Source of the DNA: Bdellovibrionales bacterium RIFOXYC1_FULL_37_79
Lineage (GTDB): Bacteria > Bdellovibrionota > Bacteriovoracia > Bacteriovoracales > Bacteriovoracaceae
NCBI GenBank assembly: GCA_001770015.1
Contig: MEQB01000022.1
Coordinates: 62,001-126,000, forward strand
Reading direction: 5' to 3'
Length of the DNA stretch: 64,000 bases
Positions 1 to 64,000 of this stretch are shown one piece after another (position 1 is the stretch's first letter; every line of letters starts with the position of its first letter). The notes below the pieces were generated by a model. The model saw only the letters and a program-made list of their open reading frames with translations, was not told the DNA's origin and searched no databases. Both the position numbers and the translations under genes were made by a program.

Positions 1-567
1 TTGTCTTTTGATCCTGAGAATTTCTTTGTCGTATTCAGCGGCCACAGAAATACTTTTCTGATCAAACCCCCACAAAAAATCATTGACGTTGTTGAGTTGA
101 TTAAACAGGTCAGATTTGCGCTCCAAAAGAGTCTTTCGATGAGCACTGGCCTGTCTTACTCTTTCACTTAACACCTCCGACTTAAACCGCAACACCGATC
201 CTCTTCTAAAATATTCATTATTCCCCAGGCAAGATCTAATGTCCGCTACATACATAACAAAATATTTTTCTTCCACGCTCCTCACAAATCCCTGGCATCT
301 TTGGTTGACCTGGGTTTGATTAATCGTAAACTCCACCATATCTCCAATTCGAAAGAGCCTGGTATTTTTTGTCCCGGATTCCACCTTGAAAATCCGGGTC
401 GTCTCATCCCTATCTGTCACTCTCCCTTTGAAAAACGAATAATCAAAAGTCGGATCATAAAATGAGTCTTTCGGAGGCACCAAATGGTCAGAGATATTGG
501 TTTCCCTTGATAGGCTAACTCCGTGACAAAGCAGATTGATTAACAAAAAAATCAGGAACTTTTTCAT
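1..567 (-). CDS. Secreted protein of unknown function, C-terminus cut by window edge
   Basis: An open frame of 189 codons runs from ATG at 567 leftward off the window with no stop. The first residues form a signal peptide (MKKFLIFLLINLLCHGVS) with a short basic start and a hydrophobic core. Residues about 45-130 look like a small beta-rich domain (IFKVESGTKNTRLFRIGDMVEF) with two Cys near residues 90 and 112. The segment from about 130 is charged and probably helical. I recognise no family. The ribosome-binding site is weak (only an AGG directly upstream). It diverges from the transaldolase gene. Being secreted is inferred from the signal peptide; the function is unknown. Confidence 0.7.
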   Translation of the reverse strand, partial: MKKFLIFLLINLLCHGVSLSRETNISDHLVPPKDSFYDPTFDYSFFKGRVTDRDETTRIFKVESGTKNTRLFRIGDMVEFTINQTQVNQRCQGFVRSVEEKYFVMYVADIRSCLGNNEYFRRGSVLRFKSEVLSERVRQASAHRKTLLERKSDLFNQLNNVNDFLWGFDQKSISVAAEYDKEILRIKRQ

Positions 568-684
568 ACCTATATTATGAAGCCAAATAATAGATATTTC
601 GAGTTTATTTTTTAAGTCAATATATCTTTTCTAAACTTAAAAACATTGATATGAGCTTATTAACTGAAATCGAGGGAGTAAATA

Positions 685-1329
685 ATGCAAATTTTTATAG
701 ATACCGGCTCTTTGGAAGAAATTAAAGAAGTTGCTAGCTTTGGAATTATTGATGGCGTCACCACCAATCCTTCGCTGATTGCCAAAACCGGTCAATCCAG
801 GGATGAAATAATCACCGAAATTGTAAAGATAATTGATGGACCAATTTCCGCAGAAGTCATTTCAACCGATAGCCAGGGAATGATTGAAGAAGGCAAAATG
901 CTTTCTAAAATTCATAAAAATGTCACCATTAAAGTGCCCATGACGATCGAAGGTATCAAAGCATGCAAGTGGTTTTCTGAAAATAAAATCAAGACTAACG
1001 TTACCCTGGTTTTTTCGTCTAATCAGGCCCTTTTGGCAGCTAAGGCCGGAGCTACTTATGTATCGCCATTTATCGGACGACTCGATGATATTGGACATGA
1101 TGGCATGAACTTAATTGAGGAAATCAGACAGGTATTTGACAATTACGGATTTACTACCCAAATTCTGGCTGCTTCTATCCGCCATCCTGACCATGTAAGG
1201 GTTGCCTCCATGGTAGGTGCTGATGTGGCCACGGTTCCCTTTGATGTTATCAAGAAACTTTACAATCATGTTCTTACTGATAAAGGTTTGGAATCCTTTT
1301 TAAAAGATTACAAAAAATCAATTAGTTAA
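685..1329 (+). CDS. Transaldolase of the TalC/FSA type
   Basis: A 214-residue single-domain TIM-barrel aldolase that transfers a dihydroxyacetone unit between sugar phosphates in the non-oxidative pentose phosphate pathway, in the cytoplasm. The Schiff-base lysine is Lys83 in TIKVPMT, and the N-terminal TTNPSLI motif (26-32) is intact. The family contains both transaldolases and fructose-6-phosphate aldolases. Here the segment after YVSP carries Phe129 ([16 protein letters not shown]), as in small transaldolases such as the Bacillus enzyme. E. coli FSA has Tyr there, so transaldolase activity is the better guess. A GAGGGAG ribosome-binding site lies about 7 bases before the ATG. It is a stand-alone gene. 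Confidence 0.92.
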
Positions 1330-1392
1330 ACAAACTTTTTATGCTCAATTAAAACTCGAATGAGTCAATTTATTTGCCCTCTTGCCGATGAG

Positions 1393-1416
1393 TGATTGAC
1401 TGTTATTAGTCGATCA
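1393..1416 (+). promoter_or_regulatory. Hairpin just upstream of the protease start codon
   Basis: A 9-bp stem (TGATTGACT with AGTCGATCA, one G-U pair) encloses the 6-base loop GTTATT. It ends 13 bases before the ATG at 1430 and only 3 bases before the AGAGG ribosome-binding site. It could affect translation of the downstream gene or end transcription from the transaldolase gene, but no U tract follows it. The role is unproven. Confidence 0.35.
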
Positions 1417-1429
1417 ACCAGAGGCCCTC

Positions 1430-2248
1430 ATGCAAAAATTGACTCTTTTTATTTTAATATTGGTCACCTGTTTTGCTTGTCTTGAAATGGAACCAAAACC
1501 AGAACGAGGCCCTTCATCCCTGCCTGCGGCCAATTATGAAACGGCCACAATTAGATGGAGCAACGAGCTCGTCTCAACCAGTAATCTCAATCTTATGATT
1601 TCCTCAGATTTTTCGGATCAAGAAAAAGCCAGCATCGGGGAAATTATTAGCACATGGAATGTGGCCCACGAAGATTTATCATTTATAAGCGAAACCCGCC
1701 AGGAAACCTCCAACCTCAATACCAGTGATCTCAATGTGTATCGTGACAACACCCTTGGGATTTATAAATCCTATAGTTGGTTTGATGAATTAAGTAGCTT
1801 TGCTCTCGGAGTTACTCAGTTTTATGCCACCAGAAGAAATGCTGGTATGGATAGTGAGTATCTGGAAATTCTGCATGCTGATATCATTCTTAATTACAAG
1901 GACTACAATTTTGATGCCAACGACAAGGCCTATTCGGGGTATGATTTATATTCAGTTATTCTGCATGAAATGGGGCATTTTTTAGGATTAAAACACACCC
2001 GCCACGTCGAGGATGTCATGTCACCTTATCTGGATACTGGAGAACTTAAACACACCTTAAGTGCCAATGACGTGAATCTTTTAAATAATCTTTACACCAA
2101 AACCATCTCGTCACTCTCAAAAAAAGCTGTATCAGGTTCCAACTCTGCGGTTGATTATGACGAAGAAGTTATTAGGGGAATCATTGAATTAATGCCCTGT
2201 GGTTGCCAAAAAGCTAGATTCGAAATAACAAAAAAGCCAATTTTTTAA
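1430..2248 (+). CDS. Matrixin-like zinc metalloprotease, predicted lipoprotein
   Basis: A 272-residue secreted protein. Residues 1-17 are a hydrophobic signal ending in a lipobox-like CFAC, which suggests lipid attachment at Cys17. The catalytic site of matrixin-type metzincins is clear: HEMGHFLGLKH at 179-189 supplies three His ligands and the catalytic Glu, and VMSPY at about 196-200 is the Met-turn. The prodomain/catalytic region begins near residue 38 (ATIRWSN). No cysteine-switch propeptide is obvious. The last 40 residues, which include CGC, are unassigned. It probably cleaves proteins at the cell surface or in the periplasm; no substrate can be read from the sequence. The stop codon lies inside the following terminator. 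Confidence 0.88.
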   Translation: MQKLTLFILILVTCFACLEMEPKPERGPSSLPAANYETATIRWSNELVSTSNLNLMISSDFSDQEKASIGEIISTWNVAHEDLSFISETRQETSNLNTSDLNVYRDNTLGIYKSYSWFDELSSFALGVTQFYATRRNAGMDSEYLEILHADIILNYKDYNFDANDKAYSGYDLYSVILHEMGHFLGLKHTRHVEDVMSPYLDTGELKHTLSANDVNLLNNLYTKTISSLSKKAVSGSNSAVDYDEEVIRGIIELMPCGCQKARFEITKKPIF

Positions 2249-2261
2249 ATTGGCCTTTTTT
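2231..2261. terminator. Bidirectional rho-independent terminator
   Basis: GCCAATTT and AAATTGGC pair around a 3-base loop. A-rich sequence lies on one side and a run of six T on the other, so it can end transcription of the protease gene (plus) and of the rplT operon (minus). It overlaps the stop codon of the protease gene. Confidence 0.8.
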
Positions 2262-2285
2262 AAAAATCATCTTTTTAGTTTTACA

Positions 2286-2630
2286 CTATTTAACTTGATT
2301 AAAAATCGCTTTAAAACCGTTGAAATCTGTTGCGGCAATTTCGGCTAACATTTTTCGATTAATGTGTAGTCCTTTATTTTTTAAAGCATGCATAAATCTT
2401 GAATAAGATGAGTCAAGCATTCTAACTGCTGCACCTATTCTAATAATCCAAAGTTTTCGCATATCACGCTTTAACAATCTCCTTGAGATGTATGCATAGT
2501 GGAGCGCACGTTTAACAGTCTCGGCGGTCCAACAATAGTGTCTACTTCTATCAAAGTGAAAACCTTTCGCCAGTTTTCTCACTCGGTTTCTTCTTCTTCT
2601 CGCTTTAAATCCTCTTCTAACTCGTGCCAT
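2286..2630 (-). CDS. rplT: 50S ribosomal protein L20
   Basis: The 114-residue protein has the very basic N-terminal extension typical of L20 (ARVRRGFKARRRRNRVRKLA) followed by the conserved globular domain (WIIRIGAAVR, LHINRKMLAEIA). L20 binds 23S rRNA early in large-subunit assembly and in many bacteria represses its own operon. It is the last gene of infC-rpmI-rplT, the conserved order. An AAGGAG site precedes the ATG. The operon ends at the bidirectional terminator downstream. Confidence 0.98.
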   Translation of the reverse strand: MARVRRGFKARRRRNRVRKLAKGFHFDRSRHYCWTAETVKRALHYAYISRRLLKRDMRKLWIIRIGAAVRMLDSSYSRFMHALKNKGLHINRKMLAEIAATDFNGFKAIFNQVK

Positions 2631-2714
2631 TTTATATCTCCTTAATTATTGCGAAAAACTTGGGGGCATATTCATGCGCTTGTGGTCCCAGACTTCAGCA
2701 AATTGATAATACTC

Positions 2715-2912
2715 TCACTTATAGGGAATCAGCATTTTCACTCTTACTTCATCAGCTACATGAACCAGGCCAGCTTTTCCCAGATTTTTTTTCATCTTAT
2801 GATCTTTCTTAGTAAGTATATGACGAAGTCCTTGCTTTCTTCTTTTAATCCGACCAGTTCCCGTCACGGAAAATCTCTTCGCAGCCGCTCTCTTAGTTTT
2901 CATCTTTGGCAT
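2715..2912 (-). CDS. rpmI: 50S ribosomal protein L35
   Basis: The 65-residue basic protein begins [14 protein letters not shown], the standard L35 start, and contains the conserved [10 protein letters not shown] segment. The open frame extends eight codons further upstream. I chose the ATG at 2912 because TTAAGGAG lies just in front of it and because family members start here. It lies between infC and rplT as in most bacteria. Confidence 0.96.
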
Positions 2913-3007
2913 CTTATGCTCCTTAATGATTATCAATAATCCAACATGTTTTATAGCTTTTGAAACCCAGTATTTCTACCAGCTTATCATTACCTTGTAA
3001 ACACTTA

Positions 3008-3595
3008 TTACAACTCCTCACCCTTGGTTTCTTTCAGTTTCTGTAATTCGGTAATTTTTTTCTTATCCGGGGCAACAATTGTAATGATCCTATTTCCTAG
3101 TTTTTTGGGTTCAGACTCTATCAATCCACCAAATTCTATCACTTTGGTGATTATATCTTGAAATTTGACCATCCCTTGATCCATATAGGCCATTTCTCTT
3201 CCCCTAAATTGCATAACCATTTTTACTTTGTCGCCTTCAATAATAAATTGGTTAATTTTTTTAAGTTTCACCCCTAAATCATGGGCCTCAATATTTGGTC
3301 TAAACTGAATCTCTTTTAACTGGATAACAACCTGTTTTTTCTTTGCTTCTTGAACTTTCTTTTGTTGGATATATTTATATTTACCATAATCCATCAGCTT
3401 CACAACAGGAGGATTGGCGGTAGGTGCGATAAGAATGAGATCAAGCCCGGTCTCATACGAAAGTTGCCTGGCACGTTCCATGGAAACCACACCATACTGC
3501 TCCTCTCCCTCGGTTGCCAAACGGCATTCTTGAATTCTTATCTCATCATTTAATAATGGCCTGTCGATTTTTCCCAACCCTTTGCGTTCTTTAAT
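3008..3595 (-). CDS. infC: Translation initiation factor IF-3, apparent ATT start
   Basis: IF-3 binds the 30S subunit, checks the start codon and the initiator tRNA, and prevents premature subunit joining. The N-terminal domain (PLLNDEIRIQECRL), the linker and the C-terminal domain (KEIQFRPNIEAHDL, VKMVMQFRGREM) are complete. In the usual position there is no ATG or GTG. A strong GGAGG at 3605-3601 sits 5 bases before ATT AAA at 3595. E. coli infC starts with the same rare AUU followed by AAA, the basis of its autoregulation. A TTG in frame at 3607 overlaps the Shine-Dalgarno sequence and is therefore less likely. With the ATT start the protein is 195 residues long. Confidence 0.95.
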   Translation of the reverse strand: MKERKGLGKIDRPLLNDEIRIQECRLATEGEEQYGVVSMERARQLSYETGLDLILIAPTANPPVVKLMDYGKYKYIQQKKVQEAKKKQVVIQLKEIQFRPNIEAHDLGVKLKKINQFIIEGDKVKMVMQFRGREMAYMDQGMVKFQDIITKVIEFGGLIESEPKKLGNRIITIVAPDKKKITELQKLKETKGEEL

Positions 3596-3696
3596 AATTG
3601 CCTCCAAATGAACAATGTTTGTAATCCTGCCTATTTAATTACCTTAATTTATACAAAAAAAAAAGATTTTTTCTAGGTCCTGTGGGAAAGATTACA

Positions 3697-4278
3697 CTAT
3701 GATTTGATAAGTGTCATCAATTCTTGTCTGGTTGACACCTGATCTAGAAAACATCCGGTAAGTGACGAAGTCACCATGATCGAGTTTTGTTTTTCAACTC
3801 CCCTGCTGGTCATACAAAAATGCTGGGCTTCAATAATGCAAGCAGCACCTTTGGCTTCCAATCTTTTCACCAAAGACTCCGTGACTTGATTACCAATTCG
3901 CTCCTGGATTTGTAATCTTCGGGAAAAATGCTCAAGTATCCTGGCCAATTTCGATATGCCTACTATTTTTTTACTGGGGATATAAGCGATATGGGCCTTC
4001 CCAAAAAAAGGTAGCAAATGATGTTCGCAGGTGGAGTAAAATTCAATATTTTTCAAAAGAATAATTTGATTATAAGGAATAACGTTATCCTCTTTAAAGG
4101 TTTTAAAACAATCATCCAAGCTTGAATTATAACCACCAAAAAGTTTATCCCAGGATTTGATCACTCTAGTAGGCGTTTCAAGCAATCCTTCTCTTTGGGG
4201 GTTTTCGCCTAGGTATTCAAACATACCCCTTATTAATTGTTTTATTTGATCGCTATTTCCACTAAAACCTGTATCCAT
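3697..4278 (-). CDS. folE: GTP cyclohydrolase I
   Basis: Converts GTP to 7,8-dihydroneopterin triphosphate, the entry to folate, and in many bacteria also to queuosine. The zinc site is complete: Cys84 and His87 in CEHHLLPF and Cys155 in HFCMTSRG. The active-site tail EKQNS follows. With a length of 193 residues it is a normal type I enzyme. An upstream in-frame GTG (4287) overlaps the AGAGG ribosome-binding site, so I place the start at the ATG at 4278. That start follows the plsB stop codon by one base, which suggests translational coupling. A queC gene elsewhere in the window fits a use of the product in preQ0 synthesis (inference). Confidence 0.97.
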   Translation of the reverse strand: MDTGFSGNSDQIKQLIRGMFEYLGENPQREGLLETPTRVIKSWDKLFGGYNSSLDDCFKTFKEDNVIPYNQIILLKNIEFYSTCEHHLLPFFGKAHIAYIPSKKIVGISKLARILEHFSRRLQIQERIGNQVTESLVKRLEAKGAACIIEAQHFCMTSRGVEKQNSIMVTSSLTGCFLDQVSTRQELMTLIKS

Positions 4279-4279
4279 C

Positions 4280-6043
4280 CTATACACCTCTGATATTAAA
4301 ACTCAACTGATCAAGAAGGAGGTTTTCCCAATTCAAAAGCATTGTGTCAAACGCCTCTGTATCTTTTATATGATACACCCCATTTTCCATCACCAGATAT
4401 TTCTGATGAGTAAAATGCTGAATACTATTTTTCATCACCGGCGTGGAAAAACTTTCAGAAAAAGTAATAACCCGGTTTATTTCTCTTTGCCAATTATAGA
4501 CTTCTTTGGATTTCTTCCAATAATCCTCTAATCGGAATTCTGCCATTTCCGTATGCAACGCCTTGATGGTCAGTGCCGATATATAATAAGCTTCATGAAT
4601 ATACATCATCGATTTTGAAAAAATTCCAATTTTCATTATCACATTATAAAAATCCCTAGCCGAAAGTTCCAATACATCATCATAACTGGTTAAAACCTTG
4701 CCGGTACACCATTCGATCAGGGTCTTGGTCTCTAGGACAAATTCCTTCACGGTAGGTAAATAAAATTCATACTTCATATGTTTTCTTTGAGACAGTAAAA
4801 GTCGCTTGAGTTCTGCAACATTGGTAACCGAACCATTAAATAAATTGATCCAGGCAATATTTAAAATCCATGGAGTAAGAAAATGATGAAGAATACTATT
4901 TTTGAAATACAGCATTTCCTTGCGACAGTTTACATTTACAGCATAAAAAACATGGCCCAGATTTTCTTCACCAATGACATCAAATTTTTTATTATTCAAA
5001 AATAAATCAATCGAATCTTCCAGCGTTCTTTCCAATTTATCCTCAAGTAAGGTATCCACCACCGGAATGTTAAAAACTTCGCAGTAATGCACAATTGATT
5101 TAGCCTTGGCATATATTTCATCCCACTTCAATGCGCCGGTTGGTTCATCCAGCATGATCAATGCTAAAAGAGAAGAAGGCGTCACCAAAATATTAGACCC
5201 TACCTCTCTAAAACAGCTAAAGGCCAAAGTTTGAATATTCTTCCTCGCATTTTCCAGATGAGGAGGATCGATTGGCCTTCCCAGCCGGATATGAACACTT
5301 CCCATTCGGTAGGCAAAAATTTTAAAAATTTTAAAAAGTCTCAGGAAACTTTCCTGGTGTTTTTTTGCTCCTTCCAATTCTCTGGCGAGGGAACTGGTCT
5401 CTGGAACATATTCATGCACAATACTCACTGGAATAAATTTAAGCGGTTTTTGATATTCGCCAGGAAGTGCCTCATGGGCCTCCAGCAACATCTGGTATAA
5501 TCCATATCTCGGAGACATAAGCTTCCCTGACCGGCTCCTGCCACCCTCAAAGAAAAATTCAATTGGATATCCCTTATAGAGAAGGTAGTACAGATAAGCT
5601 TCCAAGGTGAGTTTATATAGGATATCACTCCCAAAAGTTCTGCGGATAAAAAAACAACCACATAATCTGAACAATTTTCCCAGGATCGGAATGTTAAGAT
5701 TGATTCCCCCAGCCACAAAAACCGAAAATTTAAATTTTTTATAAATAATGTAATTCAAGGCAACGTAATCGGCGTGAGATTGATGATTCGGCACCAAAAC
5801 AACATGATTATGTAAAACATATTGAGCTAGATCGTAGTCCACCACTGTATCAATATTAATCCCTTCGTAGAGATGAATAAAGGTGGTATCAATAAAATGC
5901 ACCAATAAACGGGCAGCCTTTTCTGACAACTGGGCCTTGATTTCGTCAACGTTTTTTATAACCTTCGCTTGCTCTTCAAGTTTGCCATGAATTCTTTCTT
6001 TCAACTTGGGATATGAAAGAACTATTTCATATATTTCTTTCAT
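4280..6043 (-). CDS. plsB: Glycerol-3-phosphate acyltransferase, PlsB-like
   Basis: This membrane-associated enzyme puts the first acyl chain on glycerol 3-phosphate in phospholipid synthesis. The acyltransferase block I (HQSHAD, an Hx4D motif in VPNHQSHADY) is followed by block II (GCFFIRRTFG), block III (FFFEGGRSRSGKLMSPRYG, glycerol-phosphate binding) and block IV (KFIPVSIVHEYVPE). At 587 residues it is shorter than E. coli PlsB (about 807). It lacks much of the N-terminal region, as other short PlsB proteins do. The C-terminal half (from about 300) is all helical with no recognised domain. It lies tail to head with folE and 14 bases after the GMP-reductase-like gene. Confidence 0.92.
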   Translation of the reverse strand: MKEIYEIVLSYPKLKERIHGKLEEQAKVIKNVDEIKAQLSEKAARLLVHFIDTTFIHLYEGINIDTVVDYDLAQYVLHNHVVLVPNHQSHADYVALNYIIYKKFKFSVFVAGGINLNIPILGKLFRLCGCFFIRRTFGSDILYKLTLEAYLYYLLYKGYPIEFFFEGGRSRSGKLMSPRYGLYQMLLEAHEALPGEYQKPLKFIPVSIVHEYVPETSSLARELEGAKKHQESFLRLFKIFKIFAYRMGSVHIRLGRPIDPPHLENARKNIQTLAFSCFREVGSNILVTPSSLLALIMLDEPTGALKWDEIYAKAKSIVHYCEVFNIPVVDTLLEDKLERTLEDSIDLFLNNKKFDVIGEENLGHVFYAVNVNCRKEMLYFKNSILHHFLTPWILNIAWINLFNGSVTNVAELKRLLLSQRKHMKYEFYLPTVKEFVLETKTLIEWCTGKVLTSYDDVLELSARDFYNVIMKIGIFSKSMMYIHEAYYISALTIKALHTEMAEFRLEDYWKKSKEVYNWQREINRVITFSESFSTPVMKNSIQHFTHQKYLVMENGVYHIKDTEAFDTMLLNWENLLLDQLSFNIRGV

Positions 6044-6057
6044 AATCGCTACCGGTG

Positions 6058-7119
6058 TTATTTAAGTCCATGAGGTCTAGACTCATGGGCTCCCGCCAGG
6101 GTCATTTCCATAAACAGGGAATTTTCATACATATCCATGATATTTTCCGTTCCCATATAAGTCATCCCAGATCTGATACCACCAACCAGCTCCCACACCA
6201 CATCTTTGACACTTCCTTTGCATGGAATATAGGTGGATTCACCTTCAGCTGCCATGCCTTTGGGAAGTTCACCTCTCCAGGATATTTGGGCACTCTTGCT
6301 GGCCATCCCCCGATAGAGCTTCATGCCTTTTTTAATCTCTCCAGGAGTTTCCAGAGTCCCCGAAAGAAGTGAGCCAAGCATGACGGTATCTGCCCCGCAG
6401 GCCAAGGCTTTGATAATATCTCCTGAATTGGTTATGCCTCCGTCAGCAATTATCGGAACACCATATTTTCTGGCCTGCTCCACACATAAACTGATGGCAG
6501 TCAATTGAGGAACTCCATGCCCGGTAATAATTCTAGTAGTACACATAGAACCCGGTCCTATTCCCACTTTAACGGCATCAGCACCATGGTCAATCATCCT
6601 TCCTACACCATCCCCGGTCGCCACATTCCCGGCGATCACATCTATTTGCGGATAATTTTTTTTAACATAATCCAGCGTTTCCATAAGCATGATCGAATCA
6701 CCGTGGGCAATATCAATCGTAAGAATTGAAGTGCCAGCTTCCACTAAAAGATCTGCCCGCTTTTTTCCTTCTTCCTTAACGCCGATCGATGCACAAATAG
6801 GGACACTTATTTTTTTTTCTTTTTGGATGCAAGCCACTGTTTTGATCACCTCCACCTGTTCGGTAGGAGTCATAAACCTATGCAAAACCCCGATTCCCCC
6901 AAGTTCCGCCATGGCAATAATCATATCCGTCTCGGTTATGGTATCCATATTGGCAGATATGATTGGAATATCTAGCGAATAATTTTTAGTGATTTTTGAT
7001 TTTAAATTAGGATATCTGCGAGATGAAATCTCCGAAAATTTGGGTACCAACAAAACATCATTGAAGGTTAATCCTTTTTGCCTTCTTACAATATCTCTTG
7101 CTGAAAAAATAAGATCCAT
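6058..7119 (-). CDS. GMP reductase-like enzyme of the IMPDH/GMPR family
   Basis: A 353-residue TIM-barrel enzyme without CBS domains. The catalytic cysteine is Cys193 in GPGSMCTTR, the substrate loops ([19 protein letters not shown]) are present, and AAEGES carries the active-site Glu. The true IMP dehydrogenase of the window (guaB at 47763) has the Arg-Tyr flap signature DRYGQ. This protein has WRGELPKG at that place, and in known enzymes loss of the Arg-Tyr pair goes with GMP reductase activity (GMP + NADPH to IMP + NH3). I therefore prefer GMP reductase, but a divergent IMP dehydrogenase is not excluded. It lies in a minus-strand cluster with the Na/Pi-like gene and plsB. Confidence 0.82.
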
Positions 7120-7134
7120 TACAAAAATCCTGGT

Positions 7135-8805
7135 TTAGTTTTCCAAATTCATATTTATCCGACACAAAGTCTGGGCAATGTTAAAAATATGCCCTCTAAT
7201 TTTTCGAAGCGAGATAACCATATCAGAATAAACCAGTACGGTGGAAGGTGAAATCATCTTCGATTTGGAAAGTTCCTCCAAATATTTCTCCCTCACCTCC
7301 TGGGAGATGATTTTGAGTTCCTCCGAGATTCCCGTAAAGGTGCTTAAATCCATAATCATTTGGCGCTCAAAACTATTGAGCATCAATTTGTAATAATCCC
7401 AAACCCGGTCGTAAAATTCCACAAATTCCTTTCTAATCAGTCCGGAATCATGATTATCGGTAACCAGTCGATTTTTATAAATGGCCACTTTCTCTAGGTA
7501 ATCTGTAATACTTTCCAGTTCATCAATTATTCGAGAAAACCCTTGGGCCTCAAATGACTGACCAACCGTTAATTTCTTCTCCATTATTTTACAAATATAA
7601 AAAATCAATTGATTTTGCACCACATCGGCTTCCTGCTCAATCTGTTTGATAGTGATTAATGTTTTGCTTTGATTTTTTTTATCATCAAACAGATAATGTC
7701 GGCACTGATCAAACATGAAATCAACATTCAGAGCAAACTTTTTAATTTCTTTGTAGGTAATGATCAAGGCATTGGATGGCAACATTTCATAATCACCGTT
7801 CGCAAAGTCGCTAGGATTGTCTTCTTTGTCGTCAGAAAAAGAAATATTTCTTCTAAGCAGGATTGAAAGCGGTTTTAAAAAGATCAGACTAAAAATACCA
7901 ATCAAAAAATTAATGATCAAGTACCCGGCAAATAGTTGAAGGCCAAATAATTCATAAAAATTATCCAGCGAGTGCATGCGAGGCACCACACTTTCAATTA
8001 GGCCCACCAGCTCATCTAAAAATATGATGCAAACCAAGGCTACCAGAATATGAAAAATAAAATTTGCATAGGTTACCACTTTAATCCTGGACTTAGCGCC
8101 GCCGGTATGGATGGTGCTATAGGAAAAACCAAGATTGGCACCAATCACCAGGCAAAGGGCCGTCGCCATATCCACAAAACCCGTTTTCCCCATGACCACC
8201 GCAAGCAGCAAAATTAAAATTGGTTTTTGAAACAAAACGGTGATAATTATCCCCAGAAGTAGATACAACAAAATAAACAAATAATTATAATTATTAATCA
8301 TTACACCAAACAATTCCAAATTGGACCCTAGCGGCATAATGATGCCTAAAAATAATTGAATCGACCAAAAAATAATCCCGTACCCCATGATCATACGAAA
8401 AATGCTTTTTAAATTGGTTTGATTAAACCATGAGGAAAAAAACATTCCACCTGCAATCATCAACTGGGGAAAAAAACCCAAATCAATGGACATGACGAGA
8501 ACCACAATGCTTTGCCCTAACAAAACCCCTAAAAAGACAAAATTCCCAAGTACCTGGTCAGCCGTTCTGATTGAAACATAATTGGTCAAAACCCGGTTGA
8601 AATGATTGATACTTTGAAACATGAACGAAGTACTAAACCCCGAAACAAAAGCATTCAATCTTTTTTTATTCGAGGTATTGGTGAGACGACCAAGCAAATC
8701 TCCTGATAAAAAATAAAAAGTATCCGCCACCAACCGGAGTCCCCAACACAACACTGCAAAACTTCCCATGAAGTAAGGCAATAGTTTCATCTCACTTAGC
8801 ATCAT
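7135..8805 (-). CDS. Na/phosphate cotransporter-like membrane protein with PhoU-like tail
   Basis: A 556-residue protein with about nine hydrophobic segments in residues 1-320, arranged as the two inverted repeats of the NptA/YjbB (PF02690) family. A cytoplasmic helical PhoU-like domain occupies about 350-556 (MFDQCRHYLF, IKQIEQEADVVQNQL, RIIDELESITDYLEKVA). The family normally carries QSSS/T motifs in each repeat that bind phosphate and sodium. Here the first reads FMFQSINHFNRV and the second GANLGFSYST, so the binding motifs look degenerate. Transport of another solute, or a sensor role, is possible. Two ATGs stand together at the start; GAAGGA precedes them. Confidence 0.8.
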   Translation of the reverse strand: MMLSEMKLLPYFMGSFAVLCWGLRLVADTFYFLSGDLLGRLTNTSNKKRLNAFVSGFSTSFMFQSINHFNRVLTNYVSIRTADQVLGNFVFLGVLLGQSIVVLVMSIDLGFFPQLMIAGGMFFSSWFNQTNLKSIFRMIMGYGIIFWSIQLFLGIIMPLGSNLELFGVMINNYNYLFILLYLLLGIIITVLFQKPILILLLAVVMGKTGFVDMATALCLVIGANLGFSYSTIHTGGAKSRIKVVTYANFIFHILVALVCIIFLDELVGLIESVVPRMHSLDNFYELFGLQLFAGYLIINFLIGIFSLIFLKPLSILLRRNISFSDDKEDNPSDFANGDYEMLPSNALIITYKEIKKFALNVDFMFDQCRHYLFDDKKNQSKTLITIKQIEQEADVVQNQLIFYICKIMEKKLTVGQSFEAQGFSRIIDELESITDYLEKVAIYKNRLVTDNHDSGLIRKEFVEFYDRVWDYYKLMLNSFERQMIMDLSTFTGISEELKIISQEVREKYLEELSKSKMISPSTVLVYSDMVISLRKIRGHIFNIAQTLCRINMNLEN

Positions 8806-8928
8806 TTTTAATCCTTCTATCTATACTGGTTTTTTCTTATTAACATTTCAGATAAATTAATACAAATGATAAGTTTTTTAAGATCTCTTTTGATTCTTGT
8901 GTTATCTTACTTATTCAGAAAGTTATGG

Positions 8929-8958
8929 TTGACAAGTATATTTTTATTTTGTTGAAAT
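8929..8958 (+). promoter_or_regulatory. Candidate promoter of the haem operon
   Basis: A perfect TTGACA (8929-8934) is followed after 18 bases by TGAAAT (8953-8958), a 4/6 match to the -10 consensus. The hemA ATG is at 8981 with AGGA in front of it. The -35 is convincing, the -10 weak. Confidence 0.45.
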
Positions 8959-8980
8959 CTAGGATTACGCAGGATCATAA

Positions 8981-9889
8981 ATGCTAAGTTGTCTAAATAT
9001 CTACAATATGCCCCCGGTGGAATTACCTCGAAATTTATTTGAAGGTTTTTTTACCATCACCACTTGCCAAAGAACTCTGATTGTTGGATTGGAAGACATT
9101 AAATATCCCCTTGGCCCAAACGTTATACATATCAAGGGAAGCGAGGCATACGGATACCTGCTGGAAACCATCACGGGGCTTAAAAGCCAGGTGCTAGCGG
9201 AAAACGAGATTGTCTGCCAATTCAAACATGCCTTTAAGTCTTATTTGGAATCAAGCAAAAGAGACGGTCGTCTGATCACTATTTTGGAAAAATTATTCAA
9301 AGACAACAAAGACATTCGAAGTTTTTATCTAAAAAATATCGGTCAACAATCATACACCGGAATCAGCAAAAAAATTTTGCTCCACAAATCCTCCTACCCA
9401 GAGGTTTTAATCTTGGGCTCAGGAACCTTGGCCCAGGCTTTAATTAAACTGCTTTCGAAAAAATTTAAGATATTTTTAAGTGCCCGCAACCTACAAAAAG
9501 TGGATGAATTAACCAGGCAATTTAATTTTCAACAAATTCCATGGCCAATGATCGATGAATTTAAAAAAGTACCAAATATCTTATCCACCATTGGTGCATA
9601 CAAAACCTACTTCGATGAATCCTTTTTTATGGATTGGAAAAACCTCCATCATACCAAAGGGATTTTCATCGATTTGGGTTCCCCCTCAACGATCCAAACC
9701 AATCTCATGATCAACGATGGTGTCTATAGGCTTTTTAATATTTTTAATGAGTGCAAGGCCTTGAGTCAGGAAAAAGAGCTCCAAATAATCAACGCCAAAA
9801 ATGCCATCAAAAATATCGTGGATAAAAGAATGAAATACTTCGACGAAGCCTTACTCAACCACAATAAGGACATTCTCCTTGGTATATAA
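8981..9889 (+). CDS. hemA: Glutamyl-tRNA reductase, short form
   Basis: Reduces glutamyl-tRNA to glutamate-1-semialdehyde, the first committed step of C5-pathway haem synthesis. The catalytic cysteine is Cys29 in TTCQRT (STCNRTE in the family). The NADPH-binding domain begins at about residue 138 (EVLILGSGTLAQALI). At 302 residues it is about 115 residues shorter than the usual enzyme. The N-terminal stretch before the catalytic Cys is compressed, and the spinal helix ends soon after it starts (KNAIKNIVDKRMKYF), so the C-terminal dimerisation domain is missing. It is first in a hemA-hemCD-hemL-hemE operon, which makes the assignment secure; whether it is fully active is less sure. Confidence 0.88.
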   Translation: MLSCLNIYNMPPVELPRNLFEGFFTITTCQRTLIVGLEDIKYPLGPNVIHIKGSEAYGYLLETITGLKSQVLAENEIVCQFKHAFKSYLESSKRDGRLITILEKLFKDNKDIRSFYLKNIGQQSYTGISKKILLHKSSYPEVLILGSGTLAQALIKLLSKKFKIFLSARNLQKVDELTRQFNFQQIPWPMIDEFKKVPNILSTIGAYKTYFDESFFMDWKNLHHTKGIFIDLGSPSTIQTNLMINDGVYRLFNIFNECKALSQEKELQIINAKNAIKNIVDKRMKYFDEALLNHNKDILLGI

Positions 9890-11414
9890 AATTGGAACCC
9901 GCCAGAGTTTGCTTGCCAGGACTCAAAGTGAACAGATAAAAAACATCCTGGAGGCACAAACTCCTCACTCATTTGAAATGGTTTTTATCACCACCAAAGG
10001 AGATCAAGACCAAACCACCCCCCTCTGGCAGATGAACACCCACAACGTTTTTACCAAGGAACTTGATCTTGCCTTGGCCCAGAAAACCACCGATCTCAAT
10101 ATTCATTCTTATAAAGATCTAGGCCTTGATCGCTCCCCAGATGCTATGATTGGTGCGCTCACCAAAAGATCTTACCCTCACGATGTCTTACTCATTAAAA
10201 ACCAGACCATCAGGGATTTGTTTAGTAATAACCAAAGCTCTTTAAAAATTGGAACCAGCTCGCCTCGCAGAACCACCAATCTACATCGCCACTTAAAAGA
10301 ACTTTTATCCTACGACGGCGAACTTTTGGTATCGTCGCTTAGGGGAAATGTCAATTCCCGCCTAGCAAAGCTACAAAATGGTGAGTTTGATGGCATTGTG
10401 CTGGCCCTTGCCGGGCTAGAAAGACTGGCCCTTGATCGTAGAGCAAATGAAGAACTGGCTTTATTGTTATATGACCTCAATTTTCTTATTTTACCTCTGT
10501 CTTTTTTCCCTGGAGCTGCGGCCCAAGGCACCCTGGCTATTGAAATAAGAAAATCTGATCAAGACCAACTTTTACCTATCCTTGAGTGCGTCCATGATAA
10601 AATTACGGCTTTGGAAGTAACAAAAGAAAGAGAGGCTTTTGCCAACTATGGCGGTGGCTGCCATTTACCCATAGGAATTTATGTTAAGAAATTTGAAGAT
10701 GGTTTTATTTGCTGTCAGCAAGGCATTTATAAGAACCAAGCCATTAATATTTTAAAATTAGAAATCAAAAGAATCAAACCCACCGATTCACCCTTCATCT
10801 TCGTCGGACTTGCTGACCATAATTCTCCTTCCACCAGCAAAAACCGACAAGTTATTTTCAACCAATTACTCAGCTATAAAACCATCTTGCACCAGACTCC
10901 CTTGACGGATAATACGGTTATCACCTCCCAAAACGTACTCAGTGCCATTAACTTTGCAACTTTTCATCCCACCACACTCTGGACTTCGGGAGTTAAAACC
11001 ATGCAGGCCATGTTCAAACGAAGATACTGGGTGAATGGTACCGGCGATTGGCTTGGTGAAGAAGAGTTGATTTTTTTTAAAAATTCAAAATTTATAAATC
11101 TATTTTTAAAACAGCCATCATGGTCCTACCTGACCAATGATCAATCATCATCAAGTTTGGGACAAACCATCCCAACCTATACCAGAATAAAAAATCAAAT
11201 ATCTGATGAATTCAAAGAACAAATCAAACAATGCCAGATTTTTTATTGGATGAGTTTTTACCAGTACGAAGAATACACCAGGGAATTTCCAGAGATTGCT
11301 GCCAAATGCCACTGCTGCGGCCTGGGAAAAACATATAAACACTTTAAAGAAAGAAATATTCCTGCTATACCATTTATTAATTTGAATGAGTTTTACCAAT
11401 GGTTGGATGAATAA
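9879..11414 (+). CDS. Fused porphobilinogen deaminase / uroporphyrinogen III synthase
   Basis: Residues 1 to about 305 are HemC, which joins four porphobilinogens into hydroxymethylbilane. KIGTRQSLLA, the GTSSPRR loop and Cys261 (GGGCHLPIG), the attachment site of the dipyrromethane cofactor, are present. Residues about 310-511 follow the pattern of HemD, which closes the ring: TVITSQN, LWTSGVKTMQAM, IFYWMSFYQYEEY and CCGLGKTYKHFKERN match the TS.., VG.KT and second-lobe repeats, although conservation is low. The start is TTG at 9879, inside hemA, with AAGGA 8 bases upstream; the overlap with hemA is 11 bases. A HemD domain fits the absence of a separate hemD in this operon. Confidence 0.88.
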   Translation: MVYKIGTRQSLLARTQSEQIKNILEAQTPHSFEMVFITTKGDQDQTTPLWQMNTHNVFTKELDLALAQKTTDLNIHSYKDLGLDRSPDAMIGALTKRSYPHDVLLIKNQTIRDLFSNNQSSLKIGTSSPRRTTNLHRHLKELLSYDGELLVSSLRGNVNSRLAKLQNGEFDGIVLALAGLERLALDRRANEELALLLYDLNFLILPLSFFPGAAAQGTLAIEIRKSDQDQLLPILECVHDKITALEVTKEREAFANYGGGCHLPIGIYVKKFEDGFICCQQGIYKNQAINILKLEIKRIKPTDSPFIFVGLADHNSPSTSKNRQVIFNQLLSYKTILHQTPLTDNTVITSQNVLSAINFATFHPTTLWTSGVKTMQAMFKRRYWVNGTGDWLGEEELIFFKNSKFINLFLKQPSWSYLTNDQSSSSLGQTIPTYTRIKNQISDEFKEQIKQCQIFYWMSFYQYEEYTREFPEIAAKCHCCGLGKTYKHFKERNIPAIPFINLNEFYQWLDE

Positions 11415-11429
11415 TAAAGGAGTAAACCA

Positions 11430-12701
11430 ATGTGGGAACATGTAGAGCTTTTTGACATCTCCAAAGATCTGGTACCGGGAGGAGTTCACTCACCAGTTCG
11501 CAGTTTTAAAGGACTAAAATCAACCCCCCGATTCATTGAATCTGCCGAAGGTGCTTACCTGCAAGACGTTGAAAAAAAGACCTATATTGATTTTTGCATG
11601 AGCTTTGGCCCTTTAATACTGGGTCACAAGGACGAGGATGTTAAAGAGGAAGCGATGTGTGCTCTCAACAAGGGATGGACATATGGTGCCTGTGAACCCT
11701 ACTCTTTGGAGCTGGCTGAATTTATTGTCGATAACATCCCCTTTATTGAACAAATCAGATTTGTCAATTCTGGTACCGAAGCAGTCATGACGGCGATCAG
11801 ATTAGCCAGGGCCTTCACCGAACGGGACAAAATTATCAAATTCAATGGATGCTATCATGGCCACACTGATTCCATGCTTATAAAAGCAGGGTCCGGGGTT
11901 CAAAATATTTCAGAAACTTCTTCTAAAGGCATCCCCCAATCAATTGCATGCGATACCATTGTCTTTGAACTTGGCGATGAAGAGCAAATCAAAACCTATA
12001 TGAAAAAACATGGCAAAGAGGTAGCTGCCATTATTATCGAACCACTTCCCGCCAACTGCGGATTGCTGCCACAAAAAAAAGAGTTTCTAACTTTTTTAAG
12101 AGAGGAAACTGCCAAATACAACGCACTTTTGATTTTTGATGAAGTCATTACAGGTTTTAGAATTGCTTTTGGAGGCATGAGTGCCAAGCTTGGCATTATT
12201 CCTGACTTGGTCACCTATGGCAAAATAATCGGCGGAGGATTCCCCGTGGGTGCGATCGCGGGGCCGAAAAAAATCATGCAAAATCTTGCCCCAGTTGGCA
12301 ATGTATATCAGGCCGGCACCTTGTCAGCCAATCCGGTCGCCATGGTGGCAGGGCTTAAGACGTTGCAAAAACTTGAACCAAGTGCTTACGATCAACTCAA
12401 TAAATATTCGGCCAATATTGCCACTATCCTGAGTCAGTGGTTGCAAAAATATCAAAATGGCCGCTATAAAATGTTTTCCGTGGTCCGGGAAGACTCCCTG
12501 TTTTGGATCACCCCCAAGGAACATATTACGAGGGCCTGCGATATTCCAAGCAACCTAAGTGAAGAATTCAGTCCATTATTTGAATGCATGCTGGAGCACG
12601 GAATCTATCTGGCACCCAGTGCCTACGAAGTAGGTTTTATCTCCCTAGCTCATAATAACAGCGTCTGTAATCAACTCAGTAAAAGACTTTGGAATAATTA
12701 A
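11430..12701 (+). CDS. hemL: Glutamate-1-semialdehyde 2,1-aminomutase
   Basis: PLP enzyme that moves the amino group of glutamate-1-semialdehyde to form 5-aminolevulinate. The PLP lysine is Lys265 in VTYGKIIGGGFPVGA; FDEVITGFR supplies the Asp that contacts the pyridine nitrogen. The PGGVHSPVRSF start is typical of the family. Its 423 residues are the normal length. AAGGAG precedes the ATG, and the TAA overlaps the hemE ATG by one base, so the two are probably translationally coupled. hemB (ALA dehydratase) is not in the window. Confidence 0.97.
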   Translation: MWEHVELFDISKDLVPGGVHSPVRSFKGLKSTPRFIESAEGAYLQDVEKKTYIDFCMSFGPLILGHKDEDVKEEAMCALNKGWTYGACEPYSLELAEFIVDNIPFIEQIRFVNSGTEAVMTAIRLARAFTERDKIIKFNGCYHGHTDSMLIKAGSGVQNISETSSKGIPQSIACDTIVFELGDEEQIKTYMKKHGKEVAAIIIEPLPANCGLLPQKKEFLTFLREETAKYNALLIFDEVITGFRIAFGGMSAKLGIIPDLVTYGKIIGGGFPVGAIAGPKKIMQNLAPVGNVYQAGTLSANPVAMVAGLKTLQKLEPSAYDQLNKYSANIATILSQWLQKYQNGRYKMFSVVREDSLFWITPKEHITRACDIPSNLSEEFSPLFECMLEHGIYLAPSAYEVGFISLAHNNSVCNQLSKRLWNN

Positions 12702-13726
12702 TGGGCATTTTTGAAAATAGAAAAACAAAACTTCCTCTGTGGTTCATGAGACAGGCCGGCCGGTATCATACACACTACCAAACATTTAAAAAACAATATA
12801 GTTTTGAAACATTATGCAAAACCCCCAAGCTGGCCTGTGAAGTAACACTTGGACCGGTCAATGAATTTAACTTTGATGCCGCCATTCTTTTTTCTGATAT
12901 TCTTTTTCCCTTAGAGCGACTGGGCATGGGACTTAGTTTCCATCCGGCCCCCACGCTTTCAAGTAAAATTACAAAAGACCAGGATGTTTATTCATTACAA
13001 CCAATCTCCACGCCAGAGGAATTCTATCTCTTTCAAAAAAAAGCGCTGGAACTTATCAAGGAAAAATTGTCCCCGGATAAAACCCTCATCGGTTTTGTCG
13101 GAGCTCCGTTTACTCTTTATGCTTATGCTTGCGAAGGTGGTCACTCTGGAAATCTGCTTAGCGCCAAGGCCGGATTATATAATGGTACTTTTGCAGCTTT
13201 TTCCAAACTTATTGTCAATGAACTTTTGGCCAACATGTCGGTGCAAGCCACTGCCCCCATTGATGCCATGGCCATTTTTGATACCGCTGCGGGGGAACTA
13301 TCCCTTCAAGACTATGAACGGTTTGTTATTCCCATCAATCAACAGCTCACTAAAAATTTTAAAAAAATTTTCCCGCATGTTAAACTCATTTATTATTCGA
13401 AACACACCAACCTTGCTTACCTCAAAAAAATAAATGATAACAATATCGATGTGCTGGGGATTGATTGGAGAGTAAATATCGCAGATGCGATAAACGAATT
13501 CCAGTCGCAATACTATATCCAAGGAAACATCGACCCCACCTGGCTCCTGCTTCCCCAGAATCATCTGAAACATAATCTTGATATCTACATGGACCACACT
13601 TTAAAAAAGATTAAAAATCCACAGAAGTGGATATTTGGGCTAGGTCATGGAGTTCTCAAAGAAACCCCCGAAGAAAATGTCAAATTTATAAGTCATTACA
13701 TTAAAAACTATATTTTTAATAATTAA
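12701..13726 (+). CDS. hemE: Uroporphyrinogen decarboxylase
   Basis: Decarboxylates the four acetate side chains of uroporphyrinogen III to give coproporphyrinogen III. The signature MRQAGRY at about residues 16-22 and the second signature region (FSDILFPLERLG, with the catalytic Asp) are present, as is the C-terminal GLGHGVLKETP. Length 341, normal. It is the last gene of the haem operon. A strong AT-rich hairpin lies 5 bases after its stop codon. Confidence 0.97.
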   Translation: MGIFENRKTKLPLWFMRQAGRYHTHYQTFKKQYSFETLCKTPKLACEVTLGPVNEFNFDAAILFSDILFPLERLGMGLSFHPAPTLSSKITKDQDVYSLQPISTPEEFYLFQKKALELIKEKLSPDKTLIGFVGAPFTLYAYACEGGHSGNLLSAKAGLYNGTFAAFSKLIVNELLANMSVQATAPIDAMAIFDTAAGELSLQDYERFVIPINQQLTKNFKKIFPHVKLIYYSKHTNLAYLKKINDNNIDVLGIDWRVNIADAINEFQSQYYIQGNIDPTWLLLPQNHLKHNLDIYMDHTLKKIKNPQKWIFGLGHGVLKETPEENVKFISHYIKNYIFNN

Positions 13727-13730
13727 AGTA

Positions 13731-13774
13731 AATAATTCTTAATCAAGAATTATTATTCCATTATGAGAATAATA
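13731..13774 (+). promoter_or_regulatory. Two overlapping, mutually exclusive hairpins after hemE
   Basis: AATAATTCTT (13731-13740) pairs perfectly with AAGAATTATT (13745-13754) around a 4-base loop. TATTATTC (13751-13758) also pairs with GAATAATA (13767-13774). The arms share four bases, so both cannot form at once. There is no T run after the first. They lie between hemE and the peptide gene and could end hemE transcription or act as an attenuator. In sequence this AT-rich, chance pairing is a real possibility. Confidence 0.4.
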
Positions 13775-13897
13775 CAAACGGGTATCTCCTTGTAACATAT
13801 TGATTTAAAAAACAATCTCCACTCGAAGTATTAGGCACAAGTATTGCTTTCATAAATGAAATTCCAAATAACACATTAATTTCAACAGGAGAAAAAA

Positions 13898-14011
13898 ATG
13901 AATGAAATTAAATTTGCCAACAAAGATGAATTGTTAAAAAGTTCTTCCACCGTAGAGGGTGGTTCATGCCATTGCCAGTCTGGTTCTTGTGGCGGAGGAA
14001 GAATGCTTTAA
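13898..14011 (+). CDS. Cys/Gly-rich 37-residue peptide, putative RiPP precursor
   Basis: A 37-codon gene too short for routine gene callers. CAGGAG lies 6-7 bases before the ATG, so it should be translated well. Residues 1-20 look like a leader (charged, then SSSTVE). A Gly-Gly pair at 21-22 follows, and then the tail SCHCQSGSCGGGRML with Cys24, Cys26 and Cys31. The layout of leader, GG and short Cys-rich core, directly upstream of a radical SAM/SPASM enzyme and an ABC exporter, is that of ribosomally made, post-translationally modified peptides whose cysteines are joined by thioether bonds (sactipeptides/ranthipeptides). The modification and the bioactivity are inference. It resembles no named precursor family that I know. 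Confidence 0.78.
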   Translation: MNEIKFANKDELLKSSSTVEGGSCHCQSGSCGGGRML

Positions 14012-14024
14012 CAGCACACACATG

Positions 14025-14050
14025 AATTCCCTCTCACATGAGGGGGAATT
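14025..14050 (+). promoter_or_regulatory. Intercistronic hairpin between peptide gene and radical SAM gene
   Basis: AATTCCCTCTCA (14025-14036) pairs with TGAGGGGGAATT (14039-14050), twelve complementary positions with one G-U pair; the closing pair cannot form around a 2-base loop. No T run follows, so it is not a classic terminator. It sits 13 bases after the peptide stop and 13 bases before the radical SAM ATG. Such hairpins commonly stabilise the upstream mRNA or reduce read-through, so that precursor is made in excess of enzyme. Confidence 0.6.
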
Positions 14051-14063
14051 ATGAGGATTTTAT

Positions 14064-15383
14064 ATGCAAAAAAATTGTTATGAATTGAAATGTTTTATAG
14101 AGAAAAATAAGAAAGCATTTTATTGTCCTGTTACAATGAAATTAGTCGTTACTCCCTCTAGCACCTTGTCACTTCCTGTTTTCCAGCGTGATTTTGAAGA
14201 AAATAATGCACCTAATTTGACCACCGAAAAAGAATGCAAGATTATCATCAACATGGCAAATAAATGCAATTTAAAATGCCAATATTGTTTTGCATCTCAC
14301 GGAACCTATAACCGCACGAAAGAATCATTGCTCTCTATTGAATCAGCCAGAGCGATAGTAAAAGACATAAGGGCCCATCTAAAAACTGTGCATAAGCTAA
14401 TTTTTTTTGGAGGTGAGCCTTTGCTTAATATTCAAGGGATAAATTATATATGTGAAAAATTATCAACTAAGGTTAAAAATTTTTACATAGTAACTAACGG
14501 AACCATCCTCACCGATGAGGTAATTCAAACATTAAAAAAATATAATATTTTTATCACCATCAGTTACGACGGCGTCGATAATATTAACAACTTATATCGT
14601 GGTAAAGGTACTGCTCAAAAAACCAAATTATTTATTGATGCGTGTTTAAAAGCCGAAATTAGTCCTCAAAATCTTGCAATATTAACAGTCTTCACCCCGG
14701 AACATTTAAAACAGAAAATCACAAAAACATATTTAAAAGAAGAAATCAACCGCCTATTTCCAGGGATCACCTTTATTTGCCAGGAAGTCAATAACACCTC
14801 CAATAACTTGGCAGAAGAATTTCATTTTTCCCAAGCTATGAAACAGACACTCAATGATGAGTATGAAGCCAACTTATCCAAAGCGCTAATCTTTTTGGAT
14901 GATAACGATAACGTAGATGGTTTAACATACTGGCCAGACGAGATGTTTAATATCATTAGAACATTTCTCTTCAAGGAAAGAAAAATTAATTTTTGTCCTG
15001 ATATGGGAAAACAAATGATGGCATATGATTTTGATGGTACTAGATATGTATGCCAAATGTTTTGGGGAAATGACCAGGCTAAACATCTTCATGAAGATAA
15101 CTTCAATGCGCATATAACAAATTTGAATTTAAAAGAAAATTATTCACAATGTAGTGATTGCTGGGTGCATGATTTCTGTATCTCATGTGTTAAAGGGATG
15201 GGGATCGATTCTAAAACCAATTTATGCTCTATCGATGATCGTAAATGTAAACATTTAAAAAACACCGTGGACAAAATCCTTTCCCGTTTAGCCGTTCTCT
15301 ATCACGACCAAGAGAAAACAAAAAGATTTGAAAAAAAGTTTATCAAAAATTTTGATTATCAAAATGCTACATATTTCGCATAG
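14064..15383 (+). CDS. Radical SAM/SPASM peptide-modifying enzyme
   Basis: A 439-residue protein. The radical SAM cluster motif is CNLKCQYC (Cys68, Cys72, Cys75), with FFGGEP (114-119) for SAM binding. A SPASM domain follows: Cys311, then Gly325 and Cys330 (C-x13-G-x4-C), then Cys363, Cys366, Cys372, Cys375 and Cys388, with an extra Cys395. This is very close to the seven-Cys SPASM pattern that binds two auxiliary Fe-S clusters. Residues 1-55 are an extra N-terminal part that might contact the leader; no clear RRE fold is visible by eye. SPASM enzymes next to Cys-rich peptides usually make thioether or C-C crosslinks. It lies between the peptide gene and the exporter; GAGG precedes the ATG. 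Confidence 0.9.
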   Translation: MQKNCYELKCFIEKNKKAFYCPVTMKLVVTPSSTLSLPVFQRDFEENNAPNLTTEKECKIIINMANKCNLKCQYCFASHGTYNRTKESLLSIESARAIVKDIRAHLKTVHKLIFFGGEPLLNIQGINYICEKLSTKVKNFYIVTNGTILTDEVIQTLKKYNIFITISYDGVDNINNLYRGKGTAQKTKLFIDACLKAEISPQNLAILTVFTPEHLKQKITKTYLKEEINRLFPGITFICQEVNNTSNNLAEEFHFSQAMKQTLNDEYEANLSKALIFLDDNDNVDGLTYWPDEMFNIIRTFLFKERKINFCPDMGKQMMAYDFDGTRYVCQMFWGNDQAKHLHEDNFNAHITNLNLKENYSQCSDCWVHDFCISCVKGMGIDSKTNLCSIDDRKCKHLKNTVDKILSRLAVLYHDQEKTKRFEKKFIKNFDYQNATYFA

Positions 15384-15391
15384 GAGATAGA

Positions 15392-16945
15392 ATGAAACAA
15401 TTATTAACCCAACACTTTGGAAAATACAAACTGCCTCAAATCTCAATGATTCTTGGCTCAATATTTGTGGTTGGTGTCGATTTATACTATAAAAATATGG
15501 TTAAGGTTCTGATTGACGATATTCTTATTAATAAAAAGTTTGATCAATTTTACTGGTGGGCATTTACCGCTTTGATCATTCTAACTTTAAATTACCTCTC
15601 AACATATCTGTACTATTATGTCCTCATCAAAAGATATACCCTAAAAGCCGTTTTTGATATTCGAAAAATCATGATCAAAAATCTTCTACAAAAAAAATAT
15701 CTTGATTTTACTATCCACGACAAGGGGTACTACCTAAGCAAAATCACGGAAGATGCGGAAAGAATTGGGGAGTATATCAACGTGTATTGGTATGTGATGT
15801 TTTCAAATACTATTCGATTTATCATTACAATTTCAATGCTTTTTTGGTTGAGTATAAAATTAACACTTGTTCTTTTAATGATCATGCCTGTCTACTATCT
15901 GGTTATCAGATTAAGTAGATCAAAAATTGAAAATAGCACTCTAAAAGAAAGAACGAGTGGCGATATTTTTTTATCAACGTTATCACAGGTTTTGGACTGC
16001 TTTAAAGTGGTAAAAGTATATAGAAAAGAATCATTTTTTTTTAACAAAGTAAAACTTGATTCAGACCAATGGGAAAAAGCCAATATCACTTCATTTTTAT
16101 ATGTCCAGATGTATTCGATGATCGGAAATTATATATCAAGCATTGCCCCGTTGGTGGTGCTTGGTTATGGTACCATGTTAATAATTAATGGAGATTTAAG
16201 TATTGGTAAGATGATGGCCTTTTATCTCATTATGAGTGACCTTTACATTCCAATTGACGAATTATTTCGTTTTTTTACCAACAAAAATAGTGTAATACCG
16301 GTCTTTAAAAGAAACACAGAACTACTTGCACTTTCCAATGATATAGATGAAGACGATAATATTGTAAAAGATCAAAAGGTAGAGGTCCTTGAACTTAACA
16401 ATGTCGATTTTTCTTTTGATAATCATAAAATAATCTCTAATTTCAGTAAAAAATTTGTTTGTGGAAAAATATACTGCATCACTGGGGCCAATGGTTCGGG
16501 CAAATCCACTCTGATAAATATCCTGACTGGTATCTATCATGTTGATAAAAAAGCTTACCTGCCAATCGCCAACCTGGGCCACGCCGATCAATCCGCAGGG
16601 CTCTTTCCGGCCAGTATTGATGAAAACATCTGGTTCGATGAGAACCATAATAAAAACAAATACGATGATTATATGAACATAGTTGAACTAAAACAAAAAA
16701 CTGGAAACCACTATTCAAAAGATAATTTATCTGGTGGAGAAAAACAAAGGATATCCCTAACACGAGCTTTAAATTCCAAATCATCATTTATCTTACTAGA
16801 TGAACCAACTAATCACCTTGATACCTATTATGTGGATGTTTTAAAGCAAAAAATAAAGCAACTGACAGCTGAAGGTAAAAGCATAATCTGCGTTTCACAC
16901 GACCTGGAAATGATCAAATTAGCTCACGAGGTCGTTTCACTCTGA
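15392..16945 (+). CDS. ABC exporter (fused membrane and ATPase domains), no peptidase domain
   Basis: A 517-residue half-transporter that would dimerise in the inner membrane. Residues about 15-300 hold six membrane segments. The ATPase domain has Walker A GANGSGKST (365-373), Q-loop Gln400, signature LSGGE (446-450), Walker B FILLDE (466-471) and switch His503. The N-terminus starts directly with the first membrane helix, so there is no C39 peptidase to cut at the Gly-Gly of the peptide; another protease would have to do so. The ATPase is compact, with a short helical subdomain. An AGGAG precedes the ATG, 8 bases after the radical SAM gene. Export of the modified peptide is inferred from position. 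Confidence 0.9.
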   Translation: MKQLLTQHFGKYKLPQISMILGSIFVVGVDLYYKNMVKVLIDDILINKKFDQFYWWAFTALIILTLNYLSTYLYYYVLIKRYTLKAVFDIRKIMIKNLLQKKYLDFTIHDKGYYLSKITEDAERIGEYINVYWYVMFSNTIRFIITISMLFWLSIKLTLVLLMIMPVYYLVIRLSRSKIENSTLKERTSGDIFLSTLSQVLDCFKVVKVYRKESFFFNKVKLDSDQWEKANITSFLYVQMYSMIGNYISSIAPLVVLGYGTMLIINGDLSIGKMMAFYLIMSDLYIPIDELFRFFTNKNSVIPVFKRNTELLALSNDIDEDDNIVKDQKVEVLELNNVDFSFDNHKIISNFSKKFVCGKIYCITGANGSGKSTLINILTGIYHVDKKAYLPIANLGHADQSAGLFPASIDENIWFDENHNKNKYDDYMNIVELKQKTGNHYSKDNLSGGEKQRISLTRALNSKSSFILLDEPTNHLDTYYVDVLKQKIKQLTAEGKSIICVSHDLEMIKLAHEVVSL

Positions 16946-16963
16946 TGTCTTCCCCTTAACCAA

Positions 16964-17122
16964 CTAGTTAGTTGATTCACTTTCGCTGGGACTTAAAACC
17001 TTGCAATTTTCACAGGAAGGAATTTTTTTTGTAGCATTAGTTTTTTTACTCACTTGTGCAACCACTAAAAAGCTGCTCAAAACTAATCCCACAAAAGCAA
17101 TTAACATTATAATTTTTTTCAT
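16964..17122 (-). CDS. 52-residue secreted peptide with CxNCKV motif (paralogue A)
   Basis: Translated from ATG at 17122 with GGGAG upstream. It has a Sec signal (MKKIIMLIAFVGLVLSS, probable cut after VVA at about 22), a basic linker (SKKTNATKK) and the tail CENCKVLSPSESESTN with Cys37 and Cys40. The neighbouring gene at 17149 ends in the same pattern (CxNCKV-x-x-P-x-x-S-T-N), so the two are paralogues and both are real genes despite their size. It converges on the ABC exporter gene, ending 18 bases from it. The function is unknown; the Cys pair could form a disulfide, bind metal or be modified. Confidence 0.72.
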   Translation of the reverse strand: MKKIIMLIAFVGLVLSSFLVVAQVSKKTNATKKIPSCENCKVLSPSESESTN

Positions 17123-17148
17123 AAAAACTCCCTTTCAAATCCTGAGGA

Positions 17149-17301
17149 TTAATTGGTTGATACATTTGGATTAACCACTTTACAATTTATACAATCGGGA
17201 GGACCTTTCGGAGAGTCCTGATGCAAGCGACCTTCAGCCAAGGCCCAAAAACTGCAGGAAACTGCCACCAAAAAAGCTCCTAAAATGATCAGTTTTCTCA
17301 T
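17149..17301 (-). CDS. 50-residue secreted peptide with CxNCKV motif (paralogue B)
   Basis: The ATG at 17301 is preceded by AGAGG. Residues 1-22 are a signal peptide (MRKLIILGAFLVAVSCSF, cut likely after ALA). A Pro/Gly-rich linker follows, and then CINCKVVNPNVSTN with Cys37 and Cys40. It is 26 bases upstream of its paralogue on the same strand, so the pair probably forms one transcript. The shared C-terminal motif, against divergent signal and linker, shows that the tail is the selected part. A lipoprotein reading at Cys16 (VSC) is possible but a weak match. Confidence 0.72.
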   Translation of the reverse strand: MRKLIILGAFLVAVSCSFWALAEGRLHQDSPKGPPDCINCKVVNPNVSTN

Positions 17302-17598
17302 GTGTTCCTCTCATACATAAAAATTGCTAACTCAATTAAATGGTTACTTTCACAAACTTTTTGCAATATTTTAGCCAATTCATACGCAAATTCTTACAAT
17401 CATATTATCTGGCAATCACATAATAACACTCATTGCACATTGCGTTGTCTTACAGTGTACTAGAAACTAAGGTATCATTTTGCCTCTATGCTGAAATCCT
17501 TGCGCACCTCGCAATGTCCCATTTCTTAATCCTGATCATTTTTGACATATCCCATCATTATATAGATAATGCTTTAATATTTTAACCAAGCAAGGCAC
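17302..17598. other. Divergent intergenic region
   Basis: These 297 bases separate the minus-strand secreted-peptide pair from the DUF2333 gene. No gene-like frame is visible. The only clear element is the promoter at 17542-17570 for the rightward gene. No promoter that I trust is visible for the leftward peptides. Confidence 0.6.
17542..17570 (+). promoter_or_regulatory. Sigma-70-type promoter of the DUF2333 gene
   Basis: A perfect TTGACA (17542-17547), a 17-base spacer and GATAAT (17565-17570, 5/6 match). It is followed by the ATG at 17599. This is one of the best promoter matches in the window. Confidence 0.75.
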
Positions 17599-18492
17599 AT
17601 GAAAAAAATATTGAATTTAAAAATTCTCGCTCATAAAAAAACTCTCCTAACCCTGCTCATTTTTCACTTCCTTCTTTACATTTTTTTTGGTTGGTGGAAA
17701 TCGGATATTCCAAAGTTTGAAATTAACCAAGGTGGAGCTAATGGTGCGAGTAACACGATCCATTTTGTAAAAACCCTGAACTCACTGATTCAAAATGAAC
17801 TGGAACACGGCTGGTTACCCAATGACTTTTTTCTCTCTCCCACCAAACTCTTGATTGATAATAGACCTAATTTTCAAATTGGAGTATTAACGATAATCAG
17901 ACATAGCGTCCGAGTTCTGCGTGATAATTTAAGCCGACAAAGAACCACCGATGAAATCAACCCTTTTGTCAATAAGGCTTTTTCCTATATAAGCAACGAT
18001 TACGAAAAATTACTACTGCCAAGCTTTGAAAGCCGGATGCATGAAACCATTGATCACCTGGATATTTTTTTAAAAAATTATGAGGCCAATCTAGCGAGTG
18101 CCAACTATTACCCAAGAAGTGACAACTTAATCCAGGTTTTCGATCAATATATTTCAGAACTCGGAAGTCTAAATAATAAACTACTCTCCGGTGATACCAG
18201 TTTTTTTTCCAGCGATGATTTATTTTATCTGGTCAAAGGCACCAATTATGCCTTGTACTCGGTGTTGCACGCCATCTTGAAAGATTTTAAAACTGTTTTA
18301 GAAGAAAAGAAATGTATGCCACTGATACAAGAAACCATCTCCCGGATAAAGCAAAGTGACTTCGATCCAATTATCGTGGTAAGCGGAGATAACGAAAGCT
18401 TGCTTGCTAATCATCTAATTCAATTGGCCGGCATCACCTCGGACGTAAGACAAAAACTTAAATCTTTAAATGTAATGTTGGATAAAAATTAA
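17599..18492 (+). CDS. DUF2333 family protein
   Basis: A 297-residue protein with one membrane helix near the N-terminus (about 15-33, TLLTLLIFHFLLYIFFGWW) and a large exported or periplasmic helical part. It matches the DUF2333 (COG5345) pattern known mainly from Gammaproteobacteria: HGWLPNDFFLSPTKLLIDN, PNFQIGV, the helix with LRDNLSRQRTTDEINP, and YYPRSDNL followed by SELGSLNNKLL. The function of the family is unknown. It has its own strong promoter and ends tail to tail, 17 bases from the aldehyde oxidoreductase gene. The family match is from memory of the motif order. Confidence 0.75.
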   Translation: MKKILNLKILAHKKTLLTLLIFHFLLYIFFGWWKSDIPKFEINQGGANGASNTIHFVKTLNSLIQNELEHGWLPNDFFLSPTKLLIDNRPNFQIGVLTIIRHSVRVLRDNLSRQRTTDEINPFVNKAFSYISNDYEKLLLPSFESRMHETIDHLDIFLKNYEANLASANYYPRSDNLIQVFDQYISELGSLNNKLLSGDTSFFSSDDLFYLVKGTNYALYSVLHAILKDFKTVLEEKKCMPLIQETISRIKQSDFDPIIVVSGDNESLLANHLIQLAGITSDVRQKLKSLNVMLDKN

Positions 18493-18509
18493 TTGCCATA
18501 TCCAAGTGT

Positions 18510-20237
18510 TCAGGTTCTTTCCCGAATTTCATTGTACTCATCCAACATAATCTGAAAATCTGCTCTAGATAAGGAAGCTCCTTCCTCAGTTTTTTCTTCA
18601 AGGAATCTTTTGGGGAGAGTATCCGTTTCAGGGCCAAGTCCTTCCCGATGATTAAATTTTCTCGTCATCTGGGTGATGTTGTTGGCAATTGCTTGCAGCT
18701 CTTCTTTCGTGTATTTAAAACCCATCGTCCCTTCAATCAGCATGGCAAGCTCGTTCCACAAAATAAAATCACGATAAAAGCGACAAAGAATCATGCTATC
18801 AAACAGGGCCGCCCGATCTTCATAATCAATATGTAAGAGTGCTTTTCCTTTAATTTGATTTGGACTCATTTGCCCTGATAGCTCGGCTTTATAAAAAGTT
18901 CCCCTCAGATGACATGCCCCCCTGGGAGAGGTTGCATATGACAATCCCATCCCCTTTAAAACTCGTGGATCAAAACCACCTGGTTCAAGTCCTTTTACAT
19001 GAATGGCAATATCTTCAAGCCCCAGTTTTTCGCTGGCAGGTTTAATTCCATCTGCCAGAATATCTCCAAACCCTTCTCGATAAGCAATCATCTTAAAAAG
19101 TGTGGCGATCTTTTCTGGTTGATTGTAATCAATCGCAAAATCACTTTTCCCTTTTTTATAAGCTTCGGTGGCAAAACCAGCCAGATTACCAGCACTCATG
19201 GTATCAATGCCCAGCTTGTCACACAAATCATTTAAATAGGCCACTTCTTCCAGACTATCTAATTCATTAAGCCCACCAATGGCATAGATGGTTTCAAATT
19301 CCGGTCCTTCCAGTTCAAGTCCTTGGTGCTTGCCATGAAGAACTTTGGATTTCTTCGTACACTTTAAAAAACATGGCGGGCATGCAACTGAGGAAAGTTC
19401 AAAATTTTCTTGCATATGAATCGCTGAAATATTTTTCCATTTTTCGTGGTACCCTTTGCTCCAATATCTGGTAGGAAAACATTTTTGCATATTAAGCACT
19501 TCAACCTGCATGGGGGTTCCCAGCTTTTGATATCTGGGAGTTACTGGGGATTCTTTGCCAATTTTACTAACCAACAGATTTAATTTTTTAAGAATTGCTT
19601 GATCATGCACAGGGGTTTTTTTCTTTCCGCAAAAAACCATTCCTTTAATATTTTTTGAACCAAGCACTGCCCCCATTCCGCCTCGTCCAATACTTCGGTA
19701 AATATCAGACTTGATCGCCGCACATGCCACTTGGTTTTCACCAGCTGGGCCAATCGTCATGGCACCAGATCCTGCTGGAGATTGCTCCAGCATATATTTT
19801 TCCGCCTCGTTGGTAAGCATTCCTTTGATCTTTTGAGCACTTCTAAATTCAATTTTATTTTCCTCCAAAACCAAATAAGTTAAATCCTTTGCCTTGCCTT
19901 TTAAAATAATGGCATCCACTCCCAGTCCTTTTATTTTGGGAGCAAGTTTTCCACCACAATAACTTTCCCCATATCCGTTGGTCGCCGGACTTTTAGAAAT
20001 GACTGCATACCGATTTTGTCCCCACACATTGGTAGTAGTGGCAGGCCCGGTCGCTATAATAAAAAGATTTTCAGGTGATAATGGATGAGTATTTTTTTTA
20101 AGTCTTTCGGTTAATAAATAAATACCAAGACCTTTCCCGCCAAGATATTTGCGATAAATATTTTCATCTAATTGTTCGTATTCACATTTTTGATTACTTA
20201 AATCGATGGTCAGAATTTTACCCCACATTCCCTTCAT
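18510..20237 (-). CDS. Aldehyde:ferredoxin oxidoreductase family enzyme
   Basis: A 575-residue enzyme of the tungsten (or molybdenum) bis-pyranopterin AOR family, which oxidises aldehydes to acids with a ferredoxin-type acceptor. The N-terminal domain starts as in the family (GKILTIDLSNQK, YLGGKGLGIYLL). Three ligands of the 4Fe-4S cluster are Cys286, Cys289 and Cys293 (CPPCFLKC), and a fourth is probably in DSMILCRF near residue 480. Pterin-contact regions GRGGMGAVLGSKNIKG and DTMSAGN are present. It stands alone, with no ferredoxin or cofactor genes beside it. The substrate cannot be read. An AAGGA site precedes the ATG. Confidence 0.9.
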   Translation of the reverse strand: MKGMWGKILTIDLSNQKCEYEQLDENIYRKYLGGKGLGIYLLTERLKKNTHPLSPENLFIIATGPATTTNVWGQNRYAVISKSPATNGYGESYCGGKLAPKIKGLGVDAIILKGKAKDLTYLVLEENKIEFRSAQKIKGMLTNEAEKYMLEQSPAGSGAMTIGPAGENQVACAAIKSDIYRSIGRGGMGAVLGSKNIKGMVFCGKKKTPVHDQAILKKLNLLVSKIGKESPVTPRYQKLGTPMQVEVLNMQKCFPTRYWSKGYHEKWKNISAIHMQENFELSSVACPPCFLKCTKKSKVLHGKHQGLELEGPEFETIYAIGGLNELDSLEEVAYLNDLCDKLGIDTMSAGNLAGFATEAYKKGKSDFAIDYNQPEKIATLFKMIAYREGFGDILADGIKPASEKLGLEDIAIHVKGLEPGGFDPRVLKGMGLSYATSPRGACHLRGTFYKAELSGQMSPNQIKGKALLHIDYEDRAALFDSMILCRFYRDFILWNELAMLIEGTMGFKYTKEELQAIANNITQMTRKFNHREGLGPETDTLPKRFLEEKTEEGASLSRADFQIMLDEYNEIRERT

Positions 20238-20303
20238 ATAGTCCTTCCTTTATTTGGTTTGAAAAAACTATCATAGCAAAGAGAGAATACTTCGCCAATT
20301 GGC

Positions 20304-20762
20304 CTATAAATCCTCCAACCAGATTCCAGCACCGGCTATCCAACCAAGCTTTCCACCACATTTTTTAACAAATGATGTTTTGGCGGTGGGTTTTTCGGCC
20401 CTAGGCTTTGTCCACTTATGATTCACCCATCCACCTTTGGCTGCCACTTTGGCTTTTTTATCAAACTCGACAAATAATAAAAGACCATCGGGGTCTTTAT
20501 TGTCTTTAACTGGTTGTCCGTCCAGTCTTGGTTTTGTAGGATGCACCACCATTTTAAGCTCGGAATCTTGAACCCACACATAGTTTCCATCACAAAACCT
20601 TAAAGTTTTTTTAATGAAACCCACCGCCGCTTTGCCTTCTTTTTCAATTTTAGAACACGCGTCTCCAACCGCCTTTACGGCATCCTCTTTCTTGCATTTT
20701 GTTTGAGCAAAAAGATTCATCGAACCTGCCAATAAACCAATTATAATTAACATACGGGCCAT
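20304..20762 (-). CDS. Secreted single-Cache domain protein
   Basis: A 152-residue protein with a signal peptide (cut after LFA at about 19) followed by one Cache_2-type domain. The blocks FCDGNYVWVQDSELKMVVHP, DPDGLLLFVEF and GGWVNHKWTKP are those of small ligand-binding domains found outside chemoreceptors. There is no membrane helix or signalling domain after it, so it is a free periplasmic protein, possibly a ligand-binding partner of a receptor. A paralogue is truncated at the right window edge (63747) beside an MCP gene. Four Cys may form disulfides. An AGGAG lies before the ATG. Confidence 0.82.
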   Translation of the reverse strand: MARMLIIIGLLAGSMNLFAQTKCKKEDAVKAVGDACSKIEKEGKAAVGFIKKTLRFCDGNYVWVQDSELKMVVHPTKPRLDGQPVKDNKDPDGLLLFVEFDKKAKVAAKGGWVNHKWTKPRAEKPTAKTSFVKKCGGKLGWIAGAGIWLEDL

Positions 20763-20799
20763 AATATTTCTCCTTCATCCGCAACAATGCTCAATTGTT

Positions 20800-20827
20800 A
20801 GTATAAGATTGTTACAAACAAACACAA
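20800..20827 (-). promoter_or_regulatory. Candidate promoter of the single-Cache gene
   Basis: On the minus strand TTGTGT (20827-20822), a 16-base spacer and TATACT (20805-20800). The start codon is about 40 bases downstream. Confidence 0.45.
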
Positions 20828-20894
20828 CAGGTAAAAGATGAGAAATTCTTGTCCTTATCGAATGAAACATATAAATAAAATTTAAGAATGATGC

Positions 20895-20938
20895 AATTTA
20901 TTCAGGCCACCAACCAAGTGATGGCCTGTAAATAAATT
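20895..20938 (-). terminator. Hairpin after the EF-G paralogue gene
   Basis: CAGGCCA and TGGCCTG form a 7-bp core, extended by AATTTATT/AATAAATT with a 2-base bulge, around a 12-base loop. It begins 10 bases after the stop codon of the gene at 20948. There is no clean U tract, so termination is likely but not certain. Confidence 0.5.
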
Positions 20939-20947
20939 ATTATAAGG

Positions 20948-23080
20948 TTATTTTTCCTCTTGGGATGCTGCGTATTCTTCCGCTAATTTGCTTTGAAGTT
21001 CCCCAGGAACAGTTGCATATTCGGAAAATTCAAGACTAAATGCAGCCCTACCTTGAGTAATTGACTTGAGTGAGGTGGAATATTTGTAAAGTTCTGCCAA
21101 AGGAGCCTTGGCCTTTACCACTTGAAAATTATTTTTTGAATCAATCCCCTGGATGACCGATCGGCGGCCTTGCAAATCACCCATGACATCCCCCACCAAA
21201 TCTTCTGGAACCAAGACTTCAATGCTGCAAATCGGCTCTAAAAGTTTAGGTTTCGCTTTCAAAAAAGCATCCTTGAAAGCCATTCTTCCTGCAATTTTAA
21301 ATGCCATATCATTGGAGTCAACGGGATGCATTTTGCCGTCATAAATCGCTACGGCCACATCACGAGCGTACGAGCCAGTAATTGGTCCTTCCTCCATCTT
21401 TTCCATAATACCTTTTAAAATGGATGGAATAAATCTGGCATCGATAACCCCGCCCACAATACAATTAAAAAAGCACAGTTTCCCACCCCATGGTAGTTCT
21501 TGAATGTCTTTGGCCCTAACGTTGAGACCTGCAGGGTTTGGCATATCTTCAAAATAAGGCAATACCCGCATGTGTACTTCACCAAATTGGCCGGCACCAC
21601 CAGATTGCTTTTTATGCCGATAACTGGAATTGGCCTCCATTTGAATAGTTTCACGATAAGGAATCCTGGGCTTAATATAACTGGTTTTAATTTTATCATA
21701 GTGGTCCAGCTTCCATCGGCAAAGATCAAGCTGCAATTCGCCTTGGCCTTTTACTATTAGCTGCTTTAATTCTTTAGAAAACTCCACTGTGAAAGTAGGA
21801 TCTTCTTCCGCCATTTCCCGCAATGATACCACCATTTTTTCAGAGTCATTTTTACTTTCAGCTTCGATGGCCATTTCTATTCGAGGTCCAGGGAAATTAA
21901 TCGGCGCAACTTCCAAATATGATCCTTTTTTGGCCAGAACATCATTGGTTTTGATAGATTTTAATTTAACCGCGGCACCAATATCTCCGGCCACAAGAGT
22001 TTCAACAGTCTGTCGGTTTTTTCCATCCATAACAAATATCTGGTTTAGCTTCTCACTATCATTTGACCTGATATTAACCAGCTCAGAACCGGCATTCAAT
22101 TTTCCCGATAAAACTTTAAAATAGGATACCTTGCCAAGGAACGGATCAATCAGGGTTTTATAGATAAACAGTACGGTTTCGTTACTATCACTGCAAACAA
22201 TATCTTTGCCATCCTTGGTTTTTTCTGGCGGCAGTTCAAAGGTTGAAGGAGTAGTGGTAGCAATAAACTCAATTATTCGCTCAACTCCCATATTGTATTT
22301 GGCCGAAGCACAAAAGATCGGGTAAAGCTCATTATTTAATATCCCGGCCTTTAATCCATTGATAATTTGCTCTGGACTCAATGTCCCTTCGGCAAAATAA
22401 ATTTCCATCAATTTTTCATCAGACTCGGCAACCTTCTCGATAAATTCATTTCGTAACTCTTCGGCTTGATCTTTCAAATCAGCTGGGATCTCTTTTTTTT
22501 CTGGCTTGGCCCCACCTTGGGTATAAACATACATGCACATTTCAACCAAATCGATAATCGAATTGAAATTTTCCCCTTCATTCACCGGAAATTGAAAAAC
22601 CGTTGCTTTTAGCCCAAATCTTTCTTTTAGGGTTTTTACGGCATGATCAAACTGGCTTTTTGAATGATCCAATTGATTCATAACAAAAGCAAGTGGGCGA
22701 CCTAGTCCTTCAATTTTATTCCAAAGAACTTCATGAGCCACTTCAAGCCCGTGTTGGGCATTTACGGTCATTACACAAGTATCCATCACTCGAAGAGACG
22801 AAATGACCTCTCCCACAAAATCATCAATACCAGGTGCATCCATAATATTGATCTTATAATCTTTCCAAACTGTGTGAAGAGATGTGGCACAAACAGAATT
22901 TCCTCTTTCGTGTTCAATATCGTGGTAATCTGATACAGTATTTTTTTCTTCAACACTTCCGCATCTTTTAATTAAACCGCCATGAAAATGCATAGTTTCT
23001 GCAAGCGTGGTTTTACCTGACTTTGGAGGGCCAATTAAAATGACATTTTTGATAAACTTATTGTCGCTATAAACCTTCAT
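20948..23080 (-). CDS. Elongation factor G-like GTPase (FusA2 type)
   Basis: A 710-residue protein with the five-domain EF-G layout: G domain 1 to about 285, domain II (LFIYKTLIDPFLGKVSYFKVLSG), domains III-V (EEDPTFTVEFSKE, ARDVAVAIYDGKMHPVDSNDMAF, EPICSIEVLVPEDLVGDVMGDLQGRR). P-loop GPPKSGKTT (17-25). The switch II motif is DAPGIDDF (81-88), so the catalytic His of DTPGHVDF is Ile85. The G4 motif is NQLD (135-138) instead of NKMD. Other FusA2-type proteins, such as Thermus EF-G-2, also lack this His. It is therefore an accessory EF-G and not the main translocase. Stand-alone gene with its own upstream region. Confidence 0.88.
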   Translation of the reverse strand: MKVYSDNKFIKNVILIGPPKSGKTTLAETMHFHGGLIKRCGSVEEKNTVSDYHDIEHERGNSVCATSLHTVWKDYKINIMDAPGIDDFVGEVISSLRVMDTCVMTVNAQHGLEVAHEVLWNKIEGLGRPLAFVMNQLDHSKSQFDHAVKTLKERFGLKATVFQFPVNEGENFNSIIDLVEMCMYVYTQGGAKPEKKEIPADLKDQAEELRNEFIEKVAESDEKLMEIYFAEGTLSPEQIINGLKAGILNNELYPIFCASAKYNMGVERIIEFIATTTPSTFELPPEKTKDGKDIVCSDSNETVLFIYKTLIDPFLGKVSYFKVLSGKLNAGSELVNIRSNDSEKLNQIFVMDGKNRQTVETLVAGDIGAAVKLKSIKTNDVLAKKGSYLEVAPINFPGPRIEMAIEAESKNDSEKMVVSLREMAEEDPTFTVEFSKELKQLIVKGQGELQLDLCRWKLDHYDKIKTSYIKPRIPYRETIQMEANSSYRHKKQSGGAGQFGEVHMRVLPYFEDMPNPAGLNVRAKDIQELPWGGKLCFFNCIVGGVIDARFIPSILKGIMEKMEEGPITGSYARDVAVAIYDGKMHPVDSNDMAFKIAGRMAFKDAFLKAKPKLLEPICSIEVLVPEDLVGDVMGDLQGRRSVIQGIDSKNNFQVVKAKAPLAELYKYSTSLKSITQGRAAFSLEFSEYATVPGELQSKLAEEYAASQEEK

Positions 23081-23225
23081 AAATCTCCCTTTATTTTAAG
23101 ATGCTTAACGATACTAAAATTTTCTACATTTTTTAAAAAAACAAGTATTACCTATATACCAATGAAGGGCAACCGAAAATTCTTTTTTTTTGCAAATTTT
23201 GATGGTTTACATTGAACACACTTAT

Positions 23226-23243
23226 CTAAAAATATATTTTTAG
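23226..23243. promoter_or_regulatory. Perfect 18-bp AT-rich palindrome
   Basis: CTAAAAATATATTTTTAG is its own reverse complement over all 18 bases and sits in a divergent promoter region, about 145 bases from either gene. It could be an operator for a dimeric regulator. No second copy was noticed. The AT richness lowers its weight. Confidence 0.4.
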
Positions 23244-23270
23244 TCAGCACCGCGCAAATAAGCGCTGACT
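23242..23270. repeat. Hairpin next to the palindrome
   Basis: AGTCAGC (23242-23248) pairs with GCTGACT (23264-23270); inside, GCGC can pair with GCGC in an alternative form. It is not followed by a T run. Function unknown. Confidence 0.4.
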
Positions 23271-23368
23271 TATTCTTAACATAAAAAATACTTATATTTA
23301 ATTGAATGACCAATCGTTTCTTGATAATCTTATAGTGAGGGAAGTCTTAGTAAACAAGGAGGTTCTTA

Positions 23369-23605
23369 TTGTTTAAATCCAATCTGACACGCACTCTTTA
23401 CCAGCACTTCATAGCATCCCATTTTAATGAAAAATTTATCACTGAAATCATTACCGGCCAGGTACCGTCATTTGTCTATGTCGATGGAGCACAGATCAAA
23501 CTGATGGCAGGGTATTATAAAAAAACCATCCCGAGACAAAATACATTGTACCCTACCAGCACCACCCCCAAGGAACTTGAAATTGTTTTTTTTGACAATG
23601 ACTGA
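23369..23605 (+). CDS. Small protein of unknown function
   Basis: A 78-residue cytoplasmic-looking protein with no signal peptide or membrane helix. The start is TTG at 23369, with AAGGAGG 6 bases before it, the strongest ribosome-binding site nearby; no ATG fits. Residues 25-50 (ITEIITGQVPSFVYVDGAQIKLMAGYY) look like a short beta-rich fold. I recognise no family. A PilZ gene follows 81 bases downstream on the same strand, and the two may be co-transcribed. Confidence 0.6.
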   Translation: MFKSNLTRTLYQHFIASHFNEKFITEIITGQVPSFVYVDGAQIKLMAGYYKKTIPRQNTLYPTSTTPKELEIVFFDND

Positions 23606-23686
23606 TTAGAAATTCAAATCCATTTGGCAAACTAACGATTTAAAAGCTATAATTGCCCATGGGATTATTTACGTCAGGAGGAATTA

Positions 23687-23998
23687 ATGGATAATTTTAC
23701 GGAAAAAAGACAAGACAAAAGAGTCAAAACCAGTAAAAAGTTGCGCATCTATTCAAGCGTTTCGAGAGTTCCTTACACCGTCGATATTTCTGATATTTCC
23801 CAGCGGGGTGCCTCTTTAAAAACTAAATTTCTCCCCACTCTGGATGAAGTCATTACTTTTGAGGCCATTGATGATTATGTGCAAAGACTACACTTTGGCA
23901 ATGCCCGGGTTCGTTGGGTAAAAAACTCTCAAAACCTTGGTGATAGCGGTTTTGGTATCGAATTTGACGACGATTTTCCACTCGAAGTAATAAACTAG
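23687..23998 (+). CDS. PilZ domain protein, likely c-di-GMP receptor
   Basis: A 103-residue protein that is one PilZ domain. The two cyclic di-GMP motifs are intact: RQDKR at 8-12 (RxxxR) and DISQRG at about 39-44 ([D/N]xSxxG). The fold continues to GFGIEF near the C-terminus. Such single-domain proteins bind c-di-GMP and regulate partners in motility, surface behaviour or envelope functions. AGGAGG precedes the ATG. No partner can be named from the neighbours. Confidence 0.88.
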   Translation: MDNFTEKRQDKRVKTSKKLRIYSSVSRVPYTVDISDISQRGASLKTKFLPTLDEVITFEAIDDYVQRLHFGNARVRWVKNSQNLGDSGFGIEFDDDFPLEVIN

Positions 23999-24153
23999 AC
24001 TCCCCCCTCTTAAAAAAAATACCTTTCACTAAAAATCAATCATTGCACTATTGATTTTCCGTAACTATCTGATATGGTTTGTGGGAAAAAAAATTAACCT
24101 GATTTTAACATTAGCTTAATGAATTCTGAACATTACTAACAAGGGGTCACAAG

Positions 24154-25239
24154 ATGAAGTATAAGCACTTAAATGTTAGACCAAAAGCTCTCGAGGCTCT
24201 AAAGCACTATAATCTCCCTAAAGGTCCGCTTGGTTTTGGAAAATACTCCACACCCATTATGATTGTGTGTGATTACGCCGATGGGAAATGGGGTGAATTA
24301 AAACTGGCCCCTTTTGCTTTTCTTAATTTACTACCGACGGCAAAAGTCTTTCACTATGCCCAGGAAGTTTTTGAAGGCATGAAAGCCTATAGAGTTGACG
24401 GAAAAGGACCTTACCTCTTTCGTCCAGATAAAAATTTTGAACGATTTAATCTTTCATGCCAGCGCATGGCCATACCTGAAATCCCCAGAGAATATTTCAT
24501 GGAGGCAATCCACGCCATTACTGCCTACTCAGCAGAATTTATTCCTCAAAAAACCGGTGAATCTCTTTATCTGCGTCCCTTCACAATAGCCACGGAAGAA
24601 AGTCTTGGAATTAAACCCTCTGAAAAGTACAAATTCGTAGTGGTGGCATGTCCCTCGGATGCTTATTTTACCAAGGGTACTGTTCCGGTCATGATCGAAA
24701 GACAGGCAGCTCGAGCTGGTATGGGCGGCACCGGTAATGCAAAAACTGGTGGCAATTATGCAGCTAGTTTGATTTCCGCCATTGAAGCCAAGGAACGAGG
24801 ATACCTGATGACTCTTTGGCTTGACTCTCTGGAAAAAAGATATGTTGAAGAACTCTCCGGCATGAATTTCTTTTGCATCATCAATGGTGAACTATGGACT
24901 CCGGCCCTAACTGAAACCATTCTGGTGGGAATCACCAGGGATTCCATTATCCATTTAGCCAAGGACATGGGTCTTAAAGTACATGAAGAACGCATAGATA
25001 TTACCGAGCTTATCACCAGCATCAAAAACAATGAGTGCACCGAAGCCTTTGCTTGTGGCACTGCTGCGATCATTTCTCCTATTGAGTGTCTTGGTGAAAA
25101 TCACGGAACCAGGTATACTTTTAGGGATCAAGGCGGTAATATTTCCCTGAAAATACGTCAACGTCTGCTAGATATCCAGGAAGGAAGATATCAGGCTCCA
25201 GACGGTTGGTTAGTCAAAGTAGACTTACCACAATTATAA
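24154..25239 (+). CDS. ilvE: Branched-chain amino acid aminotransferase
   Basis: PLP fold-type IV enzyme for the last step of Val, Leu and Ile synthesis, or the first of their breakdown. The PLP lysine is Lys197 in NAKTGGNYA; the EELSGMNFF and CGTAAIISPI segments are typical. At 361 residues, with an extra N-terminal part (GPLGFGKYSTP), it belongs to the longer BCAT group. ACAAGGGG precedes the ATG. The phosphohexomutase gene follows after 52 bases. Confidence 0.94.
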   Translation: MKYKHLNVRPKALEALKHYNLPKGPLGFGKYSTPIMIVCDYADGKWGELKLAPFAFLNLLPTAKVFHYAQEVFEGMKAYRVDGKGPYLFRPDKNFERFNLSCQRMAIPEIPREYFMEAIHAITAYSAEFIPQKTGESLYLRPFTIATEESLGIKPSEKYKFVVVACPSDAYFTKGTVPVMIERQAARAGMGGTGNAKTGGNYAASLISAIEAKERGYLMTLWLDSLEKRYVEELSGMNFFCIINGELWTPALTETILVGITRDSIIHLAKDMGLKVHEERIDITELITSIKNNECTEAFACGTAAIISPIECLGENHGTRYTFRDQGGNISLKIRQRLLDIQEGRYQAPDGWLVKVDLPQL

Positions 25240-25291
25240 TTGCTTTTTTCCACCGAATAGAAGAAAATTTCTAAAAAATTCTGGAGGCTGT

Positions 25292-27046
25292 GTGGAGACG
25301 GATATTTTAAAACGGGCCAAAGCTTGGGCCAGTAATGATTATTTTAGTAAAGAATCAAGACAAGAAATTCAAAAATTGCTGGATCAAAACGACCATCAAG
25401 AACTGACTGAACGATTTTATAAATCAATGGAATTTGGCACAGGGGGCATCCGGGGGATCATCGGCGCCGGTTATAATCGCATGAACGTTTACAACGTTCG
25501 CAAGGCGACCCAGGCTATGAGTAATGTTTTAAACCAAACCTTCAAAAAACCAAGTGTGGCCATCAGCTATGATTCAAGAAACTTTTCCTTCGAGTTTGCC
25601 AAAGAGGCAGCCTCCGTTTTTGCTGCCAATAATATCCGGGTTTATATTTATAAAAGACTAAACCCCGTAGCTCTACTTTCATTTGCGGTCAGACATTTTA
25701 AGGCAAGTGCCGGGGTTATGATTACCGCCAGCCATAATCCGCCGGAGTATAATGGCTACAAAGCCTACTGGAATGATGGGGCCCAAGTCATTCCACCATA
25801 TGACCAAAATATCATTGATGCCTATAACCACATATCAGATTACGCCTCTATAAAATCCCTGCCTTTTGAAAAGGCCCTAAAAAACGAACAAATCAGGTGG
25901 ATTGAAGAAGACACCGAAAATCTTTATTTTGAAAAAGTGTTGGCCAAAACCATCCGGCCAGCAATGATCAAGGATAATGCTGATCTATTAAAAGTGGTCT
26001 ATACTCCTATCCATGGAACCGGACTGGTGCCATGTACCACTATTTTGCAAAAGCTTGGTTTTAAAAATGTTTTAATCGTTAAAGAGCAAACCACTTATGA
26101 TGGCAATTTTCCTACTGTCAAAAGCCCCAATCCAGAAAATGCCGAAGCCTTAAAACTGGCAGTTGATTTATTAAACAAAGAAAATGCCGATTTTGCGGTG
26201 GGCACCGATCCCGACGATGATCGCATCGGAGTGGCACTTAAACATCAAGATCAAATTCATTATCTGTCCGGAAACCAGTTAGGCACACTGATGCTTCACT
26301 ATATAATAACTGGACTTATTGATACCAAGAAAATGCCCAATCACCCCTATATGGTAAAGACCATTGTCACCTCCAGACTACAAGATAAAATTGCCACCCA
26401 TTTTAAAGTCAGGGTCGAAAATACTTTGACCGGATTTAAATGGATATGTGGAAAAATGAGAGAGATTGAAGAAAACCATCCCGAACAGTCTTTTTTATTC
26501 GGCACCGAAGAGTCTTTTGGTTTTTTAAATCATGATATGGTGAGAGATAAAGATGGCTGTGCCCCAGTAGCTTTGTTATGTGAAATGGCACTTTTTTACA
26601 AGCTAAAAAACATGACGTTGATGGATGCCTTGGAAAACATTTACACCGAATTTGGATTTCACCATGAAGATCTGCTCAACCTTCATTATCTGGGAAAAGA
26701 GGGATCAGAAAAAATTAAAAGAATTATGAAACTTTTCAGGGAAAACACACCGAAATATTTTGCCAGCGAAACATTAATTTCTCTGGAAGATTACGAGATT
26801 TCCCAGCGAACCTGCTTTCAAACCAACCAAAAGATAAAAATGGATATCCCCAAAAGTGATGTGCTGGGCTTTTATTTTGCATCAGGTAATATTCTCTATT
26901 GCAGGCCAAGCGGCACTGAGCCTAAAATCAAGTTTTATACCATGATAAAAGAAACTGAAGGTTCTCTGGCGACCATGAAACAAAAGGCCATTCAAAAAAC
27001 CAAAGAGTTAATTCACTTTATAAAAGAACAGGCAGACAAGGCATAA
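25292..27046 (+). CDS. Phosphoglucomutase/phosphomannomutase
   Basis: A 584-residue alpha-D-phosphohexomutase that interconverts hexose 1- and 6-phosphates. The phospho-serine is Ser147 in TASHNPPEYNGYK, the metal loop is DPDDDRIG, the sugar loop GTEESFGF, and the phosphate-binding loop CRPSGTEPKIK near the C-terminus. The length and sequence match the PgcA-like group. The start is GTG at 25292 with CTGGAGG upstream. It would link sugars from the maltodextrin genes at 51-60 kb to glycogen or envelope precursors (inference). queC starts 1 base after its stop. Confidence 0.93.
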   Translation: METDILKRAKAWASNDYFSKESRQEIQKLLDQNDHQELTERFYKSMEFGTGGIRGIIGAGYNRMNVYNVRKATQAMSNVLNQTFKKPSVAISYDSRNFSFEFAKEAASVFAANNIRVYIYKRLNPVALLSFAVRHFKASAGVMITASHNPPEYNGYKAYWNDGAQVIPPYDQNIIDAYNHISDYASIKSLPFEKALKNEQIRWIEEDTENLYFEKVLAKTIRPAMIKDNADLLKVVYTPIHGTGLVPCTTILQKLGFKNVLIVKEQTTYDGNFPTVKSPNPENAEALKLAVDLLNKENADFAVGTDPDDDRIGVALKHQDQIHYLSGNQLGTLMLHYIITGLIDTKKMPNHPYMVKTIVTSRLQDKIATHFKVRVENTLTGFKWICGKMREIEENHPEQSFLFGTEESFGFLNHDMVRDKDGCAPVALLCEMALFYKLKNMTLMDALENIYTEFGFHHEDLLNLHYLGKEGSEKIKRIMKLFRENTPKYFASETLISLEDYEISQRTCFQTNQKIKMDIPKSDVLGFYFASGNILYCRPSGTEPKIKFYTMIKETEGSLATMKQKAIQKTKELIHFIKEQADKA

Positions 27047-27047
27047 A

Positions 27048-27728
27048 ATGGAAAAATCTAACGAATTAGCAATTGTTCTCGTCAGTGGTGGGATGGACTC
27101 GCTGGTTACCGCTGCCATCGCCAACACCCTCTATAAAAATCTGGCCTTCTTGCACCTGAATTACGGACAGAAAACCGAACAAAAAGAACACAGTTCATTT
27201 CATAAAATTGCTGATTTTTACAAGGTTCCATCAAAACTTCGAAAAATTATCAACGTTGATTATTTCACCCATATGGGTGGCAGCTCCTTAACCGACGATA
27301 AAATTGAAGTCAGTGATTACAAAGGAGCAACTAAAGACATTCCCAATAGCTATGTCCCTTTTCGCAACACTCACATTGTGGCCATGGCAGTGAGTTGGGG
27401 GGAAGTTATTGGTGCAAAAAAAATCTTTATTGGTGCTGTTTATGAAGATTCCAGCGGGTATCCTGACTGTCGTCCCAGTTATATCAAGGCCCTCAATCAA
27501 CTCATAAAAGAGGGAACTAAAAAGGGGGATATTGAAGTGATCACCCCGGTTATTCATATGAAAAAATCTGAAATTGTCAAAAAGGCCATGGAACTTCAGG
27601 CACCTTTAGAGCTAAGCTGGTCTTGCTATAAAAATGAAGATAAGGCTTGTGGAAAATGTGACTCCTGCATGCTTCGTCTTAAAGGCTTTAAAGAAGCCGG
27701 GCTGGTTGATCCTATCGTCTATGAATAA
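27048..27728 (+). CDS. queC: 7-cyano-7-deazaguanine synthase
   Basis: ATP-dependent enzyme that turns carboxy-deazaguanine into preQ0 for queuosine. The PP-loop is SGGMDS at 13-18. The zinc site is Cys193, Cys201, Cys204 and Cys207 in SCYKNEDKACGKCDSC. Its 226 residues are the normal length. It is tightly coupled to the phosphohexomutase gene. The other queuosine genes (queD, queE, queF, tgt) are not in the window, but folE (3697) makes the pathway precursor. It converges on the DUF2298 gene with 2 bases between the stops. Confidence 0.96.
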   Translation: MEKSNELAIVLVSGGMDSLVTAAIANTLYKNLAFLHLNYGQKTEQKEHSSFHKIADFYKVPSKLRKIINVDYFTHMGGSSLTDDKIEVSDYKGATKDIPNSYVPFRNTHIVAMAVSWGEVIGAKKIFIGAVYEDSSGYPDCRPSYIKALNQLIKEGTKKGDIEVITPVIHMKKSEIVKKAMELQAPLELSWSCYKNEDKACGKCDSCMLRLKGFKEAGLVDPIVYE

Positions 27729-27730
27729 TT

Positions 27731-29956
27731 TTATTCTCTTACTTTAAAAAGAGAGGAACCGCTAAAACTTCCGACCAATTCAAAGTACTCCTTACTGTCA
27801 AAAAATTTTTGCAACCCTTGGGGACTATATCTGCTAAATTCGGTTTCTCCAATAAATATATAATTAACCGCCCCTGCCCGCAGCAGTCTAAATGCCATCG
27901 AAACATCCGGCGTATTATAAATGGTTTCCAAGACCTTTATTTTATTCATGGCCACATGATAAGCAGTTCCTCGCAGCATAACATGATTAGGCCAACCAAC
28001 ATAGGTTGGAAGACCGGTAAATTTTGCAATACGGAGTGTCCTTAAATCAAATGGTTTCTCCCCCACAGCTTCTAGGATGATCGGGGTGCCCGATACATTT
28101 TTATTTATCCAATTGATGGTTTCTAATGCCCCTTTATCCCACTTCAAATAGGCGGTCAGTGGGTCCAATGAAAATTGGTCACCCAGCTTATAAAATGCCC
28201 CCCCCAGTTGGATTGACCCGGCCACTCCAGTTAGTATGAAAATCAGTAGCAAAAAAGACCATCCCAGATACTTGAAATTTTTTATTTTCCACTGACTTTT
28301 CATTATTCTAACTGGAAGTCGAAGTAAAATCACCGCGGTCATTGCCAACCAAATCCAAACATTATTAAGCGTTTTAAAGATAGTATTGATTCTATCCATG
28401 AAATAAAAATGCTCAGCTAGAAAAATAAACATCAATGCCACCAACAGTAACTTAAAGGAAAAAGTTGCATGGTAAGGCAACTTCCCTCGCAGTGCCCACA
28501 AAACATTTATAATCAGCATCGCTATCAAACAAAACAAACTGACATCTACGGATATCATTTTTTTAGAAATGATTTGAAAAAATATGACCGTGACCAACGT
28601 TATGGGAAATGCCATCCATATATTCAACCGAAAGCTGATTCTTTGTTTATAATTATAAAAAAACAAAAAAAGCATAATAAGAGAGATGATATTAATCCAA
28701 TTGCCAAGATACAAGTAGTAATTACCAAAATGATTAAGCTGCTCCCAAACAAAACCAAAGTCTATGCTTCCACCTGTCCGGAGCATCTGTAACATAGGCA
28801 GATACGACACGATCATTAACCCAAACAGCAAAAGCAAAAAAAACAGTAGCTGGTAATTTATATAAATCTGCTTATCTAAAAGCACAAACAAAATAATAAC
28901 CACTGAATAAATCAAAAAATCCCACCCATTAAACCCAATCAATGCTCCCCATAAAATTGAAAGTATCAAATAAAACACCCCCTGAAGCATTTTTTTAGAT
29001 TTTATATAAGGGTCATTCACTAAAAATAAGCATGAAAGTAATGCAATAGTTAGAGGGTAAGTAAACACATGCGGGTGCAAATCCTTAAAGATAAAAGACC
29101 AAAAAGGAAATTCGGCAAACAATTCCGATTCAAAAACTCTGGCAGAAAACCAAAAATGATCCTTAGGAAAGTTGATCAGGTGGAGATAAAAGGCTGCCCA
29201 GTTAGAGCTACATACCAAAAAAATAGCTCCTCCAATTCCTATCAAACGACTCTTGCTGGCCCATCTAAATAAGCTATAAAGCGCTGTCACCATTAAAGCG
29301 GGAAGTGTAGCGGCTACCACTGTATAACCAATGGTATTAGAAAAATTGAGCATTTTCAAAAAACCCGCATAGCAATAATATCCCCAATAGTAATATTTCA
29401 TGACCACTTCTGGTGACCAATTATCAAAAATCGGAAAATAATCTCTTCTGATTAGATATGAAAGCAAGGATAGATCCATACTCTTTTCGCCCCAACTGGA
29501 GTCGGGATATAAGGAATGCAAAACCAAAAAAACAATAAATATATATTGGAACAGGACCTCTTGAATAAATATTTCTTTAAGAGTGGTCTTATTAAAAATT
29601 GGAATTTGCATCTTGGAAACGAAATAATGGCCAATAAGTGCCAGCAAAATAAAAAAAATAAACACACTCCATACAAAGCCTGGAGAGAAAAAGAAAATAT
29701 TTAACTGGGGGATAATCCAGATTATATAGGTAAAAATTACCAGAAACAATATTCTTTGGGTTCCCAGCAAAAGACAGGCACGATCTTTCAACAGGCATAA
29801 AAACCAAGGATGCAATAAATAAGCGCTCCACTGAAACATGAACATCCAAATCATGATTTTTAACATTGTCTCGGCATTTACATTAAAAAAAAATAAATTC
29901 AAAAATAAAAGTAAACATATCGGAATAAAAACACAAAACAGAAAGTACTTTCTCAT
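27731..29956 (-). CDS. DUF2298 ('YYY') multi-spanning membrane protein
   Basis: A 741-residue protein with about 16-18 hydrophobic helices. It matches the family known from Chloroflexi and Archaea as the YYY membrane proteins. The blocks are MDLSLLSYLIRRDYFPIFDNWSPE, MKYYYWGYYCYAGFLKML and PFWSFIFKDLHPHVFTYPL, where Asp and His near loops recall GT-C glycosyltransferases. The C-terminal soluble part (from about 610) resembles a periplasmic domain (INKNVSGTPIILEAVG). The function of the family is not established; lipid-linked sugar transfer is a guess. It begins immediately after the pyrD stop codon. Confidence 0.82.
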   Translation of the reverse strand: MRKYFLFCVFIPICLLLFLNLFFFNVNAETMLKIMIWMFMFQWSAYLLHPWFLCLLKDRACLLLGTQRILFLVIFTYIIWIIPQLNIFFFSPGFVWSVFIFFILLALIGHYFVSKMQIPIFNKTTLKEIFIQEVLFQYIFIVFLVLHSLYPDSSWGEKSMDLSLLSYLIRRDYFPIFDNWSPEVVMKYYYWGYYCYAGFLKMLNFSNTIGYTVVAATLPALMVTALYSLFRWASKSRLIGIGGAIFLVCSSNWAAFYLHLINFPKDHFWFSARVFESELFAEFPFWSFIFKDLHPHVFTYPLTIALLSCLFLVNDPYIKSKKMLQGVFYLILSILWGALIGFNGWDFLIYSVVIILFVLLDKQIYINYQLLFFLLLLFGLMIVSYLPMLQMLRTGGSIDFGFVWEQLNHFGNYYLYLGNWINIISLIMLFLFFYNYKQRISFRLNIWMAFPITLVTVIFFQIISKKMISVDVSLFCLIAMLIINVLWALRGKLPYHATFSFKLLLVALMFIFLAEHFYFMDRINTIFKTLNNVWIWLAMTAVILLRLPVRIMKSQWKIKNFKYLGWSFLLLIFILTGVAGSIQLGGAFYKLGDQFSLDPLTAYLKWDKGALETINWINKNVSGTPIILEAVGEKPFDLRTLRIAKFTGLPTYVGWPNHVMLRGTAYHVAMNKIKVLETIYNTPDVSMAFRLLRAGAVNYIFIGETEFSRYSPQGLQKFFDSKEYFELVGSFSGSSLFKVRE

Positions 29957-31012
29957 TTATCTTTGGGCATCCTTTATATTCTCTAGTAATTCATTTAGAT
30001 TGTTCATTTTATTTTTTAAAAGAATGCGGTCAATTTCGTTTTTAAATTCCAGTAATATGGATGGACCTTTATAGACAAACGATGTGTAAATTTGAACCAA
30101 TTTACCACCCGCCTTCCAGTGTTCCCATATATCATCAAACGTAGAGATCCCACCCACTGCGATCATTTGCATATGATCGACTTCTTTAATCCTGTCCATC
30201 ACAAATTTTCTAACCGTTCTTGATTTATCTCGAAGCAGTTTGCCCGATATCCCACCTTTCCCTCTGGCTTCCATAACTGTGGTGTTGGTGGCTATAATCC
30301 CCGATAAACCAAATTCTTTTGCCACTTCTATGGTATCTTTCAGATGTTGAAAATCCTGATCAGGTGAAATTTTAAGATATAATGGTTTGGGATTCTTTTT
30401 GCGCCCCCCCTCTAAACCAATAAAAATCTCTTTTAAAAATTCTCTTCCGAGAAGATCCCTAAGACCTGGAGTATTCGGTGACGAAACATTAACCACCAAA
30501 TAATCCACCACTCCGGCAAACTTGTCATAAAGTATCTGGTAATCCTCTGCCGCATTTTCCCGAGAAGTTAATTTATTTTTACCAATATTGACGCCTACAA
30601 TTTTCCCATTCTTATTGGCCCCAGCAATATTTTGATAAACCAACTCAGCACCGAGGTTATTAAAACCCATGGCATTTCTTAAACTCTCCTCACCGGGATA
30701 ACGCCACAACCTAGGTTTCTCATTACCTATTTGAAATTTGGGGGTGACCGTTCCTATTTCAACTGCCCCAAAATTGAGCTTGGTAAAAAAGCTGATGGCC
30801 TTGCCATTTTCGTCAAAACCGGCAGCAAGTCCTACCGGAAAATCCCAGGTATTACCGTTGATTTCTAACGAATATTTAGAGTTATCACAAGGAAAATTCC
30901 AAAGATGGGCCAACAGGGGAATTTCCTCAAATAGATTCAGCGAAAAATTATGCACAAATTCGGGATCAAACTGAAAAGCAATGGTTTTAAAAACATGATA
31001 AAACGCACTCAC
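29957..31012 (-). CDS. pyrD: Dihydroorotate dehydrogenase, class 2 (quinone)
   Basis: Inner-membrane FMN enzyme that oxidises dihydroorotate to orotate with quinone in pyrimidine synthesis. The N-terminal amphipathic region (FYHVFKTIAFQFDPEFVHNF) that docks in the membrane marks class 2. The FMN/substrate motifs are GLAAGFDENGKA, GTVTPKFQIGNEKPR, NVSSPNTPGLRDL (catalytic Ser) and TNTTVMEA. The start is GTG at 31012; no strong ribosome-binding site is visible, so coupling to the upstream lipoprotein gene, which ends 21 bases before, is likely. Confidence 0.95.
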   Translation of the reverse strand: MSAFYHVFKTIAFQFDPEFVHNFSLNLFEEIPLLAHLWNFPCDNSKYSLEINGNTWDFPVGLAAGFDENGKAISFFTKLNFGAVEIGTVTPKFQIGNEKPRLWRYPGEESLRNAMGFNNLGAELVYQNIAGANKNGKIVGVNIGKNKLTSRENAAEDYQILYDKFAGVVDYLVVNVSSPNTPGLRDLLGREFLKEIFIGLEGGRKKNPKPLYLKISPDQDFQHLKDTIEVAKEFGLSGIIATNTTVMEARGKGGISGKLLRDKSRTVRKFVMDRIKEVDHMQMIAVGGISTFDDIWEHWKAGGKLVQIYTSFVYKGPSILLEFKNEIDRILLKNKMNNLNELLENIKDAQR

Positions 31013-31033
31013 GGCCAGTCCAATCTTTTATGG

Positions 31034-31981
31034 CTAATAAAGCTGTACATAATCCCCCTCAAGTACTGATCCTCCCGAGTGTAGTATGGCCACCGAGCCA
31101 TCTTCACCAAAATAATCAATCACCTCAATGGTTCCTTTTACATGGCCTTTACTCACGCCAATCAAGGCACCGGTTTCCGGATCGTATATCTCGGTTCCTT
31201 CCGTCATGACTTTTAAAACATCCCCCACATTAATACCGCTTAATCTTCCGGCATTGATAAATATTTTATTACTGACAATCTTGGCAACCCTTCCAACCCA
31301 GTCATACTTTGCTGCCACTTCGACCACTTTGGGAATTATTTTTCGAGCGGCAATTTTCGCTGAGTATCTTAGCAAATTCCTGCGATAATCAAGCTGCCCC
31401 TCTCGTTCCGTCCTAAAAAAACGGTAGGTGCTATCATCTGCGTAGCCTTTGACAATTTCCATAAAAATTTCCTTATTGGAACTGATATCAAAGATCCGCA
31501 CTTCCAGGCTGGTTTCGGTATAAGCTTTTACTTTTCTAACCAGCCCAATTTCATCAGCCTTTTCTCTAATCCTGGCATCAATAATCCGGCCATACATAAC
31601 AAAGTTCACCCCGTTGATTTTGGCCTCTCTGCTCATTTGCACCAATTTCTGCCCCCCCCCAACATAGATTTCTTTGGAGGTTCCAAAGGTTTTATTGGCC
31701 ACATTGTCTAAAATAAATTCTTTGGTACGACCAAGTTCATTGGCCAGTTCCGAAGTTGTAATAATAGCTAAATCGTCACCACCGTAGGGTGCTTCGTTGA
31801 AAAATGTCAATAGTGCCACTTTTTTTCTAACGTTATCTGAAAACATGGCAGCACTATTTTGATACCCCAGTCCTTTTTTTCCCTCTTCCTTGGTTTTATA
31901 GTTTCTTTTCACCACCGGATTCGAACAAGCACAGACCAAACACAAAAATAATAGAAATATTGAACTGATTTTTTTCGTCAT
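31034..31981 (-). CDS. CsgG/FlgT-like lipoprotein
   Basis: The start is set at ATG 31981, just after the upstream gene's stop, which gives a lipoprotein signal (MTKKISSIFLLFLCLVCAC) with lipobox VCAC. The middle (KVALLTFFNEAPYGGDDLA, TTSELANELGRT) recalls CsgG-type outer-membrane lipoproteins. Residues from about 230 (VGRVAKIVSNKIFINAGRLSG, VGDVLKV, GHVKGTIEV) match the FlgT C-terminal domain. FlgT acts at the flagellar H ring in Vibrio, but no flagellar genes are here. The role is therefore only 'outer-membrane assembly lipoprotein'. It probably works with the upstream secreted protein. Confidence 0.7.
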   Translation of the reverse strand: MTKKISSIFLLFLCLVCACSNPVVKRNYKTKEEGKKGLGYQNSAAMFSDNVRKKVALLTFFNEAPYGGDDLAIITTSELANELGRTKEFILDNVANKTFGTSKEIYVGGGQKLVQMSREAKINGVNFVMYGRIIDARIREKADEIGLVRKVKAYTETSLEVRIFDISSNKEIFMEIVKGYADDSTYRFFRTEREGQLDYRRNLLRYSAKIAARKIIPKVVEVAAKYDWVGRVAKIVSNKIFINAGRLSGINVGDVLKVMTEGTEIYDPETGALIGVSKGHVKGTIEVIDYFGEDGSVAILHSGGSVLEGDYVQLY

Positions 31982-31985
31982 AATT

Positions 31986-33401
31986 TTACCTACTCTTAGT
32001 TTCACCACTATCCTCTTGCGAAATAGTAATCAGTTTTAAAACATAGGGATTATCATCATCGACAAAAGTTATTAACTTGGAAGTACCAATTTTACTATTT
32101 TTAAGTCCAGATAAAAATTTTTTCACATCCTCCGTCGCTCCTTGATAAGAAAGAAGAATCTGGCCTTTGTCACCAGCATACGATTCCAAGGTCGGTCGTA
32201 GCTGAAAGCGTACCCCTTTATTCACCAATTCTTCGTTGAAAGAAAGAATGTCCTTTACGGATGAGATGTTTTGCAACTCCAGCACCAGCTTGTTTTCGTC
32301 ATTGACCAGGGAGCTGATTTTTTTTGACTGGGAAGTTAGGTTACTAAGCGGAAGATTATAGGTATAGCTGGCGATGGATGAAGCAAAATCATTTATTTCA
32401 TCCATAAAATATGATTTTTTCTCTGTGGGAAAATCATAGTGTCCAACGATCTCTCCTGACATTAGATCCTTGATGATATAATAGCCCGAATACTCAAATT
32501 CTTTTTTGTTCAACATTTTATTATCTTGTAATTTTTTGATTCCAATCGAAAAATTGATCCATACTGAATTACTTGAGACTTTAATGCTTTCCTTGCCACT
32601 AGTGACCGTCTGTTCCTGGGCATTTTTGGACATGGATTTCGATACGGACAGCGATACAGAAGAACTATCGTTACCCGTGGTGGACTTAATTTTTTCCAGA
32701 TCACTTATCGACAAATCACTGACTACATAAACTCCCTTAAAAAATCTTCCCCAATTGGCAAACAACCATTTCATCCAGGAATCTTTTAATGAATCACTAA
32801 AATCGGTCTCCGTCTTGACTCCCAGTTCACTCCACGTCAAGTCAGTAAGTTTCACTTGCGTACTCACCAGCATCTGCTCAATCGTCCTTTTTTGATTGGA
32901 ATCGGTGTACTTATAGTAGAGATCACCCAGCGCTCCTGGATCAACCTTACCCGTAATGTTTATAAACCGTGAGTTGGGATATTGGGTAGAACGGCTCATC
33001 TTTAAAATGGAATAAGAGACAATCAATCGGTCAAGTGAACCAAACTCCCTTTTACTCACCAGTCTTTTCATGCGTAATTTTTTTTCAAACTCATCTTTGC
33101 TGTCACCTTGTCCGGAATCCGTGGTCTTTTTCAATGCCTCAGCAGTTGCTTCAAAGCTTTTTTCAAAATCCAAATCAAATTTCTCCCAGAACATTTTAGA
33201 ATCAAGTCCCATGCAATTCATTTTTTGGGTTATCAAATTCCTATAGGCATCAAAGAGTAACTCTTTTTTTACCAGATCGAGCGAATCCTCATCCTTGGAA
33301 GAAAATCTTCCTTCCGCTTCCAATTTATCACAATCCTGTGCTGGTAGATAAGAACCGGTAAAAATCATGATAATTGCAACCAAGACACTTATATTGGCCA
33401 T
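31986..33401 (-). CDS. Secreted protein of unknown function
   Basis: A 471-residue protein with a signal peptide (MANISVLVAIIMIFTGSYLPAQ). I use ATG 33401 because TTGGAG lies 6 bases before it. The body is charged and alternates helix and strand. A Ser-rich stretch (SSSVSLSVSKSMSKN) is near residue 245. The last third has a repeated pattern of short strands (RFQLRPTLESYAGDKGQILLSYQG), as in small alpha-beta periplasmic domains. No family was recognised. It ends 4 bases before the CsgG/FlgT-like gene and is surely co-transcribed with it, so the two probably form an envelope unit. Confidence 0.8.
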   Translation of the reverse strand: MANISVLVAIIMIFTGSYLPAQDCDKLEAEGRFSSKDEDSLDLVKKELLFDAYRNLITQKMNCMGLDSKMFWEKFDLDFEKSFEATAEALKKTTDSGQGDSKDEFEKKLRMKRLVSKREFGSLDRLIVSYSILKMSRSTQYPNSRFINITGKVDPGALGDLYYKYTDSNQKRTIEQMLVSTQVKLTDLTWSELGVKTETDFSDSLKDSWMKWLFANWGRFFKGVYVVSDLSISDLEKIKSTTGNDSSSVSLSVSKSMSKNAQEQTVTSGKESIKVSSNSVWINFSIGIKKLQDNKMLNKKEFEYSGYYIIKDLMSGEIVGHYDFPTEKKSYFMDEINDFASSIASYTYNLPLSNLTSQSKKISSLVNDENKLVLELQNISSVKDILSFNEELVNKGVRFQLRPTLESYAGDKGQILLSYQGATEDVKKFLSGLKNSKIGTSKLITFVDDDNPYVLKLITISQEDSGETKSR

Positions 33402-33466
33402 ATTTTTCTCCAATCAATAATACTAACCGTTAACAATTATAGACTAACTTACCAGATTAACCAATA

Positions 33467-36400
33467 TTAGTTAGCACCATTATCCACAATAAAATGCACA
33501 CAATCACTTTGGAAAATTTCATTAATTTTTGATGCCATCTGGAGGGAAGGATTCACCAGGAACTCCTGCCCCAGTGAAAGCCTCGCTACCCCGACCCCGT
33601 TATCAAAAATTATTCTAAGAGGGGTTGTGCCGCGATGGCCCAAGATCGCCTGTTTTAATCTTTTTAACTTCCATTGATTGGTGTCTTTTAATGTGACCTT
33701 TATTTCCACGCCCGTGATACGTTCATCCACTTCGTTTTGCAGTTTCATAATTTTTTCAGGAAAAAGCTTGCGGGGATTTTCCGACAACTTTACCTTGCCT
33801 TTCATTAAAAGCGGACCATCGTTATTTAAAAGTGCCTGGGCCTCCTCAAAGACTTTGGGAAAAACCACACATTCAATTTTTCCGCTTAAATCCTCCAGCA
33901 CCGCAAAACACATTTTTTCCTGTTTCTTTTTCGTAATGATCGTTTTAATGGGTGAGGAAATCACCCCTGCCAAGGTTATACTCCTCTCGTTATCTCCCAA
34001 TATCTCCTGTACATCCGCGATTTTCATGGAACTCATCTGGGCAATTAAATTGGCATATTGATCAAGCGGGTGGCCTGACACATAAATGCCCAATAATTCC
34101 ATTTCCTTTTGCAGTTTTTCCTTATCTTTAAAATCTTGCACATACTCAATGTTGATACTACTTTCCTGTTTGGAATCATCCTGAAGCTCCATCCCGATTT
34201 CAAATAAATTGCCCTGTCCGGAATTCTTTTCTTCCTGTCTTTTTTGACAATAGCCTGTAATTAACTCCAGATTTTGGAGCAGGGTTTTTCGATTTATTTT
34301 TTCACATTGATCAAAAGCTCCCACCAGTATGAGGGATTCGATGATTCTCTTATTGATGAGTTTTAAATTGATTCGATTACAAAAATCAATAAATCCCATA
34401 TAGGGCCCGTTTTCGGTTCTTTCTCGAATGATTTCATTGACCGCGCCTTCACCCACATTCTTAACGGCACCCATGCCAAACCGGATATTGCCATCCACCA
34501 CGTTAAAGGGCCAAAGTGATTCATTTATATCTGGGGGAAAAACATTAATTCCATATTTTTTGGCGTTATTAATATAGAGGGTAACCTTGTCGGTGTTGGT
34601 TAGTTCAGTACTAAGTAGGGCCGCAAAAAATTCTGCAGGATAATAATATTTTAAAAAGGCCGTCTGGTAGGCAATCACCGCGTAAGCCACCGCATGGGAT
34701 TTGTTAAATCCATATTCCGCAAATTTGGCAATTTTATTATAAAGTTCCAACGCTTTCTCTGGATTAAATCCTCTCTCTTTGGCACCATTGACAAAAATAT
34801 TTTGATGCCTTTCCATTTCGGATAATTTCTTTTTCCCCATCGCTCTTCTAAGCATATCCGCCTGGCCCAGACTGTAGCCAGAAAGGGTCCGGGCTATATT
34901 CATGACCTGCTCTTGATAAATAATACCTCCGTAAGTATCCTTTAAAATCGGCTCCAATTCTGGAAACGGGTATTCCAAAAGTTTCTTTCCATGCTTGGTA
35001 TCAATAAAATCATCCACCATCCCTGAATCAAGCGGGCCTGGACGATAGAGGGCATTGATGGCCGTCACTTCCTCGATATTTTCCGGTTTAAGTCGTTTAC
35101 AAAGATCAATCATCCCACTACTTTCCAGCTGGAAAACACCAACCGTCTCCCCCTTAGAGATAAAATCAAAAACTTGCTTGTCATCCATATCAATATTTTC
35201 AATATCAAAATCTGGATCTTTGTCTCTTCTGATCATCTTGACCGCATTACTTAAGACCGTAAGGGTTTTAAGCCCGAGAAAGTCAAACTTAACCAGGCCA
35301 ATGGTTTCCGAAAAATCCTTGTCAAATTGAATAACCCGCTCGCCCTCTTTACCTTTCATAAGTGGGCAGTAGTTAACCACCGGCTCGTTGGTAATAATAA
35401 CACCGGCGGCATGAACCGAAGCATGACGGAGTAATCCCTCGAGTCTTTTGGATATATTAAAAATCTGACGTATTTTAGGATCTGCTTCAATTAATTCATT
35501 AAGCTTGGGTTCCATCTCCAACGCTTTGACGATCGTCATTTTGGGATCTTCAGGGATGAGTTTGGATATGAAATCAGACTCCTGGTAAGGAAGATCATAA
35601 ACTCTGGCAACATCCTTGATGGCAGCCTTGGCCTTTAATTTCCCAAAGGTCACAATCTGGGCAACCCGGTCTTCACCATATTTTTTAGTAACGTAGTCGA
35701 TGACCTCTCCCCTGCGGTCCTGACAAAAATCGATATCAAAGTCAGGCATGCTGACCCGCTCGGGGTTGATAAACCTTTCAAACAGGAGATTATATTTTAT
35801 GGGATCAATATTGGTAATGAGCAGGCTGTACGCCACAATAGATCCGGCCCCAGAACCTCTTCCTGGCCCCACTGGAATTCCTTTCGATATAGACCATTTG
35901 ATAAAATCTTGCACCACCAAAAAATAACCCGCAAATCCCATTTTGCTGATCATCACTATTTCTTCTTCCAGGCGCTTTCGATAGCCTGGTTTGATAACCG
36001 TTTCAAAATCTTCCTGAAGCCTTAATTTTGAAAAGTGTGGGCCATTAAAGCGTGCTTCCAATCCTTCCCTGGAAAGTCTGGCAAAATATTCATCGGTCGT
36101 CTCACTGGTTTCAATTGGGTACGCAGGCAAATGATAAATCTGGTGCCCTTTCTCATCTGTCCAGGATAATTCCACGTTGCAAAGATTCGCAATTTTCAAA
36201 GTATTGTCACAAGCTTCGGGGTAATCCTTGAATGATGCTCTCATTTCATCTGGGGACTTGAAATAAAACTCGTTAGAAGAAAGCTTCATTCTTTTTTCAT
36301 CGCTTAAAGTTTTACCGGTTTGAATGCATAATAAAACTTCTTGAGCAGCCGCATCTTCTTTGGTGAGGTAATGACAATCGTTGGTGGCGACCAGCTCAAG

Positions 36401-37063
36401 CTTATGTTCCTTGGCGTATTTAATAATTTTTAGATTCGCTTTGGTCTGCTCCGGCATACCATTTTCCTGGATTTCCAAATAAAAATCTTCCTGGAAAATA
36501 TCCCGCAACTTTTCTATCGCCTTGAAAGCCTTGTTATCTTGATCAGTGAAAAAATTATATCCCACTTCACCCTTAAGACAGGCCGATAAACAGATAATCC
36601 CCTCACTATATTTTTTTAAAACTTCATAATCCGCACGGGGCTTATAATAAAAACCATCCAGGTAAGCATCGGTTATAATTTTGCATAAATTTTTATAACC
36701 GACATTATTTTTACAAAGCAAAACCAAATGATGAATCATATGCTTTGATTCAACCTCATCCTGGGATTCCACGGTCTCGGTTTTAGTCTGGGTCACGCCA
36801 CGATCAAAACGGCTACCAGAAGTCACATAGATCTCACAACCAAGAATTGGTTTTAAACCATTTTTCTTGGCCTTTAGATAAAAATCAATTGCACCAAACA
36901 TATTACCGTGATCAGACATACAAACGGCAGGCATATTGAATTCCTTGGCCTTGCTCATCAAATCGTCTAGACGAATGGCCCCATCAAGCAGTGAGTAAGC
37001 AGTATGTAAATGCAAATGAACAAAAGAATTTTGAAATCCATCGAGAGTTGCGCCCTCTGCCAT
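33467..37063 (-). CDS. dnaE: DNA polymerase III alpha subunit
   Basis: The replicative polymerase, 1198 residues. An N-terminal PHP domain starts HLHTAYSLLDGAI (about 18-30). The polymerase core has GRGSGAGSIVAYSL and PDFDIDF, with Asp441 and Asp443 as predicted metal ligands, and the finger and HhH regions follow. An OB-fold lies near 1000-1080 (ITLAGVISSPIKTIITKKKQEKM). It is the DnaE1 type, with no exonuclease insertion. The short intergenic region before it shows no clear promoter. Confidence 0.98.
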   Translation of the reverse strand: MAEGATLDGFQNSFVHLHLHTAYSLLDGAIRLDDLMSKAKEFNMPAVCMSDHGNMFGAIDFYLKAKKNGLKPILGCEIYVTSGSRFDRGVTQTKTETVESQDEVESKHMIHHLVLLCKNNVGYKNLCKIITDAYLDGFYYKPRADYEVLKKYSEGIICLSACLKGEVGYNFFTDQDNKAFKAIEKLRDIFQEDFYLEIQENGMPEQTKANLKIIKYAKEHKLELVATNDCHYLTKEDAAAQEVLLCIQTGKTLSDEKRMKLSSNEFYFKSPDEMRASFKDYPEACDNTLKIANLCNVELSWTDEKGHQIYHLPAYPIETSETTDEYFARLSREGLEARFNGPHFSKLRLQEDFETVIKPGYRKRLEEEIVMISKMGFAGYFLVVQDFIKWSISKGIPVGPGRGSGAGSIVAYSLLITNIDPIKYNLLFERFINPERVSMPDFDIDFCQDRRGEVIDYVTKKYGEDRVAQIVTFGKLKAKAAIKDVARVYDLPYQESDFISKLIPEDPKMTIVKALEMEPKLNELIEADPKIRQIFNISKRLEGLLRHASVHAAGVIITNEPVVNYCPLMKGKEGERVIQFDKDFSETIGLVKFDFLGLKTLTVLSNAVKMIRRDKDPDFDIENIDMDDKQVFDFISKGETVGVFQLESSGMIDLCKRLKPENIEEVTAINALYRPGPLDSGMVDDFIDTKHGKKLLEYPFPELEPILKDTYGGIIYQEQVMNIARTLSGYSLGQADMLRRAMGKKKLSEMERHQNIFVNGAKERGFNPEKALELYNKIAKFAEYGFNKSHAVAYAVIAYQTAFLKYYYPAEFFAALLSTELTNTDKVTLYINNAKKYGINVFPPDINESLWPFNVVDGNIRFGMGAVKNVGEGAVNEIIRERTENGPYMGFIDFCNRINLKLINKRIIESLILVGAFDQCEKINRKTLLQNLELITGYCQKRQEEKNSGQGNLFEIGMELQDDSKQESSINIEYVQDFKDKEKLQKEMELLGIYVSGHPLDQYANLIAQMSSMKIADVQEILGDNERSITLAGVISSPIKTIITKKKQEKMCFAVLEDLSGKIECVVFPKVFEEAQALLNNDGPLLMKGKVKLSENPRKLFPEKIMKLQNEVDERITGVEIKVTLKDTNQWKLKRLKQAILGHRGTTPLRIIFDNGVGVARLSLGQEFLVNPSLQMASKINEIFQSDCVHFIVDNGAN

Positions 37064-37142
37064 AAAATACCTTTGTAAACGTCACTAGGACCTTCTTTAA
37101 ATCATTTTTTAGCGATTTTGTCTAGAAGATGCACAGAGTTAA

Positions 37143-37526
37143 TCAAGGTGATAAGCGCCTTTTTAAACCATCCATTAACGTTTGGGCATATTGATCATTT
37201 TTACAGGCATAATACGTTAAATCACTCACCGTCAATTTTGACTGCCAAGCTTTTTCACATCCACCGGGATAGTTCACATACATTTTTTTATAGGCCTTTA
37301 TGCATTTTAATTCCAAATTATCCACTGTGGGTTTTTGCAGCTCACTTTGCGTGGATTGGTTATCTATTCTTTTAATAAGAAGATATTTTTGACTATAAGT
37401 TTGAGTTATCTCATATTTTTCGTTTGCCCTATTTTTGATTTCCAAAAGTATAATCTGCCTGTCGTTTGCAGCAAAGCCCAAGTTTTTGAAAATCAAAAAT
37501 ACTAATATAAATACAACTGACTTCAT
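37143..37526 (-). CDS. Small secreted protein of unknown function
   Basis: The 127-residue reading starts at ATG 37526, preceded by AAGGAGG and overlapping the stop of the upstream gene by 4 bases (ATGA), a sign of coupling. A signal peptide ends after FAA (about residue 20). The mature part holds an N-terminal helix and a Cys-containing region (KCIKAYKKMYVNYPGGCEKAW, later YACKND) with three Cys. I recognise no family. It probably assists or is made with the gluzincin-like protease upstream. Confidence 0.72.
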   Translation of the reverse strand: MKSVVFILVFLIFKNLGFAANDRQIILLEIKNRANEKYEITQTYSQKYLLIKRIDNQSTQSELQKPTVDNLELKCIKAYKKMYVNYPGGCEKAWQSKLTVSDLTYYACKNDQYAQTLMDGLKRRLSP

Positions 37527-39151
37527 TTTTGGTCCTCCTTGGGAAAAGGACAATGTTCATAAATCGGCTTCGTTTCACCGCAACCAAGTATTTCCCGCAC
37601 ACCAGGATCACTGGCGGCGATAGCATTTATTCTTATCATGGGTAGCGGATGAACATTTTGCATTTCTTCTTTTGAATATGTCTTCTCCATAGCAACTTGA
37701 CAGAACATCGATAATCCCTGTTTCAAAGCATTTGCTTTATCTTCAACCTGGGCTTGATTGTTGTGAATACTTTCAGTCAAAATTTTCACCATTGTCCAAT
37801 CTGCAAAAGTTTCTTCCAACTGATTAGGGTTTATCCCATAATTTTGCTGAGCACACTCCCCCCACCTTGTAAACCGCTCATTAAATTGCCGGTTATAAAG
37901 ATCACTATTTATCCAGGAATAAGAACTCATGATATGCTGCAATTCGTGCCCATACGTAGCGTAAATAACAGGAGCATTATATTTCCTAGCAGTTATGAAA
38001 AGTGGATTTAACCAAACTCCATAATAATTTGCGCCTGCATTCAGGTCGTCAATCATATCCAGATCGGTTGAAATTACCTTAATTAAATCATCATCTAGCT
38101 GGTTTTTTTTAGAAGCTACATCCACAATTTCCTTACCACTAAGAAGATCTTTTTTATATTCGATTTCATTACTATCAATGGAACGTAAAATTCTTTTGGC
38201 AATGTTTTCCTCAAGAACGGCCCTTTCACTTAAGTTTTCCTTTCTCTGATCATAACGAACTAAGTTATGATCACTCCCATGCGTAAGCAAAATTTGATCA
38301 ATCATGCTTTTTTTGATGTGCTCAAAATCATCCTTTAGTTGTTTAAACTCCTGACCTTGATATATTTTCCCTACAAAAGATTCCATATAAGATTTTCTGA
38401 TTCTCAATTGTTCAAAATAATCATCCAACACTACTGATGCTACCCTATCAATCGCAGTTTCAGGATTATTGAAGCTGAAATTTACAACTTTTTCCTCTGC
38501 ATATTTCGAAACATATTCAATAGCAGACATCTTGTGAGTAAGTACAAGGTGTAAATCTCTTTGTATTTCATATTTTGTTTGTAATGAACAAAGAAAAAAA
38601 TTCTCATTTTTTTCACAATAATTAAAATGATCCTGCCATAACAGCTCGGGGGCCAATTCATATGTTTTCTTGGCGATTGGTAAAAACTGCATTTGCGCCA
38701 GAGCTTTATTACCGCTCATTTCCAGTATGTGGGTTTGCTTTTCCAAGGGAGAATCTTCTAGCAATTTATCTTGAAATAAGCAGTCATCCTTTTTAAAAGC
38801 TATACCTATCTCCTTCAACCTTTTTTTTACGCCTTGACAAAAATCTCCATCCCCATTTTCTTTTGCAGCTATATCCAAAGATTGATTAACAATATCCAAC
38901 AAATCTTTTTTTCCTGCTTCCAAACCGGACATTCCTTGGTTTTTATAATCACTATCGAGACAGATTGATTGAAATAAATCAGTGCAATCCTTTATATTAC
39001 GACGGTCACATTCCAGCGATCTTGCTGGCCCATTATCACTTGCCAAGGCTTGAGTGACCATTTTGACTGTTGATTCAGTAAATTCTAAGGCGTGTACCCG
39101 CAAGGAATGCATCAAAATAAAAATTATTAGCAGATTGAATATACTACTCAT
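37523..39151 (-). CDS. Secreted gluzincin-like metalloprotease
   Basis: A 542-residue protein with a signal peptide (MSSIFNLLIIFILMHSLRVHA). The zinc motif is HELQH at about residues 400-404 in YGHELQHIMSSYSW, followed about 45 residues later by EETFADW, which gives the third ligand Glu and the Asp of an ExxxD pair, as in the M13 (neprilysin) fold. The N-terminal 380 residues are helical and Cys-bearing and hold no recognised domain. It is likely a periplasmic or exported protease. It is followed by a coupled small secreted protein. Confidence 0.75.
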   Translation of the reverse strand: MSSIFNLLIIFILMHSLRVHALEFTESTVKMVTQALASDNGPARSLECDRRNIKDCTDLFQSICLDSDYKNQGMSGLEAGKKDLLDIVNQSLDIAAKENGDGDFCQGVKKRLKEIGIAFKKDDCLFQDKLLEDSPLEKQTHILEMSGNKALAQMQFLPIAKKTYELAPELLWQDHFNYCEKNENFFLCSLQTKYEIQRDLHLVLTHKMSAIEYVSKYAEEKVVNFSFNNPETAIDRVASVVLDDYFEQLRIRKSYMESFVGKIYQGQEFKQLKDDFEHIKKSMIDQILLTHGSDHNLVRYDQRKENLSERAVLEENIAKRILRSIDSNEIEYKKDLLSGKEIVDVASKKNQLDDDLIKVISTDLDMIDDLNAGANYYGVWLNPLFITARKYNAPVIYATYGHELQHIMSSYSWINSDLYNRQFNERFTRWGECAQQNYGINPNQLEETFADWTMVKILTESIHNNQAQVEDKANALKQGLSMFCQVAMEKTYSKEEMQNVHPLPMIRINAIAASDPGVREILGCGETKPIYEHCPFPKEDQK

Positions 39152-39451
39152 ATTTCCAGTATCGGAAAATCCCTAAACCCCATCAAACAAACCTGCGCTT
39201 TAAAAAAATTGGTATTATTTTGCCTAGTTAGAAAGAATATTGAGCCTTTTATAAAGCTAAATCATTTTAGTCTGATACTTCTTACCTCACCCTCATTTTT
39301 AAAACAGGCATCAACCCTAATGCAGTGTTGTATTTTTTACAATCTTCTTTTTTTTTTACTCTGCCCCCCCTCCTTTATGTGATATAGGAAAAAAACGAAC
39401 AACATGCGATACGCAAGCTGTAAACAATTTTTAACAAAAGGATAATTTATT
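39152..39451. other. Intergenic region with T10 and C7 tracts
   Basis: No gene is visible in these 300 bases. A run of ten T (39348-39357) is followed by a run of seven C (39364-39370), about 80-100 bases before the next start codon. Such tracts can change length and alter promoter spacing, but no clear -35/-10 pair frames them here. Confidence 0.5.
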
Positions 39452-39790
39452 ATGAAAACTTTATTATTAGCGAGCATTCTTATGGTTTCTACTGCATTTG
39501 CCAATGTTAGTATTCCAAAAGGCGAAATGGAGAAACGAGTGGCAGCAGAAATTTCCGATCTCCTGGGTTTCACAGAAATTGATGCCAGCTACCCAAATGC
39601 TCTTTTTAAATGTGCAGAAGATAAAGAAACCGGAGCATTTGATTATTTTACTAAAGTAAGAGATTACTTAAAATCAGATGAATTTACCTCCAAATCTGAA
39701 TTCGACAAGGAAGGAGATATTTTTACTTTATGTTTAGCAGTAAAAATGGTTTGTGATAAACAATTAAGGGAAGCCGGAATTGATCTTTAA
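39452..39790 (+). CDS. Small secreted protein of unknown function
   Basis: A 112-residue protein with a clean signal peptide (MKTLLLASILMVSTAFA, cut before NVS). The mature part is helical and contains three Cys (KCAEDKE, TLCLAVK and MVCDKQ). No family was recognised. AAGGA precedes the ATG at 7 bases. It is followed by a strong terminator, so it is a single-gene transcript. Confidence 0.75.
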   Translation: MKTLLLASILMVSTAFANVSIPKGEMEKRVAAEISDLLGFTEIDASYPNALFKCAEDKETGAFDYFTKVRDYLKSDEFTSKSEFDKEGDIFTLCLAVKMVCDKQLREAGIDL

Positions 39791-39825
39791 TCTTCACGTT
39801 TCTAACCATGAATTTTTAAAACAAT

Positions 39826-39871
39826 AAAAGAGCTTACAGGTATGAAAATACCCCTGTAGGCTCTTTTTTTT
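39826..39871 (+). terminator. Strong rho-independent terminator
   Basis: AAAAGAGCTTACAGG (39826-39840) pairs with CCTGTAGGCTCTTTT (39853-39867) with one G-U pair, around a 12-base loop, and a T run follows to 39871. Confidence 0.92.
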
Positions 39872-39893
39872 GGTATTCGTCTGGCCCGGCCAT

Positions 39894-40082
39894 CTACGAT
39901 TTAGAGCTTGGCCTGCTTGCTTTCCTCAAAATTTCTGTCCGGGACGAGTGCTGCGAGTTTAAATACTGATCCATTTTTTCAAGTCCATAATCCTTGATCG
40001 CCTTTCGCTGATTGCAACTCTTACAGTAAAAGTTTTTAGTTTGCACCAAGAGTTCTTTATCACTATAGTTTTTAATATTCAT
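39894..40082 (-). CDS. Small CxxC protein of unknown function
   Basis: A 62-residue frame from ATG 40082, with AAGGA 6 bases upstream (the open frame extends further upstream but has no better site). It contains one CKSC pair (FYCKSCNQRKAI) and a basic tail rich in Ser, Arg and Lys. One CxxC is only half of a zinc-ribbon site. It is read as a gene because of the good ribosome-binding site; it could also be a spurious frame. Confidence 0.4.
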   Translation of the reverse strand: MNIKNYSDKELLVQTKNFYCKSCNQRKAIKDYGLEKMDQYLNSQHSSRTEILRKASRPSSKS

Positions 40083-40314
40083 ATATTTTCCTTTGACGTT
40101 TGGTTGCTTATCTATTTCGCCTAAAAACCAACAGAAGAAAACACCCTCCCCGGACAAGTAAAAGACATGAAATATAATAAAGATCAGAACCCCCTGCTTG
40201 AGAAGAACCTTCTTTCAATTTTTTATAAGTAAACTGAGACCGCTGTTCCTAATTTGGATCACTTTGTTCCAAATATTATTGACTTAAACCAAGTTTTGTT
40301 AGATCTTAATATTC

Positions 40315-41094
40315 ATGAGAACAATAAATTGTTACCGACAATTATTAAAACAGGAATTAATTAAAAGAATCGAAGTCAATCCTAAGTATTCTCAACGAGC
40401 TTTTGCAAGGAATTTGCACATGGCCCCCGGAGAATTATCGGAAATTCTAAATTATAAAAGAAACCTCAGCCTTAAATCTGCAATTAAAATTGTTAAAGCG
40501 CTTGGACTCAACAAAGAGGAGTCACAAAATTTAATCAATTTATTGGAAAAGGATTTTTTGATAAAAAATACAAAAGAAGAATCTCAGATAAGAGATAAAA
40601 AACAACTCTCCATTGAGATGTTTAAAATCGTATCCAGCTGGTATTGTTTTGCAATATTAAACTTAGCTGAATGCCAAAATTTCAAGTGGGAAGAAAAATA
40701 TATTGCCAAACGCTTGGGAATTACAGTTCATGAAGTCAAGCATGCCATTCAAAGTATGCAAAACATCGGACTGATTGAAAAATCGGCCAAGGGATACAGC
40801 GTCGTTTCTAATTTCGTCTTTTCACCAGAAGGTATTCCTTCAGAGGCCATAAAAAAATATCATTCTAAAATTTTAGATATGGCCAAATCGGCAATTTATA
40901 CAAAACCCATAGAGGAAAGAGAATTTTCCAGCACCGGCATGGCAATTGATCACACGCAAATAGAAAACATTAAAAAAGATATAAAGCGTTTTAGAGAAAA
41001 AATGATGCAAAAATATACCAAAGGAAATAAAAATAAGATTTATCAATTACAGATTTCCTTTTTTGAACTGACACAAGGAGATGACCATGAATAA
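40315..41094 (+). CDS. TIGR02147/DUF4423-type transcription regulator
   Basis: A 259-residue protein with an N-terminal Cro-like helix-turn-helix (about 25-55: SQRAFARNLHMAPGELSEILNYKRNLS). The central part is typical of the TIGR02147 family, including SSWYCFAILNL, a second winged helix (YIAKRLGITVHEVKHAIQSM) and the conserved EREFSSTGMAI motif. The family is abundant in Bdellovibrio- and Fibrobacter-like bacteria. The product overlaps the start of the HExxH/barrel protein gene, so it is probably the local regulator. No good ribosome-binding site precedes the ATG. Confidence 0.88.
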   Translation: MRTINCYRQLLKQELIKRIEVNPKYSQRAFARNLHMAPGELSEILNYKRNLSLKSAIKIVKALGLNKEESQNLINLLEKDFLIKNTKEESQIRDKKQLSIEMFKIVSSWYCFAILNLAECQNFKWEEKYIAKRLGITVHEVKHAIQSMQNIGLIEKSAKGYSVVSNFVFSPEGIPSEAIKKYHSKILDMAKSAIYTKPIEEREFSSTGMAIDHTQIENIKKDIKRFREKMMQKYTKGNKNKIYQLQISFFELTQGDDHE

Positions 41095-42478
41095 GAACTA
41101 CCTACTTTTAGCAGTAGCAATAATGCTACTTATTAGTTTAAAAAGTATGGCAGCACCTACCAACGTTGGAAATGGAGACGACGGAACTGACCTAGAAGGA
41201 TTTGCCAAACTAGAAAGCGGTCCTCTTATCGAATCACAGCTAAGAGCTGTAAATCAGCTTAGAAAATTAAATATTTCTAATATCAAAGGCCTTGGTAATT
41301 TAATTAATGAAATTGAAAAAAATAATATATATATGACAAATAAGGATGTTTCTGCAAAAAAGATGGAGGAAATGGGAGCTTTCCATGCTGGGTTAGAAGG
41401 AAAAGTATATGCTCGAACATTTTCAAGACCACATGCTCCCACCAGGTTTTTTCCAGCCTCCTTAAAATTAAGCCAAAACCAATTAATGGCACTACACATT
41501 CATGAAGGCTTACACCGAGCCTTACCCGAAGAGATTCGCGATGATGAGAAAAAAGTTTCCAATATAACACTCGCAATAATTTCCCCCGAATCCACCTATG
41601 ACCAAATCAATCAAGTTGTGATGGAGGTATATCCAGATAAAAAAGAACAGATTCCAGCAGGAAGTTATACTCAATCCGTTAATGTCAGCAAAGATTCTAA
41701 ATTAAATAATCCATCTAGTCTGGAATTATCATTTCGATCATTTGGTTCGCCTAAGCAAGACGAAACTAAATTACAATCACTTCCCATTTCTAGTATCTAT
41801 TCAATCAGCAGTCACCTGTATCCTTTTGGTAAAAACGAATACGCACTGGGTACAGGAATTGATATTTCCTATATTAAGCAAGATGATGGAAAATCCTATA
41901 TGGGACCCCTTGGTTTATCCTTAAGAAAACTTATCTTCACCATGCGAGGATTTGATCTTGAAACTTATGGACGCGCGGATCTGCACACCTTATCCGATGA
42001 AGAATTAAAAAACTCTTTAATGGGCAGAGACATCTATAAAGTGGGAGTAAGCTTAATTAAGACAACCGATATAGTTTATATCCAAAATGATTTAGAATAC
42101 ACAGCTCCGTCAGAAGTAAAAGAAACCATAGCCAATATCAATTATACTTATAAGTTTGGATCAACAGTGGCAGCCAGAATCAAGGCTGGAGGAAGGTACA
42201 AAAATTTTCATGCTGGTGGATTCTTTGAAATGCTTGTATCGACCAATTTTACAGTTGAAAGCGATAATTCTGATTTTGGCAAGGAAGAGCTGGGACGCAA
42301 TAGAGTCGTAGCACTTGGTCCAGAAATCATGTGGGGGAGAAATAATTTTGATGTCAAATTCTATGGTAGATATTTACTTAACTCGTCTAAAGAAACTGAT
42401 TTTGATCAACTGGGGGACTTGATGGGTACCGGGGTTGGACAAGGAAATCTTGGATTGAGTGTAAGTTACAAATTCTAG
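41087..42478 (+). CDS. Secreted protein with HExxH motif and C-terminal beta-barrel
   Basis: 463 residues from ATG 41087; AAGGAG lies 6 bases before it, whereas an earlier in-frame ATG (41081) directly abuts that site. A signal peptide (MNKNYLLLAVAIMLLISLKSMA) is followed by a helical domain to about 170 that holds HIHEGLHRALPEEI, with HEGLH (139-143) as in zinc proteases. From about 200 the sequence alternates short strands and ends in SYKF, the terminal Phe of outer-membrane barrels. No third zinc ligand is obvious, so protease activity is unproven. It overlaps the regulator gene and is followed by a lipoprotein gene. Confidence 0.75.
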   Translation: MNKNYLLLAVAIMLLISLKSMAAPTNVGNGDDGTDLEGFAKLESGPLIESQLRAVNQLRKLNISNIKGLGNLINEIEKNNIYMTNKDVSAKKMEEMGAFHAGLEGKVYARTFSRPHAPTRFFPASLKLSQNQLMALHIHEGLHRALPEEIRDDEKKVSNITLAIISPESTYDQINQVVMEVYPDKKEQIPAGSYTQSVNVSKDSKLNNPSSLELSFRSFGSPKQDETKLQSLPISSIYSISSHLYPFGKNEYALGTGIDISYIKQDDGKSYMGPLGLSLRKLIFTMRGFDLETYGRADLHTLSDEELKNSLMGRDIYKVGVSLIKTTDIVYIQNDLEYTAPSEVKETIANINYTYKFGSTVAARIKAGGRYKNFHAGGFFEMLVSTNFTVESDNSDFGKEELGRNRVVALGPEIMWGRNNFDVKFYGRYLLNSSKETDFDQLGDLMGTGVGQGNLGLSVSYKF

Positions 42479-42486
42479 GAGGGGAT

Positions 42487-43137
42487 GTGAAAAGATATCA
42501 ATTTTGGTTTTTAATTTTATTATTAACAATACTCACCGCTTGTGATGGGATTTTATCTGAAGATGAGAATGATCACCTCGAAAGAAATGTAGTCAATTCA
42601 CTCAAAGGTGTAAAACTTATTTCCGAAGATATTCTTGATGGCAGGGATGAAAGTACCTTCACAGAAGAAACATATTTACTAAATTCAAATCGGAGAATGT
42701 TATTAAGATTTGAAAAAATAAGAGATGAGGTCGGATCCGTGGTTATTGATAACACTACCAGAATGTTCATGATACTGAAATTAACAGATGGACAGAATTT
42801 GGAAGATTATTTTGGTAAGATTGAAATATGTCCACTACTTAAAAACTGGATGATGTTGGCAACTTGGAATTATGCCCATCCCTTCGCTGGTAAAAAAGGG
42901 AAATGGGGTAACCCAGGAGGCGACTTCAATTTTTCAGAGTGCATCGGAATAAATGAAGAAAATAGCAAGATTGATTCAAACGAAGCTTATTTTGATATCT
43001 CAGACTGGTTCATCCATAACATCCAATCAGGAAGATCAAATTTTGGTTGGGTTGTCATTAGTGAGGAAGATATCACAATTATCGGGGATAATAATGCAGC
43101 CCACTCCCCACGGGTTGTTTGGCGGGAAATTTTTTAA
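42487..43137 (+). CDS. Lipoprotein of unknown function, weakly DNRLRE-like
   Basis: A 216-residue protein with a lipoprotein signal (LLTILTAC, lipid on Cys19). The start is GTG at 42487, with AGGAGGGG before it. The rest has strands, the segment MMLATWNYAHP and the C-terminal DISDWFIHNIQSGRSNFGWVV. The last two resemble the DNRLRE domains of secreted proteins. It follows the barrel protein by 8 bases and belongs to the same operon. The family match is weak. Confidence 0.68.
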   Translation: MKRYQFWFLILLLTILTACDGILSEDENDHLERNVVNSLKGVKLISEDILDGRDESTFTEETYLLNSNRRMLLRFEKIRDEVGSVVIDNTTRMFMILKLTDGQNLEDYFGKIEICPLLKNWMMLATWNYAHPFAGKKGKWGNPGGDFNFSECIGINEENSKIDSNEAYFDISDWFIHNIQSGRSNFGWVVISEEDITIIGDNNAAHSPRVVWREIF

Positions 43138-43214
43138 ATTTCACATTTCAAATTGATCCATGCCCTGGGTATTTGCTAAACCTTCCAGCATCACCTGACG
43201 TTAAGTAAAGCAGG

Positions 43215-44084
43215 ATGACTATCAGAAACTATAAAACCGACCATATCACTCTACTACTTATATCCATTTTATTCGGAGTTTTAGTTTTACAAACCAGCGT
43301 GGTTGCCAAGGAAGACGAAATCATTGATATCGTTTTTGATCTTGATTGGACACTGGTTTGTGAGCTTGAGGATGGCTCGCATGCGCATGGAAATATACTA
43401 GATATATCTCGTAAAAAATATCGCATAGCCAACTGGGCAGAAGAAATGCTGGTCCTGCTTGCCAGCCGGCCCAATGTTCGTCTTTCTTTTTATAGCGGAG
43501 GAGACCAGATCAGAAATCTTGAAATTTTAAAAGAAATAATTCTACCCGAGAAAAATATTTCCGTATTTGACCTGGCCTACAAGATACTTTCCAAAGATGA
43601 CATGGACGAAGTTTCCCAGGAAAAAACACTGCGTTTTTCCCAAAGATATAAAAAAAATGCGGCTAAAATTAACAGTAATCTAAACAACGTAATTATTATT
43701 GACGATGTTTCCGATTTTACGCTTGCAAGTCAGAAGCAAAACTTGCTCTGGTTAGGCCCCACCTTCAATCACTATGACAGTTATGAACTGGTAAAAAAGG
43801 CCCGTAAACTGGATCCGACCAATAAATACATTCCCAAAAACCAGGCCCAATGGAAACTCAATCAAGACCGACTGCTGGTTATTTATGGTATCTTGGATGA
43901 AGCTCTCGAAAAAACCCAAAAAAATGGAACACCATTTGTGCAAAATGTCCAAACCATTGCCAAAAAATATAAATTAGATCACACCGCATATAACAGCGAG
44001 ATCACCAAGGTAATAAAAAAATATAAGCTGATGTTAAAAAGCAGTGGTAGCTTGCTTCAAGCATGTCTGAAAGCGCTTAATTAG
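43215..44084 (+). CDS. HAD-like phosphatase, N-terminal export signal
   Basis: A 289-residue protein with an N-terminal hydrophobic segment (about 13-30, HITLLLISILFGVLVLQTSVVA). The HAD core follows: motif I DLDWTLV (nucleophile and acid Asp), a possible motif II Ser in SFYSGGD and motif III IIDDVSD. The pattern recalls NLI-interacting-factor/FCP-type phosphatases. The C-terminal 100 residues are helical and basic. If exported it would be a periplasmic phosphatase; the substrate is unknown. It does not overlap its neighbours. Confidence 0.7.
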   Translation: MTIRNYKTDHITLLLISILFGVLVLQTSVVAKEDEIIDIVFDLDWTLVCELEDGSHAHGNILDISRKKYRIANWAEEMLVLLASRPNVRLSFYSGGDQIRNLEILKEIILPEKNISVFDLAYKILSKDDMDEVSQEKTLRFSQRYKKNAAKINSNLNNVIIIDDVSDFTLASQKQNLLWLGPTFNHYDSYELVKKARKLDPTNKYIPKNQAQWKLNQDRLLVIYGILDEALEKTQKNGTPFVQNVQTIAKKYKLDHTAYNSEITKVIKKYKLMLKSSGSLLQACLKALN

Positions 44085-44175
44085 TTTTTAAACTTTTTAC
44101 AATTTGACAATCTGAGGGCATTGAATCTAGAATTTTTTTAAATCGTCATATAACAAAATACAACAAAGGCACTTT

Positions 44176-45027
44176 ATGTTTAAAAATGTAGTTGTTTTGC
44201 TGGTCACCTTGGCATCATTCAATCTTCTTGCTGCAACTTTTTTTGTCCACAATCCAGAAGTTTCTGAAAACGAAAAATCCTTTGATAAAACCCTTAAGAC
44301 ACTCATTATACAAAGTTTGGAAAATAAAAAGCACCAGATTACCAACGATTCCAAGGCTTCACTTTCCCTAAAATCCACTCTCTTGAAACTGGGTGACAGC
44401 TACATTCTCACCATAAGCAAGCACTCTCCTACTGGAGTCAATTCCGAGAAAATGAAAGTCAAACAAATTGATGATCTGGATGTGGTCGTTGACCGGGTGG
44501 TAGCGGCAGTTTTATCCGAAACAACCGCTAAAGAAACACTCAAAATCGACACCGTCACTGAACAGGAAAAAGGGCGACAGACCAAAAGAATTGAAGTTAC
44601 CAGGCAGTGGATGGTGGGACTTGGGCCAGTTTGGCTTGTTAACCTAGGAAGTACCTCGGCATACAATTTTGTGATTGGTTATGTTTGGGGGCTTGACCAT
44701 AACTTCGATCTAAACGTCAAAATGGACTTTTCCAACGCAGAAGGCTCCTCAGAAGCCGGAACCAGTTTGTTTACGGTTGGTGGAAATTATTTTTTTAATA
44801 ACGACATTCATGCTCTCTACGCCACCGCTGATCTGGGATATGGTAACGCTGAAAATGTTAACAAAAAAGAAAAAAGCGGATGGGTTTCATCTCTTGGTAC
44901 CGGTATGAAATTTTTCAGGGCCTCATCAGTCAACTTTGCAGTTGAAGCCAGATACAGCACCCTCTTTGCAAAAATTGAAAACAAGACGCCAAGTCAGTTT
45001 GGTTTTAAAGTCATTGTTTTCTTCTAA
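44176..45027 (+). CDS. Outer-membrane beta-barrel protein
   Basis: 283 residues with a signal peptide (cut after LLA), an N-terminal periplasmic part to about 140 (LKTLIIQSLENKK, VVDRVVAAVLSE) and then an 8-stranded-looking barrel from WMVGLGPVWLVN to the last residues IVFF with terminal Phe. The N-terminal part resembles small domains with alpha-beta folds. The barrel is of the OmpA/OmpW size class. No family name can be given. It converges on the aminotransferase gene with 14 bases between. Confidence 0.75.
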   Translation: MFKNVVVLLVTLASFNLLAATFFVHNPEVSENEKSFDKTLKTLIIQSLENKKHQITNDSKASLSLKSTLLKLGDSYILTISKHSPTGVNSEKMKVKQIDDLDVVVDRVVAAVLSETTAKETLKIDTVTEQEKGRQTKRIEVTRQWMVGLGPVWLVNLGSTSAYNFVIGYVWGLDHNFDLNVKMDFSNAEGSSEAGTSLFTVGGNYFFNNDIHALYATADLGYGNAENVNKKEKSGWVSSLGTGMKFFRASSVNFAVEARYSTLFAKIENKTPSQFGFKVIVFF

Positions 45028-45041
45028 AGTAAGAGCGATTC

Positions 45042-46193
45042 CTACAAACTCGAAAGATTTTCCAGCGCTTGATAAAGCGTCTCATCCTTCTTGGCAAAAC
45101 AAAAACGGATATAATCATGGCCCTCGTTTGAATTTATATAAAAAGCAGATGGAGGGATAGTGGCGACTTTTTTATTGATAATCAAATCTTTGGCAAACTC
45201 AATATCGCTCTGCTGGGTCATATGCCGGATCGGACACATAATAAAATAAGTTCCTTCCGGTTTAAGTGGCCTATATCCCAGCTTGGTTAATCCATTAAAT
45301 AGGATATCTCTTTTTCTTAAATACATTCCCCTATAATCAGGCAAGTATTCATCCAGCTTTTCAAAGGACTCTCCTATGGCCTTTTGCAGGGGATGAGCTC
45401 CTGAAAAAGTATTATTTTGATGAACCAGTCGAATGGCATTACTAAGCGCCGGAACGGTAATGGCCCATCCAGTTCTCCAACCGGTAAGTCCAAAAGTTTT
45501 TCCCGAAGACGAAATCATAATGGTTCGCTCTCGCATGCCATCAAGGGTTGCCGGGGGGATATGAACATGATTATCATAGGTTAAAAATTCATAAACTTCA
45601 TCAGTGACCAGATAAGCATCGTACTCTTTCACTAGATCACATATTATTTGAAGTTCATTTTTGGTAAAGACATGTCCGGTGGGATTATGAGGAGTATTGA
45701 CAATCACCAGTTTGGTTTTTTCGCTAAAGGCCCTTCTTAACTCCTCCTTATCAAAGCTAAACTGGGGTCCATGTAAAGTTACCGTTTTTACTTTGCCGTG
45801 ATTCATGAGGATCGCTGGAACATAAATATCAAAAAAAGGTTCAAAAACAATCACTTCATCTTCTGGATTTACCAGAGCGGAGATGACGTCATACATTGCT
45901 TCCGTTGCTCCACAAGTGACCGTGATTTCGGTATTATGATCATAGTTTAAATTATATTTTCTTTTAATATACTTCTTAATAGACATGCGCAGTTCTTCAC
46001 AACCAATGGCATTAGTGGTTTGATTAAATCCCTTATCAATATTAACCTTGGCAGATAAAAGGGCAAAACCTGCTCCATCAAAATCTGGATACCCTTGGGA
46101 TAAATTGACAGCATTATATTTATTGGCCAGATTGGTCATCTGAGAAAAAATATTTTCTTTAAAACCTGAAACAATCTTCGATATTTCTTTCAT
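45042..46193 (-). CDS. Class I/II aminotransferase (methionine/kynurenine type)
   Basis: A 383-residue PLP fold-type I enzyme. The PLP lysine lies in SSSGKTFGLTGWRTGW; NTPHNPTGHVF and YDNHV are other family blocks. The sequence is close to the YbdL / kynurenine-oxoglutarate transaminase group, often acting on methionine or aromatic amino acids. It follows guaA by 6 bases, so guaB-guaA and this gene make one transcript; a functional link with purine synthesis is not evident. Confidence 0.88.
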   Translation of the reverse strand: MKEISKIVSGFKENIFSQMTNLANKYNAVNLSQGYPDFDGAGFALLSAKVNIDKGFNQTTNAIGCEELRMSIKKYIKRKYNLNYDHNTEITVTCGATEAMYDVISALVNPEDEVIVFEPFFDIYVPAILMNHGKVKTVTLHGPQFSFDKEELRRAFSEKTKLVIVNTPHNPTGHVFTKNELQIICDLVKEYDAYLVTDEVYEFLTYDNHVHIPPATLDGMRERTIMISSSGKTFGLTGWRTGWAITVPALSNAIRLVHQNNTFSGAHPLQKAIGESFEKLDEYLPDYRGMYLRKRDILFNGLTKLGYRPLKPEGTYFIMCPIRHMTQQSDIEFAKDLIINKKVATIPPSAFYINSNEGHDYIRFCFAKKDETLYQALENLSSL

Positions 46194-46199
46194 TGATTT

Positions 46200-47753
46200 T
46201 TATTCCCACTCGATGGTGCCAGGTGGCTTATTGGTAATATCATAAACCACTCTCGTAATTCCTGGTACCTCGTTACAAATACGAGATGATATTTGAATCA
46301 TAAATTCTCTTGGTAAATCGCTCCATGTCGCAGTCATGGCATCTACACTATTAACCACACGTACACAGATAACTGCTTCAAAGGCCCGCGAATCCCCTTT
46401 TACGCCAACCGTCTTCACTGGAAGAAAAACCGTAAAGGCCTGCCAGACCGAAGAATATAGATTGTAGTTATGCAACTCTTCAAAAAGGATCTGATCGGAT
46501 TGTTGAACTTTATTAATGGCCTCAATAGATAATTCTCCCAACACTCTGATTCCAATACCAGGCCCGGGAAACGGATGACGATAAACCCAATCATGGGATA
46601 ACCCAAGCTCCACTCCCAGTTTTCTAACTTCATCTTTAAATAACCACCTGAGTGGTTCCAGCAGTTTCAGTTTCATGCGCTCCGGGAGTCCTCCGACATT
46701 GTGATGGGATTTGATAGTAACCGATTTGCCCCCGTTAGCATGAGGAGTAATTGATTCAATCACATCCGGATAAAGTGTTCCTTGGAGCAAATATTCAAAC
46801 TGGATGGCCCTATTTTTTTCAAATTCATGCACCTTCTTTTCAAAAACCTCAATGAAAGTTTTGCCAATCGCTTTTCTTTTAAGTTCAGGATCGTGGATTC
46901 CTCTACAGGCAGTATAAAAATCTTCCTTGGCATCAATAATTTCAATATTAAGACCCGTTTCCTCTTTTAAAACGTCAATATGTTTATAGTCTTGTGGACG
47001 AAGTAAACCGTTGTCCACAAAAAAACAAAAAAGCTTTTGATTTAGAATATCCTTGGATAAGGTGGCTGCCACTAGCGAATCAACTCCGCCAGAAAAAGCA
47101 CATAAAACGTAGTGATCCTTAATTTTCATCACTTCATGACGGGCCTCTTTCAGCATCGTTTTGGCGGTCCAGTCTTTTTTTAGTCCGGCGATCTCCTTAT
47201 AAAAATATCTAAGAATCTCTTTCCCGTGCACCGTATGCTCCACTTCTGGATGAAACTGCAATCCAACAATAGGGCGAAATTTATGTTTTATGGCCCCAGT
47301 AAAATTATTGGTAGATTCCATAATGACATAAAAATCGGTCGGGGTCTTCGCCACATGATCTGAATGGCTCATCCAAACATTCATTTTGGGTGGACAATCT
47401 TTGATCTTAAAATCATTAACAAATTGAATCTGGGCATTTCCATACTCTCCGGTATGCCCCTTATAGACGGTTCCGCCAAAATATTTTCCCAACAACTGCA
47501 TCCCATAGCATATCCCAAGAATTGGCAACTTTTCGTCTTGAAAAAAAACCGTATAATCCTCATTATCCAAAAAAACCGATTGGGGCCCCCCTGATAACAC
47601 CAGGGCGTTTGGCTTTTGACCAGCTAATAATTTTTGCTTAACTTCCCCTACCGTATAAATCTCGCTGGAAAAACCCAGTTCTCTGGTTTTTCTAGTAATA
47701 AGCTGGGTATATTGTGATCCAAAATCAGCAATCCATACTTGTCTGTTGGTCAT
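46200..47753 (-). CDS. guaA: GMP synthase (glutamine-hydrolysing)
   Basis: Aminates XMP to GMP. The N-terminal glutamine amidotransferase has its nucleophile in GICYGMQLL and the His/Glu in FHPEVEHT. The ATP-pyrophosphatase domain begins with FSGGVDS and the C-terminal dimerisation domain ends with KPPGTIEWE, the typical end. Its 517 residues are the normal length. It follows guaB by 9 bases. Confidence 0.98.
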   Translation of the reverse strand: MTNRQVWIADFGSQYTQLITRKTRELGFSSEIYTVGEVKQKLLAGQKPNALVLSGGPQSVFLDNEDYTVFFQDEKLPILGICYGMQLLGKYFGGTVYKGHTGEYGNAQIQFVNDFKIKDCPPKMNVWMSHSDHVAKTPTDFYVIMESTNNFTGAIKHKFRPIVGLQFHPEVEHTVHGKEILRYFYKEIAGLKKDWTAKTMLKEARHEVMKIKDHYVLCAFSGGVDSLVAATLSKDILNQKLFCFFVDNGLLRPQDYKHIDVLKEETGLNIEIIDAKEDFYTACRGIHDPELKRKAIGKTFIEVFEKKVHEFEKNRAIQFEYLLQGTLYPDVIESITPHANGGKSVTIKSHHNVGGLPERMKLKLLEPLRWLFKDEVRKLGVELGLSHDWVYRHPFPGPGIGIRVLGELSIEAINKVQQSDQILFEELHNYNLYSSVWQAFTVFLPVKTVGVKGDSRAFEAVICVRVVNSVDAMTATWSDLPREFMIQISSRICNEVPGITRVVYDITNKPPGTIEWE

Positions 47754-47762
47754 CTCAAATCC

Positions 47763-49250
<1,488 letters not shown>

Positions 49251-49265
49251 TTAAAATTTGGGGAC

Positions 49266-49271
49266 ATTATA
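49266..49271 (-). promoter_or_regulatory. Candidate -10 box of guaB
   Basis: TATAAT on the minus strand at 49271-49266, a perfect match, about 30 bases from the guaB ATG. No matching -35 is present at 16-18 bases. Confidence 0.5.
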
Positions 49272-49340
49272 ACGAATTAATAGGAAAAAGCATAATATTA
49301 CGCACGGCAATTTTGATCATTTATGACGATTAGATAAATT

Positions 49341-50480
49341 TTAGTATTCTGCTTGAAAATCTTGATTGTAATTTTTCAAATCCCGGATCAGACTATTAAC
49401 TTCATTGGAATGACGCATTTGTTTTTTAAACTCGTTGGACAGAGAGCTTTCAAATTCGCTATTGCTTTCAGCACTGGCGGTACTCACCGAGGACGGTAAA
49501 CGATAAACGGCTGATTCCCTTTTTTTCGAGATAACCGGAGTTTGTGCGGCACTCTTTACAGACGCTTTAGAACCATAAATCTTGATGTCCACTCCGGATA
49601 ACTTATCATAGCTTGGCACAAATTTTTTCTTTTTTGGCCTCACCGACCACTCCACGACCTTCCCCTTATAAAAGGATTCCAATCGCTGGTCTTTTGCAGC
49701 TTGATTTCTTTTCGTATCAGGTAATAGGTAAATGATTTTATTTTCTTTCAAAGAAGCACCATCAGTTTCATTTTCCGGTGACACGGAAGCCGGTATTCTT
49801 AAGTTCGACTTCCTTTGTGGAAGAATTTCATCATTTTTGGTAAGGGTCGGATGCTTATACTCGATAGGGTGAATTTTATAAAATAAACTTCTCATTTTTT
49901 CATAAGAAGCATGCCCAAGTTCGGTGGGTCTTCTAGGGGCACCATTTTCAAAATCATTATCAATAAAAGTAAACTGCCCCTTGTCCACCACTTCCTTGAA
50001 ACTTTTCTCCAGAACATGGGCAATTTCGAAACTTTCACTTAACGAATAAAGTTGGGTTTTTCCCTTGACCTTATCATAACTCACGATGGCTTCCCCGCCC
50101 TTGTAAGTCACCACTGCATTGGCCGTTTGTATAATAAACTCCTCCACGCTCTGGCCATAAGACTGCACCCAAAGATATCCGGCTAAGAGTTCGGTTAAAT
50201 TGCCGGTTATTTTAACATGTGAGGAACCTGCCACATGAAACTTATGATCATAGTAATCAGCAAAGGTAATTTGAGCACCTTCTTCGGTCACAATCTCCGC
50301 TAAATCAGGGACATGATCAGCGGCCACCAGCGCCTTCGTAACGCCTTGATAAATGGAAAAGACATTCCCTTCCACTGAACTCACCACTGCCACCGGTTTT
50401 GCCCATAAGGAAAACGATAACAAAAAGCTGGCAATCGCAATGGGCCAATTAGTCTTTGTATTTTTGTACGATTTCTTCAT
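49341..50480 (-). CDS. FecR domain secreted protein
   Basis: A 379-residue protein with a signal peptide (cut after LWA, about residue 28) followed by a FecR-type domain at about 30-150 (VAVVSSVEGNVFSIYQG, DLAEIVTEEGAQITFADYY, WVQSYGQSVEEFIIQTANAVV). The C-terminal half is basic, unstructured and Ser/Lys-rich. In many bacteria such stand-alone FecR proteins are envelope-bound structural or sensor elements rather than ferric citrate regulators. It overlaps the upstream YbgF/CpoB-like gene by 32 bases. Confidence 0.8.
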   Translation of the reverse strand: MKKSYKNTKTNWPIAIASFLLSFSLWAKPVAVVSSVEGNVFSIYQGVTKALVAADHVPDLAEIVTEEGAQITFADYYDHKFHVAGSSHVKITGNLTELLAGYLWVQSYGQSVEEFIIQTANAVVTYKGGEAIVSYDKVKGKTQLYSLSESFEIAHVLEKSFKEVVDKGQFTFIDNDFENGAPRRPTELGHASYEKMRSLFYKIHPIEYKHPTLTKNDEILPQRKSNLRIPASVSPENETDGASLKENKIIYLLPDTKRNQAAKDQRLESFYKGKVVEWSVRPKKKKFVPSYDKLSGVDIKIYGSKASVKSAAQTPVISKKRESAVYRLPSSVSTASAESNSEFESSLSNEFKKQMRHSNEVNSLIRDLKNYNQDFQAEY

Positions 50481-51153
50481 AACGAAAACTCAATATTTTC
50501 CATTCAGGGGTATTCCTGTATTTTTTTCTGAATTCTTCCACTGTACCAAAAAACTCCTTATGATTACCGAGGCGCAGTTGAGCTAATCCGTACCACAATT
50601 TAGCACCTCTGAAATACTTGCTCTCTGGATAATCGTTGACCAGTCTGTCCATGGTGGAAAGTGCCCAATCATAGTGCTGTCCCGATTCAAATGCAGCAAT
50701 ACCAGCTTGGAATAAAAATCGATCATCAATTTTTTCGCTGGTGGGATACTGAATGAGAAATGTTTTAAAAAATTGGGCGGATTTTTCGTAATTTTTCTTT
50801 TCAAACTCGGTCTCGGCCATCGTCAAAAGCTGAGCCGGGGACCACTTGTAAATATCAAATCTTACTTGATCATTACTGGAATTGGCAGGGGGCAAACTGG
50901 CCACTGACCGGCCAGACTTTTGATTTAATTGAATGGATAAAAACTGGTTTTCAGATTTTAACTTTTCAATTTTAAATTCCAACGCATTAATTTCTGCCTG
51001 TAAAATTCTATTTTCTTTCATCAGATTCAGCGATATCTTCTCATACCGGTTAATCTGGGTTGCCTTAATTTCGGCTCGCTTCACCAAATCGCAAGAAGCT
51101 GTCAAAAATAGGGTTACAATCATAAAACACAAAATTATTAAATTTTTTATCAT
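50449..51153 (-). CDS. YbgF/CpoB-like lipoprotein with coiled coil and TPR repeats
   Basis: 234 residues from ATG 51153, the start nearest the GGAGAAGGG site. Lipoprotein signal with LTASC lipobox (about residue 21). A coiled coil follows (about 30-75, ENRILQAEINALEFKIEKLKSEN) and then tetratricopeptide-type repeats (AETEFEKKNYEKSAQFFKTFL, PESKYFRGAKLWYGLAQLRL). This is the layout of CpoB/YbgF, which in E. coli links the Tol-Pal system to peptidoglycan synthesis; no tol genes are nearby, so the role here is unproven. Confidence 0.78.
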   Translation of the reverse strand: MIKNLIILCFMIVTLFLTASCDLVKRAEIKATQINRYEKISLNLMKENRILQAEINALEFKIEKLKSENQFLSIQLNQKSGRSVASLPPANSSNDQVRFDIYKWSPAQLLTMAETEFEKKNYEKSAQFFKTFLIQYPTSEKIDDRFLFQAGIAAFESGQHYDWALSTMDRLVNDYPESKYFRGAKLWYGLAQLRLGNHKEFFGTVEEFRKKYRNTPEWKILSFRYEEIVQKYKD

Positions 51154-51363
51154 GGCCCTTCTCCGTAAAAAGTCCACACATTCACTCAGTTTATCGGCAG
51201 ATAGGAAAAATTGTTTAAAGAGTTTTTTATAATTTAGCCAGCTATCAAAATTGCCACTTCCGCTCCCCTATTAAAACAATAAGTTAAATTACATAACGAG
51301 AATTTAGGTAATTATGATAGTTATCCACACGACCCATTTGGTTTTTGAGTATTTTAGTTTAGC

Positions 51364-51392
51364 TTGACTTTAAATTTAATAAAATCCATATT
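51364..51392 (+). promoter_or_regulatory. Candidate promoter of the maltodextrin locus
   Basis: TTGACT (51364-51369), a 17-base spacer and CATATT (51387-51392), 30 bases before the ROK kinase ATG. The -10 matches 4 of 6. Confidence 0.45.
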
Positions 51393-51421
51393 TTAAGAAA
51401 CCTCATTCCTTTGGAGCGTTA

Positions 51422-52441
51422 ATGAAGAAAGAATATCTCTTGGGCCTTGATGTGGGTGGAACCAAAATCGAATGTGCACTTATAAAAATGACCAATGGTA
51501 AATCAGAAGAAAGCTTAAGTGTCTCCACCTCAAAATTTGGAAATCAATTTGCGATTATTCTTGATCGACAAAGAATTCCGACCAATCGACAGGCCGGTTA
51601 CCCTAGTGTCATGCAAAATATTTCAACACTCTGTAAGGATATCCTTCAAAAAACCAATCTCAACATTGACCAGGTTATGGGTATCGGAATGGGAGTGCCA
51701 GGAGCCATCCATCCCACTAAGCAGATCATGCTCAATGGCAACACCGGAATTTTTATTAATCAAAATATTGCCTTTGATCTACAACAACTACTAAAAACGG
51801 AAATTCCTATACACTTGGAAAATGACGCCAATCTTTTTGCACTGTCTGAGGTTTTATGTGGGGCCGGGCAAAACTTTGCAAACCATACGGGCAAAAAGCC
51901 CTACCACCAAACCGCAATTGGAATCATCCTTGGTACGGGCGTCGGCGGGGGCATTGTGATCAATGAAAATATCCTGCGAGGTACAAATGGCGGTGGTGGA
52001 GAAATCGGACACACCGTTCTTTACTATGACGGACATCCCTGCTACTGCGGACAAAATGGGTGTGCTGAACAATATTTATCAGGGCCTTCTCTGGAAGCAC
52101 AATTTGCCACCCGAATCTATAATGACATAAGTAAACGCCCAAACTCTAGAGAAATTTTTGAGCTTTACAGCAAAAAAGAACCACAGGCCATGGCCTCGAT
52201 CATACAGTACAAAAAACACCTGGTGAGATTTTTAACCAATTTAACTAATATTTTTGACCCAGATTATTTTGTGTTAGGTGGAGGAGTCAGTACTCAACAT
52301 ATTATTTATGAAAATTTATCTGAGGAACTAACCAGTAAAATTTTTATAAAAAACAGTCATCCTCAAGTGTTAAAAAACGTTTTAGGTGATTCCAGTGGAG
52401 TCATCGGGGCAGCAATATTACCTTTAATTTCTAAGGATTAA
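51422..52441 (+). CDS. ROK family sugar kinase (glucokinase/fructokinase-like)
   Basis: A 339-residue kinase. The ATP motif DVGGTKIE is at 10-17, and the ROK zinc site is formed by GEIGH and Cys207, Cys209 and Cys214 in HPCYCGQNGCAE. The catalytic region is ENDANLFA. The sequence resembles the Mak fructokinase group of ROK proteins (RIPTNRQAGYP). In a maltodextrin locus the likely job is phosphorylation of glucose released by MalQ and the amylase. GGAG precedes the ATG. Confidence 0.88.
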   Translation: MKKEYLLGLDVGGTKIECALIKMTNGKSEESLSVSTSKFGNQFAIILDRQRIPTNRQAGYPSVMQNISTLCKDILQKTNLNIDQVMGIGMGVPGAIHPTKQIMLNGNTGIFINQNIAFDLQQLLKTEIPIHLENDANLFALSEVLCGAGQNFANHTGKKPYHQTAIGIILGTGVGGGIVINENILRGTNGGGGEIGHTVLYYDGHPCYCGQNGCAEQYLSGPSLEAQFATRIYNDISKRPNSREIFELYSKKEPQAMASIIQYKKHLVRFLTNLTNIFDPDYFVLGGGVSTQHIIYENLSEELTSKIFIKNSHPQVLKNVLGDSSGVIGAAILPLISKD

Positions 52442-52445
52442 AACC

Positions 52446-53636
52446 ATGATAAAATCATTACTATTTGTGACTATATTTCTTCTGATCTCCATGCCTACTC
52501 AGGCCCAAAATGAAATTACCATCTGGACTTCCTCAGAAAATATAAAGAAAGCCCTCGATAATATAACTGGCGAGTTTGAAAAAGATTTCAAAACCAAAGT
52601 AGTGGTCACAGTCTTAAGCAAAGATCTTACGGTACAATTTAAAACCGCCGCCATCACCAGCAAAGGACCGGATATTTTAGTATGGGCCCATGATGTTATT
52701 GGCGAACTAGCCTATTCTGGACTCATCGAACCTTTGAGCCCTCCCAGCATCATAAAAAACAAAATTTTGGAAGTGGCCTTGGATGCCTTCACTTTCCGAG
52801 GACGCTTATACGGCTATCCTTACGATCTGGAGGCAGTCGGGCTGATCTATAATAAAAAGCTGGTACCCAATCCCCCTGAAACCATGGAGGAATTAAAAAG
52901 AATTGCCAAAGAAATCACCAATAAGGACAAGCAGATCTACGGCTTTTTGTACGATATTGGCAACTTCTTCTTCACCTTCCCCTTCTTTTCAGCAGGTGGT
53001 GGTTATATTTTTAAAACCGATAACAACGTAACTAACGTCCATGACATCGGTCTTTCCAACGATGGATCGATTAAAGGCAGCAAATACCTCTACTCTCTTG
53101 TGAGCGAGGGAATAATTCCGTCTTCCACCGATTACGGTATCGCCAGCAATTTCATGAAAAAAGGACAATTAGGAATGACCATCAACGGACCTTGGGCGCT
53201 GGGTGAATTAAAACAGGCCAAGATCGATTTCGGGGTAGCACCTCTTCCCAAACTTGATGGAAACAGGTTACGGCCTTTTGTTGGAACACATGGATTTATC
53301 ATCAGAAGGTCAAGTAAAAACAAGATTCTCGCTAAGGAACTTATTGAAGGGTATTTTATGACCAAACAGGGGATTCACTCCCTGTACAAAGAGGATCCCC
53401 GCTGTCCCACCCACAAAGACGTTTTAAATGACCTGACCAAGGATGATCACATTCTTAATGCCTTTTTAGAAAATGCCAAAAATGGAATTCCCATGCCAAA
53501 TGTTCCGGAAATGAGTGCTATTTGGGATAGCATGAACAGTGCGCTTAAACTTATTATTTCTGGGCAATCCACCAGCGAAAATGCCCTAAATCAGGCCCAT
53601 AAACAAATAATGTCTTCTTTAAAAATTGAAGAATAA
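52446..53636 (+). CDS. malE: Maltodextrin-binding protein
   Basis: A 396-residue periplasmic solute-binding protein of the MalE family with signal peptide (cut after AQA, about residue 20). Conserved blocks are ITIWTSSENIKKAL, ILVWAHDVIGELAYSGLIEPL, YGYPYDLEAVGLIYNKK and the hinge-like GMTINGPWALGEL. It starts 4 bases after the kinase gene. It delivers maltodextrins to MalF-MalG. Confidence 0.93.
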   Translation: MIKSLLFVTIFLLISMPTQAQNEITIWTSSENIKKALDNITGEFEKDFKTKVVVTVLSKDLTVQFKTAAITSKGPDILVWAHDVIGELAYSGLIEPLSPPSIIKNKILEVALDAFTFRGRLYGYPYDLEAVGLIYNKKLVPNPPETMEELKRIAKEITNKDKQIYGFLYDIGNFFFTFPFFSAGGGYIFKTDNNVTNVHDIGLSNDGSIKGSKYLYSLVSEGIIPSSTDYGIASNFMKKGQLGMTINGPWALGELKQAKIDFGVAPLPKLDGNRLRPFVGTHGFIIRRSSKNKILAKELIEGYFMTKQGIHSLYKEDPRCPTHKDVLNDLTKDDHILNAFLENAKNGIPMPNVPEMSAIWDSMNSALKLIISGQSTSENALNQAHKQIMSSLKIEE

Positions 53637-53674
53637 TTAAGCTGTCAACTACATGTATCTTTTTACAAAATCCC

Positions 53675-53703
53675 TTGAAACAATGGGGCGACAACGCTAG
53701 AAT
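53675..53703 (+). promoter_or_regulatory. Promoter of the secreted GH13 gene
   Basis: TTGAAA (53675-53680), a 17-base spacer and TAGAAT (53698-53703), 5/6 matches each with ideal spacing. The GH13 ATG is at 53743. It indicates an internal transcription start in the maltodextrin locus. Confidence 0.7.
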
Positions 53704-53742
53704 GCCCTCTTGGTAATCCGCTTTTAAACTTTTGGTGAAAAT

Positions 53743-56514
53743 ATGTTTAGACAGCTTGCTTTTTTACTTTTTATTCTTTTCACTCAAGCCATCTACGCAA
53801 ACTGGAAGACCAATTTCTATACTGATGATTCCCCTTACTACCAACAAGTGACTAAGGATGGTTTCAGCCAAATTATCAGAGTCCACGAAAACTATTGTCA
53901 TGACCTGAAATCTATTCGGATTGAATTTCAAAATTCAAAAATCTTTCCTTTTGAAAAATTGCACCAGTCCCCCATGAACCTCTACGGTCTCGATACCTCT
54001 GATTTTTGTTGGTATAAGGCGACAGTTAGAGATCTCAATTTAAACGAACCACAAAAAAATAAATTTGTTATTGTTTTGGAAGATTCGCAAAATACTTTTT
54101 TTCTCGGTGAAATAAAAGATTCCATTCTCCCCGCCAAAAGATTAATGACCTCCAAAACCGATATTGCTTGGATGACGCCGGGAACTCAAGGGGCAAACCT
54201 CGTTCTAGGTGGTGGCGTTTTATTTAAAGTCTGGGGACCAAATGCCCAGTTGGTTGAACTTTATATCAACAAGGGGCAAAACAAAATTAATATGCAGTCT
54301 GATAGCGATCAATTAAATCCCCTGCAAAATCATATTGCCTACGTCAGTAATGCCAACGAAAAAACTACCTACCACTACCAGTTTGTCGTCAATGGAGAGT
54401 ATGAAAAAGTTGAGATTGACGAACAACACCACCAGACCGCTATTAAAATTGATCCTATGGCCAGAGAGATCACCTACCAGTGCAAAGGCGCACTTATAAA
54501 TAATTATAAGGACGTCTATGGCGTGGTATCCCAGATCCCAAAATTCAACTGGGAATTTGATCATTACATCAAATCATTTACCAGCATTTCCAAAAATAAC
54601 AATTGGATCATCTACCAACTGTGGCCACTCACTTTCAATCCTCATATCACCAATGATGGCCCTTTATCGGGAACCTTTCAAAGCATCATCGAAAAAATCG
54701 ACTATTTGTCAGGCCTTGGGATTAACGCCGTGGAACTGCTTCCTATTAATGAATTCAGATTCGACGTTTCATGGGGTTATATGTTGGATTCTCTACGACT
54801 CATTGAAAAAACATACGGCTCTCCTAAAGAGCTTATGAATTTATCTGATAAACTTCATCAAAGGGGAATCAAACTGGTGCTCGATATTGTACTCAATCAT
54901 GTTAACAACACTTTAATCAGAGATCCCCTGTCACCTACTAACTTTTCCACCAAATACTATAACGGTGATACCGGCTGGGGGCCCAAGCCCCGCTTTGAAT
55001 CCCCCATGGTAAAAAAATGGATTATTGATAGCCTGATTGGACTGATTCGCGACTACCACATAGATGGTTTTCGCTTTGATATGATCAAATATATTTATCA
55101 GGATAATGATAAAGCCTACTTGTTTTTACAGGAGCTAACCCAACTTCTAAAAATCATCAACCCCGAAATCCATCTTATGGCTGAGGAATTGCCTGACAAT
55201 GTCTGGACAACTTACCCTGTCTCAGAAAAAGGGTTAGGATTTGATTCACAATGGAATGATAATTTCAAAAACTTTTTTGAAAAAGACCTGGATGAATACA
55301 AAAATGATCATCGACTTTTTGATGCAGGGAAATTGGTTGGGGCACTGCATGGATATTCCAACCACGAAAACTTCAAATTTGGTCTTCCCGAAAGAACCGT
55401 CAACTACCTGGGAAGTCATGATTTTATCGGGAACCGTGATCCTATCATCAGGGTTGTTTCCGATTATTACGCCACTGAACGTGTGGGTAATGAAACTTTT
55501 TTCAGAGTCAAACCGCTTTCAGATAACATTGATTTACCTCGAAAATTCAAATTAATTCATAATGATTTTACCCACTCCTTTATTAAACTGGCTTACGGAA
55601 TCCTTTTTACCAAACCGGGAAATATTCTCTTTTTTCAAGGCGAAGAACTGGCAAGTGATATCAATATCCAAAACGAATGGTCATATATCAAGGCCGTCAA
55701 CAACATCCCCACTCAGGATATTGATCGCCGTCGCTATATAAGCGACCATAAAATGTTATGGGAATATCTGGACCCGAAATCTTATAGCGAACTCCATTTT
55801 TTAAATGACACCGAGGTCAAGCTCTTTAAAGGACATCACCAATTTATCAAAGACATGATCAGTTTTCGTAATAACTATCCCGGTATAGGCTCCTTCGATG
55901 TGTTCAACCTGCGCACCTCCCATAATGGATCAGTCATAACCTATCAGCTCAAAAGTGAGGACAACGATTTCTTCATCATATTAAACTTTGGCAACGATAT
56001 GAATGCCGCATGGATTACCTTTCCTGGCTCATCTACCACCTGGTGGAGAGAAGTGATCAACTCATCCGTTGAGGAATATGGCGGTAGTAGTTCCCTATAC
56101 ACCAACGTTATTGACCAATTGGGTGAAAGGAACAATCTGGTAAGGCTACAAGGCCCTTCCATTATCATCTTTAAAAAAATTCCCCGTCCTCAAATCAATG
56201 TCCAACTATACTTTATGAGCGATCTTGGTAACTGGATTTCCCACGAATCCTTCAAATTGCTCCAAAGCCAGGAAGATTTTGTTTATGAATTAAAATTAGC
56301 AATCCCCACTGACGGTGTTTATGAATTCAAACTGGCCACCCATAACTGGAGCATCGAGCTGGGTTCCGCCAACGAGCACACCTATTATAGCTTGGATTAT
56401 GGCCAGCTAAGTTATCAACCATTCAAACCAAATGTGAAGGTTTTACTTGAAAAAGGAAATTATTCGTTTACATTTAATATCAGAACTTTTGGTTATACTT
56501 TTAAAAAAAAGTAA
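53743..56514 (+). CDS. Secreted alpha-glucan-acting GH13 enzyme
   Basis: A 923-residue enzyme with signal peptide (cut after IYA, about 19). A N-terminal beta-sandwich resembles CBM48 (about 150-240, LFKVWGPNAQLVELYI). The GH13 catalytic barrel carries the nucleophile Asp446 (DGFRFDMIKY), the acid/base Glu481 (LMAEELP) and Asp560 (SHDFIGNRD). A C-terminal beta domain (about 815-923) resembles starch-binding modules. The layout is of the GlgB/GlgX/TreZ/pullulanase group; the exact activity (debranching, branching or amylase) cannot be decided. It is exported, so it acts on extracellular or periplasmic starch or glycogen. Confidence 0.88.
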   Translation: MFRQLAFLLFILFTQAIYANWKTNFYTDDSPYYQQVTKDGFSQIIRVHENYCHDLKSIRIEFQNSKIFPFEKLHQSPMNLYGLDTSDFCWYKATVRDLNLNEPQKNKFVIVLEDSQNTFFLGEIKDSILPAKRLMTSKTDIAWMTPGTQGANLVLGGGVLFKVWGPNAQLVELYINKGQNKINMQSDSDQLNPLQNHIAYVSNANEKTTYHYQFVVNGEYEKVEIDEQHHQTAIKIDPMAREITYQCKGALINNYKDVYGVVSQIPKFNWEFDHYIKSFTSISKNNNWIIYQLWPLTFNPHITNDGPLSGTFQSIIEKIDYLSGLGINAVELLPINEFRFDVSWGYMLDSLRLIEKTYGSPKELMNLSDKLHQRGIKLVLDIVLNHVNNTLIRDPLSPTNFSTKYYNGDTGWGPKPRFESPMVKKWIIDSLIGLIRDYHIDGFRFDMIKYIYQDNDKAYLFLQELTQLLKIINPEIHLMAEELPDNVWTTYPVSEKGLGFDSQWNDNFKNFFEKDLDEYKNDHRLFDAGKLVGALHGYSNHENFKFGLPERTVNYLGSHDFIGNRDPIIRVVSDYYATERVGNETFFRVKPLSDNIDLPRKFKLIHNDFTHSFIKLAYGILFTKPGNILFFQGEELASDINIQNEWSYIKAVNNIPTQDIDRRRYISDHKMLWEYLDPKSYSELHFLNDTEVKLFKGHHQFIKDMISFRNNYPGIGSFDVFNLRTSHNGSVITYQLKSEDNDFFIILNFGNDMNAAWITFPGSSTTWWREVINSSVEEYGGSSSLYTNVIDQLGERNNLVRLQGPSIIIFKKIPRPQINVQLYFMSDLGNWISHESFKLLQSQEDFVYELKLAIPTDGVYEFKLATHNWSIELGSANEHTYYSLDYGQLSYQPFKPNVKVLLEKGNYSFTFNIRTFGYTFKKK

Positions 56515-56535
56515 TTTTTAAGGAGCTCCATCCAA

Positions 56536-58020
56536 ATGGATATAAAAAGATCATCGGGAATATTACTTCCTCTTTTCTCCCTGCCATCTAAACATGGCAT
56601 TGGGGATATGGGGCCTAGTGCTTACAAATTCATAGACACCCTTGTCCTATATAAACAATCCCTGTGGCAGATGCTCCCTTTTTCCATAGGAGACGGATCG
56701 GGTTGCCCGTACTCATCCTATTCAGCTTTTGGAGGCTACCCACTTCTTATCAGTCCTGATCTGCTTGTGGAGGAAGGATTGCTCTCCTCAAACGATCTAA
56801 AAGACAGCGACAATCTCCCTCATCACTATGTTAATTATGAAATGGTGGAGGAATATAAAACCATTCTTTTTCAAAAAGCTTTCTGCCAATTTCTCAACCA
56901 CAAAAAAATGATAAAAGAATTTGATAACTTCGTTGAATCAAATCACCACTGGCTCCCTGACCTTTCCTTGTTCATTGTGCTTACAGAACAATTTGGACAC
57001 AAATGGGTGATCTGGCCGGAAGAATACAAATATAGATATCCAGAAGCCTTAAACGGGTTTATTTCCAAAAACAAAGAACAAATTACCTATCATAGTTTTT
57101 TACAATTTATCTTTTTTAAACAATGGGACAAATTAAAAAATTATGCCAATCAAAAGGGAATAAAACTTATTGGTGATATCCCTATTTTCGTCAAACATCA
57201 CAGCATGGATGTATGGACCAGACCCGATCAATTTAAACTGGACCATGATGGATATCCATATGTGGTAACCGGGGCACCCCCTGATGAATTTTCAGATGTT
57301 GGGCAAAACTGGGGAAACCCCAATTATAATTGGGACTACATGATCAGGCATAATTTTGACTGGTGGGTATCCCGTTTACAATTCATGCACAATTATTTTG
57401 ATATTATAAGACTGGATCATTTTAGAGGTTTTGCGGGAACGTGGGAAATTCCAGCGCATATATCTGATGCCAGGGCAGGGCACTGGATTCATGTTCCCGG
57501 TGACTATCTTTTTAAACAGGTGAGAGAAAAACTTGGCAACATTTTATTTATTGCGGAAGACCTTGGCACAATTACCAACGATGTGCACTGGCTCAGAGAC
57601 AAATACGGTTTTTTAGGAATGAAAGTTTTGCAATTTGCTTTCAGCAAGGGAGACACCAATCATCACCTTCCTCACAACTCCAGTCCCAACACCGTGGTCT
57701 ACACTGGGACCCATGACAATCAAACAACCAAAGGGTGGATCAACAGCCTGGGAGATACCTGGGAGAAGGATTTTACCTTTAAATATTGCAACGCTTGGAA
57801 TATCGAAAACTTTCATTGGAGCCTCATTAATTTGGCTTTGGCCAGTCCATGCAAACTGGCCATCATTGCTTTACAAGATATTATGGGACTTGATAACCAT
57901 GCACGAATTAATACCCCAGGCCTTCAAAAAGGAAACTGGATGTGGCGATTCACTTGGGATCACCTGTCCCGGACAGATTTGACCCATTTAATGGAGCTTA
58001 CACATAAACATAATCGGTAA
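56536..58020 (+). CDS. malQ: 4-alpha-glucanotransferase (amylomaltase)
   Basis: A 494-residue GH77 enzyme that disproportionates maltodextrins in the cytoplasm. The catalytic residues are Asp294 (RLDHFRGF), Glu341 (IAEDLGTIT) and Asp394 (THDNQTT). Typical start SSGILLPLFSLPSKHGIGDMG and SGCPYSSYSAFGG. TAAGGAGC precedes the ATG. It works after import by MalE-F-G. Confidence 0.95.
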   Translation: MDIKRSSGILLPLFSLPSKHGIGDMGPSAYKFIDTLVLYKQSLWQMLPFSIGDGSGCPYSSYSAFGGYPLLISPDLLVEEGLLSSNDLKDSDNLPHHYVNYEMVEEYKTILFQKAFCQFLNHKKMIKEFDNFVESNHHWLPDLSLFIVLTEQFGHKWVIWPEEYKYRYPEALNGFISKNKEQITYHSFLQFIFFKQWDKLKNYANQKGIKLIGDIPIFVKHHSMDVWTRPDQFKLDHDGYPYVVTGAPPDEFSDVGQNWGNPNYNWDYMIRHNFDWWVSRLQFMHNYFDIIRLDHFRGFAGTWEIPAHISDARAGHWIHVPGDYLFKQVREKLGNILFIAEDLGTITNDVHWLRDKYGFLGMKVLQFAFSKGDTNHHLPHNSSPNTVVYTGTHDNQTTKGWINSLGDTWEKDFTFKYCNAWNIENFHWSLINLALASPCKLAIIALQDIMGLDNHARINTPGLQKGNWMWRFTWDHLSRTDLTHLMELTHKHNR

Positions 58021-58023
58021 ATT

Positions 58024-59532
58024 ATGACAGGGATCAAAAAATTTTTTACACTTTTCATTTTATTGCTGGGACTGCTTATTGTTTATAAACTGTTGACCCA
58101 GGGGTATTTGCTACTCGGCTTAGTCGCTACTTGCCTGTGGGCACTAACCACCGTTATTTTTTTGATCAAAGGGGCTTTCCCTTATCGTTTTATGTATCCG
58201 GGACTGCTCACGTTTTTCCTATTTATGGTCATCCCCATTCTTTTTACCATATACATAAGCTTTACCAATCTGGGCACTGGACATTTATTGAACCTGGCCC
58301 GTGTGCAGGAAATATTACTCTCCGAAAAACACACGCTGGAAAATACTCCCTCCTATAACTTTTATCTCTATCCTCAAACAAATGATCTTTATCTGATCCA
58401 TGTCTATAACGAGGATGAACATGAACATTATCTAGGACAATTTGACATCAACAAGGAAAACAAAAGCGTCAACCTCAAACCCGTGCCCCGCCCGGAATTT
58501 GTCAATCCCCCGCTCACCAGAGGGGATGTTTTTAAGAATTTTGACTCCTTAAATAGTATTGATTTTTTAGTACCTGATCGCCCCTCCGTAAAAATTGCCA
58601 GTACCAATTATATGGCCTCCATCGTTAACCGGTATGAAGTAAAAGAAAACGATAAAATTTTAGACACGATTACGCAGACTCTTTACTGGCCTGACTTTAC
58701 CAGCGGTTACTATACCGATGGCAAGGAAAATATTGCCCCAGGGTTTTATGTAAATGTTGGATTTTCCAATTTTTTAAAACTTTTTACGAACAAGAGTATG
58801 AAAAAGCCTTTCGCCAAAGTTATTACCTGGACAATGCTATGGTCTTGTTGCTCCGTCTTACTGACCTTTTGTCTGGGAATTTTTCTGGCCTTATTTGTAA
58901 ACTCAAAATATTTCAAAGGCAAATTCATTTACCGGATACTGATCATTATCCCCTACTCAATCCCCTTCTTTATATCAGTTTTAATCTTTAAAGGTCTCTA
59001 TAACAAGGATTACGGAATTATAAACGATATTGTTGCCTATTTTTTTAATTATAAAATTGACTGGCTGGGGAATGCCCTATGGGCAAAAATCAGCTGTTTG
59101 CTGGTCAATTTATGGCTAGGCTTCCCATATATGTTTTTAATTACCACTGGCATTCTTCAGTCAATCCCAAACAGCGTTTATGAAGCTGCTGCTATGGATG
59201 GAGCTGGTAAATTTCTGACTTTTAGAAAAATCACTCTTCCTCTTGTCATGAGTGCCGTAGCGCCTTTGCTGGTGGGCTCCTTTGCCTTTAACTTGAATAA
59301 CTTTGTGGGAATTTATCTTCTGACCGCCGGTGGCCCCCCCATGATGGAGGCCAGCACTCCCGTTGGCGAAACCGACATCCTTATCTCCTATACTTATCGT
59401 CTGGCCTTTGAAGGGGGAAGAGGACAAGACTTTGGCATGGCCAGCGCCATTGCGCTTATCATATTTATCATCATCGCCATTCTCACCCTCATTAATTTCA
59501 AACTGTCAGGGATGCTAAATGACAAACGGTAA
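58024..59532 (+). CDS. malF: Maltodextrin ABC transporter permease MalF
   Basis: A 502-residue membrane protein with an N-terminal pair of helices, a third helix, then a large periplasmic loop (about 90-255, like the P2 region of MalF) and the transport core. The EAA loop YEAAAMDGAGKFLTFRKITLPL contacts the ATPase. It starts 3 bases after the malQ stop. No MalK gene follows. Confidence 0.93.
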   Translation: MTGIKKFFTLFILLLGLLIVYKLLTQGYLLLGLVATCLWALTTVIFLIKGAFPYRFMYPGLLTFFLFMVIPILFTIYISFTNLGTGHLLNLARVQEILLSEKHTLENTPSYNFYLYPQTNDLYLIHVYNEDEHEHYLGQFDINKENKSVNLKPVPRPEFVNPPLTRGDVFKNFDSLNSIDFLVPDRPSVKIASTNYMASIVNRYEVKENDKILDTITQTLYWPDFTSGYYTDGKENIAPGFYVNVGFSNFLKLFTNKSMKKPFAKVITWTMLWSCCSVLLTFCLGIFLALFVNSKYFKGKFIYRILIIIPYSIPFFISVLIFKGLYNKDYGIINDIVAYFFNYKIDWLGNALWAKISCLLVNLWLGFPYMFLITTGILQSIPNSVYEAAAMDGAGKFLTFRKITLPLVMSAVAPLLVGSFAFNLNNFVGIYLLTAGGPPMMEASTPVGETDILISYTYRLAFEGGRGQDFGMASAIALIIFIIIAILTLINFKLSGMLNDKR

Positions 59533-59553
59533 TTTGCATTCAAAGGATGAATA

Positions 59554-60438
59554 ATGAATAAACAAAGAGCCGCCATAGAACTGGCCAAACATTTAATTCT
59601 CATCACCTTTTTAATGCTTATTCTTTTTCCCATTTTTTATATTATTTCCATTTCACTAAATCCCATTGGTAGTATTGGTTCAGACATAGTTCCTCCCCAT
59701 CTTTCCCTGACCCATTGGCGCTATATTCTAGGATTACCCTACACTGATGGAGTGACTGGTGAAATAAAAACGTCCAGTTTTCCCATGTTAATCTGGCTTT
59801 TTAATAGCATAAAGATCTCGGTCATCACGGCCCTACTTATGTTGTTTCTCTCCACCACCTCTGCCTATGCACTAAGCCGCTTTAATTTCAAAGGCAAAAA
59901 ATTATCACTGCTAACCCTCATGATTGTACAAATGTTTCCCAACATCATGGCCATGGTGGCCTTTTATTTGATGCTTGATTTTATAGGCCAATATGTTCCG
60001 GGACTAGGCACTGATACCCATGGGGGACTCATTCTAGTCTATCTCGGCATGACCCCTTTCAATATCTGGCTGATCAAAGGTTATTTCGACACCATCCCAA
60101 AATCAATCGAAGAGTCCGCCATCATGGACGGTTGCACCCGCTTCCAAGCTTTTTATAAAATTGTCATTCCCTTAAGCACCCCTATTTTAGCGGTGGTCGC
60201 CCTTTTAACTTTTATCAATACCTTTTCCGACTTCATTCTCCCCTCCATTATTTTAAAAACTCAAGATAAACTGACCTTTGCCGTTGGAATACAAATATTT
60301 GTTTCCGAAGCTTTCTCCAACCGATGGGGACAATTTGCCGCTGCCTCCATTCTGGGCGCTTTTCCCATTTCCGCCATATTTTTATGCATTCATAAATACA
60401 TTGTCGGTGGCCTTACGGTTGGTGGCAGTAAGGGCTAA
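59554..60438 (+). CDS. malG: Maltodextrin ABC transporter permease MalG
   Basis: A 294-residue permease with six membrane helices and the EAA loop (EESAIMDGCTRFQAFYKIVIP). It ends in VGGLTVGGSKG, as in the family. AAAGGA precedes the ATG. It is the last gene of the operon; its stop is at 60438. Confidence 0.94.
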   Translation: MNKQRAAIELAKHLILITFLMLILFPIFYIISISLNPIGSIGSDIVPPHLSLTHWRYILGLPYTDGVTGEIKTSSFPMLIWLFNSIKISVITALLMLFLSTTSAYALSRFNFKGKKLSLLTLMIVQMFPNIMAMVAFYLMLDFIGQYVPGLGTDTHGGLILVYLGMTPFNIWLIKGYFDTIPKSIEESAIMDGCTRFQAFYKIVIPLSTPILAVVALLTFINTFSDFILPSIILKTQDKLTFAVGIQIFVSEAFSNRWGQFAAASILGAFPISAIFLCIHKYIVGGLTVGGSKG

Positions 60439-60521
60439 TTCTTTATCCGACATTTTATCTCCACTTTTTAAAGAAAATATTGTCCGCTATTAGATCCTTT
60501 TATCCTGGTGTAAAATGAAGC

Positions 60522-61580
60522 ATGGCCGATAAACAACTAGAATTTTTAAAATCCAAAGTCAGCGAACTTGCCCAAAAACACCGGACAATTGTCTCCAAAC
60601 TGAAAGATGACTTAAAACAGGCGATGGAGATAGCATCAAGGGAAAAGATGCGTGCCATGAATCTGGAAAATAAACTGGATGATGAAAAAAGAAGATATTA
60701 TGCCCTGGAAGCACAGAAAGCTTCCAATCCATCAGTTGATTCCACCAAAGAGATCATGGAATTAAAATCTGCGCTCAATGCTGAAATTCAAAAATCTACC
60801 ATGCTGGCCAATCAATTAAAAGAAATCGCCATGGATAGTACCAATATTGAATCCCTGAAGGATACGGCCTATCTTAAAGCAACCATCATTCGCTTGGAAA
60901 CTGATCTAAAAGCTGAAAGTGAACGAACGGCAAGAATCAAAACTGATGCCAAGGAAAAGCTTGAATTATTAATTGAAAAACACGAACTTGAAATTAAAAC
61001 CATTTTAAAGACTAAAAAAGAAGTTGAAACTCACCTGGCTGAATTACAAAATGAAATTGACTCCATCAAGTCCACCTCAACTGGGACCAATGAATTTCTG
61101 CTTATCAATATCAAAAATCTGGAAAATCAAAATAACGAACTTAAAAACAGTATTGAAGAAAAAAACACACTGTTTGAATCCAAGTCCCAGGAACTAAAAA
61201 AGGCCATCGACGACTTGAATTCATTTCAATTAAAATATAATGAACAAATCAAAGACCACGAAGAAAATAGTCTGCATTTTCATAAGCTTATTAAAGAACA
61301 GGAAAATGAGCTGGATCGCCTGTCCAAAGTCGCTGATCGTTTTGATATTATCGCCATGGATCGCCAGGTTCGTTGTTTAAAAGACGAAGTGTTGCATATG
61401 ATTAAAACCCCTTCACAACCACGCTTGAAGATCACCTTGCAAAATACCATCGAATTAAAAAAACGACTCAAAAGAAATATCGAACATCTTGATGAGTTTA
61501 CCCTAAATACCCTGCAAGAAGTTGATGAAATTGAAAACCTGCTCAGGAATCATATCTTTATGGAAAAAGAAAATAACTAG
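60522..61580 (+). CDS. Coiled-coil protein of unknown function
   Basis: A 352-residue protein made almost entirely of heptads (about 5-350), rich in Leu, Lys and Glu, with repeated blocks such as LKDDLKQAMEI and LENQNNELKNSIEEK. No signal or membrane helix. It is probably a cytoplasmic rod or scaffold. No domain was recognised. The ribosome-binding site is weak. It converges on the MCP gene, 4 bases apart. Confidence 0.8.
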   Translation: MADKQLEFLKSKVSELAQKHRTIVSKLKDDLKQAMEIASREKMRAMNLENKLDDEKRRYYALEAQKASNPSVDSTKEIMELKSALNAEIQKSTMLANQLKEIAMDSTNIESLKDTAYLKATIIRLETDLKAESERTARIKTDAKEKLELLIEKHELEIKTILKTKKEVETHLAELQNEIDSIKSTSTGTNEFLLINIKNLENQNNELKNSIEEKNTLFESKSQELKKAIDDLNSFQLKYNEQIKDHEENSLHFHKLIKEQENELDRLSKVADRFDIIAMDRQVRCLKDEVLHMIKTPSQPRLKITLQNTIELKKRLKRNIEHLDEFTLNTLQEVDEIENLLRNHIFMEKENN

Positions 61581-61584
61581 TCTT

Positions 61585-63681
61585 CTATGATTTATTTTCG
61601 AAATCTTGGACAGTTAAAGCTTCAAACTGATTGGGATATTTATTAACCACCAATTCATCAAGTGTCTGACTATCCAAATATTTGTTAGAGATGGTTGCAT
61701 TATTCTTCGTATCAAGGAACTTGTTGATTGAATAAGAGGTAGCATTTTCTGCAATCTTCTTTGCAACATTCCTCGAACCCAAGACAATCCCTTTTAGTTT
61801 CGAAACAACATCTACAAATTTTATATTTGCATCTTTTAAAGCTTCAGCGTTCTGAATAGATTCGTCGGCAACATTTACATTAACTTTGGTGGCTGAATCT
61901 AATTGTTGAATTGCAACTTTGGTTTGTTGAATACCATTCATTTGTTCTTTTGAAGCCTGAAAAATTTGCCCAACTTGCTTATTGATGAATGATACATTTT
62001 GCTCAATTGTTTGAAAAATTGCCAGAGCATCGTCGGTATTTTTTTTCCCTTTACTGACAACGGTTGTTGTTTCATTGATAAATTTACCAACCTGCTTTTC
62101 ACTATTTTCAATTAATTTATGAATTTGTTGTGCCGCCTCACCACTCATCCTTGCGAGGTTTCCAACTTCTTCAGCAACCACAGAAAAACCTTTGCCATGC
62201 ATACCCGCTCTTGCTGCTTCAATTGATGCATTAAATGATAATAGTTGTGTTTTAAAAACAATATCGTTAATGATGTTTGTCTCTCGAGCAATATCCTTAA
62301 TCATTTCAGCAATTGATTGAAGCTGGGCAGTTGCCTCTTGAATTAAATTCATTGATGATGAAAGTGCATCCATGACGTTATGTCCATCGGTAGTCTGGGT
62401 TTCAACCTCTTTGATCAATATCTCGGATTTTTCAGCAAAAGCTGTAGTTTGAGAAATCATACTGGACATCTGTTCAATGGCGGCCATGCTCTCTTGAGTG
62501 GCTGCTGCTTGTTGATTTGAAGATGTGGCGATTTGTTGTCCGCCAGTTGAAATTTTTTCAGAAATCGTCAAAACATCCTGAGATGTATTTTCTAAATTTT
62601 TTGTCAATAGCAAGAAGGGATTTGCGAGCTGACGCCCAAGGATTATTCCGACCAAGCCTATTAACGTCATAATGATGGCAATAACAACAAAGCTGACGGT
62701 GACCATGGTTTTTGTAGAGGCATTAATTTCTTTAGACGATTTTTCGATAATTAAAGCTAATTTACAATTAAGTATATTAACAATGGCAGAGGCTTGAAAA
62801 ACATCAATACCGGCATAATTTTTTATTTCCATGACTTCAATTAAAGATTCTTCCTTTTTTGAAAATACCTCTGTATTGATTTTTTTCTTTTGACTTATGG
62901 AATCAAGATATTTATCTCTCAAAGTATCTGTTCTTAAAATATCATCGTTTCCTACAATATATACTTCTCCTGTCGTGCCAAGACCGGATTTTGATTTTGT
63001 AATAGAATTGATAATTTCCCAATCCAGTTCAGCGATGAGAACACCCATACGAGCGTCTTTGGCATAACCGTCACGGTCAAATTTTGATAAGATGGGAATT
63101 GCTATATATGAGACAGGTTTATTAAGTTCATTGGAAAAATGTAAATCCTCAAGATAAAGTCCCTTTAAACCCAATTTGTACGCTTCCGCAATCCTTGAAT
63201 TTTTCATGTCTCCAACCAGGAAATTCTTACCCAAATAGATATCATGTTTCGCTTGTGAAATGACCACGCCGGTATTTAAAACAACATAGAAATTTTTCAT
63301 CTTGTATTGATCTAGAATTTCTTGAAACACATCTTTAAATTTTTTTTCAATATTTATGTAATAATCAGAATCCAATTTGACATCCTTGGCTGCCAATTCG
63401 AGTCCGATACCATAGGCAATACTTTCAAATGCGACAAGGGCATCTTGAAGAAATTTTGTTTGAGACATTGATTGAATATTATTGGAAAAAGTTGAAAAGA
63501 TTGTTTTGATTTCAATAATCTTACTATCTCTGATCGTTTGTAAATTTCTAGTATTACTTTCAATAATGGCGTTCTTGGCTATCATTGTAATAATACCCCC
63601 AAGCACAATGCAAACAAGCAAGGAACTCATAACCAGTGAAAAGGTTATTTTAAATTTCATATTTTTATTATCAACGGCCAT
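61585..63681 (-). CDS. Methyl-accepting chemotaxis protein with Cache sensor
   Basis: 698 residues. A first membrane helix (about 10-30) is followed by a periplasmic double-Cache-type sensor (about 35-330), a second helix ([21 protein letters not shown]) and a HAMP-like turn. The cytoplasmic signalling domain has the tip motif [28 protein letters not shown]. Ligand unknown. I use the second of two adjacent ATGs, since GGAG lies 6 bases before it. Upstream on the same strand is a single-Cache secreted protein, probably a partner. Confidence 0.92.
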
Positions 63682-63746
63682 CATTTACTCCATGCTAGGG
63701 GGATTTATAAATTATTAATTATTTTTATATGCTTTGATTTTAAAAA

Positions 63747-64000
63747 TTACTTCCATGTTCCTGAACCTACAACCCAACCTTCTCCCTTTTTACCTGGTTT
63801 GCATAATTGAACCCAAGAAGTTTTAGCAGTAGGGTCAGATTCGCCCATTTTGGTCCATTTATAATCGACCCAGTCTCCTTTTGGAGTTTTCTTTACTGCT
63901 TTCACAAAATCTACAAAAAGTTTTTTACCGTCTGGATCTACAGAGTTGGAAAGATCGGTTTTATCTAATTGAGGTTTGATTGGATGAATAATCATGGTCG
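63747..64000 (-). CDS. Secreted single-Cache protein, N-terminus beyond the window
   Basis: An open frame of 83 codons runs to the right edge and continues. The blocks MIIHPIKPQLD, DPDGKKLFVDFVK, GDWVDYKWTK and VQLCKPGKKGEGWVVGSGTW match the secreted Cache protein at 20304 in order and spacing (MVVHPTKPRLDG, DPDGLLLFVEF, GGWVNHKWTK), so the two are paralogues. The first ATG in this piece (63995) is inside the domain and not the true start. It lies 65 bases upstream of the MCP gene on the same strand. Confidence 0.8.
   Translation of the reverse strand, partial: TMIIHPIKPQLDKTDLSNSVDPDGKKLFVDFVKAVKKTPKGDWVDYKWTKMGESDPTAKTSWVQLCKPGKKGEGWVVGSGTWK

Follow-up and report, generated by a model that had tools for sequence, protein, structure and literature searches.

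Does the three-gene cassette that follows hemE in the genome of Bdellovibrionales bacterium RIFOXYC1_FULL_37_79 specify a new type of peptide modification system, or a divergent version of a known one? The window analysed here is a stretch of 64,000 nucleotides (contig MEQB01000022.1, positions 62,001 to 126,000), in which the original prediction, made from the sequence alone, had described a small Cys/Gly-rich precursor gene, a radical SAM/SPASM enzyme and an ABC exporter. We consider it probable that these genes form a divergent sactipeptide system of the streptosactin (GGG) lineage on a horizontally acquired cassette. This reading draws on four features of the sequence: the gene order, the homology of the first two products to GggA and GggB, the intact cofactor motifs and the position of the insert, which occupies a site left vacant in a genome of the same genus. 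In the literature consulted, streptosactin-type sactipeptides appear in streptococci only, as putative fratricidal agents tied to Rgg/SHP quorum sensing; if the reading is true, a diverged copy in the Halobacteriovorax family (Bdellovibrionota) places this chemistry on both sides of the Gram-positive/Gram-negative divide.

All three genes lie on the same strand in the order precursor, maturase and exporter (Table 1), as had been described, and this order is consistent with that of thioether-crosslinked RiPP loci. The precursor, MNEIKFANKDELLKSSSTVEGGSCHCQSGSCGGGRML, is encoded by 37 codons, with the strong ribosome-binding site AGGAG just 5' of the ATG at 13898. The maturase gene begins 52 nt further on (gap 14012-14063), and the exporter gene begins 8 nt past the maturase stop.

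Table 1. Features of the cassette and its immediate surroundings (coordinates are those of the window)
Feature	Coordinates	Strand	Basis
Whole inserted cassette	13727..16964	.	3,238 bp; 33.0% GC vs ~39% in flanks
Perfect 10-bp inverted repeat, AATAATTCTT-AATC-AAGAATTATT	13731..13754	+	Just 3' of hemE; fold -6.8 kcal/mol
GggA-like precursor peptide, 37 aa	13898..14011	+	GggA similarity (BLASTP, profile, shuffle test); single copy in genome
Stable RNA hairpin between precursor and maturase genes	14021..14053	+	-17.8 kcal/mol, z = -4.55
GggB-like radical SAM/SPASM maturase, 439 aa	14064..15383	+	NF050038 (GggB) best NCBIfam match; GggB clade 100/99
ABC exporter half-transporter, 517 aa, GggC position	15392..16945	+	Pfam ABC_membrane + ABC_tran; no C39

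The maturase has an intact radical SAM motif (CNLKCQYC) and seven SPASM cysteines (C311-x13-G325-x4-C330, C363-x2-C366-x5-C372-x2-C375 and C395), and the nearly perfect SPASM pattern claimed for it was found. The final spacing, C-x2-C, is the only oddity of this pattern, that spacing usually being C-x3-C, and genuine GggB is the same: all seven cysteines and the C-x2-CW-x4-C-x2-C spacing are common to both enzymes. Comparison with subfamily profiles, a check suggested at the outset, gave NF050038 (GggB) as the best among 18,950 NCBIfam models (6.3e-50, 170 bits), with an alignment along the whole length (maturase residues 36-428, model positions 20-393 of 398); the PapB, nif11, CcpM and SCIFF models scored 67-101 bits, the next-best match after GggB thus reaching at most ~101. 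Pairwise, the maturase is 29% identical to a real GggB over 380 aligned columns (E = 3e-43), and 29-30% identical across the GggBs. A GggB-only profile gave 165 bits over positions 20-393, against 115 bits, chiefly from the radical SAM core, for the best other maturase among the fetched loci. In a maximum-likelihood tree of 26 maturases, the window enzyme and five GggBs form a clade (support 100/99) on a shared stem of 1.0. The branch leading to the window enzyme is long (1.73), which argues for an old divergence and against a recent copy from Streptococcus. Only 15 GggB-specific residues occur in the window maturase, and any other maturase has at most nine. An AlphaFold model of the enzyme was weak (mean pLDDT 54.5, from a six-row alignment) and is the basis of no conclusion.

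It is very improbable that the cassette is an ordinary SCIFF or PapB-type ranthipeptide system whose GggB match expresses nothing beyond general radical SAM/SPASM similarity. Both models do match the maturase (PapB at 98 bits and 6e-28, below its cut-off of 340; SCIFF at 67 bits and 1e-18, below its cut-off of 425), but GggB leads PapB by 72 bits and is matched in the C-terminal half too, and the clade with GggB is firmly supported. In the comparison scan, moreover, the four other maturases all scored highest with PapB and not with GggB, and the precursor has a GggA-like sequence instead of the six-Cys SCIFF core.

The precursor is the point on which the original prediction did not hold. It had been described as dissimilar to SCIFF, subtilosin and other familiar sactipeptide precursors, but a real streptococcal GggA can be aligned with it along the full length (BLASTP, 14/35 identical, 40%, E = 4e-6), and the similarity spans both the leader, where M-x-x-[IL]-K...[DE]ELL is common to the two, and the C-terminal S-C-G-G-G-R. 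Of the window's 1,838 frames it was the top hit for a profile of six streptococcal GggA sequences (E = 0.0066; runner-up 0.3), with a score of 13.6 bits against a maximum of 10.3 in 5,000 composition-preserving shuffles. Its sole NCBIfam match, not significant at 11 bits (E 0.26), was to the streptosactin model, aligned over positions 1-35 of 35. One locus of this type is known, and conservation was judged against the streptococcal GggAs, with which leader and core are both kept; a small Cys/Gly-rich frame also precedes the maturase gene at each of the nine streptococcal GggB loci whose 5' sequence could be read. Neither of the two outcomes that the original prediction had named as counter-evidence was thus seen.

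The predicted core comprises approximately residues 22-37, GSCHCQSGSCGGGRML. Ser28, Cys31, Gly34 and Arg35 have identical numbering in the window precursor and in the S. thermophilus-type 35-residue GggA (L137), whose own core, NASCGPSHSCGGGR, is the same as the mature streptosactin of S. thermophilus JIM8232, a product measured at -4.03 Da by mass spectrometry (PMC12445099). Of the GggA core pattern C-x2-S-x2-C-x2-G-R, the part S28-x2-C31-x2-G34-R35 is present, and the first cysteine has no exact equivalent, C24 and C26 standing in place of C25. The first ring region accordingly reads C-HCQ-S (S-C-H-C-Q-S) in the window precursor vs C-GP-S in GggA, with one extra Cys.

The exporter, which follows the maturase as had been described, has intact Walker A (GANGSGKST), LSGGE and Walker B motifs. 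It is 27% identical to GggC over 345 aa (E = 2e-20) and scores 91 bits on the NCBIfam GggC model; several other ABC families score above GggC. A C39 peptidase was found neither in the exporter (Pfam) nor by a search of the genome, the control being positive in eight of 14 genomes, and the notion that the Gly-Gly is the cleavage signal of a C39 peptidase transporter is therefore left without support. A gene for a leader-removing protease is absent from the cassette. All three products fall far below the NCBIfam cut-offs (maturase, 170 of 650 bits for GggB; precursor, 11 of 50; exporter, 91 of 750 for GggC), which makes the earlier expectation that routine annotation would miss this system a plausible one, and the current GggA and GggB models are too narrow for detecting such relatives.

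The limits of the insert, at about 13727-16964, follow from comparison with the sole same-genus genome available for it (G001). Window positions 8243-13726 (79.6% identity) and 16965-26499 (83.8%) are matched by positions 3-5483 and 5481-15000 in the corresponding locus (L158), where the flanks are contiguous, joining within 3 bp; the site there is cassette-free, and neither neighbouring gene is broken by the insert. These neighbours are hemE on one side and a small gene on the other. Genes resembling hemA, hemC, hemL and hemE lie 5' of the cassette, and 171 bp of intergenic DNA separate hemE from the precursor gene; on the 3' side are two small secreted peptides (opposite strand), a DUF2333 protein, an aldehyde ferredoxin oxidoreductase, a Cache-domain protein and an EF-G-like protein. 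The two secreted peptides, which contain CxxC (16964-17301), had been considered as members of the cluster and were ruled out, because the sister genome, which lacks the cassette, has both of them. In a GC scan the cassette was approximately the lowest-GC 3.2-kb stretch in the window (33.0% vs a window mean of 38.4%). A mobile-element signature intrinsic to the cassette was sought at both junctions, and none was found.

When 369 genomes of the phylum were searched with the GggB model (E <= 1e-25), the host genome was the sole positive. Because the site is cassette-free in the same-genus genome and a GggB-like enzyme occurs in only one of these 369 genomes, horizontal acquisition by insertion is a likelier history than deletion from the sister genome. 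The same rarity, together with the foreign composition of the insert, would also suit a decayed or unexpressed remnant of a horizontally acquired system. We regard this as improbable, since the three frames are intact and have good ribosome-binding sites, the radical SAM, SPASM, Walker A, LSGGE and Walker B motifs are all preserved, and a strong hairpin stands between the first two genes.

Beyond the phylum, the search covered 157 Streptococcus genomes, 348 genomes of the phylum of Streptococcus, 345 Bacteroidota, collections of plasmid, phage and viral sequences and one GTDB pattern scan; as this coverage is partial, we do not claim that the system is restricted to streptococci and the present host. 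No relative was found by a maturase-only search of the genome contigs or by a search of the viral contigs with a pairwise alignment, the plasmid and phage collections held no GggB-like enzyme, and generic radical SAM pattern searches returned, among the matches listed, unrelated maturases only. The pattern scan, which demanded Q, E or R ahead of YCYAxGGN, was non-exhaustive. The Streptococcus genomes were located with a bait, namely a synthetic alignment containing YCYAxGGN (the preferences of the GggB model, taken from single-residue fragment variants) and a streptide precursor tag; the rows of this bait were artificial, and it was used for locating genomes only and entered no comparison. These genomes yielded nine gggAB loci above the GggB model cut-off and one truncated gggB. 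Other maturases tried as relatives (from Oscillospiraceae, Lachnospiraceae, Proteiniphilum, Methanobrevibacter and Aminicenantes; L108-L114 and L161-L165) fell outside the GggB clade, and in the stretches examined near them no GggA-like frame was significant (best E 0.43).

Two non-coding elements accompany the genes. Position 13731, where the original prediction began the system, is intergenic and coincides with the perfect inverted repeat after hemE. At up to three mismatches this repeat has no second match in the window (0.03 expected), and it could serve as an operator or terminator. For the hairpin between the precursor and maturase genes, equal stability was reached in none of 200 shuffles; it is a candidate transcript stabiliser or attenuator and probably holds precursor expression higher than maturase expression. 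No Rgg regulator or SHP gene is present in the cassette or adjoining it, the 5' neighbour being hemE and its intergenic DNA, and in the absence of an Rgg gene the control of the cassette must differ from that of the Streptococcus locus.

Read as a streptosactin-lineage system, the cassette would work as follows. Once the 37-residue precursor is made, its M-x-x-[IL]-K...[DE]ELL leader would direct the GggB-like enzyme, which would first link Cys31 to the Gly34 alpha-carbon; Cys24 or Cys26 would then be the donor of another S-C-alpha bond, with its acceptor at Ser28 or close to it. The model for these steps is streptosactin, whose two unnested bonds, Cys25-Ser28 and Cys31-Gly34, are formed from the C- to the N-terminus (PMC8172795). 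The ABC half-transporter would export the product, and a host protease encoded outside the cassette would cut the leader near Gly21-Gly22 (residues 21-22). The peptide probably acts as an antibacterial of narrow spectrum or inhibits its own producer; streptosactin itself causes fratricidal growth inhibition of S. thermophilus (PMC13361665).

Cys24, Cys26 and Cys31 had all been named as modification sites. The streptosactin alignment upholds Cys31 (to Gly34); Cys24 and Cys26 lie on either side of where GggA has its Cys25 and are alternative candidates. With the first ring altered and one Cys in excess, the crosslinks of streptosactin are not simply transferable to this precursor. Candidate pairs for the second bond, as judged from spacing, are Cys24-Gln27 (ring size unchanged), Cys24-Ser28 (ring enlarged by one residue) and Cys26-Ser28 (one intervening residue). 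The replacement of Cys25 by Cys24 and Cys26 is the chief biochemical novelty of the cassette and, if the reading is true, this natural variant offers a direct test of how GggB-type enzymes select their donor and acceptor residues.

The altered ring is also what gives weight to a rather unlikely alternative, in which the cassette shares its ancestry with GggAB and performs another chemistry (beta or gamma thioethers, one bond only, or three by way of the extra Cys), its product being no analogue of streptosactin. Cys24-His-Cys26 in place of a single cysteine, a maturase identity of only 29%, the frequency with which SPASM maturases switch bond type and the one-residue rings of the streptococcal QMP family (PMC13361665), a spacing that Cys26-Gln-Ser28 would suit, all point in this direction; S-C-G-G-G-R and Ser28, on the other hand, stand at unchanged positions, and the PapB (ranthipeptide) and SCIFF models fall far below GggB. 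We advance only tentatively the further idea that the additional cysteine of the C-H-C segment gives bonds of a non-streptosactin kind, be it as a tight Cys26-Ser28 ring, through a third thioether or in a mixed topology, and that the cassette belongs to a streptosactin-like family not recognised before, spread horizontally among Gram-negative predatory bacteria, with a peptide that acts on kin or prey.

Of the known systems, PapB-type ranthipeptide and SCIFF maturases resemble the window enzyme in their radical SAM/SPASM peptide thioether chemistry, and differ in that their models score at least 72 bits under GggB on it, in their substrates and in their separate placement in the tree. The QMP family (suisactin) of Streptococcus suis, with two sactionine bridges and one intervening residue per ring (PMC13361665), is likened here by its published description, and its ring spacing is the one that Cys26-Gln-Ser28 would suit. 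The closest comparison is with the GGG family of RaS-RiPPs, encoded by gggABC in S. thermophilus and other streptococci according to the accounts of Bushin et al. 2020 (doi 10.1021/jacs.0c05546) given in PMC8172795 and PMC13361665. Unlike streptosactin, the window precursor has an extra Cys, a shifted first donor and two additional C-terminal residues (Met-Leu); the maturase is only 29-30% identical, the host belongs to the Bdellovibrionota, the exporter is not clearly a GggC, and the Rgg gene found 5' of a Streptococcus locus (L132:1853-2743, read by eye) has no Rgg/SHP counterpart in the cassette. Like streptosactin, the system has the precursor-maturase-ABC transporter order and gene sizes of that same Streptococcus locus, a precursor within the 34-37 aa range with an M-x-x-[LI]-K...[DE]ELL leader and a C-terminal S-C-G-G-G-R, the same numbering of Ser28, Cys31 and Gly34, and a maturase that shares the clade and the SPASM spacing of GggB.

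The cassette, comprising a GggA-like precursor, a GggB-like radical SAM/SPASM maturase and an ABC exporter, is flanked downstream by two paralogous small peptide genes, the products of which share 40% identity in pairwise comparison, have a signal-like N-terminus and carry a C-x2-C-K-V motif close to the C-terminus. Neither matched a family in NCBIfam and Pfam model scans, and both genes are kept in the same-genus genome that lacks the cassette. Upstream lies a gene for a HemC-like protein; because its porphobilinogen deaminase match is confined to the N-terminal part, the C-terminal half may be a diverged, fused HemD.

Features near the cassette and at loci of other radical SAM/SPASM maturases (L109, L165)
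Feature	Position	Strand	Product (aa)	Remarks
HemC-like protein	9879-11414	+	511	
Small peptide gene	16964-17122	-	50-52	
Small peptide gene	17149-17301	-	50-52	
Cys/Gly-rich peptide	L109:7087-7215		42	TCGVGCKGSGCSGSCG; good ribosome-binding site
Leader-like small peptides, repeated	L165:27-176 and 259-357			Cores GCG...CGGC

Among Bdellovibrionota loci L004-L022, belonging for the most part to family f3 (probably Bdellovibrio and its kin), almost all f3 genomes encode a single, conserved enzyme of the radical SAM/SPASM type that carries CNLKCTYCAAGGDGTY as its motif; its closest model is that of the ranthipeptide maturase PapB, with a score below the cut-off of that model. The L109 peptide is encoded directly 3' of the maturase gene in a Lachnospiraceae metagenome-assembled genome. 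The L165 peptides, of a Bacillota genome, are encoded 5' of theirs, and together with it look like a further cluster for a sactipeptide or related RiPP.
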